From NCBI GenBank assembly GCA_029932675.1, contig JAOZPP010000028.1:1-37290 (forward strand): DNA of 37,290 bases. Direction: 5' to 3'. The DNA is from a bacterium. Its GTDB lineage: Bacteria > SM23-81 > DAOVCL01. Position numbers and translations under genes: made by a program. Below the pieces are notes generated by a model, which was not told the origin of the DNA, did no database searches, and saw nothing but the letters and a program-made list of their open reading frames with translations. Below are positions 1-37,290 of this stretch, piece after piece. Numbering within the stretch: position 1 is the stretch's first letter; each line of letters starts with the position of its first letter.

Positions 1-46
1 ACATCTCATGAAGGTTCTTTCAAAGATCAACCTTGTCGCCTGATAA

Positions 47-340
47 CATTACAAACTCGCAACGATTAAGATTGTATCTTTTGATCGCCTGGTGGACGAT
101 GTGATGGAGCAAGAGCCTTATTGCTCTGCGAAACGAGTCTTTTGGATTGTCGACAATGGTTCTTCTCATAGGGGGCAACCTTCAATTGATAGATTACAGC
201 ACAGATGGCCTAATATCGTTTTAGTACATTTACCGGTTCATGCAAGTTGGTTAAACCAGGTGGAAATTTATTTTTCCATCCTGCAGCGAAAAGTGCTGAC
301 TCCATGCCTGGCAGAAAAAAGGCAAAGCTATTCAGGTTGA
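47..340 (+). pseudogene. IS630-type transposase remnant (C-terminal DDE part)
   Basis: The frame opens after a TGA-TAA at 41-46 and carries the last part of an IS630-family DDE transposase: a W-I-V-D-N-G-S-S-H block (second catalytic Asp region) followed by L-P-V-H-A-S-W-L-N-Q-V-E, which contains the final catalytic Glu. The N-terminal half is absent and the frame ends early after V-L-T-P, so the gene is broken. Only one end is in the window and I could not find paired terminal repeats. Family assignment rests on these motifs. It is a relic, not an active element. Confidence 0.75.
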
Positions 341-374
341 ATCCAGTTGCCCAAAGCGGCTAAGCATCCTGGGA

Positions 375-730
375 TTCTTGAGTCAAAAGCAAGGTTTGAT
401 TGCCTACACTACAGAAGGAGCTGTGGACAGTAAATTAGTCATTGCTTGCTGCCTCAATCTGGAAGAAAGACTGTAGTCGTAATGGATAACTCTTCCTTTC
501 ACACAAGTGCCGCAATTTCAGAGAAGGTCTCTGAGTGGCGAAGCAAGAACTTGGAGATATTTCATCTTCCCAAGTATTCTCCTCAATTGAATCTCATCGA
601 GATACTTTGGCGCTTTATGAAGTACCAATGGATAGAATGGTGGGCCTACAAGGGGTGGCCCTATCTGGTGAGATACATTGAGAATGTGGTATGCAACTAT
701 GGAACAAAATATGAAATTAATTTTAGCTGA
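375..730 (+). pseudogene. Second IS630-like transposase remnant, frameshifted
   Basis: Two reading frames together give the C-terminal half of another DDE transposase of the IS630/Tc1 superfamily. Frame A (from 375) reads ...T-E-G-A-V-D-S-K-L-V-I-A-C. The continuation lies in another frame from 446: V-V-V-M-D-N-S-S-F-H-T-S, then L-P-K-Y-S-P-Q-L-N-L-I-E-I-L-W-R-F-M-K-Y, ending in an N-Y-G-T-K-Y-E-I-N-F tail typical of these enzymes. The frame change and missing N terminus show it is dead. It differs in sequence from the remnant at 47-340, so two separate insertions decayed here. Confidence 0.75.
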
Positions 731-741
731 CTACTTATATC

Positions 742-1158
742 TCACTCAGATCTCTTCACATATATGCGCACTGAATCTCGTCCAATATTTCCAGCGTGAT
801 CATAAGCTTCTACCGTATATTGGATTTGGTGCTCGGCGGTGTATACATAACCCACAAAGCCCTCATATTCTCCAGTTGCTAAATCATTGTGGTTTTGTTT
901 CTCACCGTTCACATAGATAGACTTAATTAGCCCATCCTTATCCCTTATAGTAAATTGTAGAGCCACATAGACACGAGGTATCCCGCAACAGTAGGGATTT
1001 AGATAGAAAATTTCTCCATCCTTTGGTGAAGTTATTTCCACCTTTGGTGGAGTAACGTCCTTGAGCTGTGGGATTGGCTCATAAATTTTCTTGGTGTCTT
1101 TACTACACCCGCAGAGTATTAAACCCATTAAGACTATACTCCAAATTGTGCTTTTCAT
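742..1158 (-). CDS. Putative lipoprotein with Ig-like domain
   Basis: A 138-residue protein with a lipoprotein signal peptide: short basic start, hydrophobic stretch and a lipobox ending L-C-G-C, after which the lipidated Cys would anchor it. The rest reads as a beta-sandwich of the bacterial Ig-like kind: P-P-K-V-E-I-T-S-P-K-D-G-E near residue 40, then I-R-D-K-D-G-L-I-K-S and Y-T-V-E-A-Y-D-H-A-G-N near the end. I chose the second ATG (1158) because GGAGGAG lies 9 bases before it, while it directly abuts the first ATG at 1167. It stands alone between the transposase relics and a palindromic repeat. No specific function recognised. Confidence 0.65.
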   Translation of the reverse strand: MKSTIWSIVLMGLILCGCSKDTKKIYEPIPQLKDVTPPKVEITSPKDGEIFYLNPYCCGIPRVYVALQFTIRDKDGLIKSIYVNGEKQNHNDLATGEYEGFVGYVYTAEHQIQYTVEAYDHAGNIGRDSVRIYVKRSE

Positions 1159-1207
1159 CTTTTTCATCTCCTCCGATCAAAAGTTAAGATATAAACAATA
1201 AACCGTG

Positions 1208-1341
1208 GGGGTCAGACTGAAAAATGGGATTTTGTCGACGAATTTGGCAGAAGATCGTATGAATATCAAAAAAAGCGAGGAGATAAGGGTTGAAGTAGTA
1301 GGTGTGGGACAGTAGTTATAATCATTTTTCAGCCTGACCCC
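1208..1341. repeat. Inverted-repeat-bounded element (REP/MITE-like)
   Basis: An 18-base sequence, GGGGTCAGACTGAAAAAT at 1208-1225, returns inverted at 1324-1341 with one mismatch (GGGGTCAGGCTGAAAAAT on the minus strand). The 98 bases between are non-coding. GGGGTCAG-type ends are familiar from palindromes that flank REP-associated transposase genes in other bacteria, but no such gene is present here, so this may be a non-autonomous copy or a remnant. Confidence 0.55.
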
Positions 1342-1364
1342 AATAAGCGTAGCCTGCGGGATGC

Positions 1365-2819
1365 TTACCTCAATAGGATCATTTTCCTCGTCTCCACGAC
1401 CCCCCCGGCTTGCAGCTTATAGATGTAGATCCCACTGGAGACTCCCTTGCCCGTGGTATCCCTTCCATCCCAAACCACTGAGTAGGCGCCTGGCGCCTGT
1501 TCCATCTCCACCAGCGTCCTCACTGGTTGACCTAAAATGTTGTAAATCTTTAGGCTGACCCGAGGTTGCTGACCGCCAACCGCAGGCAGGTAGTAACGAA
1601 TGAGGGTGGTGGAGTTAAACGGGTTGGGATAGTTTTGGGATAGTAGAAAGGGACCAGGAACTCTCCCCCAGCTCCAAGCTGGGTTGACTTCTACCACATA
1701 GTTGGAGTCTGAGATGGCCCAAGGGGAAAACTCAGTAACACCACTTAAAGTAATGGAGTTAGTCACCGAGTCAGGTTCACCACCCTGGGCGACCCAGCCA
1801 TAACCATTAAACCTGTAAAGCTGCAGGCTTCCCTCAGTGGGCAATCCGGAGCTATCGAATTCAGCCTGGTCATAGATTAAGGTCATCGTGGCTACGAAGT
1901 TAGCTGTGTCCGGATAAGGAAGAATCATAAATGACCGGTAAACCCATAAGTCTCCTGGGCTTCTCTGCGGAGGGAGCATATTAGGATATCCTATAACCGT
2001 GAGACTGTCCAATTCTTCCTCGGAAAAGTTGAAAATGGCTAGGGTATCCCCCTCCTGGGCGAATACTATATCTTCCCCAACCTGGTCTATGGATAGGGTG
2101 ATTCCAGGTTCAGGGACGGCACTGGCTGCCTGGAGGACTTCCTTGGTGGTGTTGCTTTGAGCGAAGACCACAACAGATAAATGATCTGGGTCCCAGTCCT
2201 CGCTAACGGTGAAGTCACGCTCCACCTCAACTGAGTCCCCTGGGGAGGAAATGCTCAGGCTCTCTGAAAGCAACATATCCCTGACCACGAATCGATAATA
2301 CTTCCCCCCGTAGTAGACCGAGTCTTCACAGAGGACGAACTGAATCACCACATTGCTCTCTGTGATGGTGTCCGTCAGAGCGATGTCAGCCCTTACCCTT
2401 CCCTGATCTCCGACGATGGCCTGGCTGGCCCATATGGTTATCGGACTGGGTAAGGTGAGGTGGTCGCTTACAATGGGGTCATAGTATGGAAACATATTCC
2501 CCCCAGGTGGGAGGCCGCCTAGTACATTATCTCCTCCGTCGAAGTAGGCAGAAGGATAGCCTGTCTGCCCATACCAGGTGTAGCGTCCCTCTGTCTCACT
2601 GGTAGCCAAACCATCGTAGACATGATAGATAAGGAGGGCAAGCTCCTCTTTGCCATACTTATCAGCCAACTGGCTGAAGCCCAACTCTGCGCTGGGACAG
2701 TATGGTCACCCAATGTGGGCAATGAGCTCGGCCAGCACAACCCTCTGCGAAGCCAAAGAGGAGCTGACCAACCCAAAGAGCCCAATGACCATAAACAAGA
2801 GAAGTGTAATCTTCTTCAT
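1365..2819 (-). CDS. Secreted thioredoxin-fold protein, predicted selenoprotein (U-P-Y-C), C-terminal sorting domain
   Basis: The ATG at 2819 follows GGAGG with 4 bases spacing and starts a signal peptide (basic M-K-K, then hydrophobic residues, cleavage near A-S-Q). The frame runs 484 codons to TAA at 1365 with a single in-frame TGA at codon 38 (2706-2708). The surrounding residues, V-L-A-E-L-I-A-H-I-G-[TGA]-P-Y-C-P, match the redox loop of secreted Omp28-like/thioredoxin proteins, where Cys-Pro-Tyr-Cys is expected, so TGA stands for the first Cys. The later Y-G-Q-T-G-Y-P-S-A-Y-F-D-G matches the Gly-x-Pro cis-proline segment of that fold. Residues about 400-484 are the type IX-like sorting module ending K-M-I-L-L-R. 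The frame is clean on both sides of the TGA, which favours selenocysteine over decay. A point nonsense mutation or sequencing error is the alternative. Calling without readthrough would start the gene falsely at 2684. Confidence 0.8.
2658..2708 (-). promoter_or_regulatory. UGA codon plus candidate bacterial SECIS hairpin
   Basis: The UGA is at 2706-2708. Reading the mRNA, 34 bases later comes a hairpin with arms CAGCC and GGCUG around the loop AGUU, extended by CUU/AAG across a two-base bulge (2658-2679). A G in the first two loop positions and this distance agree with the loose consensus I know for bacterial SECIS elements. A second possible hairpin (CCCAG/UUGGG, loop CGCAGAG, 2680-2696) lies closer, 14 bases after the UGA. 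I cannot fold it computationally, so which one acts is open. Confidence 0.45.
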
Positions 2820-2937
2820 CCTTCCTCCTGGTAAAAGGTTTAAAGAACCGACTCTGATCAGGCTGCTAGTTGCTCCTTTTATCACCTCCTCTCCAATGTG
2901 TCTGGGAGCGACCCCAAGGCTGCCCTCCTGGCTGAAC

Positions 2938-3097
2938 TTAGCTCCCTTCGGTCGCTAACTTCTCCAGAGGGCCTCACTGGCCCTATGGCGCTCCGCAATC
3001 CTACGCTCGCTCGGATTGCTCCGCTGTCACCCTTAAAGGGGGCATGCCCCCTTTAAGACCCCCCACGTTTCGGAATTCTTAGAAATTCCGAAACGTC
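2938..3097. repeat. Dispersed intergenic repeat, copy 1, with perfect palindromes
   Basis: No gene is visible at 2834-3184. The segment holds an imperfect dyad (GCAATCC/GGATTGC), a perfect 26-base palindrome at 3032-3057 (half-site CTTAAAGGGGGCA) and a hairpin with 13-base perfect arms ACGTTTCGGAATT (3065-3077) and its complement (3084-3096) around CTTAGA. No U-run follows on either strand, so these are not simple terminators. A diverged copy of the block appears at 19303-19465. Confidence 0.55.
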
Positions 3098-3184
3098 AAG
3101 TTACCTTAGGGCAGATCAGGGCTCAGGTGGGCCCGTTGACCTCAGAGGAGGAGTACATGCCTTGCCCCAAGGGTGCTCTTCTCA

Positions 3185-3523
3185 TCATCTACAGCAGGCT
3201 TCTCCTGCTGCCTCTACGCCTGCCCGTAAATCCAAGTAGACCTTGTATGCCTTCATAGCCCACTCCTCCCCTGGACACCCTCCCTCTGTAATTGCCACAT
3301 TCAAGAATTCTATGAGCTCCTCAAGGGTTACACCTGACTCAATTGCCATCTTGGTGTAGGCAGTGATGCAGGGATCACATTTAGTAACGATCACAGTCAC
3401 CAGTGCGGCAAGGACCTTATACTTTCCGGGAACAGCACCGTCCTTGAAGGTCTCCTCCCGCATCTTGAGCAGGCTACCAGTAACCTTAGGGGTCTGCCTC
3501 CTAAGTTCTGTGTAAATCTCCAT
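3185..3523 (-). CDS. Carboxymuconolactone decarboxylase / AhpD-like family protein
   Basis: A 112-residue all-helical protein of the CMD/AhpD family. The signature is V-T-K-C49-D-P-C52-I-T-A-Y, the CxxC redox pair at the start of a helix; the His that AhpD usually has four residues after the second Cys is a Tyr here. The tail ends in G-E-A-C-C-R, adding two more Cys. The GTG-ATG-ATG run was resolved to 3523 because GGAGG sits five bases before that ATG. Family members are usually peroxidase-linked disulfide reductases or decarboxylases. Its position next to the predicted selenothioredoxin would fit a redox role, but this is inference. Confidence 0.75.
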   Translation of the reverse strand: MEIYTELRRQTPKVTGSLLKMREETFKDGAVPGKYKVLAALVTVIVTKCDPCITAYTKMAIESGVTLEELIEFLNVAITEGGCPGEEWAMKAYKVYLDLRAGVEAAGEACCR

Positions 3524-3647
3524 CATCACCTCCGAAAGGGTTAAAGAAGAGATTGATCAATCCGGGCAATTGGGCCTTGAAAAGCCACCAACTGCGATGT
3601 AGGCAATGGATGCAACTCCACCCCTGGGTTGTTTCACCGCAGGATCA

Positions 3648-4046
3648 TCATGTTGGCTGCTCCCCTTTGGTACCGATGTTCATAAACCGGATTCGTTCCC
3701 TCCCGCTGATCTGCACCCGGGCGGTCCTTTTTTCCCATGTATCCAAGGAGCGTCGAAGGGCTTTCACTGCCTCGCGCAGGGAAACTAACTCCTCCTTTAG
3801 AACGGAGTGACTCCCTCCTCGACTAAGGGTGGTTGTCTCCCCCTCAAATCCCGGCTTCTCCAACCTCAGTTCTAAATCTTTGATCCGCTCCTGGAGTAGA
3901 TTTACCCTTCCCCAGAGGGTATCAATCTTGGCTTCAGTGGGAAGTTGTCCCACTCCCTGGGCAGAGGCTGGGGTGGTCAAGCAGATTAGGCCAACCAGAC
4001 AAAGGAGGAACATGAGCGATTTTCTCCCTCCACCTCTATCCCCCAC
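3648..4046 (-). CDS. Secreted coiled-coil protein, probably a truncated porin-like N terminus
   Basis: About 132 residues: signal peptide (basic G-G-G-R-K-S, hydrophobic core, cleavage after A-S-A), then a heptad-rich coiled coil (I-D-T-L-W-G-R-V-N-L-L-Q-E-R-I through L-K-E-E-L-V-S-L-R-E-A-V-K-A-L). It ends with V-Q-I-S-G-R-E-R-I-R-F-M, which resembles the first barrel strand of porins that carry a periplasmic coiled coil. A TGA (3648-3650) follows at once. Another frame stays open past it for about 30 codons, so the barrel may have been lost by frameshift. The GTG at 4046 gives a basic n-region; ATG 4013, with GGAG ten bases upstream, is the alternative. The longer upstream extension has no signal-peptide logic. 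Confidence 0.5.
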   Translation of the reverse strand: MGDRGGGRKSLMFLLCLVGLICLTTPASAQGVGQLPTEAKIDTLWGRVNLLQERIKDLELRLEKPGFEGETTTLSRGGSHSVLKEELVSLREAVKALRRSLDTWEKRTARVQISGRERIRFMNIGTKGEQPT

Positions 4047-4318
4047 TCTGAAATTTGCACTACCTCTACGGAGCAAGCTATTATTTTTATAAGGGTTTAG
4101 CGAGCGCCTTTCCTCCTGGCCCTTCCCGATTGATGGCCCAGAGGTACTCCCCGTTACAATCATCAAAGTTCCCCCTTTCCATATCCTCCTGAAATTATCC
4201 TCTACGATAGTGAAGCCCTTCAATAGCGGTGTAGCCCTTAAGCCCAGACTCTGCGCACCGAGGAGCAAATGTTCCCTTCCAGCAAAACCTCCCTCATCTG
4301 CCTCTCCACTAACAGCCC

Positions 4319-4717
4319 CTATCTGGATGTTGCCACCCTCCCCTTTTCTCTTTTGAACTTCTTTAGGTAGTCCTCTATAGCCTTGTGCAGCCCCTCGGCG
4401 GCCAGATTAGAACAGTGCATCTTGATCGGGGGGAGCCCCTCCAACTCCTCGGCCACATCGTTGCGGGTGAGCTTTAGGGCCTCATCCAAGGTCTTCCCTT
4501 TGGCTAGCTCGGTGACCATACTGCTCGTGGCGATGGCCGCTGCACAACCAAATGTCTTGAACCTTATGTCCTCTATCCGGTTGGCCTTAACCTTTATGTA
4601 GATCTCCATAATATCCCCACAGACGGGGTTTCCCACCCTACCCACTCCATCTGGGTCTTTGATCTCCCCCACATTTCGCGGATGCTGAAAGTGCTCTATC
4701 ACCTTGCGGCTATACAC
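4319..4717 (-). CDS. iscU: Fe-S cluster assembly scaffold IscU/NifU-like
   Basis: 132 residues of the U-type scaffold on which IscS-derived sulfur and iron are built into [2Fe-2S]/[4Fe-4S] clusters in the cytoplasm. The three ligand cysteines are in their usual settings: N-P-V-C33-G-D35, F-G-C58-A-A-A-I-A and M-H-C102-S-N-L-A. The N terminus Y-S-R-K-V-I-E-H-F-Q-H-P-R-N-V-G is typical. The gene overlaps the end of the PurM-like gene by 8 bases and is the last member of the sulfur operon. The basic C-terminal tail after residue 120 is not conserved. Confidence 0.93.
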   Translation of the reverse strand: MYSRKVIEHFQHPRNVGEIKDPDGVGRVGNPVCGDIMEIYIKVKANRIEDIRFKTFGCAAAIATSSMVTELAKGKTLDEALKLTRNDVAEELEGLPPIKMHCSNLAAEGLHKAIEDYLKKFKREKGRVATSR

Positions 4718-5786
4718 TTGGCCCCCCCTTAGGCTTCTCCTTTAGGGCTTGGTAGAATGCCTGCCAGAAGGGGTCGACCCGGGGGTGGAGGAGGGGTTGC
4801 TCCTCACCATCTGTGCAGAGGATCATCCCCTCATCCGGGGGGGTCAACTCCCCCACAACCTGGGAGGTTATCCCCTCAGTGGCCAAGGCATCGACCACAG
4901 CGGTTGCCCTCTCCTTCTTACAGCTAATGATCAGGGTCCCCTCAGATATGGATTTATAAGGGTCTATCCCAAAGAGGCCGCAGATCTTCTCCACTTTCTC
5001 ATCCAGCGGGATTAACCCCTTTTCCACTCTCACCCCCAAGCCTGCTGCTTGGGCCAGCTCATATATACCCCCCCAGACCCCACATTCGGTGGCATCATGC
5101 ATAGCGGTTACCCCCTTAGCCCTCACCCCTACCTTCACTGCGGTGAGGGCATCCTTTACCACGGACATCTGATAGAAGAGCTTTTGGGCCCTTTGAGAGA
5201 AACTTTCTCCGAACCGATCGGCCAAAAGTTGGGGAAAGATGGTGGCAAATATCCCTGATGCCTCAATGGCTGGCCCCTTGGTAACGATGAGTTTATCGCC
5301 GGGGGCAGCTAGCTGCGGGGTAACATACCCATCTATTTCCCCTACAGCCATTAGGGTAGCCCCGCCGACCATAGGATAATGGCAGTTCTCATACCTTGCT
5401 GTGTGCCCACAGATGATGCTTATCCCCAGTTTTTGGCACTCGGTGTGGATCGTCTCCCAAACCCTTTCCAGTTGGGCCTCGGTCATCTCCATCGGGAGGT
5501 TCAAATCTATGGAGAGATATTTCGGAGGGAGGCCGCTGGTGACCAGATCAGAGGCCAGTATATGTACAGCAAACCAGGCCGCCCTCTCCCAACCATACTC
5601 AGGGACTATAAAGACTGGATCCGTGGTTATGGCTACCGCTTGGCCGCCTACCTCCACTATGCCCACATCTACCCCATTCTGGGGACCGACCAATATCTCC
5701 TTGCTCCTCATCCCCAACCGGGGATAGATGAGCTCTTCAAATATCTCCGGGGATATCTTCCCGATCTCTGGAAGTTTAGATTTCAT
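4710..5786 (-). CDS. AIR synthase-related (PurM/HypE superfamily) ATP-binding protein
   Basis: 358 residues with both halves of the PurM fold: an N-terminal dimer and ATP-binding half (G-V-D-V-G-I, A-I-T-T-D-P-V-F, H-I-L-A-S-D-L-V-T-S-G) and a C-terminal half (A-P-G-D-K-L-I-V-T-K-G, T-A-M-H-D-A-T-E-C-G-V-W-G). Relatives (PurM, HypE, ThiL, SelD) use ATP to phosphorylate an amide, an acid or selenide. It lacks the G-C/U-G-x-K motif of SelD and the C-terminal Cys of HypE, so neither role is supported. It sits between the PP-loop enzyme and IscU in an overlapping operon, which suggests a role in sulfur transfer or cofactor maturation. The exact substrate is unknown. Confidence 0.8.
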   Translation of the reverse strand: MKSKLPEIGKISPEIFEELIYPRLGMRSKEILVGPQNGVDVGIVEVGGQAVAITTDPVFIVPEYGWERAAWFAVHILASDLVTSGLPPKYLSIDLNLPMEMTEAQLERVWETIHTECQKLGISIICGHTARYENCHYPMVGGATLMAVGEIDGYVTPQLAAPGDKLIVTKGPAIEASGIFATIFPQLLADRFGESFSQRAQKLFYQMSVVKDALTAVKVGVRAKGVTAMHDATECGVWGGIYELAQAAGLGVRVEKGLIPLDEKVEKICGLFGIDPYKSISEGTLIISCKKERATAVVDALATEGITSQVVGELTPPDEGMILCTDGEEQPLLHPRVDPFWQAFYQALKEKPKGGPSV

Positions 5787-5817
5787 TGTTCCCCTCTGCT
5801 CAAAATATTACTTATCT

Positions 5818-6780
5818 TCAACCTATCCTGTATCTGGCCACCTTATCCTCCTCGAGGGGAGGGACCTCAAATAGGCCGATTTCCTCCTCCTCCCTCCAAA
5901 CCTTCACCCCCACTACCCCCTCCCCGTCGCTATAGCGGGCACAGAGGGAAGCAGCCTCCCTTAGATCCCCTTCCCCTTTTCCCTTCCGCAAAAGGGTGAG
6001 AGGACCGGGAAACCCCACAACTTCAAGGAGCAGATCCTCAGGCCCCACCAAGGAGGAAAGCCTTTCATTCTCTCTCTCGTTTCTCCCCACCACAACCTTT
6101 CCTCCAGAGGGAAGTCTAAAATGGCGTCCCAGCTTGAGGAGTTGCATATCCCTTAGGCTATCCTCCTCGAACTGGAAGGCCTCCTGCAACCGATGGGAGA
6201 AGCCAGGATCGGTGAGCTTGCACCCTCCGGCGGGAGTGGGGTAGCTTTCTATCCCCCAACGGCGGGCCAATTCCATCTGCGGTTTGCGACTCCTCCCCCG
6301 GAGACCCAGAAGAGCCCCCCGGTTTACCCAACCCTCCCTTTCTGGGGTGGTGGGGGGAAGGAGCTTAGCCGAGAGCGGCCTGAGGACCAGTCCTTCCACC
6401 CCGGCCTCTCTTTCTATCAATCTGAAGGTATCCCTCCTTTGGGACATTGGTCTCTGGCCGAGAACCTCACCAGTGACAATGAAGGAGGCCCCCACCTCTT
6501 CCATTAGCTCCTTGGTCCTCCGCAGGGTGTAAATACGGCAGTCTATGCAGGGATTCATATTCTTTCCCCATCCAAAGGAAGGGGATTTGACCAGATCTAT
6601 ATATTCTTGGCCAAAATAGATGCTTCTACATTCTACCTGGGAAAAAGGGGGACGGGAAGCCTTAATCAAGGTAAAGGGGGTGGAGAAGGTGAGGGTCACT
6701 GCCTGAAGCCCCTGCTCCAAGATGAGCTTCAGGGCCAGATTGCTGTCTAAGCCTCCTGAGTAGAGGACCAAGGCCTTCAT
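5818..6780 (-). CDS. PP-loop ATP pyrophosphatase, tRNA thiolase-like (MnmA/ThiI-related)
   Basis: 320 residues starting with the PP-loop Y-S-G-G-L-D-S (7-13) that adenylates a base for thiolation. Cysteines are placed as in tRNA thiolases: N-P-C78-I-D-C81-R in the first half and G-G-C187-K-L-T-D in the second. The middle has V-T-G-E-V-L-G-Q-R-P-M-S-Q-R. The C-terminal part (K-L-G-R-H-F-R-L, V-V-G-R-N-E-R-E-N) looks like the small domain shared with NFACT-R/DUF814 proteins. The start at 6780 overlaps mnmA by 4 bases (ATGA). Two thiolase-like enzymes in one operon suggest different sites or substrates. Which RNA it modifies, or whether it handles RNA at all, is not determined. Confidence 0.75.
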   Translation of the reverse strand: MKALVLYSGGLDSNLALKLILEQGLQAVTLTFSTPFTLIKASRPPFSQVECRSIYFGQEYIDLVKSPSFGWGKNMNPCIDCRIYTLRRTKELMEEVGASFIVTGEVLGQRPMSQRRDTFRLIEREAGVEGLVLRPLSAKLLPPTTPEREGWVNRGALLGLRGRSRKPQMELARRWGIESYPTPAGGCKLTDPGFSHRLQEAFQFEEDSLRDMQLLKLGRHFRLPSGGKVVVGRNERENERLSSLVGPEDLLLEVVGFPGPLTLLRKGKGEGDLREAASLCARYSDGEGVVGVKVWREEEEIGLFEVPPLEEDKVARYRIG

Positions 6781-7817
6781 CCTACCTCCTCTATCCACCC
6801 GCTTCCTAAGACCTTCTCCCCCTGGTAGAAGACGGCCAACTGCCCAGGGGTGATTGCCCTTTGCGGGCTATCGAACCTTACCCTCACCCTCCCCCCTTGG
6901 GGCTCTATCACTGCCGGGGAAGGTTCCTGTCGGCTTCTGATCTTTACCCAAACCCTTGCTTTACCAAGTGGCTCCTCTTCTATCCAGTTGGGCTGGGTTG
7001 CCCAAAGCATCTTCGCATATAGGTCCCTCTCCTCCCCTAAGACTATCTCCTCCATTGGCTTTATTTCCAGCACATAGAGGGGTTTCCCCTCAGCCACCTT
7101 CAACCCCCTCCTCTGGCCAAGGGTAAAACCATAAGGGTTATCTGTGGTTCCCAAGACTCTTCCCCCCCTATCGGTGATCTTTGTCTTCCCACTTCCCAAC
7201 CTTTCCTTGAGGAAAGGGGCCACCCCTCCAGGGGGAAGGAAACAAACCTCCTGGCTTTCCCTTTTCCCCTCTAAGGCTAAGCCCAGCTTTTGCGCCAGCT
7301 CCCTAACTTCCCCTTTCTCTAGCCCTCCTATGGGGAAGAGGATTGAGCCAAGCGTCCTCCTGTCTAACCGGGCTAAGAAGTAGGACTGATCCTTTTGAGC
7401 ATCTACACCTTTTTGCAGGGATAGCCTCCCATTGTGGGCCTCAAGCCGGGCATAGTGGCCAGTGGCCAAGCGCTTAGCTCCCAAGGAGAGAGCTTTCCTC
7501 AGAAGTAGGCCAAACTTTATCCTCTGGTTACAGATCGCACAGGGGTTAGGCGTTCTTCCCCTTTTGTACTCAGCCACGAAATAATCGACTACCTCCCTCT
7601 GAAAGCTGGGTCGCAAATCCAGGGTGTAATGGGGGATAGCAAGCTTCTGGGCTATTCTCCGCGCCGCCCTAACCTCCTGGGGGGAACAGCACCTGGAGCC
7701 CTCCCCCCAGAGGAGCATAGTCAACCCCACAACCTGGTGGCCTTTCTTTTTGAGGAGGGCAGCGGCCACCCCGCTGTCCACACCTCCAGACATAGCCACC
7801 GCCACGAGATCAGCCAT
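6777..7817 (-). CDS. mnmA: tRNA-specific 2-thiouridylase MnmA
   Basis: 346 residues. It makes 2-thiouridine at the wobble position of tRNAs for Lys, Glu and Gln using ATP and IscS-derived sulfur. The PP-loop M-S-G-G-V-D-S is at 9-15. The catalytic cysteines are in N-P-C93-A-I-C-N and E-V-C192-F-L. The central region has A-T-G-H-Y-A-R and K-D-Q-S-Y-F-L, and the C-terminal barrel includes R-R-G-L and R-A-I-T-P-G-Q. Length is normal. It overlaps nadA by 8 bases and the PP-loop gene by 4, in the same operon as iscS, its likely sulfur donor. Confidence 0.95.
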   Translation of the reverse strand: MADLVAVAMSGGVDSGVAAALLKKKGHQVVGLTMLLWGEGSRCCSPQEVRAARRIAQKLAIPHYTLDLRPSFQREVVDYFVAEYKRGRTPNPCAICNQRIKFGLLLRKALSLGAKRLATGHYARLEAHNGRLSLQKGVDAQKDQSYFLARLDRRTLGSILFPIGGLEKGEVRELAQKLGLALEGKRESQEVCFLPPGGVAPFLKERLGSGKTKITDRGGRVLGTTDNPYGFTLGQRRGLKVAEGKPLYVLEIKPMEEIVLGEERDLYAKMLWATQPNWIEEEPLGKARVWVKIRSRQEPSPAVIEPQGGRVRVRFDSPQRAITPGQLAVFYQGEKVLGSGWIEEVG

Positions 7818-8718
7818 ACTTCAACATCCTATCTAAGGCTTTTCTTGCCCCCTCTATTATAGTTTGGGGAAGTTCCACCTTAAACTTCTCCTCCTTAAGC
7901 GATAAATAGACATCCTCTAATCTTGTATACTTCATACTTCGGCACATCCTGGCCGGTCCAGCGGAGTAGAACCTCTTTCCTGGGTTCTCCCTCCGCAGCC
8001 TGGCGATCAACCCCTCTTCGGTGCCGATGATGAACTCCTCCGCGGAGAGTTCCCTGGCTAGCCTGACCATCCCCCCTGTGCTCTCCACCCTATCGGCAAG
8101 ATCAACCACCTCTGGCCTGCACTCTGGATGGACGATGACCACTGCCTGGGGGTGGAGCCTCTTCGCCTCCTTTACCTCCTCTGCAGTAAATCTCTCATGG
8201 ACATAACAATAGCCATTCCAAGGAATTATGTGCTTAGAGGTAAATCGAGCCACCCAGGAAGCTAAGTTCCGATCGGGGACAAAGATGACCTCATCCTCCT
8301 TCAGGTTCTGTACCACCTTCACCGCATTGGCTGATGTGCAGCAGACATCAGACTCGGCCTTCACCTCTGCTGTGGTGTTTACATAGCTCACCACCACGGC
8401 CTGAGGATGGCTGGCCTTCAATCCCCTCAGTTCTGGAAGACTCACCATGGCAGCCATCTGGCAGAGGGCCTCCTTGCGGGGAAGGAGGATGGTCTTCTCC
8501 GGGGAGAGGATCTTTGCCGATTCGGCCATAAACTTCACCCCACAGAAGCAGATAAGCTGGGCTTTAGCATCCCTGGCTTTGCGGGAGAGATCTAAGGAAT
8601 CGCCCAAGAAATCGGCGATCTCCTGGATCTCCGGAGACTGGTAGTTATGGACCAGGATCAAGGCTCCCTTCTCCCTCTTCAGCTCCCTAATCTTTGTCCT
8701 TAAGCTCTCCCCCCTCAT
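7810..8718 (-). CDS. nadA: Quinolinate synthase NadA
   Basis: 302 residues, the usual size of the short NadA form. It condenses iminoaspartate and dihydroxyacetone phosphate to quinolinate for NAD synthesis, using a [4Fe-4S] cluster. Visible motifs: H-N-Y-Q near residue 25, G-D-S-L-D-L-S near 40, C86 in E-A-L-C-Q-M-A, C-T-S-A-N-A near 127, C171 in N-G-Y-C-Y-V-H-E, H-P-E-C near 200 and C259 in G-P-A-R-M-C. C86, C171 and C259 are spaced like the three cluster ligands of studied NadA. It overlaps iscS by 4 bases. Neither nadB nor nadC is in the window. Its cluster need explains the placement next to iscS. Confidence 0.95.
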   Translation of the reverse strand: MRGESLRTKIRELKREKGALILVHNYQSPEIQEIADFLGDSLDLSRKARDAKAQLICFCGVKFMAESAKILSPEKTILLPRKEALCQMAAMVSLPELRGLKASHPQAVVVSYVNTTAEVKAESDVCCTSANAVKVVQNLKEDEVIFVPDRNLASWVARFTSKHIIPWNGYCYVHERFTAEEVKEAKRLHPQAVVIVHPECRPEVVDLADRVESTGGMVRLARELSAEEFIIGTEEGLIARLRRENPGKRFYSAGPARMCRSMKYTRLEDVYLSLKEEKFKVELPQTIIEGARKALDRMLKYG

Positions 8719-9884
8719 AGCGGCCTCCTCTTGCCAAATGGGGAGATTGCCCTCAGTTTCTCCACAATAGGGGGAAGGACCTCGATTACCTTCTCAACCT
8801 CTTCTTCAGTGGTTTTCCTTCCTAGGCTGAAGCGCAAGGATCCATGGGCCACCTCAGGGGGGATCCCCATCGCAGTGAGCACATGGGAAGGTTCCAGGGA
8901 GCCAGAGGTGCAGGCTGAGCCGCTGGAGGCGGCAATTCCCTCCATATCGAGGTTGAGAAGCATCGATTCACCCTCCACATATTTTACGCAGAGGTTCAAG
9001 GTGCCGGCAAGCCTCCTCTCTGGGTGACCATTGAGGAGGATATCGTCTATCCGGGAGGAGAGACCCTCCCAGAGCCTATTCCTCAGCCCCTTCACCCTCT
9101 CCTCATCCTCTATCCCCTCTTGGGCCATCTGACAGGCCTTGCCCAGTCCGACGATTCCAGGGACATTCTCCGTTCCTGCCCTCATCCCCCTTTCATGCTC
9201 GCCTCCATGATGGAAGGGGTGTAGCTTTGTCCCCTTTCTAATATAGAGGGCACCGATTCCCTTTGGCCCATAGAACTTATGGCCGGAGAGCGAAAGGAGG
9301 TCGACCCCAAGTTCTCCTACATTTAGAGGCAGTTTGCCCACCACCTGAACGGCATCGGTATGGAATGGTATTCCCCTCTCCTTGGCCAGCCTGGCGATCT
9401 CCTCCACCGGTTCGATCGTCCCCACCTCGTTGTTAGCGAACATAATGCTGATTAGGATCGTCTGATCGGTTATGGAATCGGAGATCTGATCGATATCTAC
9501 TAACCCATATCTGTCCACATCAGCCCAAGTCACCCGAAATCCAAGTCCTTCCAAGTACCGACAGACATTGAGAATCGAGTGGTGTTCTATCTTTGAGGTG
9601 ATGATGTGGGTGCCCTTCTCCTTTGCTGCCCACGCCACTCCCTTTATCGCCCAATTGTTCGCCTCTGTCCCGCCGCTGGTGAAGTATATCTCCGATGGGT
9701 CAGCCCCTAAGAGGTCAGCTACTTTTTCCCTAGCCGTCTCCACTGCCTCCCTGGCCTCCTGGGCAAGCCTATAGATGCTTGATGGATTACCATATCCTTC
9801 CCTTAGCCAAGGAACCATAGCCTCCAACACCTCCGGAGCCATAGGGGTAGTGGCGTTGTGGTCCATATATATTATATCCGACAT
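8715..9884 (-). CDS. iscS: Cysteine desulfurase IscS/NifS
   Basis: 389-residue PLP enzyme that takes sulfur from cysteine as a persulfide and passes it to IscU, MnmA and other acceptors. Motifs: M-D-H-N-A-T-T-P at 7-14, G-G-T-E-A-N-N near 71, the PLP lysine in S-G-H-K203-F-Y-G-P-K-G and the persulfide Cys in S-S-G-S-A-C325-T-S-G. I use the ATG at 9884, preceded by a strong GGGGAGG, not the 27-codon upstream extension that overlaps the rrf2 gene. It lies 37 bases after rrf2. Confidence 0.96.
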   Translation of the reverse strand: MSDIIYMDHNATTPMAPEVLEAMVPWLREGYGNPSSIYRLAQEAREAVETAREKVADLLGADPSEIYFTSGGTEANNWAIKGVAWAAKEKGTHIITSKIEHHSILNVCRYLEGLGFRVTWADVDRYGLVDIDQISDSITDQTILISIMFANNEVGTIEPVEEIARLAKERGIPFHTDAVQVVGKLPLNVGELGVDLLSLSGHKFYGPKGIGALYIRKGTKLHPFHHGGEHERGMRAGTENVPGIVGLGKACQMAQEGIEDEERVKGLRNRLWEGLSSRIDDILLNGHPERRLAGTLNLCVKYVEGESMLLNLDMEGIAASSGSACTSGSLEPSHVLTAMGIPPEVAHGSLRFSLGRKTTEEEVEKVIEVLPPIVEKLRAISPFGKRRPL

Positions 9885-9921
9885 CCCTCCCCCCTTTTTA
9901 TTCAAGAACCCTTCCGGGTTA

Positions 9922-10341
9922 CTACTCCCTGGGTTTCCCCTTCTGGGAAAGTTGGCAGAGGTCAAAAAGGGTCCTGGATGAGAGAAATCCTTTTATACTC
10001 CCATACAACCCTTCCCAGTACCTGCGGGCCACACATTTTGGTGCCCTTTCACAGATCCCTTCTAAACAGAAAACCGGAGCCAATGTTCCCTCCACCCCCT
10101 CAAGGATATCCATAATGGTGATCTCCTTGCTCTTCTTACCCAGAAGATACCCCCCATTAACCCCCCTTACTGTCCTGATCAACCCAGCCTTTTTTAGCTT
10201 CAGAAATATCTGCTCCAAATACTTCTCCGAGATCCCCTCTTTTCTCGCTATCTCCCGTAGGGTTAAAGGGTCTCCATTTTGGTCTAAGGCTAAGGCAAGC
10301 ATAGCCCTTACCGCGTATCGTCCTTTAGTGGAAAGCTTCAT
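9922..10341 (-). CDS. Rrf2-family transcriptional regulator, IscR-like
   Basis: 139-residue winged-helix regulator starting M-K-L-S-T-K-G-R-Y-A-V-R-A-M. The Rrf2 hallmarks are clear: L-R-E-I-A-R-K-E-G-I-S-E-K-Y-L-E-Q-I, and G-G-Y-L-L in the wing. Three cysteines, C92, C97 and C103, sit almost exactly where IscR holds its [2Fe-2S] cluster (C92, C98, C104), so it probably senses cluster status and controls the operon it heads. The start at 10341 is just after a perfect-looking promoter; the 12 codons upstream would lie inside that promoter and are rejected. Confidence 0.92.
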   Translation of the reverse strand: MKLSTKGRYAVRAMLALALDQNGDPLTLREIARKEGISEKYLEQIFLKLKKAGLIRTVRGVNGGYLLGKKSKEITIMDILEGVEGTLAPVFCLEGICERAPKCVARRYWEGLYGSIKGFLSSRTLFDLCQLSQKGKPRE

Positions 10342-10348
10342 CGTTAAT

Positions 10349-10377
10349 ATAATACTAAAATGGTAGGGTATTGTCAA
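10349..10377 (-). promoter_or_regulatory. Sigma70-type promoter of the isc operon with possible Rrf2 operator
   Basis: On the minus strand TTGACA (10372-10377) and TATTAT (10349-10354) are separated by 17 bases. Only seven bases lie between the -10 box and the rrf2 ATG, so transcription should begin at or next to the start codon, giving a leaderless mRNA; no ribosome site exists. The spacer holds the dyad AATAC/GTATT with an ATACCCTAC half resembling IscR type 1 sites, which fits self-repression. Confidence 0.75.
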
Positions 10378-10890
10378 CCCATTTTATGATTTTTATGCTG
10401 GATGGGGGTGCAGGGAGTATCCCACACCTTCGTGGGGATTCATGGCCTTTATGGCTTTCTCCGGAGGTAAATACGCCAAACTCCTGGCTACCTTCCCGAG
10501 CCGAGAAGCAGCTTTGATCTCAGGCTATCGGAGGAGCTTCCTGCTCTGCGTCACCTCACAGGGTGGCGCGGACAGGGGGATTATCTTAATATGGGTACCC
10601 GCCATTTTGCTTTTTAAAACACCAGGCCATTGATACCCTTAATAATTTTGCCTCAAATTTAATGACAAATCCTATTCTTGACTAAGCCATTGAGCCATTT
10701 GCGTTGTTGTAGAGTCCGCATGGAATAAGGGTGAAATGGGGGGTCAAAAAACCAGCTCACCTACCTATTTCTTGCACTTATGGCCCCTACCCTTGGAGAA
10801 AGTGGGAAATTCACCCTACCTTAATTTAGCTAACCCGCATCATTCATAAATTCGCATACAGATTGCCGAGGGTTTCTTATACCAGGGATA

Positions 10891-10938
10891 GGTCTTTAGA
10901 CCTGTCCGCAGAAAGCGGACAGACCTGAAGGTCTGTCC
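10891..10938. repeat. Cluster of nested palindromes in the 10.4-11.4 kb gap
   Basis: No convincing gene exists between 10378 and 11379. Here AGGTCT/AGACCT, TGTCCGC/GCGGACA (10903-10909 and 10915-10921) and GGACAGACCT/AGGTCTGTCC (10917-10926 and 10929-10938, two-base gap) follow one another and could form alternative hairpins. No U-run follows. Confidence 0.6.
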
Positions 10939-11099
10939 CTACATCTTAAAACTGAAAAGGTTATGTCAATTAGCCATCAGTTTATGAATGAATGAGCCGG
11001 GCTAAGAGTCCCTCTTCCCTCAAAAAACCTACATCCCAAAAAGTTTCCATTTCCCTTGACTTTTCCTGCTCGGCCCTTTAATTTTCATTACACCCTCAT

Positions 11100-11161
11100 C
11101 TAGCGAAGCTTCGCCTCAAACCGACGAGGTCTGGCAGTATAAATTGGGTGAAGCTTCGAAT
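11100..11161 (+). repeat. 62-base palindrome-ended element, copy A
   Basis: Begins with the palindrome GCGAAGCTTCGC and ends with GAAGCTTCG. It matches 15881-15942 in inverted orientation with seven or eight differences in 62 bases, and the middle contains most of them. Followed by seven-base-periodic DNA (11166-11193, units such as AATGAAG and AATTGAG). Confidence 0.7.
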
Positions 11162-11253
11162 GTAAAATGAAGAATGTAGAATTGAGAATGAAAAAACCTG
11201 AAGCCAAGGGGCCTGAGTCTAAGCTCATTGTCCATTCTTTTCTCTCTGCCCCA

Positions 11254-11347
11254 AAAACTTGACACAAATTCCTGAACCCCTGGGCCAGCCAAGGGGCAGG
11301 CCTGTCAGGAACAGGGTTTAAGAAGTTGCCTTATGAAGGAGGCTAGG
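11254..11347 (+). repeat. Inverted partial copy of the tadA leader, interrupted by a 46-base insert
   Basis: 11254-11270 (...ACTTGACACAAATT) and 11317-11347 (TTTAAGAAGTTGCC... through the first tadA codons) are the same as 15716-15762 read on the minus strand. Between them lies a 46-base GC-rich insert (11271-11316) with CCCCT/AGGGG and CCTG/CAGG dyads that the tadA copy lacks. It lies just upstream of the C25 gene and may give it a -35-like TTGACA. Confidence 0.65.
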
Positions 11348-11379
11348 GGACTTAACCATTTTAACCTTAAGGGGGGAAG

Positions 11380-14300
11380 ATGAGAACATCCTTCAGCAGA
11401 TCAATCCCTCTTTTGTTATTGGCCCTCAGTGGAGCTCTCTCTTGGCTTTCACTGGCGCCAGGGGGGGTGTTAAAGGGATCCCTAAGGTTCTCCAAGTCTG
11501 AACTTAAATTCAGCAAACAGAAGGGATACGATCAGGTGACCCTGTCTGGTTGTGACCTCACCGCAAAGCCAGGGGAACCTCAACTGCCGGTTTACATAGC
11601 CAATCTGGTCATCCCAGATGGGATGAGAGTGGAAGGGGTGGAGGTTCTCTCTACAGAAGGTGAGGACCTTCCGGGGAACTACCTTCTCTATCCTGTCCAA
11701 CCACCTCAAATCCTCTCTAAAGGGGAACCCACCCCTTTTGTCCAGCCCAAACCCACAATATACAATTCATCCATTTATCCTCAAAAGATTGTCGAATATA
11801 AGGGCGCGGGCTCTCTAAGTGGGTATCGGGTGGCTAGCTTCTTGGCCTATCCACTCCAATATCTACCAGCGAAAGGGCTGTTACGTTTCTATTCCCAGGT
11901 CGATTTTGCCGTCAGACTTGTCCCCGGCCCAAAACATTTCTCCAGCAAGAGATCCAAGAGGGCAGAAGAGGCCGTCCAACGCATAGTAGGTTCCCTAGTC
12001 CTCAATCGGCAAGCCATGGGAAAAGATCAATCTCGTAGAGCAAAGGTCCCCACCCTCCTGCCGCCTGGGGAGTTTGAGTATCTGATCATCACCGATGACC
12101 TCTATGTTCCATACTTCAAGCCCTTGGCGGACTGGAAATTGAAGAAAGGATTGAGGGATACAATTGTAACAACATCCTGGATCTACTCCACCTACTCAGG
12201 CTATGACCATCCAGAGCAAATCAGAAACTTCCTCAAGGATGCCTATCAAAATTGGGGAACGGTTTGGGTTCTCCTGGGAGGGGATACAAATATCATCCCA
12301 GCCAGGATAGCCTATGCAATGACCTGTGAGGCCGGTTATCAGCCTGAGGATGAAGATAGCATCCCCTGTGATCTCTATTACTCTGATCTGGATGGAACCT
12401 GGGATCTAAATGGCAACCATATCTATGGGGAGGTAGCCGATAGTGTGGATATGTGGCCAGATATCTGGGTGGGTAGGGCTTCGGTAGGGAGCCTACAAGA
12501 GACCCAGGCTTGGGTAGGTAAGGTCCTAACCTATGAGAAGAGCCCACCAACAGATTATCAGCTTGCTATGCTCTTCGCTGCTATGGTCCTATGGTGGGAT
12601 CCCTATACCGACTCAGGCATTGGCAAGGATATGATCGATGACCTATGGGTTCCCCCGCGGTTTGACCCAATCACCAAGCTTTACGAATCCCAAGGGAACG
12701 AAAGCCCTTCATCGGTAATTGCGGCGATGAACGCAGGCCAAAACATCATCAACCATGATGGGCATGGCTGGATCTGGCTTTTAGGGGTGGGAAATGGTTA
12801 TCTGGACAACCAGGATATGGACAACCTCACCAATGGGGATAGGCAGTCCATCCTCCTCTCCATTGGTTGTTGGACGGGGGCTTTTGACTATGACTGCATC
12901 GCCGAACATTTCATCACCAATCCAAATGGTGGAGGGGTAGCCTATATAGGGAACTCCAGATATGGTTGGGGGTCTCCGGGAAATCCAGGCTATGGCTATT
13001 CGGATAGATTTGACAGCCACTTCTACAGATGCCTCTTTAAGGACGATATCTACAATATAGGGGCTACATTGGCTCTCGACAAGGCGTTCTACATTCCCCG
13101 GGCCCAACAGGAAAACGTGTATCGCTGGTGTGAATACCAGATAAATCTCCTGGGCGATCCGGAGATGCCCATTTGGACCGATACCCCTGAGAGCCTTATC
13201 GTTGTGCATCCAGACAGCGTTCCCACCGGAGAAAGCCTATTCCTGGTCACCGTAATGGCCAACTCCTCCCCTCTCAGCGGGGCTTTGGTGTGTGTAATGA
13301 ATCAAAGTGGGCTCTATAAGAATGGACTCACAGGCACCGATGGTCAAATAAGCTTTCCCATTCAACCAACCACCCAAGGAACTCTATGGGTGACGGTTAC
13401 TGCCCACAACTATCTGCCCTATGAGGGGTACACAACCGTCTTTTCTAATGGACCCCATGTGGGCTGTTATAGAGAGGCTATCTTTGATACCCTTCAGGGG
13501 AATGGGGACGGGGTAATCAACCCCGGTGAGGAGATCTCCTTGGCCATCACCCTGAAAAACTATGGTAACCAATCATCCAGCGATGTTACCGGGGTTCTAT
13601 CCATTGATGACTCGATGGTAACGATTTTAGACAGCCTGGGGGAATACGATCAGATCCTCCCGGGGGATACTTCCCAAACCTTGAGTTATGGATTCTCGGT
13701 CTCCCCTGATTGTCCTAACGGTAAGGTCCTATCATTTAACCTCAGGATTGCAGATGCCCAAAGTAATTTCTGGAATGAGAGGTTGAACTTGGTTGTCGCT
13801 AGCCCCTTCCTGAGCTTTCAGACCTATCAGATAGATGATGGCTTCGGAGGCGATGGGGACTCTGTCCCCGAACCAGGGGAATCCTTTGACTTAGGTTTGC
13901 ACCTGAAGAATGGGGGGTTGGCTTTAGCTCGGGGGGTGACGGTCAGGGTCCATACAGAAGATCCCTATTTGAGTCTGACGGATACAGTCGCCGATTTTGG
14001 GGATATCTGGCCGGACTCGACCATCGAGGAGACCTATAGGATGAGCGTCTTAGCAGGTTGTCCTCTACCTAATTTCCCAGCGGTGTATATGGAGATTCAA
14101 ACCGAGGAGGGATATTCCTTCCAGGACAACCTTATCCTCACCATAGGGGAGACGGGATTCTCCGATGATATGGAAGCTGGTCCAGATGGATGGAGCCATT
14201 CCGGTGGAGGTGATCTCTGGAACATATCTACCTATAGAAGCCATTCTGGATCGCATAGTTGGTACTGTGGCCGAGATCCTATCCATCAATACGAAGATGG

Positions 14301-14961
14301 GATGAACTGCTCCCTTACTACCCCACCTTTCGTGCTGGCCCCCAATTCCAGTCTCTGCTTCTGGCATTGGTACGATGTCACTATCTATGGAGTGGATGGA
14401 CTTTATGTGGAAATCCTTAGGGGTCCTAAAGCCGATACTTTAGACTTTATTGGCAGTGGAGGGGCCTTAGACTCCCTGCTCATCGGAAATGATTGGTTAG
14501 AGGAGAACTATGACCTCTCCCCCTACGGGTTTGGGGATACGGTGCAGGTGAGGTTTACATTTGTTAGCGACGATAGTGAAGTGGCTGAGGGCTTCTACAT
14601 CGACGATGTCAATGTAAAGGGAAGCCACTCGGTCCAGTTGGGCACTGGGCAGATAGAACAGATCCTCGTCCATCCAACCCTCTTTCAGCTTGACCAGAAC
14701 TACCCAAATCCGTTTAATTCAAATACAGCGATCAGCTATCGATTGTCAGCGGTCGGCGGTAAGGCCGTCAGCTTAAAGGTCTATAATATCTTAGGGCAGG
14801 AGGTGAGGACTCTGGTCGATGGAGTGGAGAGAGCTGGAATTTATAACGTCATCTGGGATGGTAGGGATGACAGGGGTAGGGAGGTAACTTCCGGGGTATA
14901 TTTTTATAGGTTGAAGATGGGCCGTTTCAGTCAGACGAGGAAGATGGTTATCCTCAAGTGA
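11380..14961 (+). CDS. Secreted gingipain-type peptidase (C25) with sorting domain
   Basis: 1193 residues, start ATG after AAGGGGGGAAG. Order: signal peptide (1-28); C25 propeptide-like region (about 30-210); caspase-like catalytic domain with the dyad H462 in I-I-N-H-D-G-H-G and C497 in S-I-G-C-W-T-G (about 220-600); Ig-like domain (about 605-690); two CARDB-like repeats that begin N-G-D-G-V-I-N-P-G-E-E and G-D-G-D-S-V-P-E-P-G-E; a MAM/jelly-roll-like region near 930-1085; and the sorting module from D-Q-N-Y-P-N-P-F-N to K-M-V-I-L-K. It should be exported by a type IX-like system and anchored or released after tag removal. Substrate unknown. It is the only plus-strand member of the surface set. 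Confidence 0.9.
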   Translation: MRTSFSRSIPLLLLALSGALSWLSLAPGGVLKGSLRFSKSELKFSKQKGYDQVTLSGCDLTAKPGEPQLPVYIANLVIPDGMRVEGVEVLSTEGEDLPGNYLLYPVQPPQILSKGEPTPFVQPKPTIYNSSIYPQKIVEYKGAGSLSGYRVASFLAYPLQYLPAKGLLRFYSQVDFAVRLVPGPKHFSSKRSKRAEEAVQRIVGSLVLNRQAMGKDQSRRAKVPTLLPPGEFEYLIITDDLYVPYFKPLADWKLKKGLRDTIVTTSWIYSTYSGYDHPEQIRNFLKDAYQNWGTVWVLLGGDTNIIPARIAYAMTCEAGYQPEDEDSIPCDLYYSDLDGTWDLNGNHIYGEVADSVDMWPDIWVGRASVGSLQETQAWVGKVLTYEKSPPTDYQLAMLFAAMVLWWDPYTDSGIGKDMIDDLWVPPRFDPITKLYESQGNESPSSVIAAMNAGQNIINHDGHGWIWLLGVGNGYLDNQDMDNLTNGDRQSILLSIGCWTGAFDYDCIAEHFITNPNGGGVAYIGNSRYGWGSPGNPGYGYSDRFDSHFYRCLFKDDIYNIGATLALDKAFYIPRAQQENVYRWCEYQINLLGDPEMPIWTDTPESLIVVHPDSVPTGESLFLVTVMANSSPLSGALVCVMNQSGLYKNGLTGTDGQISFPIQPTTQGTLWVTVTAHNYLPYEGYTTVFSNGPHVGCYREAIFDTLQGNGDGVINPGEEISLAITLKNYGNQSSSDVTGVLSIDDSMVTILDSLGEYDQILPGDTSQTLSYGFSVSPDCPNGKVLSFNLRIADAQSNFWNERLNLVVASPFLSFQTYQIDDGFGGDGDSVPEPGESFDLGLHLKNGGLALARGVTVRVHTEDPYLSLTDTVADFGDIWPDSTIEETYRMSVLAGCPLPNFPAVYMEIQTEEGYSFQDNLILTIGETGFSDDMEAGPDGWSHSGGGDLWNISTYRSHSGSHSWYCGRDPIHQYEDGMNCSLTTPPFVLAPNSSLCFWHWYDVTIYGVDGLYVEILRGPKADTLDFIGSGGALDSLLIGNDWLEENYDLSPYGFGDTVQVRFTFVSDDSEVAEGFYIDDVNVKGSHSVQLGTGQIEQILVHPTLFQLDQNYPNPFNSNTAISYRLSAVGGKAVSLKVYNILGQEVRTLVDGVERAGIYNVIWDGRDDRGREVTSGVYFYRLKMGRFSQTRKMVILK
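14728..14762 (+). repeat. Seven-base-periodic DNA inside the sorting domain
   Basis: Five consecutive seven-base units (GCGATCA, GCTATCG, ATTGTCA, GCGGTCG, GCGGTAA) encode the loop between the first strand (A-I-S-Y) and the V-Y-N-I-L-G-Q strand of the tag. Confidence 0.55.
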
Positions 14962-14991
14962 GAGAGAACATATCGGGAGATATATATAAAA

Positions 14992-15018
14992 GGGTCCCTC
15001 AGCAAAACTGAGGGACCC
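14992..15018 (-). terminator. Rho-independent terminator of the tadA-tRNA-Ser operon
   Basis: Arms GGGTCCCTCAG and CTGAGGGACCC (11 pairs) around a five-base loop. On the minus strand TTTTATATA follows at once. It lies 5 bases after the CCA end of tRNA-Ser(GGA). The U-run exists only for the minus strand, though the hairpin also lies 30 bases after the plus-strand peptidase stop. Confidence 0.85.
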
Positions 15019-15022
15019 AATC

Positions 15023-15115
15023 TGGCGGAGAGAGAGGGATTCGAACCCTCGTCCCGATTCACATCGGGAACACGATTTCCAGTCGTGCACCTTCGGCCAG
15101 CTCGGTCATCTCTCC
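15023..15115 (-). tRNA. tRNA-Ser (anticodon GGA)
   Basis: 93 bases with encoded CCA. The acceptor stem GGAGAGA pairs with TCTCTCC less one, the anticodon loop is CTGGAAA, a long variable arm (TTCCCGATGTGAATCGGGA) marks class II, and the T arm has GGTTCGAATCC. It reads UCC/UCU codons. Confidence 0.95.
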
Positions 15116-15128
15116 CCAAAGCCTTTTC

Positions 15129-15219
15129 TGGCGGAGAGGGAGGGATTTGAACCCCCGGTCCCCGAAGGGGACAGCGGTTTTCGAGACCGCCCCGTTAAGC
15201 CTAACTCCGGCACCTCTCC
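15129..15219 (-). tRNA. tRNA-Ser (anticodon CGA)
   Basis: 91 bases with encoded CCA. The acceptor stem is GGAGAGG, the anticodon loop CTCGAAA within GGT...ACC, a long variable arm (GTCCCC TTCG GGGAC) is present and the T arm has GGTTCAAATCC. It reads UCG. Separated from the next tRNA-Ser by 13 bases. Confidence 0.95.
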
Positions 15220-15253
15220 AAATTACCGAATTTACAAAATCTCTGAAGACAGC

Positions 15254-15730
15254 CTAAATTGTGGGCTTTAATGATTTAGTGGCTTTTCTTAAGTTTTGAA
15301 AGAAGGAACTGAGGAGCAGGGAGCATTCCTCTCTGAGGATGCCGGAGGTGACCTTAAATCTACGGTTTAGTTTACAATTCTCAGGGATGCTCATCACTGA
15401 ACCACAAGCTCCCAATCTATGGTCCCGCGCGCCGAAAACCAGCTTATCCAACCTGGAAAGGAGAATAGCACCCATACACATAGGGCAGGGCTCAATGGTC
15501 ACATAGATGGTAGCCCCTTCCAACCTCCAGGAGCCAAGAGCACTCGCTGCTGCCCCTATGGCCAAAATCTCGGCATGGGCAGTGGGATCCTGCAGTTCCT
15601 CTACCTGATTATAACCCTTGCCGATTACCCTCCCCTGGTGGACAACTACTGCCCCGATAGGGACTTCTCCCTTCTCATAGGCCTTTTCGGCCTCCTGGAG
15701 AGCAACCCTCATCCACCTAGCCTCCTTCAT
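15254..15730 (-). CDS. tadA: tRNA-specific adenosine deaminase TadA
   Basis: 158 residues. It deaminates A34 to inosine in tRNA-Arg(ACG). The zinc and catalytic motifs are intact: T-A-H52-A-E54 and P-C82-P-M-C85. The N terminus W-M-R-V-A-L-Q-E-A matches the family, so I start at the ATG at 15730; an ATG at 15712, eight bases after AAGGAGG, would remove the conserved Trp. It lies 35 bases before tRNA-Ser(CGA), and its substrate tRNA gene is about 230 bases upstream on the same strand. A TTGACA-containing leader precedes it. Confidence 0.93.
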   Translation of the reverse strand: MKEARWMRVALQEAEKAYEKGEVPIGAVVVHQGRVIGKGYNQVEELQDPTAHAEILAIGAAASALGSWRLEGATIYVTIEPCPMCMGAILLSRLDKLVFGARDHRLGACGSVMSIPENCKLNRRFKVTSGILREECSLLLSSFFQNLRKATKSLKPTI

Positions 15731-15772
15731 AAGGCAACTTCTTAAAATTTGTGTCAAGTTTTGCAGCCAGCA

Positions 15773-15888
15773 ATTGTAAATCGCAGATTGAAAATATCAA
15801 AATGAAAGCCAAGCTATAAGCTTAACAGGGTGGAAGCAACAATAATTTTTACTTTTACACTTTGCAATTTTCGATTTGAAATTCGAAG
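15773..15888. repeat. Seven-base-periodic intergenic DNA
   Basis: 15773-15807 reads as five seven-base units (for example ATTGTAA, ATCGCAG, ATTGAAA) and 15861-15888 as four more (TTTGCAA, TTTTCGA, TTTGAAA, TTCGAAG). The second run enters the 62-base element. Confidence 0.55.
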
Positions 15889-15942
15889 CTTCGCCCAGTT
15901 TATGCTGCCATAGCTCGACGATTTGAGGCGAAGCTTCGCTAG
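15881..15942 (-). repeat. 62-base palindrome-ended element, copy B
   Basis: Inverted relative of 11100-11161 with the same GCGAAGCTTCGC and CGAAGCTTCG ends. Together the two copies bracket the plus-strand C25 gene, the two tRNA-Ser genes and tadA. Confidence 0.7.
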
Positions 15943-15962
15943 TAGTCTGATCCTTCACTTAG

Positions 15963-16036
15963 CGCGCCCGGAGGGAGTCGAACCCCCACCCTCCTGATCC
16001 GTAGTCAGGCGCTCTATCCAATTGGGCTACGGGCGC
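15963..16036 (-). tRNA. tRNA-Arg (anticodon ACG)
   Basis: 74 bases. The acceptor GCGCCCG pairs with CGGGCGC, the anticodon stem CCTGA/TCAGG holds the loop CTACGGA and the T arm contains GGTTCGACTCC. Unlike the nearby serine tRNAs its CCA is not encoded (GCT follows), so CCA must be added enzymatically. A34 is the TadA target. Confidence 0.95.
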
Positions 16037-16326
16037 AAGAGCCTTCGGTCAAATTTAATTCCCTGCTGGATAAATGTCAAGCCAATTTTAGGGTTGAGCT
16101 TAAAGAAGAGGTAAGGGTTGGTAAAATCCGTATCCGAATTAGGGGACCCCTTTGCTTTACGGCTCTCCCCATCGCGGTGAGACCATGAAATTCTCTATTT
16201 AATTGCTCCTCGGTAGAAGCCAATAGTTGTAGTCGCCGGATTTAGCCGGCGAAAAAGATTTATTAAAATTAATCATTTGCGTCAACAGAATCTTCAACCT
16301 TTTTATGGTTAAGCATTACTAAATAC
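16037..16326. other. Non-coding gap between tRNA-Arg and the rpsU promoter
   Basis: No convincing ORF. Contains the hairpin TCGCCGG/CCGGCGA around ATTTAG (near 16234-16253) with no U-run. I found no match to a riboswitch class I know. Confidence 0.5.
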
Positions 16327-16355
16327 TTGACAACCATGGGGAGGGATATTATTTT
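16327..16355 (+). promoter_or_regulatory. Promoter of rpsU
   Basis: TTGACA at 16327-16332, a 17-base spacer and TATTTT at 16350-16355, 37 bases before the rpsU start. Confidence 0.65.
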
Positions 16356-16392
16356 TTTCCAAAAATTAGAGAGAAAGGAGGGAAGGTAATCA

Positions 16393-16584
16393 GTGCCAAG
16401 CGTTAGGGTAAGGGAGGATGAACCGTTTGAAAAGGCCCTCCGGAGGTTTAATCGCATTGTAGAACAGGAGGGCATCCTTTCGGAGATTAAGAAACACCAA
16501 TACTTTGAAAACCCCTCTGAAAAAAGAAGGAAAAAGTTAAATCAGTACAAAAGGAAAAAAGAAAAAGAGGCAATCGGTCCCTAA
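16393..16584 (+). CDS. rpsU: Ribosomal protein bS21
   Basis: 63 residues with a GTG start preceded by GGAGGG. V-R-V-R-E-D-E-P-F-E-K-A-L-R-R-F-N-R is the S21 core and the C terminus is basic (S-E-K-R-R-K-K-L-N-Q-Y-K-R-K-K). A small-subunit protein near the anti-Shine-Dalgarno platform, involved in initiation. The residues usually Arg-Arg-Arg around the first helix are kept. It may be cotranscribed with mutS2, but 392 bases separate them. Confidence 0.93.
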   Translation: MPSVRVREDEPFEKALRRFNRIVEQEGILSEIKKHQYFENPSEKRRKKLNQYKRKKEKEAIGP

Positions 16585-16976
16585 ACCAAGGCCTTTTAGA
16601 ACTTAGAGCACCTGCGGTGCAAGTTTGCTGGGATACAGATAGACTACTAAGCTGTAGCCAAGCCAGAGGGCTGTCGATTTCACTTACCAAAAACTACTCA
16701 GCCTTCCCCGGGTTCTTCTACCCAGCTTTCCCGTTCCGGTGCGGGAGGGGTAGCTGGGATTTTGGGGGCCCTTAGCCCCACGAGAAGGACCTAAAGGTCC
16801 CAAACCCCCACTGAAGTGCGGTAAAACTTTTACCCACAAGCTAAGCAGAAAAGGTTTACCCCAAAGCCCTTGAGGGGGCAGAAGCCTCTTCAGCTTCCTT
16901 CACCGAAGATAAGAAGTTAAGGACTATATAGGAGTCCTTGGGTTGATTCCCCAAATCTCCTGCCACTTCAAACCAA
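16585..16976. other. Long structured-looking gap between rpsU and mutS2
   Basis: No ORF with coding character. Dyads: GCACC/GGTGC near 16610, CCCAGCT/AGCTGGG enclosing TCCCG/CGGGA near 16720-16760, GGACCT/AGGTCC near 16787-16800 and GGTAA/TTACC near 16819-16833. I tested it by eye against RNase P RNA, tmRNA, 6S and SRP RNA cores and saw none. Could be an mRNA leader or an unrecognised RNA. Confidence 0.45.
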
Positions 16977-19298
16977 ATGATAGATCATACCCTAAATGTT
17001 TTAGAGTTTGATAAGATCAGGGGATTTCTTTCCCAAAAGACCACTTCCCCTCTGGGGAAAGAATTCGCCCAGAGGATTGTGCCCTTAAGGGGAAAGGAGG
17101 CCATTGAAAGAAGATTGGAGACTCTTCTTCAGCTAAGGGATGCACAAGCTGAATTCCCCTGGGAAGGGCCTGCGGATACCAGATTCCACCTCCAAAAGTT
17201 GAGAAGGGAGGGAACTTTCCTTCTGCCAAAGGAACTTTTGGAGGTTCTCTCAAATCTCCAACTCTGCAAGAGTCTCCTTCACTTCTCCCAAAGAGCAGGG
17301 GATAGGTATCCAGAACTTTCCTCCCTTCTCAAAGGGTTCCACCCCCATGACCAGATTATCTCCTCCATCCAGAAGGCCATCGAACCAAATGGAGAGATCA
17401 CTGATTCGGCCAGTCCCCAGCTTGCCCTGATCAGAAAAAGAATGAGGATTATCAAGGGAAGGCTGAAGGAGAAGCTTACCTCCATTATTGCTTCCTCGTT
17501 GGGAAGGGGTATTCTTCAAGAGCCCCTGATTACCTTGAGGGATGGCCGATTCGTCTTGCCGGTTAGACAGGAAGAGAGGGGGAAAATTAAGGGGGTAATC
17601 CACGACCGTTCCGCCAGTGGAGCCACCCTCTTTATTGAGCCCCTCGCTGTTTTAAATATGAACAATCAACTCAGGGAACTCCTCTCTGAGGAGAAGAGGG
17701 AAGAGGAGAGAATACTTCTAAACCTATCCGATGGCCTCCGGGAGGGCTTAGGAGAGTTGGAGGAGGAACTAAAGCTTTTAGGGGAAATAGATTTCCTCCG
17801 GGCGGCTGCCCAATTGGCCATAGAGATGAAGGCTGAAAAGCCGCTTTTGGGGATGAATGGAGAGTTAAGGCTGGTGGGGGCTAGACATCCCCTTCTTATC
17901 CTAAGAGGAGAGGGATCAGTTGTCCCCCTCTCTTTACGATTGAGAAGAGCCAGGGTTCTTCTAATTACTGGTCCCAATGCTGGGGGAAAGACCGTGGCCC
18001 TAAAGACGGTAGGCCTCCTGGCGCTTATGGTTCAATCCGGCCTCTTGGTCCCTGCTCAACCAGAGAGTCATTTTCCCATATTTGATAAGATCTTTGCCGA
18101 TATAGGAGATGAACAGTCCATTGAGAAATCATTAAGCAGCTTCTCCTCTCATATCCAGAACATCGCGGAGATCCTCAGGGAAGTCGATTCGCATAGCCTA
18201 ATCCTTTTAGACGAGCTAGGGGGAGATACAGATCCCAAGGAGGGTACCGCTTTGGGAGAAGCTATTCTGGAGGCCCTGCTCCATAAGGGGGGGATGGTAT
18301 TAGCCACCACCCATCATACTCCACTTAAAGCCTTTGTCCACCAGCACCCCTTGATGGAAAATGGTTCAATGGAGTTTGATGAATCTACCCTCCAGCCAAC
18401 TTATCGATTCAGAACTGGGGTTCCTGGCCGTAGCTACGCTCTGGAGATCTGTCACCGGATAGGTCTGCCCAAGGAGGTAATCATTAGAGCCTCTGAGCGG
18501 CTGGGCAAAGAGACATCCAAGCTGGAGGAGTTAATAGCTGACCTCGATCGCACCATTCGGGAGGAGAAAGAAAAAGAGGAGAGCCTAAGGGTTAAGGAAA
18601 TGGAGGCTTCCCAGCTCTTAGCCCTCTATGAGGAGAAACTTAAGGGGGTTAGGGAGGAGGCCAAAAGAATTAAAGAGGAGGCCATTCAGGAAGCCCAAGA
18701 CCTCCTCTCCCGGACAAATAGAAGGATGGAGCATCTGATCGCTGAACTAAAGCGGAAGGGGGCGGAAAAGTCAGCCATTCTCCAAGCCAAGAGGGAGCTA
18801 AAAAAGGAGAGGGAGAAGTTAAGCGCTCAGCTCTTGCCTCTATCCATGGATGAGGAGATAAAGGTGGGAGACTCAGTTTGGCTTGATTCACTGGGTGCGC
18901 TGGGGAAGGTTCAGGCCATTCTCAGTCGGAGGAGAGTAAATGTCAGGGTGAGGGGAAAGGATGTAATCACCTCCTTAAATGAGTTGAGAAAATCTGAGGA
19001 AAGTGAAGAAGAGATGCCTAGCTCTGCAGTGAGATATAACCCCCCATCGGAGATCCGCTTAGAGATCGATCTGAGGGGTCAAACGGCTGAGGAAGCCAAG
19101 GAGCGAATAGACAAATATTTGGATGACGCCCTCTTGGCTGGGTTGAATAGGGTAAGGATTATCCACGGAAAGGGGACCGGAGCACTGAGGAGGAAAATCA
19201 CGGCTTATTTAGAGGGTCACCCCTTAGTTAAGTCAACCAGACTGGGGGAGTGGGGAGAAGGTGGAATTGGAGTCACCATTGTAGATCTAAAGACCTAA
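16977..19298 (+). CDS. mutS2: Endonuclease MutS2
   Basis: 773 residues. N-terminal MutS-type core and clamp (1-310), ATPase with Walker A G-P-N-A-G-G-K-T at 332-339, S-S-F-S-S-H near 391, Walker B L-I-L-L-D-E-L-G-G-D-T-D and the signature T-T-H-H near 441. A coiled coil of about 510-620 follows, then a KOW-like segment (I-K-V-G-D-S-V-W) and a C-terminal Smr nuclease domain with E-I-D-L-R-G near 695 and I-H-G-K-G-T-G-A-L. Relatives act on recombination intermediates or collided ribosomes. No ribosome site precedes the ATG. Complete. Confidence 0.95.
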   Translation: MIDHTLNVLEFDKIRGFLSQKTTSPLGKEFAQRIVPLRGKEAIERRLETLLQLRDAQAEFPWEGPADTRFHLQKLRREGTFLLPKELLEVLSNLQLCKSLLHFSQRAGDRYPELSSLLKGFHPHDQIISSIQKAIEPNGEITDSASPQLALIRKRMRIIKGRLKEKLTSIIASSLGRGILQEPLITLRDGRFVLPVRQEERGKIKGVIHDRSASGATLFIEPLAVLNMNNQLRELLSEEKREEERILLNLSDGLREGLGELEEELKLLGEIDFLRAAAQLAIEMKAEKPLLGMNGELRLVGARHPLLILRGEGSVVPLSLRLRRARVLLITGPNAGGKTVALKTVGLLALMVQSGLLVPAQPESHFPIFDKIFADIGDEQSIEKSLSSFSSHIQNIAEILREVDSHSLILLDELGGDTDPKEGTALGEAILEALLHKGGMVLATTHHTPLKAFVHQHPLMENGSMEFDESTLQPTYRFRTGVPGRSYALEICHRIGLPKEVIIRASERLGKETSKLEELIADLDRTIREEKEKEESLRVKEMEASQLLALYEEKLKGVREEAKRIKEEAIQEAQDLLSRTNRRMEHLIAELKRKGAEKSAILQAKRELKKEREKLSAQLLPLSMDEEIKVGDSVWLDSLGALGKVQAILSRRRVNVRVRGKDVITSLNELRKSEESEEEMPSSAVRYNPPSEIRLEIDLRGQTAEEAKERIDKYLDDALLAGLNRVRIIHGKGTGALRRKITAYLEGHPLVKSTRLGEWGEGGIGVTIVDLKT

Positions 19299-19302
19299 AA
19301 GG

Positions 19303-19465
19303 AACTTAATTCGCTACCCTCGCCAAGTTCTCCAGGGAGGCTTTCGTCCCTCTGGCGCTCTATAATCCCCTCCTTGGTCCACCCTCACCCTTGCCGGGGG
19401 TATACCCTCGGCAAATATTCTCCTGCATTTCGGAATTTCTGAGAAGATCCGCAAGGTCTATGCAA
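19303..19465. repeat. Dispersed intergenic repeat, copy 2 (diverged)
   Basis: Matches 2938-3097 in several blocks: CTTA..., AGTTCTCCAG, CCTCTGGCGCTC, then TTTCGGAATT. The long palindromes of copy 1 are decayed here. The whole 290-base gap between mutS2 and the next gene holds this repeat and the next promoter. Confidence 0.45.
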
Positions 19466-19550
19466 CCGATCCACATAATTGATTAACCTTCGCCCCATGG
19501 TCTCACTACCCCCAAAGCCTTCAAACCACATAGTTCACGGAGAAATTTCC

Positions 19551-19579
19551 TTGACTTAACTCCACCGCTTTAATATGTT
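19551..19579 (+). promoter_or_regulatory. Promoter of the folate/pantothenate operon, probably leaderless
   Basis: TTGACT (19551-19556), a 17-base spacer and TATGTT (19574-19579). The ATG is only nine bases after the -10 box and has no ribosome site, similar to the rrf2 start. Confidence 0.65.
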
Positions 19580-19588
19580 TGACTTAGG

Positions 19589-20725
19589 ATGCGTAGACAG
19601 ATCATTGTAGAGAGGGCGGAGAGGGTTCATAGGCTTCCTCCCTCCCCTCTCCTTCAAACAGTTAGTAGGCTGAGGAGGGCTGAAAGGAGAGGAAAGGAGG
19701 TCTTGGATCTGGCCAGATGTGAGGACCTGCAGTGGAATCTTCCCCTGGTTGATGAGGTAGTCACAGAGCCTCAGGTTCGCCAGGAGATCGGCAGGATGTT
19801 AAAGGAGAAAAGAGGAGTGGATCTCCATCCCCAAAGAGAGATCCTCCCCTTGTCAGACCTGAGACTGGGCTTAATCCTTCTTCCCCTTGCCCTCTTAAAC
19901 CCAGGGGACAAAGCCCTTCTTCCCGATCCAGCCAATCCCCTCCACCGGGTTGGGATCGCGCTGGCTGGGGGGAGGATCGAGACCTTTCCCCTTAAGGAGA
20001 GAAATGATTATCTTCCCAACCTCAGCCAGTTGGACGAACTCGCCAGAGGGGCAAAACTTCTCATCTTGAACTATCCCCACAACCCTACAGGGGCAGTGGC
20101 CGATCAGGCCTTTTTTAGAGAGCTTATAGGTTTTGCTCAAGTCCACAATCTCTTGGTGGTAAATGACTTTTCTTATGGAGAATGGGGGGGGAATTCCTCC
20201 AGCTTTTTGGGACTTTCCGGGGCGAAGAGGGTGGGGGGGGAGATAGGAGCCCTTACACCCCCAGGGGATCTCCTCTCCCCACAGCCTGGGTACTTGGCTG
20301 GGAATAGAGAATTGGTTGCCGCACTTGGTGCCCTTCTTAGGGAGTTCTCCCCTGGGCTTACTGGGTCCCTTCCCTGGTTATCCTGGGAGGCTCTAAGGGC
20401 CAGAGACCTGGAGGTTGAGGCTAAATCTCTTATCTCCGAGAGGATTAATCTACTTTCTGATGGGCTTTACCGGTTAGGGTGGAGGTTGAGGAGACCGGTA
20501 TCTACCCCTTTTTTATGGCTTCATACCCCTGGTCGTTATACCTCCAGAGGGTTTTCCTACGCCCTCTTCCGTAGGGCTAGGGTTCTCGTAGTTCCTGGCT
20601 CATCCTATGGAGAGGAAGGGGAAGGTTTTCTCAGGATCTCGCTGACCCCCTCCCCAGAAGTATTAGAGGAATTTCTCTCCAGGTTGACCCACCATTTTGG
20701 CTGGAGAGCGCGCTCTCGCAATTGA
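19589..20725 (+). CDS. Aminotransferase class I/II homolog lacking the PLP lysine
   Basis: 378 residues with the overall pattern of fold-type I aminotransferases: N-P-G-D near 104, N-Y-P-H-N-P-T-G (161-168), D193 and Y196 in N-D-F-S-Y, and a C-terminal L-R-I-S-L-T with the carboxylate-binding Arg. The Schiff-base lysine is missing: where S-L-S-K-x-x-x-x-x-G-x-R is expected, it has A-L-T-P224-P-G-D-L-L-S-P-Q. The PLP-stacking aromatic (P-G-Y-P) is also changed to P-A-N-P and the N-terminal glycine motif is gone. It is thus predicted not to use PLP. The frame is intact and heads the operon, ending 10 bases before folB. Function unknown, perhaps structural or regulatory. Confidence 0.8.
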   Translation: MRRQIIVERAERVHRLPPSPLLQTVSRLRRAERRGKEVLDLARCEDLQWNLPLVDEVVTEPQVRQEIGRMLKEKRGVDLHPQREILPLSDLRLGLILLPLALLNPGDKALLPDPANPLHRVGIALAGGRIETFPLKERNDYLPNLSQLDELARGAKLLILNYPHNPTGAVADQAFFRELIGFAQVHNLLVVNDFSYGEWGGNSSSFLGLSGAKRVGGEIGALTPPGDLLSPQPGYLAGNRELVAALGALLREFSPGLTGSLPWLSWEALRARDLEVEAKSLISERINLLSDGLYRLGWRLRRPVSTPFLWLHTPGRYTSRGFSYALFRRARVLVVPGSSYGEEGEGFLRISLTPSPEVLEEFLSRLTHHFGWRARSRN

Positions 20726-20735
20726 GGAGGTAAAC

Positions 20736-21095
20736 ATGGATGTAATAAGGTTGCAGAATATGTCCTTTTACGGCTATCATGGCCTCTCAGCAGCGGAGAG
20801 GGAAACCGGCCGTAGGTATGAAGTGGACGTGGAGCTTCACCGGGATGTATCCAGAGCTGCTCAGACCGATAGCTTAAAAAACACCATTGACTATCGTCGT
20901 GTTTACGACATTGTGGAGGGGGTGCTTACTGGTGAGGAACACCACCTTTTGGAGTCGATAGCTGAAGCCATCGCCGATAAGATGGTGGCAGATTTTCAGC
21001 TCGATCAGGTGGTGGTAAGGGTGCGCAAGAGGATGCCCCCGATCCCTGGGAACCTTGACTTCATCGAGATAGAGGTAAAGAGGCCTTGCCGATAG
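20736..21095 (+). CDS. folB: Dihydroneopterin aldolase FolB
   Basis: 119 residues. It cleaves dihydroneopterin to 6-hydroxymethyl-dihydropterin in folate synthesis. Family signs: F-Y-G-Y-H-G-L-S-A-A-E-R-E-T-G near the start, T-I-D-Y-R-R-V-Y in the middle, L-L-E-S-I-A-E-A-I-A, and V-R-K-R-M-P-P-I-P-G containing the conserved Lys. Start set at 20736 after GAGGAGG with five bases spacing. The end overlaps folK by 10 bases. Confidence 0.94.
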   Translation: MDVIRLQNMSFYGYHGLSAAERETGRRYEVDVELHRDVSRAAQTDSLKNTIDYRRVYDIVEGVLTGEEHHLLESIAEAIADKMVADFQLDQVVVRVRKRMPPIPGNLDFIEIEVKRPCR

Positions 21096-21586
21096 TCTCA
21101 TTAGGGATTGGTTCCAATCTGGGCTCAAGGGAGGAACGGATAAGAAGAGCGATAAGAGAACTAAGTTCCCTTCCCCATAGTGAGATCCTTACCCTTTCCT
21201 CCCTTTATGAGACTGAACCGGTGGGGGTCAGAGATCAACCCTGGTTTCTAAACGCTTGCGCTGTCTTGAAGACAGAACTTTCTCCCCAGGAGCTTCTTCT
21301 CAGGCTTAAGGGGATTGAGTCTCGAATGGGCAGGGAAGAGATAAGGGAGAGATGGGGTCCAAGGCTCATCGACTTGGATATCCTCCTCTATGATAGCCTG
21401 ACCCTCAACTCTTCCCAGTTGATTATCCCTCATCCCCGGTTACATCAGAGGGGTTTCGTCCTTCGCCCCCTTGCTGAAATAGCCCCAGAGTGGCGACATC
21501 CGGTATTGGGGGAGAAGATACGGAAATTAGCAGAGAGGCTTCCCCGAAGGGAGGTGGTGAGGTGGAAGGGGAAGCTATATGCTTGA
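21086..21586 (+). CDS. folK: HPPK, 6-hydroxymethyl-dihydropterin pyrophosphokinase
   Basis: 166 residues, TTG start within the end of folB. It transfers pyrophosphate from ATP to the FolB product. Motifs: L-G-I-G-S-N-L-G (6-13), Y-E-T-E-P-V-G near 45, W-F-L-N-A, and the metal site R-L-I-D-L-D-I-L-L-Y, followed by I-P-H-P-R-L-H-Q-R-G-F-V-L-x-P-L. Complete. Translational coupling with folB is likely. Confidence 0.95.
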   Translation: MPIVSLGIGSNLGSREERIRRAIRELSSLPHSEILTLSSLYETEPVGVRDQPWFLNACAVLKTELSPQELLLRLKGIESRMGREEIRERWGPRLIDLDILLYDSLTLNSSQLIIPHPRLHQRGFVLRPLAEIAPEWRHPVLGEKIRKLAERLPRREVVRWKGKLYA

Positions 21587-22217
21587 ATTCGAATATTTGG
21601 CCATAGAAGGGGTTATTGGGGTTGGGAAGACGAGCTTGGCTAAACTTTTAGCCCAAAGGATGGGGGCCAAGCTTATCCTTGAGGAGGTGGAGGAAAACCC
21701 ATTTCTCGAAGGATTCTACTCTGATGCGGAGAGGTATGCCTTTCAGACTCAGATCTTCTTCTTGCTCAGCCGCTATCGTCAACTGAGCAACCTCTTCCAA
21801 GGAGAGCTCTTCCACCGCGGTATGGTATGTGACTACATCTTGGCCAAGGATAAGATATTCGCCTACCTCAACTTAAACGATGACGAACTTTCCCTTTATA
21901 ACAGGCTCTATGCCCTCTTGGAGAATAAGGTTCCCCTGCCAGATTTGGTTGTTTACCTTCAGGCGGGCACGGATTTTCTCCTGAAGAGGATAAAGGAAAG
22001 GGGAAGACCGTTTGAGCAGGCCATCTCCCGTAGCTATATAGATTCCCTCTGCCAAGCTTACAACCACTTCTTTTTCCATTATGACCAGACCCCCCTTCTT
22101 ATAGTTCAGACAGAAGGTCTGGATTTTATCGAGAGGGCTGAGGACCTGGAATGGCTCCTTAAGGAATTGGCTAACCCTCCTGGAGGCACGAGGTATGTAA
22201 ACCCAAAGGGGAGATAG
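21579..22217 (+). CDS. Deoxynucleoside kinase (dAdo/dGuo kinase-like)
   Basis: 212 residues starting M-L-E-F-E-Y-L-A-I-E-G-V-I-G-V-G-K-T-S (P-loop 10-19). V-C-D-Y-I-L-A-K-D-K-I-F-A near 87-99 takes the place of the D-R-S/E-R-S catalytic segment in this family, and L-K-R-I-K-E-R-G-R-P-F-E is the lid with its arginines. It phosphorylates deoxynucleosides for salvage. It overlaps folK by 8 bases, an arrangement seen in several bacteria. Base specificity cannot be told from the sequence. Confidence 0.88.
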   Translation: MLEFEYLAIEGVIGVGKTSLAKLLAQRMGAKLILEEVEENPFLEGFYSDAERYAFQTQIFFLLSRYRQLSNLFQGELFHRGMVCDYILAKDKIFAYLNLNDDELSLYNRLYALLENKVPLPDLVVYLQAGTDFLLKRIKERGRPFEQAISRSYIDSLCQAYNHFFFHYDQTPLLIVQTEGLDFIERAEDLEWLLKELANPPGGTRYVNPKGR

Positions 22218-22225
22218 AGACAAAG

Positions 22226-23023
22226 GTGGAAAAGGTTACCACCAAAACTTTTATGCAACTTAAGTCCCGCAAGGAAAAGCTTGCCCTTCTCACCGCCTAT
22301 GACTGGCTTACAGCCCGTCTTCTGGATGAGTGCGGGATTGACGGCATCCTAGTAGGGGATTCGGCTAATATGGTCTTTTATGGTCAACCAACAACCCTTT
22401 CCATTACCATGGATCAGATGATCTACCATACAAAGGCTGTAGCCCAAGCGGCCACCAGAGCCTTAGTGATCGGGGATATGCCATTTATGTCCTATCAGGT
22501 GGATGCTCAAGAGGCACTAAGGAATGCAGGGAGATTTCTCAAGGAAGGAGGGGCTGAGGCGGTGAAGCTGGAAGGAGGGAAGGAGATCGTTCCCACGGTG
22601 AGAAGGTTGGTGGGGGTAGGAATACCGGTTATGGGACACATTGGCCTTGTCCCCCAGTCTGTGCACCGCTTTGGGGGCTATGGGGTGAGGGGAAAGGGTG
22701 AGGAGGAGGCCGAGTATCTGGTGGAGAGCGCTAACTTGCTTGCCGATGCCGGCTGCTTCTCCCTAATCTTAGAGAAGATCCCCGTGGATTTGGCCAAGAG
22801 GATAACCGAGGAGGTGAAGATACCCACAATTGGCATTGCCGCTGGCCCCTTCTGTGACGGCCAGATCTTGGTTGTGCAGGATATGCTTGGCCTATTTGAG
22901 GAATTTAAGCCCAAATTTGTGCGGAGATATGCCCAATTGGCTGATCAGATGAGAAAAGCCTTCTGCCAATATATTGAGGATGTAAAGGGGGGTAAGTTTC
23001 CTTCCATAGAGGAGAGTTACTGA
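22226..23023 (+). CDS. panB: Ketopantoate hydroxymethyltransferase PanB
   Basis: 265 residues, GTG start. It adds a hydroxymethyl group from methylene-THF to ketoisovalerate, the first committed step to pantothenate. Motifs: L-T-A-Y-D, V-G-D-S near 45, M-I-Y-H-T-K-A-V, I-G-D-M-P-F-M-S-Y, V-K-L-E-G-G, G-H-I-G-L-V-P-Q-S and G-I-A-A-G-P-F-C-D-G-Q. Loop changes (S-A-N-M for S-L-G-M) are minor. The need for a folate donor makes the folB-folK neighbourhood sensible. Confidence 0.95.
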   Translation: MEKVTTKTFMQLKSRKEKLALLTAYDWLTARLLDECGIDGILVGDSANMVFYGQPTTLSITMDQMIYHTKAVAQAATRALVIGDMPFMSYQVDAQEALRNAGRFLKEGGAEAVKLEGGKEIVPTVRRLVGVGIPVMGHIGLVPQSVHRFGGYGVRGKGEEEAEYLVESANLLADAGCFSLILEKIPVDLAKRITEEVKIPTIGIAAGPFCDGQILVVQDMLGLFEEFKPKFVRRYAQLADQMRKAFCQYIEDVKGGKFPSIEESY

Positions 23024-23024
23024 G

Positions 23025-23876
23025 TTGATCACGATTGGAAGGATAGCTCAGATGAGGGAGGTTTCGAAGAGGGCAAGGGAGGAGGGGAAGCTTATTGCCC
23101 TTGTCCCCACAATGGGATTTTTCCACGAGGGGCATCTCAGCCTGATTAGAAAAGCCAATGAGGTGGGGGATTTAGTCGTAGTAAGCAGTTTCGTCAATCC
23201 CTCCCAATTTGGTCCTGGGGAGGACTATGAGAATTATCCCAGAGATCCGGAAAGGGACAGGAGGTTAGCCCAGGAGAATGGGACAGATATCCTCTTTTCC
23301 CCTTCTGTAGAGGAGATGTATCCTCAGGGTCACTCTACCTGGGTGGAGGTAGAAGGACTGACCGAGGTGCTCTGCGGCAAATCTCGACCTGGACATTTTC
23401 GGGGGGTAACTACTGTGGTGGCTAAGCTCTTCCTCATCGTCCAACCCCATTATGCTATATTCGGTCAAAAGGACTACCAGCAGGCCCAAGTAATCAAGAG
23501 GATGGTAGAGGATTTAAACTTCGATCTGAAGATCTTGGTCGAACCCATAGTGAGGGAGCCAGATGGCCTAGCGATGAGCTCCCGGAACCTCTATCTCACC
23601 CCCGCGCAGAGAAGAGAAGCAACCATCCTCTACCGTTCGCTTCTTCGAGCCAAGGAGTTAGTGGAAGGGGGGGAGAGGGACGCGGAAAGGGTTTCGGCCC
23701 TGATTAAGGGGATGATTGCTCCCCTACCCAGTGCCAAGATAGACTATGTCTCCGTAGTAGATGGGGAAAACCTGAGGCCGCTTTCCAAGTTAACTGGAAA
23801 GGTGCTCATCGCCTTGGCGGTGAAGATTGGCAGGGCGAGGCTGATAGACAATATCCTGATCTCAGTAGATGAATGA
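23025..23876 (+). CDS. panC: Pantothenate synthetase PanC
   Basis: 283 residues, TTG start one base after the panB stop. It joins pantoate and beta-alanine with ATP. Motifs: V-P-T-M-G-F-F-H-E-G-H-L-S-L-I (HxGH), F-V-N-P-S-Q-F, C-G-x-x-R-P-G-H-F-R-G-V-T-T-V-V, F-G-x-K-D-Y-Q-Q and R-E-P-D-G-L-A-M-S-S-R-N. Usual length. No panD is present in the window. Confidence 0.96.
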   Translation: MITIGRIAQMREVSKRAREEGKLIALVPTMGFFHEGHLSLIRKANEVGDLVVVSSFVNPSQFGPGEDYENYPRDPERDRRLAQENGTDILFSPSVEEMYPQGHSTWVEVEGLTEVLCGKSRPGHFRGVTTVVAKLFLIVQPHYAIFGQKDYQQAQVIKRMVEDLNFDLKILVEPIVREPDGLAMSSRNLYLTPAQRREATILYRSLLRAKELVEGGERDAERVSALIKGMIAPLPSAKIDYVSVVDGENLRPLSKLTGKVLIALAVKIGRARLIDNILISVDE

Positions 23877-24618
23877 TCTCGTGGCCATAATCTTAGCTGC
23901 TGGGAAGGGGGTGAGGATGGAATCAGAACTGCCCAAGGTTCTCCACCAAGTTTGCGGCAGGCCTATGATAGGATGGGTGGTCTCCGCGGTTATGGATGCC
24001 GGCCTGAAGAGGGTGATCCTGGTTATTGGCCATCAGGCAGAGAGAGTAAGGGAGGCCTTAAGGGAGGAGAAGGTGGAGTTTGTGCTCCAGGCCGAGCAAA
24101 AGGGAACAGCCCATGCCGTGCTTCAGGCAGAGGGACTCCTAAAGGGTTTTTCAGGTATAGTTCTTGTCCTCTGTGGGGATGTACCCCTATTGAGCCCTCA
24201 AACCATTAAGGATCTAGTCCACCATCATCGAAGCTCTAATGCCTTAGCCACTGTTCTTACCGCTGAACTGGAAGACCCTACCGGATATGGGAGGATAGTA
24301 AGGGATGATCAGGGTATGGTGGATAGGATCGTAGAGGAGAAAGATGCCACTGCTGAGGAGAAGCGAATAAGGGAGGTGAACAGCGGCCTCTTTTGCTTTC
24401 AATCCGACCACCTCTTTCCAGCCCTTAGAATGGTTAAGGCGGACAACCAGCAGGGGGAGTTCTACCTTACCGATGTCATCTCTATCTTTCGAGAGGAGAA
24501 CAAAAGAGTAGCTGCCCTTCTCTGCCCCAACGAAGAGGAGATATTAGGAGTAAATTCTCCGGAACAGCTCCTGCGGGTGGAGGGGATTATGAAAGGTAGA
24601 AGGGAGAAAAGTACCTGA
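23869..24618 (+). CDS. GlmU N-terminal domain, UDP-GlcNAc pyrophosphorylase only
   Basis: 249 residues covering only the uridylyltransferase half of GlmU: L-A-A-G-K-G-V-R-M-E-S-E-L-P-K-V-L-H (10-27), Q-K-G-T-A-H-A-V near 81, G-D-V-P-L-L near 105, G-Y-G-R-I-V near 142, E-V-N-S-G-L-F near 170. The left-handed beta-helix acetyltransferase half (about 200 residues) is absent and the frame ends cleanly, so acetylation of glucosamine-1-P must be done by another protein, or this enzyme serves another sugar pathway. It overlaps panC by 8 bases and is last in the operon. Confidence 0.88.
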   Translation: MNDLVAIILAAGKGVRMESELPKVLHQVCGRPMIGWVVSAVMDAGLKRVILVIGHQAERVREALREEKVEFVLQAEQKGTAHAVLQAEGLLKGFSGIVLVLCGDVPLLSPQTIKDLVHHHRSSNALATVLTAELEDPTGYGRIVRDDQGMVDRIVEEKDATAEEKRIREVNSGLFCFQSDHLFPALRMVKADNQQGEFYLTDVISIFREENKRVAALLCPNEEEILGVNSPEQLLRVEGIMKGRREKST

Positions 24619-24773
24619 TAAATCAAACCTTTACGAAGGTCAAGCGAGAATTCTCCGCCACTTGCAGTGAGGATGAATTGCTTCCTTTCGTGGGGTTAGG
24701 ATAAGGCTTCCAATAAGAAAACTCCTACCGCTTAGAAGCTTCACCTTTTAAGGTGGGGAAGTTCGCTTTTAAA

Positions 24774-24807
24774 AAGCAGAGGCCATCGGAGCTGATGGCC
24801 TCTGCTT
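24774..24807 (-). terminator. Terminator of the minus-strand C25 gene
   Basis: Perfect 14-base arms (AAGCAGAGGCCATC and its complement) around a six-base loop. On the minus strand T5 follows (CTTTTTAAAA). It is 23 bases after the stop at 24830 and may also stop transcripts from the plus-strand operon. Confidence 0.88.
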
Positions 24808-24829
24808 GTGGTCGGATTCGGGTGGAGGG

Positions 24830-27800
24830 CTACTTCAGGAGGATCATCCTCCTGGTTTGCACAAAATCTCCTGCCTGAATCCGGTATATGTATATCCCAC
24901 TGGCCAACTCCCTGCCGGCATTGTCCCTTCCATCCCACCTCACCTGGTAGTAGCCAGGAGTCTGTGGCTCATCCACCAAAGTCCTCACCACCTGCCCTAA
25001 GATGTTGTAGACCTTTAAACTAACGGAGCTCGTGCTCGTAGTTTGTGCTCGTGAACCCCCCTCCCCTGACTGCCCTTGACGAACTACGGGTAACGAGTAA
25101 CGAATCACAGTAACAGGGTTAAAGGGATTGGGGTAGTTCTGGTAAAGCTCCAACCACTGAGGCAAGCTGAGACCGGAGATGTGCCTCTTCGGTTGTCCTG
25201 GGTTTCCAATGGATGCGTGGAGGATCAACAGAGGACAGACCGCCAGGTCGCCGGATAGCCCGGAAATAGAAATCATAATCTGCCCGTCTGCATAACAGGT
25301 ATCCGGAAGCAGCACAACCATCTTCACCACGCTATCTGAGGGGACCTCGACCTCCTCATCAATTGCCCCATCAATCTGCAGCCTCTGCCTTAGCTCTTCT
25401 TCCATTTGATGATAGAATATTACCTCCAGCCCATATTCCTTCCCAGGGTCTAAATCAGAGAGCCTATAGATCAGGGCAGCAGAGCTATAATCAACGGACT
25501 GAAACATCAAAGAACCATAGGAGATGTAGCCGTCCCTCTGCACCGTCTCCGGCAGGGGTTCCTCCTGTCCCAGGTTGAAGAGATAGAGTGTCTGATCATG
25601 GGGACAGCCAAGGTCGACCTCCCGGGAATCAAAACCGAGCACCCAGGTCCCGCTTACCGCTTCCGTCCAGGAGGTGTAGAGCCTCAGGGAGGCTTCACCT
25701 TCAGGCAGGGCAAGAATTTGGGGATAGGAAGAGGGGGCTTGAGGGGAATGGGAGATATTGCCCTCATCTACCCAACCAAAATCAGGACAATACCTCTTCA
25801 GCAGGATATCCTGGCCACCTTCCTCCCTCTCCTCACTCCAGGCAACGATCCCTTTCTCTACCACCGGTGAACGAGATGCAAGCCCAGGGCTCTGGCTGAC
25901 ATCATCGGTTTCTTCTAACACCCCACCGATGAGTTGGGCACAATAAACCTCTCCACCTGCCTCCCAGCTAATCCAGACCTTGGAGTCATAGCAGTCAAGG
26001 GATGGATTCCGAGAGTTCACCCCAGGGCTTTGGGAAACATTCACTATGGTGGAAAAGTTTGCTCCATCCCATTGCCCATAGTAGATCTCCCCATCCTTCT
26101 CCCAGCTTATATGAACCTTTCCTTGGGTGTCCACATCCAGGCTGGGACCAGGTTCAGGCGGAGGTGGCGGAGGGTTATGATGATGGTCATAATCGGCCAC
26201 ACAGAGCATCTCCCGCCGCTCCAAGGACACCTTGTCCCCTCCCTGCAGGCTGTCAAAGGGGAAGTATTGGAAGCCTCCGGGGTTCTCTAAGTCGAAATAG
26301 CCTAAATAGTATCTCTTGGGAGACTCCTTCAACAAATACCAGGCCACATAACCCTTATCAGCCCCTTTATCCACGGCAAAACCCGGGGCACTAAAATCCA
26401 AATGGACCATTCGAGTTAAAGTAACCGCATTATCCCACCAGTCATCACCAAGTTCATATTTATTGTATTTGAGCAAATCGTTTTGGGGGTAGACCATAAG
26501 GGCCTCCCCCTGGCTGTTTATATCTACAGCAACCCTTCCAACTTTTGCATTGCCCACCCGTTTGTTGGTCCAGTTTAGGCCTCCATCCTCGGAGATGGTA
26601 TACCAGGCCCAATCAGAGGACAAGCCAGAGGACGAGAAACAGACCATAAGCTTATCGGAATCAAACTGCACAAGCCTGTGGGCGTTATTGAAGGATGTGG
26701 CCTCAGATGAGCTGACCGTTAGGCCAACCTGGGAGGAACCGAGCCAGGGGAAATACAAGCCGTTCTTGGTTACCGTAACTAACATCTGACCTGGCTTCTG
26801 AGGGGAGATAATGAAATTAGCGATTCCATCTTCACCAGTATAACCGACCCTATAGAGGTCACCCACCTCCTTGTAGAGGCAGACGGTGGCATTGGCCACT
26901 GGAATCCCATTTGATTGCACTGCGACCGAGAACGAACCGTTCCCTACTGGAACAAGCTCTGGATAGGACACCTGCAGGCTCTCTGGAGTCCCCAACCAGA
27001 CCGGCATTGCAGGGTCACCCAAGAGGGTAAACGAGGAAAGTTCATCGGATTGGGCGTAGAAGGCATAGAACCAATTTTCCCAGGCAGAGCATTCCTCTGG
27101 GGTCCAGAAGTCAAAGCCATCTTTGGCAAGGGTCAATGCCTGGCCAAGGGAACTCTGATGGAGGATGAGCGAGTTGAGGAAGGGTCTATCGAGATGCTCC
27201 CAGGGGCCCATAGCATCTCCCACTACCCCCCAACCGAAGCTGCTGTGGCCAAGGAAACAGGCTCCCCCGCCATTGGGGTTGGTGATCCAGTGGGCCGCCA
27301 GGCAGCTATCCGGAGACTTGTCAAAGGGCGCGCTCAAGCAGGCAGCGGTGGAGAAGAGGCCATACTTTTTGCCATTGATGAACCCATCGAAATCCTCTGT
27401 AGTAAGGACATTTAGCCTGTTGTTAAAACTCTCCGCATCCGGATCCATAGAGATGATCCCATAGTTCCCATGACCACAGTGGTTGATAAAGCGGTAGCCA
27501 TGGTTGATCTGAGTTGTGGCCTTGATTTTGTTTATCAAGCCGGGGGGAGGTGTAGACGGTGGATAATTCACATCATAGAGCCTATACCCGCTCATCCCCA
27601 GATCGGCCACTGTGCTGTCCTTCTTCACCCCACCGGAGGTCTCCATGTCAATAATAGCTCCCAAGAGGAGGAAATCGTTATCAGCATAGGCAGAATCAGG
27701 ATCAAACTCATAATCCAACACCTTCTGCACAAACAGTTCAACCTCATCTCGATTGGAGACCTGTGCCCGGCCCAAGTAGATCTCCGGGCGGTAGTCCAGA

Positions 27801-28906
27801 ACCATCCACTCCATAACGGGCCACTCCTCCCCATGCACCTCTATGGTGTCCACTGGCGTCCAGACCTCCCCATAGACCCCATTATGGTTGGGGTCCCAGT
27901 CCCCATCCAGACAGCAGTAATAGAGATCAGAGGCAAAGTCCGGCTCATGGTGGAGGGCAGCAGCCCCCTTCCTTACTCTGCCCGGCACCACCTTCCCATC
28001 TCCACCCAAGAGCACCCACTGGGTGCCCATCCGGGAATACCAGTCCTTGATGAAATACCTGATCCGCTCCTGGATGTCACTTCCCGGATAGAGCTGGCCA
28101 TAGATCTGGTCGATTAGCTCCAGGGTGTAGATGACCGTGCGCAGCCCCCTCCTGGTATTCCAGTCGGCCAAGGGTTGGAAGCTATCGGCCAGGGAATCCG
28201 GGGTGATGATCACATAGGTCTGGGCCGAATCCAGGCTGAGCACCTCAGGTTGAGGCCCATAGAGCTCCACATCCTCTGGATTGGCCACCAGGTCCTTAAC
28301 CAGTGCCACATATTCATCCTGCTGGTTCTGGGTTCTTCTCTCCACCGGTGCAGACCAGTTCTCCGTGGGTTCGAGCTCCAGAGAATAGTTGAAGCTATAC
28401 AGCCAGAGCTTGCCAGTGGAGGGGATATACTGCAGGGGGTGGATGGAGATATCCACCAGCTTCCAGCCTCCAATGAAGCTTTCATAACCTGAACTGGCCA
28501 GGATGCCTGGATAAGGCTCAGAGGAGGAGTAGATCTCCGAATCAGGTTCGGTAAACCCAGGAGGTGGAGAGAAATTCAGGGGATATGCTGGCTGACCGGG
28601 ATAGAGGTTATAGGTTCCCGGGATCTCTACCGAGTCCACACCAGTAATGGTAAAGCCTGAAACCTTCATATCCCGGGGGATGACAAACTTCATTCGGAGC
28701 ACTGGCAGAGACGGTGCCCCTGCTATCCCCATATTCTCACAGCCAGGCAGAAAAACCACATCATACCCTTCAGACTGGCTGAAGGAAAGTTGTGATGGAC
28801 CATAGCCCACACTCTTCTGTAACATAGCAGAAGCATCTCCTCCGGCTAAAACAGAGATAGCCAAAACAGCCGAGGAGATAACGAAGAACTTCCTCAAAGC
28901 TCTCAT
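24830..28906 (-). CDS. Large secreted gingipain-type peptidase (C25) with sorting domain
   Basis: 1358 residues from the ATG at 28906, which has AAAGGAG six bases upstream and opens a signal peptide (M-R-A-L-R-K-F-F ... A-S-A). An in-frame ATG at 28969, with its own AGGAGGG, would add 21 residues; both could be used. Order: propeptide-like region; C25 catalytic domain with H479 in I-N-H-C-G-H-G and C523 in T-A-A-C-L-S-A; Ig-like domain near 650-740; a propeller-like region with Asp-box fragments (near 760-1030, including S-W-E-A-G-G-E-V and V-A-W-S-E-E); a carbohydrate-binding-like region near 1120-1240; and the sorting module ending M-I-L-L-K. The catalytic dyad suggests activity. The linker of the tag holds seven-base-periodic DNA (25028-25055, 25077-25104). 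Confidence 0.9.
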   Translation of the reverse strand: MRALRKFFVISSAVLAISVLAGGDASAMLQKSVGYGPSQLSFSQSEGYDVVFLPGCENMGIAGAPSLPVLRMKFVIPRDMKVSGFTITGVDSVEIPGTYNLYPGQPAYPLNFSPPPGFTEPDSEIYSSSEPYPGILASSGYESFIGGWKLVDISIHPLQYIPSTGKLWLYSFNYSLELEPTENWSAPVERRTQNQQDEYVALVKDLVANPEDVELYGPQPEVLSLDSAQTYVIITPDSLADSFQPLADWNTRRGLRTVIYTLELIDQIYGQLYPGSDIQERIRYFIKDWYSRMGTQWVLLGGDGKVVPGRVRKGAAALHHEPDFASDLYYCCLDGDWDPNHNGVYGEVWTPVDTIEVHGEEWPVMEWMVLDYRPEIYLGRAQVSNRDEVELFVQKVLDYEFDPDSAYADNDFLLLGAIIDMETSGGVKKDSTVADLGMSGYRLYDVNYPPSTPPPGLINKIKATTQINHGYRFINHCGHGNYGIISMDPDAESFNNRLNVLTTEDFDGFINGKKYGLFSTAACLSAPFDKSPDSCLAAHWITNPNGGGACFLGHSSFGWGVVGDAMGPWEHLDRPFLNSLILHQSSLGQALTLAKDGFDFWTPEECSAWENWFYAFYAQSDELSSFTLLGDPAMPVWLGTPESLQVSYPELVPVGNGSFSVAVQSNGIPVANATVCLYKEVGDLYRVGYTGEDGIANFIISPQKPGQMLVTVTKNGLYFPWLGSSQVGLTVSSSEATSFNNAHRLVQFDSDKLMVCFSSSGLSSDWAWYTISEDGGLNWTNKRVGNAKVGRVAVDINSQGEALMVYPQNDLLKYNKYELGDDWWDNAVTLTRMVHLDFSAPGFAVDKGADKGYVAWYLLKESPKRYYLGYFDLENPGGFQYFPFDSLQGGDKVSLERREMLCVADYDHHHNPPPPPPEPGPSLDVDTQGKVHISWEKDGEIYYGQWDGANFSTIVNVSQSPGVNSRNPSLDCYDSKVWISWEAGGEVYCAQLIGGVLEETDDVSQSPGLASRSPVVEKGIVAWSEEREEGGQDILLKRYCPDFGWVDEGNISHSPQAPSSYPQILALPEGEASLRLYTSWTEAVSGTWVLGFDSREVDLGCPHDQTLYLFNLGQEEPLPETVQRDGYISYGSLMFQSVDYSSAALIYRLSDLDPGKEYGLEVIFYHQMEEELRQRLQIDGAIDEEVEVPSDSVVKMVVLLPDTCYADGQIMISISGLSGDLAVCPLLILHASIGNPGQPKRHISGLSLPQWLELYQNYPNPFNPVTVIRYSLPVVRQGQSGEGGSRAQTTSTSSVSLKVYNILGQVVRTLVDEPQTPGYYQVRWDGRDNAGRELASGIYIYRIQAGDFVQTRRMILLK

Positions 28907-29059
28907 TTTCACTCCTTTCTTGGTTTCAACTTTCAGCTTCACATCTGAAAAGCTCTTTATGTCTTGCATTTTGTCCCTCCTTCTAAGGCTAACGGCTACT
29001 GACCCAAAAATCTTCTAAGTAAACATCTTCATCACCTCCAGGATTCAACCCTCCCTGTG

Positions 29060-29316
29060 CTGTCAGGGCTCTGCCCTGACAGACCCCGCCAAGAGGTCAG
29101 TTCTGACGCTAACCTCTTTAGCACCATAATCCCCATGACTCCAAGTAGTCCTACATCTCTACCTCCTTCTTTGAGTTTTTGCACCCAGATTATACCCACA
29201 TTCTCAATCATCTGCGAAAATCTGCGTCCATCTGCGGTTCATTTCTGGGTTTATCACTGAGGCGTCAGAACCCCGATTCTGACGCAATCCTCGTGCTCTC
29301 AAGGCTCCTGCCTTGA
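29060..29316. repeat. Three hairpins of the covarying intergenic family
   Basis: 29060-29082: arms CTGTCAGGGC and GCCCTGACAG. 29262-29285: arms GCGTCAGAA and TTCTGACGC with loop CCCCGA. 29299-29316: arms TCAAGGC and GCCTTGA. None is followed by a U-run. The interval 28970-29623 holds no protein gene. Confidence 0.7.
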
Positions 29317-29353
29317 CAGTTTATGACTTGACACTTAAGTTTGTGAAAAACTC

Positions 29354-29483
29354 TTGCCTTTCCCCCCAACTTGCCCTATATTACAGAAAGGGCATAAGAA
29401 AGAGGGATATCCTCTTTCTTTGTGCTCGCGGGGGTTATCAGTTGGCCTTACTTGTCAGGTTGGCAACTGATAACCTCTTTTTA
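29354..29483 (+). ncRNA. Candidate small RNA with its own promoter and terminator
   Basis: TTGCCT (29354-29359), a 17-base spacer and TATATT (29377-29382) could start a transcript near 29389. It would contain the hairpin AAAGAGG/CCTCTTT (29399-29417) and end at a strong stem, GGTTATCAGTTG (29433-29444) paired with CAACTGATAACC (29464-29475), followed by TCTTTTTATATA. That gives an RNA of roughly 90 bases with no ORF of interest. It lies opposite to the flanking minus-strand genes. It matches no RNA family that I recognise. Confidence 0.4.
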
Positions 29484-29498
29484 TATATTCCCCACGTG

Positions 29499-29601
29499 CT
29501 GTCAAGGCTCCGCCCTGACAGATACCCCCATCTACCAACAGAGCTATCAGAACCCCGATTCTGACGCATTTCAGGTGCTGTCAGGAGTTACCTCCTGACA
29601 G
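29499..29601. repeat. Further hairpins of the covarying family
   Basis: 29499-29521: CTGTCAAGGC with GCCCTGACAG (one mismatch). 29547-29564: TCAGAA, loop CCCCGA, TTCTGA. 29578-29601: CTGTCAGGAG with CTCCTGACAG, loop TTAC. Confidence 0.65.
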
Positions 29602-29623
29602 TCCTACCCGAAGGCAGAAAGAC

Positions 29624-31153
29624 TTACCGCAAAAGCAGCATCTTCCTTGTCTGGCTGAACCTTCCTGCCTTAAGCTGATAGAAGTAGACTCCTGATGCTA
29701 CATCCATTCCATTGTTACTCTTCCCATCCCACACCACGGAATGTCTCCCAGGCTTCAACGCCTCATCCACCAGCGTCCTCACCTCCTGCCCTAAGATGTT
29801 GTAGACCTTTAGGGTGGTGCGGATAGGGGAATTCTTAATTCTCAATTCATAATTAATAATTGTGGTGGGGTTGAAGGGATTGGGATAGTTCTGTCCCAGC
29901 TCAAAGCCCCTTACCACCGCCGGATTCTCCCTCCAATCCTCTATCCCACTAAAGACGGTGTCTGAGGAGAAGTAGATGTCCTCACTAACTGAGTCTTTTG
30001 ATCCGTCCCAAGCCACGTAGAGCTCACCATCTCCTATTGCCTGAAGTGAAGCACGACCTGCTCCTACACGGCAGTCATCTACCTGAATATTAGGGCTGAG
30101 CCAGGTTTTACCACTGTCCTGGGACATAGAAAAGTAAACGTGGCTCATGTTCCCTCCAAAATCTGGACCTGCATTCCAGGCGACATAGAGCCTGCCCTGA
30201 TCATCAATGCTCAGGCAGGGATCAGTATATTGGTATATGGAGTCTGTGTTCACCTTCACCGTCCTGGTCCAGCTCCATCCCCCATTCCCCGAGCGAGAGA
30301 AATAGACACCCGTCGTATTGTTCCCTTGATAGGTCCAGACTACATATAGACCACCATTGCTGTCTACCACCAGGGAGGGATCATTTGCTATGCTTCCGTT
30401 AATATCATCATTGTTCACTTTCTTGCTCAGAGACCAGGTAGAGCCAGCATCTGCAGACTTGGAGAAATACAGATCCCATTTCACCCCACTCCGGAAATCT
30501 AACCAGACCACATAGATAACTCCCTTCTTATCCACAGCTATGTCACTCGCCAACTGAAGATTGGAAGGTGGGTAGTTTACCCTCACATTGGGAGTCCAAG
30601 TGGTCCCCGCATCTGTGGACATAGAAAAATAGATATCCCAATCCTCCCTGGTATCACTCCAGACTACATAGATCCATCCCTTATCATCCACAGCTAAGGC
30701 TGGGCCGTATGAGCTATGGAGACCATCATCAACCCTCACTGCCTGGGTCCAGGTTGTCCCCTTATCACAGGACATAGAGAAGTAGATCTCCCCCTTAGGC
30801 TCGTCGCTCCAGACAAAGTAGATATTGCCCAGGGTGTCTACTTCTAATTGGGGTTGAGTTGGTGTACCCCTGTCCGGGTCTATCATCCTGTTCTTCGTCC
30901 AAGTTCGGCCCCCATCAAAGGATGAGGAGAAGTAGATGTTGCACCTTCCGGTGATGTCTAAATTCCTCAGATCCAGCCAGGCCAGGTAGAGGTTGCCATC
31001 CCTGTCCACAGCCAGGGAAGGAGAAAACTGGTTTCTGGTGGTGGTATCATCATTCACCTTGATGCTGGGACCAAAGTTTACATCCTGGGCCAAAGCACTG
31101 GTCCAGCTAAAGACCACCAGCATTCCCAAGAGGCCAAACCATCTCATTCTCAT
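29624..31153 (-). CDS. Secreted Asp-box (BNR/sialidase-like) propeller protein with sorting domain
   Basis: 509 residues: signal peptide to A-L-A-Q, then a beta-propeller with about eight repeats of the form Y-F-S-x-S-x-D-x-G-x-T-W alternating with D-x-x-G-x-x-Y-V-V-W-x-D, and the sorting module ending K-M-L-L-L-R. The Asp boxes indicate a sialidase-type fold, but no enzymatic residues can be assigned, so it may be a binding or scaffold protein. Start 31153 (ATG after AAGGTGG; the ATG at 31147 has better spacing and is possible). The tag DNA is nearly the same as that of the upstream cohesin-like gene. Confidence 0.85.
   Translation of the reverse strand: MRMRWFGLLGMLVVFSWTSALAQDVNFGPSIKVNDDTTTRNQFSPSLAVDRDGNLYLAWLDLRNLDITGRCNIYFSSSFDGGRTWTKNRMIDPDRGTPTQPQLEVDTLGNIYFVWSDEPKGEIYFSMSCDKGTTWTQAVRVDDGLHSSYGPALAVDDKGWIYVVWSDTREDWDIYFSMSTDAGTTWTPNVRVNYPPSNLQLASDIAVDKKGVIYVVWLDFRSGVKWDLYFSKSADAGSTWSLSKKVNNDDINGSIANDPSLVVDSNGGLYVVWTYQGNNTTGVYFSRSGNGGWSWTRTVKVNTDSIYQYTDPCLSIDDQGRLYVAWNAGPDFGGNMSHVYFSMSQDSGKTWLSPNIQVDDCRVGAGRASLQAIGDGELYVAWDGSKDSVSEDIYFSSDTVFSGIEDWRENPAVVRGFELGQNYPNPFNPTTIINYELRIKNSPIRTTLKVYNILGQEVRTLVDEALKPGRHSVVWDGKSNNGMDVASGVYFYQLKAGRFSQTRKMLLLR
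29827..29861 (-). repeat. Seven-base-periodic DNA inside the sorting domain
   Basis: Five seven-base units all beginning AATT (for example AATTATG, AATTGAG, AATTAAG) encode I-I-N-Y-E-L-R-I-K-N-S of the tag. The identical 35 bases occur at 31453-31487. Confidence 0.7.
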
Positions 31154-31213
31154 TCCACCTTCTTTCTCTAAAAAGTTATTTGAATCCACCACCCAACGAG
31201 GTTCCCACAGAGG

Positions 31214-31235
31214 CGTCAGAACCCCGATTCTGACG
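31214..31235. repeat. Hairpin of the covarying family
   Basis: Arms CGTCAGAA and TTCTGACG with loop CCCCGA, in the 96-base space between the propeller and cohesin-like genes. Confidence 0.65.
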
Positions 31236-31249
31236 TCCTGCCTATCTCC

Positions 31250-32077
31250 TTACCGCAAAAGCACCATCTTCCTTGTCTGACTGAACCTTCCTGCCTTAAG
31301 CTGATAGAAGTAGATACCTGATGCTACATCCATCCCATTGTCACTCTTCCCATCCCACACCACGGAATATCTCCCAGGCTTCAACTCCTCATCAACCAGC
31401 GTCCTCACCACCTGCCCCAAGATGTTGTAGACCTTCAGGGTGGTGTGGAGGGGGGAATTCTTAATTCTCAATTCATAATTAATAATTGTGGTGGGGTTGA
31501 AGGGATTGGGATAGTTCTGTCCCAGCTCAAATTGACGGGGTTGGCTATACCCTGGTTGCTCCCTACAGCCTTCCTTATGGATGTAGAAGGTGCCATCAAT
31601 ACCATGATACCAACTTACTGGCCACCACCCTACATCCTTTATGTCCAGGATGGTGGAATCGGGTGGGATAAGATCCGGATTAACATCCAGAATTACTTCA
31701 AAAAGAGGCACCTCCTCTGATTGAGCCGGGAGGGTTATACCGCCCGTCATACTGAGAACACAACCCACATAGAGGTGATTCCCCTGGACATCCACCTCCC
31801 ACAGGAAGGGATTTGAGCATATAGAATCTATTAGCGCTCCCTTAATGGCAGCGGTGTCCGCAAAGCTCAACTTTGTAGAGTCAACCTCCAGCTCAAAATT
31901 AAAAGCCTCTACTTCCTGATTGGCCTCATAGAAGACTGGGATTTTGACTCCCTTCTCCCCTGGGTATCCCCCGGCTGACCCAAACCAATAGAGCATCTCA
32001 AACTCATATTGCCCCTGGGCCAAGCTAAAGGGCAATGCCAGGAGGAGAAGGACCAATAGGAATTTTATCTGTTTCAT
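31250..32077 (-). CDS. Secreted cohesin-like domain protein with sorting domain
   Basis: 275 residues. Signal peptide (M-K-Q-I-K-F-L-L ... L-A-Q-G), a single beta-sandwich of about 140 residues with cohesin-type features (V-K-I-P-V-F-Y-E-A-N, V-E-A-F-N-F-E-L-E-V-D-S-T-K-L-S-F, V-P-L-F-E-V-I-L-D-V), then the sorting module ending K-M-V-L-L-R. ATG 32077 follows GGAGGAAAGCT. Cohesin-like sandwiches bind partner dockerins or sugars; no dockerin is seen here. Next to the propeller gene in the same direction, 96 bases apart, so possibly cotranscribed. Confidence 0.82.
   Translation of the reverse strand: MKQIKFLLVLLLLALPFSLAQGQYEFEMLYWFGSAGGYPGEKGVKIPVFYEANQEVEAFNFELEVDSTKLSFADTAAIKGALIDSICSNPFLWEVDVQGNHLYVGCVLSMTGGITLPAQSEEVPLFEVILDVNPDLIPPDSTILDIKDVGWWPVSWYHGIDGTFYIHKEGCREQPGYSQPRQFELGQNYPNPFNPTTIINYELRIKNSPLHTTLKVYNILGQVVRTLVDEELKPGRYSVVWDGKSDNGMDVASGIYFYQLKAGRFSQTRKMVLLR
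31453..31487 (-). repeat. Seven-base-periodic DNA, second copy
   Basis: Identical to 29827-29861 and part of a 79-base stretch (31453-31531) that is the same as 29827-29905. Confidence 0.7.
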
Positions 32078-32246
32078 AGCTTTCCTCCTTACTTCTGATT
32101 CTCCTCTTACTATAGCAACCTCCGCCTTATACGGATTAACTTCCTTACCACCTCCTTTCTTCCTACTGTTTCATCCTCCCAGGACTTTAGCACAAAACCA
32201 AGGGGCATTTCAACTCTTTTTTGAAGAGTGCCTAGAAATTTTCCCT

Positions 32247-32429
32247 CTACCAGTCAGTGGGATCTCTGCTCTCCTCCTCCCTCCCTTTTCTCACCTCCTC
32301 CTCCAACACCTCTAAGATCCTCTGCCACACCCCCTTCTTCTTTTTCTCCTTCTTTGGGGGCCTAATCAGTTTAAGCTCCAGCCTTAATTCTGGCTTTGGC
32401 TTTCTATCATCAGATTCCATAAGGCTCAC
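32247..32429 (-). CDS. Small highly charged protein, unknown
   Basis: 60 residues, GTG start with GGAGGAGGA just upstream (an in-frame ATG lies three codons later). The middle is lysine-rich (P-P-K-K-E-K-K-K-K-G-V-W), followed by an amphipathic acidic helix (I-L-E-V-L-E-E-E-V-R-K-G-R-E-E-E). No signal peptide. I do not recognise it. It ends 169 bases before the cohesin-like gene. Its ribosome site lies at the edge of the tandem repeat; the second repeat copy keeps the GGAGG but not the start codon. Could be a chance ORF. Confidence 0.4.
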   Translation of the reverse strand: MSLMESDDRKPKPELRLELKLIRPPKKEKKKKGVWQRILEVLEEEVRKGREEESRDPTDW

Positions 32430-33050
32430 TCCTCCTCCTTCACCGAGCCGTCAGAACCCCGAATCTGACGGCAGGCAGGTGGCAGAATCGGGGTTCTGCC
32501 ACCCCATTTCCCTCCGTCAGGGCAGGAGTCCCGGCGGGCCCCAGAGGCCCAATAAGGCCCGCCAGGTTGCTAGGCTGCGAGGGCAACAGGAATTCTGTAG
32601 TGGCCACCCATCCTACGGCATGACATCACCGATAATCTCCCGGGGGACCCACAAGGAGATTATCGGGCCACACTCTACCGGCCCTCGCTTGCCTCTTTTC
32701 CATCTTCTGTCAGGGCAGGTAGGTAGTGGGTGATAGGGCTAACTCCTCCTCCTTCACCGAGCCGTCAGAACCCCGATTCTGACGGCAAGGGTAGGTGGCA
32801 GAATCGGGGTTCTGCCACCCCATTTCCCTCCGTCAGGGCAGGAGTCCCGGCGGGCCCCAGAGGCCCAATAAGGCCCGCCAGGTTGCTAGGCTGCGAGGGC
32901 AACAGGAATTCTGTAGTGGCCACCCATCCTACGGCATGACATCACCGATAATCTCCCGGGGGACCATAAGGAGACTATCGGGTCACACTCTACCCTGCCC
33001 TCGCTTTGTCTCTTTTCCATCTTCCGTCAGGGCAGGTAGGTAGTGGGTGG
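32427..33050. repeat. Tandem duplication, two units of about 314 bases
   Basis: The segment from 32427 recurs from 32741 with few changes. Each unit carries the same set of dyads: GCCGTCAGAA-type (32447-32472; 32761-32786), GGTGGCAGAA with loop TCGGGG (32478-32503; 32794-32819), GGCGGGCC/GGCCCGCC, and CGATAATCTCC/GGAGATTATCG (one mismatch in unit 2). The ORFs crossing it repeat with the units and are not genes. Confidence 0.85.
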
Positions 33051-33283
33051 TAGAACCGGGGTTCTACCACCTCATTTAACCGCAGATTCTACCGAGCCGT
33101 CAGATGCCCTCATCTGACGGTGTGGTTCTGGTGGCAGGAACCTCATTTATGATCGGAGGGGTAGGCAGGAGGAAGCCTACGGGCATCTCCGCTATGTTTG
33201 GTGGCAGAATCGGGGTTCTGCCACCTCATTACCTCATTTAGGGGTGGGACAGGGCAGGAGCCCCGTCCCACCACCCCTTCCTT
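33046..33283. repeat. Four more hairpins downstream of the tandem repeat
   Basis: 33046-33071: GGTGGTAGAA, loop CCGGGG, TTCTACCACC. 33097-33120: CCGTCAGATG, loop CCCT, CATCTGACGG. 33200-33225: GGTGGCAGAA, loop TCGGGG, TTCTGCCACC. 33243-33272: GGTGGGAC/GTCCCACC with a long loop. The stretch 33051-33552 contains no gene. Confidence 0.75.
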
Positions 33284-33443
33284 TGGAGGAAAGCAAGCAA
33301 ACGGGAAAGAAAGCGTGACCCCGCCTGCACTCATTTCACACAGCAAAAAGCGTGCCAGAATGGGTCTTTGAAATCTTTTTTTCTAAATTGTTGCAAATAT
33401 TAAAGTTATTTCTTTCCCTTTTAAAGGGCACAGACACTTAAAC

Positions 33444-33476
33444 AAAAAAACCGCTGAATTATCAGCGGTTTTTTTT
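33444..33476. terminator. Bidirectional rho-independent terminator
   Basis: CCGCTGA (33451-33457) pairs with TCAGCGG (33462-33468) around ATTA, extended by A7 before and T8 after, so it works on either strand. It lies 77 bases after the stop of the sigma54 activator gene. A further 8-base dyad, TAGCTGAA/TTCAGCTA (33532-33549), lies between. Confidence 0.9.
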
Positions 33477-33552
33477 GTGAATCATTTGTGATAAGCTTTT
33501 AATTAACAATGAACTACTGTATAGCTGAATTTTCAGCTATTTTGCTGAAATC

Positions 33553-36364
33553 TCAGCTCTTTGTAATCCCAAGCTTTTTCATCTTACTTTGGAGGGTTCC
33601 CCTTGGTATCCCCAGGATATTCGCTGCCTTAGCAATTTTCCAATTGCTCTTTCTTAATGCCCCTAAACACTCCTCCCTCTCAACAAAGGCCAATTTCTCC
33701 GGAAGAGAAGCTGTTCCCTCTGAAAGAGCCTGGGGTTCTTTCCAGGGAACTCCCACCAGTAGCAGGTCTGCGGTGATCTCCCCTTCCTCACCCTTTATAT
33801 GGCTTACTGCTACCTCAATGGCCCGCTTCAACTCCCTGACATTCCCTGGCCAGTCGTATTCCATCAACCCCTCTAAAGCACCAGGAGTAATACCCACCAC
33901 CCTCTTTTTATACTTCTCCCCAAACAGCTCCATAAAATGCTCACAGAGAAGCGGTATGTCACCCTTCCTCTCCCTCAATGGCGGAAGCCTCAAAGTTACC
34001 CCCTCTATCCGATAGTAAAGATCATTCCGAAAAGAACCCTCCACCATAGCCCGGTGGAGATCCTTGTTGGTGGCCACTATCACCCGCACATCCACCTTGA
34101 CCTCCTCTGTCCCCCCTACCCTGCGAAAGCTCTGGGTCTCCAGAAAACGAAGGAGCTTTGACTGCATAGCAGGGCTCATATCCCCTATCTCATCCAGAAA
34201 TACCGTCCCCCCATCGGCTACCTCAAACAACCCCTTGTGTTGGGTCCTGGCATCGGTGAAGGCACCCTTCTCATAGCCAAAAAGCTCTGACTCTAAGAGG
34301 TTGTCAGACATATTGGCACAATTTATGGCCATAAAGGGCCCCTCCTTCCGCGCCCCAACGGAATGGATGAACTTGGCTATTACCTCCTTCCCTGTGCCAG
34401 TCTCCCCCCTCAATTATAATCGGGTAGTCTGTATCTTTGATCCTCTCCACCTCATCCAATACCCTGAGCATCTGGAGGTCCTGGGTGACTATTTCCCCGG
34501 AGAGCCTGAGCTGTCTCTTCAGGGAGGCCAACTCTTTCTCCAACTCCCTTTGCCTCTGCTCGGCTATCGCCTTGGCTACCCTCTCGGAGAGAAGATAGAA
34601 GAGGTCAAGCTCCTTATCCAAGAAAGGTTCCTTCCCCTTACCCCGATCCACATAGAGGTAACCCTCTATCCTCTCCCCATTCCCATAGGGGATCAACATC
34701 AGGCTACCAGCCCCCACAGCGAAGAACCGCTCATCCAGGGAGCTATCATAGAGGATAAAGGGACTGCCCACCTCAAAGCCATCCCTGTCTGCCAACAGGG
34801 AGAGAAGCCCCTTGACCTCCCCCTTGCTGAGGTTATGGCTCGCCCCCAGCTTCATCTCCTTATCTCCATCTGCAGCGTAGGCCACAAGGCCCCTGTCTGC
34901 TCCCAAAACCTTAATCACCTGGCCAAAGACCTCCTCCAAATCCCCTGATGGCAACCCTTGCAAAAACTCATACTTCCTGGAGGGAAACCTCTTCAGCCTT
35001 TGGTTAAGCTCAAGTTTTAGGGCTTGCACCTCCTCCAGCTTCTCAGCCTCTCCCTTGCCCTTCAGTAGTTTCTCCACCTCCTCCAAGGTCTCTATCGCTT
35101 TCTTGAAGGAAGGCTCCACCTTAGCAATCTGGAGCAGGGCCAAAACCTGGTAGAACTCTGCCCCTTGGATTTGGGCAAAGAGCCTCTGGGCTTCCCGTAA
35201 GGGGTCATCCCTCCCGGTAAGCTCCCCCTGAGCTAAAAGAGTGTGTGCCAACTCAAACCTGTCCTCCAGGGAGCGCAAGACCTCAACCGACTTCTCAAAG
35301 TTGGCATTCGCAGCCTTAGCATCACCTTTGGCCTGGGCGAGTCTCCCCATTGTGCGATAACAGCAGCCCTCTTCAAATCTGTCCCCTAAGGATTGGGAGA
35401 TTCGGAGGGCCTCCTGGACGCATTCTGAAGCCTCATCAAGGTTTTTTCCCTCAGATATAAGAAGGTCTGCTCTCCTTCTCTGCACTTGGTTGATCAGGTC
35501 ACCTTGCGGAGCTATCTTTCTGCCTATCTCCAGCGTCCTCTGATAATACCCCTTCGCCTTCTCAAGCTGGCCCCTCTCGGCGGCCAGATCACCAAGGGAT
35601 TCCCAAACCATTGCACTCTCCCTGGGGTAGGTCTGGCTCAGACCCTCTGCTCTCTGCAATAGCTCCTCGGCCTCAGGGAAATTCCGCTGCATAATGAGCA
35701 ACCGAGCAAGGGCAATAGCCCTCCTGGCGATCTCCAGGCTATCCCCTATCTCCTCATAGAGCTTCAGGCTCTTCCTCAGCATATCAGAGGCTAAAGGCCA
35801 TTCCCCTGTGAAAATCCGGCAAGCTCCCAGGTTGCCCCTGAGCATAGCCTCCTGGGCCTTATCCCCCTTATTCTGATGGCAGAGATCAAGAGCCTCTGTG
35901 AGATGCTCTATCGCTTCCTTTATGCGACCACTCAGAAAACAAGCTCTACCTAACGTATTGAGGACTTGAACCTTCCTCCTTCCATTCTCCATTCTGTCAA
36001 ATTCCGAAAGTGCATTTCTCAAATATCTGAGGGCAGCACTTGCCTGCCCTAACCCTAAGTGCATCCGCCCCAATATCCATTCAATTGCCCCGATTTGCCC
36101 GTGTCTGTCGGTGAATTTTAATACCTCGTATGCGGCCTTGGCTGTTTCGGTATCGTACCTACCTAACTGCTCCTCGGCAAAGGCTAACCTCACCTGTAGC
36201 TCCGCCCAATCCAGATCATTTTCTCCCGGAGTATACCCCTGGGAGAAGACCTCTATCTCCTCCACAACCTGCGCATACTCCCTCTGCCTAAGCAGGATTT
36301 CAACCCTTTCCTTCAGTTCCCTCAATGCCACCTCTTCCTGCCGTGGCTTTGTCCTGGCTTCCAT
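33553..36364 (-). pseudogene. TPR-GAF-sigma54 activator (AAA+, Fis-type HTH), frameshifted in Walker A
   Basis: Two overlapping frames form one regulator of about 935 residues. The first part (start 36364 after GGAGGTG; 36379 also possible) has about ten TPR repeats (residues 1-400), then a GAF-like domain (about 470-600, A-D-R-G-L-V-A-Y). The second frame carries the sigma54 AAA+ domain: [17 protein letters not shown] for contact with sigma54, F-L-D-E-I-G-D-M, and a Fis-type HTH ([15 protein letters not shown]). The frames meet at six consecutive G (34404-34409): five would restore I-I-I-E-G-E-T-G-T-G-K. Everything else is intact. It could be a sequencing or assembly error, a recent mutation or a slippage switch. 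No receiver domain; TPR and GAF suggest a peptide or small-molecule signal. Confidence 0.85.
34404..34409 (-). other. Six-G run at the frame break
   Basis: The run lies within the codons for E-G-E-T of Walker A. One base fewer gives an uninterrupted activator; with six the first frame ends near 34304 after a non-homologous tail. Confidence 0.8.
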
Positions 36365-36381
36365 CCTATCCACCTCCATCC

Positions 36382-36708
36382 CTACTTGCCCCCAAGGAGC
36401 AGCCTGAAGTTGAACAGAAGAACCTTCACCAGGAACCAGGGTGACTGAGAGGGTTTCTGCTGAGGTTTTTGAAGTTCAAATTTGTGTTCAGAGTTGGTAT
36501 TCTTGGCTGACGGATAGGGTAAGGTCTGATTTGAAGGTGGATGTGGAGTCGCACTGTTCCAATCCCCCTCACTCCACGGCCAGGCGGCGCAGAGCATAAC
36601 CCTGCGTTCTGAACCTGTATTGGCCTGTGCTGGCTTTGCCCAGAAGCCACCCACAGGGCCAAGCACAATCACCAAAACCAGCAAGCCAACCCAAAATTTT
36701 CTATTCAT
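36382..36708 (-). CDS. Small secreted protein upstream of the regulator
   Basis: 108 residues. Signal peptide M-N-R-K-F-W-V-G-L-L-V-L-V-I-V-L-G ... A-Q-A-N, then a Ser/Pro/Asn-rich linker and a hydrophobic end (F-L-V-K-V-L-L-F-N-F-R-L-L-L-G-G-K). GAGGTG lies eight bases before the ATG. It ends 17 bases before the preferred start of the TPR regulator and shares its promoter. I do not recognise a family. Its position invites the idea of a signal or partner for the TPR domain, without direct evidence. Confidence 0.55.
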   Translation of the reverse strand: MNRKFWVGLLVLVIVLGPVGGFWAKPAQANTGSERRVMLCAAWPWSEGDWNSATPHPPSNQTLPYPSAKNTNSEHKFELQKPQQKPSQSPWFLVKVLLFNFRLLLGGK

Positions 36709-36764
36709 CTTACCATCACCTCACAAGGGGGGAGAATGAAGAATGAAAAACCTTTTTCACCGAG

Positions 36765-36864
36765 CCGTCAGAACCCCGGTTCTGGCGGTAACCCGGTGGC
36801 AGAATCGGGGTTCTGCCACCTCATCTAACCGCCAATTCTTCTTCGTCAGGGCAGGAACCCTGAC
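36765..36864. repeat. Three hairpins in the regulator leader
   Basis: 36765-36788: CCGTCAGAA, loop CCCCGG, TTCTGGCGG (one wobble). 36795-36820: GGTGGCAGAA, loop TCGGGG, TTCTGCCACC. 36845-36864: GTCAGGG/CCCTGAC. All lie in the roughly 200-base transcribed leader. Confidence 0.75.
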
Positions 36865-36913
36865 AGTATAGGGAAAGGATTTAAAAAACCCGTAGCTCCT
36901 AAATTCACTGTTA

Positions 36914-36942
36914 AATATAAGGCAAAATCCATTCTTTGTCAA
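36914..36942 (-). promoter_or_regulatory. Promoter of the small protein-regulator operon
   Basis: On the minus strand TTGACA (36937-36942), a 17-base spacer and TATATT (36914-36919). Start expected near 36907, leaving a leader of about 200 bases with three hairpins. Confidence 0.75.
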
Positions 36943-37088
36943 GCCCTTTTTTTGGTACTGGGGAGGCAGATGGTAACCAGGGTGGAGGGGCTGGAGGTCC
37001 AAGGGAAGGGGTAGGGGGTGGGGATATTCCTCCGCCAAAATCGTCGGCCCTTCTGTGCTTAGGGGGTGTAATTGGTCTGAGCTATATA

Positions 37089-37290
37089 ATGGCCTATAAT
37101 ATGCCAACAGAAGGAGATTCTCCAATGACCTATTACCAGAGGATCAAAGGGGCACCCCGGAGGATACCCCACAAGATCCCCAAGGAGATTGAGGAGAAGG
37201 TAATTGAGCTGCACCGAAGCCATCCTGCCTGGGGACCTGAGCGGTTGAAGTTCCACTTTGAGCTACCCATCTCTACCAAAGCCATAGCCA
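37089..37290 (+). CDS. Integrase/transposase N terminus, cut by the window edge
   Basis: An open frame to the end of the window. M-T-Y-Y-Q-R-I-K-G-A-P-R-R-I-P begins a basic start, followed by a helix-turn-helix part: E-I-E-E-K-V-I-E-L-H-R-S-H-P-A-W-G-P-E-R-L-K-F-H-F. The P-x-W-G-P-x-R-(I/L)-K pattern is typical of IS481/IS3-type integrases with a homeodomain-like N terminus. ATG 37125 has AAGGAG nine bases upstream; ATG 37089 is in frame. The catalytic part is outside the window. Confidence 0.55.
   Translation, partial: MAYNMPTEGDSPMTYYQRIKGAPRRIPHKIPKEIEEKVIELHRSHPAWGPERLKFHFELPISTKAIA

What the first reader, a model, noticed from the sequence alone, without database searches (positions are those of the whole stretch)
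1365..2819. Predicted secreted selenoprotein with U-P-Y-C redox motif and a type IX-like export tag
The gene has one in-frame TGA, at codon 38, placed exactly where the first Cys of a thioredoxin-type C-P-Y-C would be, and the frame is intact for 37 codons before and 446 after. The fold signs on both sides (beta strand V-L-A-E-L-I-A, later G-x-P-S-A-Y-F-D-G) make a random stop unlikely. A secreted Omp28/thioredoxin-like selenoprotein bearing a C-terminal sorting domain is, to my knowledge, unusual. Automatic annotation would drop the signal peptide and active site. The genes for selenocysteine insertion are not in this window.
Basis: partly seen in the sequence, partly recalled or inferred. 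Interest (0 to 1): 0.88.

Follow-up and report, generated by a model that had tools for sequence, protein, structure and literature searches.

The report
Surface-exported selenocysteine thioredoxin-like protein
A bacterium from an uncultured lineage encodes a thioredoxin-like redox protein whose active site is predicted to hold selenium and which carries an address tag for export to the cell surface; it extends a little-studied selenoprotein family that turns out to occur in many bacterial groups.

Summary
The gene at 2819-1365 (-) has one in-frame TGA, codon 38, in U-P-Y-C, and reading it as a stop is wrong. The host genome has tRNA-Sec next to selB, plus selA and selD. Among homologs from 290 diverse genomes, 39 distinct proteins carry exactly one TGA in the domain; all 39 have it at the first residue of U-x-x-C, where Cys homologs have Cys. 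A hairpin follows the TGA. Across seven such genes it sits at the same distance with the same AGUU loop and covarying stem, and Cys homologs mostly lack such hairpins. AlphaFold predicts a thioredoxin plus beta-sandwich fold whose best PDB match is P. gingivalis HBP35, a surface thioredoxin exported by the type IX system. The C-terminal tag passes the T9SS sorting-domain cut-off, and the genome has SprA and PorU. The kind is known: GOS_C (2008), now NCBIfam NF045500 'Omp28-related selenoprotein'. This protein scores 62.8 against that family's cut-off of 200, and I found no paper on the T9SS tag, which 21 of the 39 carry. Best reading: a divergent, T9SS-tagged variant of a known selenoprotein kind. 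Redox role inferred, not tested.

The parts
1365..2819 (-). Complete gene of the Omp28/thioredoxin-like selenoprotein (484 aa with Sec, TAA stop)
   Evidence: NF045500 62.8 bits (cut-off 200), TIGR04183 37.3 bits (cut-off 23)
2706..2708 (-). In-frame TGA, codon 38, read as selenocysteine (U of U-P-Y-C)
   Evidence: same column is TGA in 39 distinct proteins (window included) and Cys in the others
2745..2819 (-). Signal-peptide-like N-terminus (MKKITLLLFMVIGLFGLVSSSLASQ), no lipobox Cys
   Evidence: Read; hydrophobic N-termini also in homologs; no predictor run
2662..2677 (-). Predicted bacterial SECIS hairpin UCAGCC-AGUU-GGCUGA, 34 nt from the UGA to its apical loop
   Evidence: covariation over 7 genes
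2115..2762 (-). Omp28-type module: thioredoxin fold (U38, C41, probable cis-Pro P89) followed by a beta sandwich
   Evidence: Domain model pLDDT 88.8, pTM 0.88; Foldseek top hit 5y1a HBP35, TM 0.78
1368..1661 (-). C-terminal type IX sorting domain (Por_Secre_tail / FlgD_ig type)
   Evidence: TIGR04183 above cut-off; PF13860 35.8 bits above cut-off 27; many more copies in the genome
2820..2829 (-). Ribosome-binding site (AGGAGGAAGG) directly upstream of the ATG
   Evidence: Sequence

Best explanation
The gene encodes a selenoprotein. During translation, SelB with tRNA-Sec reads UGA codon 38 as selenocysteine, directed by a hairpin (AGUU loop) 34 nt downstream [predicted from machinery, homologs and RNA covariation]. 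The product crosses the inner membrane by its N-terminal signal peptide. It folds in the periplasm into a thioredoxin domain with a U-P-Y-C active site and a probable cis-Pro, followed by an Omp28-type beta sandwich [fold predicted]. Its C-terminal domain hands it to the type IX machine (SprA/PorU), which places it on or outside the cell surface [inferred from the tag and the presence of the machine]. There it works as a thiol:disulfide oxidoreductase, most likely a reductase or isomerase of extracytoplasmic disulfides, much as P. gingivalis HBP35 does with Cys [inferred]. Its partner and substrate are unknown.
For: Sec machinery: tRNA-Sec 77.5 bits (ARAGORN calls it tRNA-SeC, anticodon tca), selB 378 bits adjacent to it, selA 552 bits, selD 369 bits. 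Homologs: 39 distinct proteins with a single TGA in the domain, all at U-x-x-C. Of the 25 genomes (19 families) with a TGA match, 24 have tRNA-Sec above cut-off, against 11 of 25 Cys-only genomes, Fisher p = 1e-4. Tree: well-supported branches force at least 6 changes of the Sec/Cys state. SECIS: hairpin energies -7.1 (TGA members) vs -1.8 kcal/mol (Cys members), p = 2.6e-8; 7 genes with AGUU loop at the same distance, 93.9% of stem cells paired, 10 doubly changed cells, 0 of 500 shuffles as high. Fold. T9SS: tag, SprA and PorU; 16 of 17 genomes with tagged TGA members have SprA over cut-off, while the two TGA genomes with no SprA match at all (G132, G269) encode untagged proteins. HBP35 has shown thioredoxin activity (PMC2907840) and Por-dependent export (PMC3120885).
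Against: No protein or selenium data. The window's own hairpin taken alone is not exceptional: 2.7% of codon positions in the window's ORFs have one as good, and p = 0.13 against synonymous-codon shuffles. The score is below the NF045500 cut-off. One TGA genome (G028) showed no tRNA-Sec under stricter filters. The direction of the redox reaction and the final location are inferred. The contig comes from an incomplete assembly, and reads were not available.
Confidence: 0.86

Rival explanations
1. Selenoprotein, but kept in the periplasm or at the inner face of the outer membrane; the C-terminal Ig-like tail is structural and not an export signal.
For: 18 of 39 distinct TGA members lack a detected tail, so the redox module occurs without it. 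The tail also matches the Ig-like domain of FlgD, a flagellar protein (PF13860).
Against: The tail passes the TIGR04183 cut-off. It is shared with well over 100 other proteins of the genome, including C25 peptidases of this window, and SprA and PorU are present.
Confidence: 0.13
2. Decayed gene or sequencing error: TGA is a real stop and the protein is broken.
For: One contig only, no reads; the window's own SECIS hairpin alone is not significant against synonymous shuffles.
Against: The frame is intact on both sides with a signal-peptide-like start and RBS. TGA is at the same column in homologs of many lineages. Covarying SECIS stem. Full Sec machinery.
Confidence: 0.01
3. TGA is read as another amino acid genome-wide or by suppression.
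For: None found.
Against: 10 of the 19 main ORFs checked in the window end in TGA; the column is Cys, not Trp, in homologs; a tRNA-Sec with anticodon tca is present.
Confidence: 0.005
4. Translation starts after the TGA (TTG at 2684), giving a 439-aa protein without Sec, as automatic annotation would call it.
For: A mechanical ORF exists.
Against: It lacks the signal peptide, the first thioredoxin strand and the U-x-x-C, all conserved in homologs; the RBS is upstream of the ATG at 2819.
Confidence: 0.01

Closest known systems
NCBIfam NF045500 Omp28-related selenoprotein = hypothetical protein GOS_C (Zhang & Gladyshev 2008, PMC2398784; listed in PMC13188914)
   Same: Thioredoxin-like fold, one Sec in UxxC, bacterial SECIS-like element, Cys homologs; best family hit for the domain.
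   Different: 62.8 bits against a cut-off of 200; U-P-Y-C; carries a T9SS sorting tail; not from surface-ocean GOS reads. Eight other members of the radiation found here score 29-74 bits, also below the cut-off.
Porphyromonas gingivalis HBP35 (PDB 5y1a)
   Same: Best structural match, TM 0.78. Thioredoxin domain plus T9SS C-terminal domain; thioredoxin activity shown (PMC2907840); Por/T9SS-dependent surface export shown (PMC3120885).
   Different: Cys, not Sec; 13% identity; haem-binding role not indicated here.
Omp28 outer membrane lipoprotein family (PF11551, NF033782; PDB 2r2c)
   Same: Same module; PF11551 25.7 bits, NF033782 27.5 bits; fold match TM 0.63 by target length.
   Different: Both scores below cut-off; here no lipobox Cys, and Sec replaces the first redox Cys.

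Membership tests
Bacterial selenoproteins | In-frame TGA aligned with Cys of homologs | tested here: met
   39 of 39 distinct TGA proteins at the same column; Cys elsewhere
Bacterial selenoproteins | selA, selB, selC, selD in the genome | tested here: met
Bacterial selenoproteins | SECIS: 4-16 bp stem, 3-9 nt loop with G in first two positions, 16-37 nt from UGA, MFE <= -7.5 (PMC13188914) | tested here: met
   6 bp, loop AGUU, 34 nt, -8.7 kcal/mol; covariation
Bacterial selenoproteins | Sec shown in the protein | not testable with these tools
   No proteomic or labelling data
NF045500 / GOS_C Omp28-related selenoprotein | Score over the curated cut-off of 200 bits | tested here: not met
   62.8 bits
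NF045500 / GOS_C Omp28-related selenoprotein | Thioredoxin-like fold with UxxC | tested here: met
T9SS type A cargo | C-terminal sorting domain TIGR04183 over cut-off | tested here: met
   37.3 vs 23 bits
T9SS type A cargo | T9SS translocon and sortase in the genome | tested here: met
   SprA 758.7 bits summed, PorU 750 bits
T9SS type A cargo | Secreted or surface-bound in a T9SS-dependent way | not testable with these tools
   Needs an experiment
Omp28 family (PF11551 / NF033782) | Score over curated cut-offs | tested here: not met
   25.7 vs 34.9 and 27.5 vs 150 bits

The most novel reading that the evidence does not exclude
A large, mostly unannotated radiation of selenocysteine thiol oxidoreductases is exported by the type IX system to the surface of bacteria of many lineages: selenium redox chemistry placed outside the cell, with repeated Sec/Cys exchange and at least one SECIS type (AGUU loop, 34 nt) conserved by position and covariation across distant lineages.
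Probability: 0.65. Interest if true: 0.66.

Novelty: new variant of a known kind. Interest (0 to 1): 0.52.

Why it matters
A Sec oxidoreductase with a type IX sorting tag would put a costly, oxidation-sensitive residue on the cell surface or outside the cell, which makes it testable whether uncultured lineages run extracellular selenium redox chemistry. The family is probably under-annotated: the existing NCBI model has a cut-off that neither the window protein nor the eight other members tested pass, and a TGA read as stop truncates the gene call. The set found here (39 Sec and 36 Cys domains on one tree) is ready material for studying Sec/Cys switching and SECIS evolution.

Tried and rejected
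The alignment that included the window protein had no stretch conserved enough for the GTDB scan; a four-sequence alignment worked but found only three loci, from two named Zixibacteria genomes. Full-length P0001 searches were swamped by the sorting tail, so the N-terminal domain was searched alone. The full-length AlphaFold model was poor in the middle and C-terminal part (mean pLDDT 60.1), so the domain was remodelled. Rejected: pseudogene, alternative genetic code, downstream start (see rivals). The window's SECIS hairpin was tested against synonymous shuffles and is not significant by itself; the claim rests on the covariation and the contrast with Cys homologs. A literature search for selenoprotein with T9SS found one unrelated paper, and Omp28 with selenoprotein found none; only open-licence papers are held, so absence there is weak evidence of novelty.

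Full report
1. Observation. Reading window 2819-1365 (-) through TGA gives 484 residues ending in TAA, with one TGA, codon 38 (2708-2706), in the motif HIG-U-PYCPS. There is a strong ribosome-binding site (AGGAGGAAGG) before the ATG and a signal-peptide-like N-terminus.

2. Machinery. The genome (G000, 3.03 Mb, 97% complete) has tRNA-Sec (77.5 bits, C9:5462-5552) about 50 bases before selB (378 bits, C9:5606), and selA (552 bits) and selD (369 bits) elsewhere. TGA is an ordinary stop otherwise: 10 of the 19 main ORFs checked in the window end in it.

3. Homologs. In the same phylum, G003 and G002 encode relatives with the TGA at the same column: TSCY-U-GAC, TSTT-U-GAC, TSTM-U-FDC, TNCY-U-GAC. 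Two Cys relatives read TSVN-C-MPC and TSVN-C-GPC. The named scan identifies these genomes as Zixibacteria SM23_81 and CSMAG_1598, so the window very probably comes from the Zixibacteria group. A search of 290 diverse genomes with the domain profile hit 50. I read the matches flagged with one TGA, except one short fragment (G180), and the leading Cys matches. All 39 distinct TGA proteins, the window's included, have the TGA at the first position of U-x-x-C. Counting G180, 25 genomes of 19 families have a TGA match. Of these, 24 have tRNA-Sec over cut-off, against 11 of 25 genomes with Cys forms only (Fisher p = 1.0e-4). On the tree of 75 domains Sec/Cys changes 14 times by parsimony, and well-supported branches force at least 6 changes; the deep branching is weak. 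The window protein is nearest in sequence (39%) to U-P-Y-C protein L084 of another lineage, not to the Zixibacteria relatives (26-30%).

4. SECIS. After the TGA of the window gene a 6-bp stem with loop AGUU starts its loop 34 nt from the TGA, -8.7 kcal/mol, within the published model (PMC13188914). On its own this is weak: 2.7% of codon positions in the window's ORFs have one as good, and p = 0.13 against synonymous shuffles. The wider 53-nt fold is in the lowest 0.3% of ORF windows, z = -4.1. Across TGA members hairpins average -7.1 against -1.8 kcal/mol at the same place in Cys members (p = 2.6e-8; 40 TGA rows including one duplicate). Not every TGA member fits: a few (for example L103, L115, L116) show no hairpin under this strict model. 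Seven genes of five genomes share loop AGUU at exactly 34 nt. Their stems covary: four of seven pairs change on both sides, 10 doubly changed cells, no shuffle as high on paired cells or covariation score, and sliding the partner destroys the pairing.

5. Fold and export. The domain model (pLDDT 88.8, pTM 0.88) shows a beta strand, U-P-Y-C at the start of helix 1, a second strand, Pro89 before the next strand (the usual cis-Pro place; Pro is invariant in the seven-sequence alignment), then a beta sandwich. The best PDB match is HBP35 of P. gingivalis (5y1a, E 9.7e-11, TM 0.78); Omp28 of P. gingivalis (2r2c) also matches. The last 98 residues pass the T9SS sorting cut-off, and more than 100 copies of such tails occur in the genome. 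SprA and PorU are present. In 21 of the 39 distinct TGA proteins the same kind of tail is found in the DNA held. Of the 17 genomes concerned, 16 have SprA over cut-off, and the two TGA genomes with no SprA match encode short, untagged forms.

6. Function. Supported by computation: Sec position, machinery, fold, tag. Inferred: decoding as Sec, export, thiol:disulfide oxidoreductase activity. HBP35 provides the precedent for a surface thioredoxin using T9SS (PMC2907840, PMC3120885). Whether this protein reduces, isomerises or detoxifies is open; U-P-Y-C resembles the glutaredoxin C-P-Y-C (own knowledge), which favours a reductase.

7. Known or new. The kind is known: GOS_C was predicted from ocean metagenomes in 2008 with 74 Sec and 312 Cys sequences (PMC2398784) and is NF045500 today. 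The window protein (62.8 bits) and the eight other members tested (29-74 bits) are below its cut-off of 200, so strict membership is not met although fold, motif and Sec position agree. No paper joining T9SS and this selenoprotein family was found in the searchable literature. I therefore call it a new variant of a known kind.

Noticed in passing
window 4319-10377 (-): Upstream cluster with Rrf2/IscR, class V aminotransferase (IscS-like), NadA, MnmA-type tRNA thiolase, ThiI/NFACT-R protein, an AIR-synthase-like protein (4710-5786, 49 bits to SelD, below cut-off) and NifU/IscU: looks like sulfur trafficking with an odd SelD-like member.
   Followed up: partly
window 11380-14961 (+) and 24830-28969 (-): Two large C25 (gingipain-family) peptidases with type IX tails; 29624-31192 and 31250-32077 also carry the tail.
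   Followed up: partly
whole genome G000: About 150 matches to the sorting tail in 3 Mb (capped at 150 scored): a very large putative T9SS cargo set in a small candidate phylum.
   Followed up: no
L059, L065, L067 (G003 contig C53): Omp28 paralogs side by side in one genome: two with Sec, one with Cys, and a further fragment at the contig end.
   Followed up: partly
window 2662-2677 and L084, L119, L101, L105, L106, L107: The SECIS loop region is CAG TTG (Gln-Leu at U+12/U+13) in all seven genes: the RNA element may constrain the protein's helix 1.
   Followed up: no
L114 (genome G028) and genome G001: G028 has a TGA member but no tRNA-Sec was detected (stricter filters); G001, in the same genus as the window, has tRNA-Sec but no match to the domain.
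   Followed up: no
window 15023-15219 and 15962-16036 (-): Tandem tRNA-Ser (gga, cga) and a tRNA-Arg (acg) between gene blocks.
   Followed up: no

Follow-up and report, generated by a model that had tools for sequence, protein, structure and literature searches.

Tagged intergenic hairpins of a bacterial genome as probable REP elements, many paired as REPINs and tied to RAYT transposases

Described REP systems and the hairpins of the window

REPs and BIMEs, together with the transposase TnpA-REP (REP-associated tyrosine transposase, RAYT), are known from Enterobacteria and other bacteria (PMC2817692, PMC6006769). They are made up of a 5' tag, GT[A/G]G, and a hairpin, are present in high copy number between genes and form inverted dimers, and the RAYT gene has REPs on both of its sides. 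The preservation of REP palindromes through complementary changes has already been described (PMC2817692), and covarying REP stems are also reported in PMC3733652. In the REPINs of Pseudomonas, two REPs in inverted orientation and not the single REP are what is repeated (PMC3116915). The RAYTs of subclass 2.4 have an in-frame, REP-derived insert between the HUH and Tyr motifs, and residues W94, Q95 and R104 of the E. coli TnpA-REP have been placed in the region that recognises GTAG (PMC6006769). A further group, the CGTC-tagged REPs, is palindromic and dimeric with a tag at one end, starts with CGTC, TGTC or CCTC followed by A-T pairs and has no dedicated transposase (PMC3733652).

In the current analysis we have examined a group of short hairpins in a window of 37,290 nucleotides (the whole stretch of DNA considered). 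They resemble the systems above in all the listed features of the enterobacterial REPs other than the tag, which is YGAG in one family (A) and mostly GTGCT in a second (B). The pairs of family A are inverted as in the Pseudomonas REPINs but differ from them in that the two members have different stems and are only ~4 nt apart. The hairpins are, with high probability, REP elements of which many are paired head-to-head as REPINs (BIME-like units), with families tied to RAYTs. This was one of three options offered in a sequence-only reading of the window, as a REP-like mobile repeat, and it is the one borne out by the tag and hairpin, the head-to-head dimers, the multicopy families restricted to one genus and a RAYT flanked by the same repeats. 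An assignment to the CGTC-tagged superfamily was rejected, since the tag and the first stem pairs do not fit and family A has a linked RAYT.

Tags, stems and head-to-head pairs

At least twelve hairpins of a common plan had been noted in the region 29060-33225, and a hairpin scan of the window has identified twelve perfect ones (stem of at least 7 bp) there, whose stem letters agree with those that had been quoted. One imperfect copy begins at 29538, and two more hairpins form a pair at 36759-36823, beyond this region (Table 1). The common plan does not hold for all of them, because the list of stems mixes two families with different tags; the GTCAGGG and GTCAGGA hairpins of that list belong to family B. 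Copies of family A, aligned by the tag, have a one-sided 5'-YGAG, a stem of ~10 bp and a loop that is mostly CCCCGA, with GCCCTC, TCCCAA and others also represented. The main stems of this family are GCCGTCAGAA, GGTGGCAGAA and GGCGTCAGAA, whose first G is the last G of the tag; this final G is able to pair with the base after the stem. Family B has the tag 5'-GTGCT in most copies and GTGGT in a few, and its stems are of the types GTCAGGG.., GTCAGGAG.. and TCAAGGC... The canonical GT[A/G]G at the 5' foot (GTAG or GTGG) is found in no copy of family A and is missing from most of family B.

Table 1. Positions of REP hairpins of families A and B in the window
Feature	Position	Strand	Evidence
Family A REP, TGAG tag, stem GCGTCAGAA	29258..29289	+	R1 46.1 bits
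Family A REP, imperfect, AGAG tag, stem CTATCAGAA	29540..29571	+	R1 32.0 bits
Family A REP, AGAG tag	31209..31240	+	R1 43.2 bits
Family A REP, left end of head-to-head pair, CGAG tag, CCGTC stem	32444..32475	+	R1 41.8 bits
Family A REP, right end, GTGGC stem, pairs with 32444..32475	32475..32506	-	R1 39.1 bits
Family A REP, left end of head-to-head pair	32758..32789	+	R1 47.7 bits
Family A REP, right end, pairs with 32758..32789	32791..32822	-	R1 39.4 bits
Family A REP, stem GTGGTAGAA	33043..33074	-	R1 42.6 bits
Family A REP, stem CCGTCAGAT, loop GCCCTC	33093..33124	+	R1 41.3 bits
Family A REP, GTGGC stem	33197..33228	-	R1 48.9 bits, best in the genome
Family A REP, left end of head-to-head pair outside 29060-33225	36761..36792	+	R1 36.9 bits
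Family A REP, right end, pairs with 36761..36792	36792..36823	-	R1 47.0 bits
Family B REP, tag GTGCT, stem GTCAGGGC	29057..29082	+	pattern match, sequence
Family B REP variant GTGCTCTCAAGGCTCCTGCCTTGACAG	29293..29319	+	sequence
Family B REP, imperfect stem GTGCTGTCAAGGCTCCGCCCTGACAG	29496..29521	+	sequence
Family B REP GTGCTGTCAGGAGTTACCTCCTGACAG	29575..29601	+	pattern match, hairpin

The region 32434-33063 of the window consists of a segment duplicated in tandem (period ~316 bp); it spans family A dimers and also contains a 12-bp inverted repeat, CCGATAATCTCC/GGAGATTATCGG.

The covariation of the stems is genuine. A set of 69 copies was collected by the inner core AGAACCCCGATTCT alone, with at most one mismatch and blind to the tag and the outer stem, and in this set the outer pairs 2, 4 and 5, which are free to vary, are Watson-Crick in 66, 59 and 62 copies, above all the maxima reached by shuffling (means 32-34, maxima 44-46). 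The letters A and G of the tag are kept in 64/69 and 65/69 of these copies, chosen regardless of the tag, and the opposite side of the same 69 copies reveals no conservation. The hairpin thus has an unpaired tag on its 5' side only, and the conserved part is one-sided, ending 1-2 nt before the tag. An alignment of 46 rows gives a similar picture, with 95.9% of the cells paired (shuffle mean 80.6%), six of the ten pairs changed on both sides, a covariation score of 0.413 against 0.156, and G-U pairs tolerated at the foot of the stem; as a paired inner stem and the tag were the criteria for choosing these rows, the test on 69 copies is the cleaner one. Most of the variation lies between a small number of stem types, CCGTC and GTGGC foremost among them, and the independent events are therefore fewer than the cell counts suggest. 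The proposal that the structure and not the letters is kept is true to that extent, these types being for the most part the left and right ends of a single element.

R1, the covariance model of family A, was applied to stretches of this genome that total 723 kb (~0.72 Mb), half of these stretches having been chosen for REPs. Among 43 neighbouring pairs within 150 nt, 29 stand head-to-head with the tags outwards and a spacing that peaks at 4 nt, an excess with a p value of 6e-9 if the four orientations are equally likely. Eighteen of these dimers combine CCGTC with GTGGC, three combine CGGTC with GTGGC and eight have a divergent stem; same-type dimers (CCGTC with CCGTC or GTGGC with GTGGC) are found in 0 of 29. 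These dimers make the repeated unit an asymmetric REPIN, and much of the stem covariation arises because the two ends of one element differ. Neighbouring loops are indeed complementary, as had been pointed out, because copies of one hairpin stand inverted; the pairing of loops with each other that had been suggested was rejected as this by-product of orientation explains it.

Copy number and placement in the genomes

R1 recognises at least 144 copies in this genome, and the one other genome of the genus that was covered (G001) has at least 132. Both counts are lower bounds, the best 150 candidates per genome having been scored. Among the best 150 candidates per genome none is a copy in G002 and G003 of the same phylum or in the more distant G004, G005 and G058. 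The exact core CAGAATCGGGGTTCTG has 61 occurrences in the 3.03-Mb genome, with 0 for the reversed control, and occurs in no other of 116 genomes.

The hairpins are intergenic, as had been proposed: of 111 copies, 90 fall in space free of any ORF of 90 aa or more, though such space makes up only 12% of the bases, and the copies inside ORFs are in short ones, with lengths of 93-158 aa in the cases where the ORF could be named. Divergent gaps have 5 of 91 copies against ~16 expected by base pairs, and convergent gaps 18 of 91 against ~13. No constant neighbour gene has been found for the hairpins. The further proposal that they sit only beside secreted-protein and regulator genes does not stand; of 39 REP-bearing gaps, 21 are next to genes for secreted proteins with a C-terminal tail or for Fis-type regulators, where gap length predicts 14.4 (p 0.009), a weak signal from a partly REP-selected sample, and the enrichment at secreted genes shrank after allowing for gap length.

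Large regulators ending in a Fis-type helix-turn-helix often adjoin REP-bearing gaps (L080, L144, L149, L151, L152, L153 and 33553-36379 of the window), and the one in the window appears to be broken into two frames (33553-34413 and 34304-36379). Two adjacent genes for secreted proteins with a C-terminal sorting tail have 3' ends (29623-29905 and 31249-31531) that are 95% identical over 283 bp, a likeness that suggests a recent duplication or gene conversion. Elsewhere in the window (2934-3106) there is a dispersed repeat, ~175 bp long, which contains two inverted repeats of 13 bp, both perfect (3032-3057 and 3065-3096). Roughly twelve long copies of it occur in this genome, besides many fragments, and G001 has copies of up to 91% identity. 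Possible readings are a further miniature mobile element and a structured RNA.

A comparison of five syntenic gaps reveals more sequence and more REPs in G001 than in this genome. The cleanest of them (L154:10963-11007) has 44 bp here and 212 bp with a REP pair in G001, and at another a decayed REP copy is kept in this genome. A base-exact empty or insertion site was sought at all five gaps and none could be defined, the flanks being too diverged between both species.

Linked transposases, rival explanations and meaning

Three Y1_Tnp genes have been identified in this genome. One of them, RAYT-A, encodes a protein of 180 aa (L033:120-662, contig C72) that scores 118.9 bits with the NCBIfam family NF047646 of REP-associated tyrosine transposases (cut-off 80 bits) and matches the structure of E. 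coli TnpA-REP, 4er8 (E-value 3.7e-10). Its HYH motif and the catalytic Tyr, Y142, are intact, and pairs of family A hairpins flank the gene on both sides within ~30 nt. A search of a genome-contig database with the RAYT has revealed only four distant relatives, of 29-54% identity in their best segments. A second RAYT of this genome is linked to a hairpin family with GTAG.

A RAYT of G001 (L093:1937-2626) has family B hairpins at both ends. It possesses an in-frame PDTTGT repeat made of REP-derived units of 18 bp between the HUH and Tyr motifs; it is like subclass 2.4 in this insert and differs from it in tag. Three further RAYTs of G001 (L095, L096 and L040) are each flanked by a hairpin family of their own, one with a GTAG tag, one with long AACCTCCCGCAGGTT arms and one with CTGTGGATG stems. 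RAYT-A was not found in the incomplete draft of G001, despite the copies of family A there, and the family B RAYT was not found in the incomplete draft of this genome (G000). Judged from this linkage in sequence, family A is paired with the RAYT of contig C72 and family B with that of G001.

The positions of W94, Q95 and R104 were read by eye from the motif and, for RAYT-A, from the match to 4er8. They are occupied by W-Q-R in three GTAG-linked RAYTs (L032, L095 and L099), W-M-R in the GTAG-linked L057, W-A-K in RAYT-A and W-E-N in the family B RAYT. These differences are consistent with recoded tags, the examples being few. We tentatively propose, as a possibility short of an even chance, that several RAYTs coexist in the genus, each matched to a separate REP family and tag (YGAG, GTGC/GTGG, GTAG and others), and that the residues reading the tag have changed in step.

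By analogy with the known biology of RAYTs, a REP strand that becomes single-stranded, on the lagging-strand template or in a transcription bubble, would fold into the hairpin, whose shape and tag would be recognised by the HUH tyrosine transposase. The tyrosine would then cut beside the tag, and the dimer could be copied or moved in trans to other sites. Selection would remove the copies inside genes, leaving intergenic survivors, with divergent promoter gaps occupied less often than the space downstream of genes. The demand for a paired stem in recognition would give rise to compensatory changes, while the left and right ends of one element would keep their different stems.

The placement of the copies could also be accounted for by RNA elements at transcript ends, either terminators without a U-run or stabilisers of mRNA 3' ends, whose function keeps the pairing. 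The scarcity in divergent gaps, the somewhat raised number in convergent ones and the tolerated G-U pairs agree with such a role, but a one-sided tag, head-to-head heterodimers, clustering around a RAYT and a range of one genus are unexpected of terminators, and we regard it as unlikely to be the main explanation. The hairpins lack U-runs, as the sequence-only reading had stated (TTTT within 9 nt of the stem on either side in 5/111 copies), and intrinsic terminators were rejected as the main reading on this count. A role at transcript ends may be secondary to the identity as REPs rather than an alternative to it.

Another of the options raised earlier, a DNA signal bound by a protein, which would here control the secreted-protein and regulator genes nearby, is still less probable. 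It draws on the enrichment of REP-bearing gaps beside these genes, but the effect is small and 18 of the 39 gaps touch neither class; some of the genes look like paralogues and may carry REPs along on duplication, and divergent promoter gaps are avoided. The remaining option, a new class of structured RNA with kissing CCCCGA and TCGGGG loops, is suggested by the covarying stems and the complementary loops of neighbours, and we consider it very improbable: the loops vary and their complementarity follows from inversion, conservation stops at the tag and hairpin, neighbours are mostly inverted heterodimers beside no constant gene, and in an Rfam search of the window only tRNAs reached the gathering score. 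The reading as REPs and REPINs with RAYTs fits every tested feature except the canonical tag.

The hairpins thus belong to a type of selfish DNA that is already known, here distinguished by its unusual recognition tag, and are not a new RNA class. They represent REP/RAYT systems whose tags are recoded, in a bacterial phylum that has been sampled only thinly. For annotation they carry the warning that a repeated hairpin with strongly covarying stems need not be a functional RNA, as the two ends of a mobile dimer can produce such covariation. The several pairs of RAYT and REP in one genus provide material for testing how the transposase reads the tag. If the residues and tags have indeed changed together, the matched changes would form a natural series for reading out a tag-recognition code.
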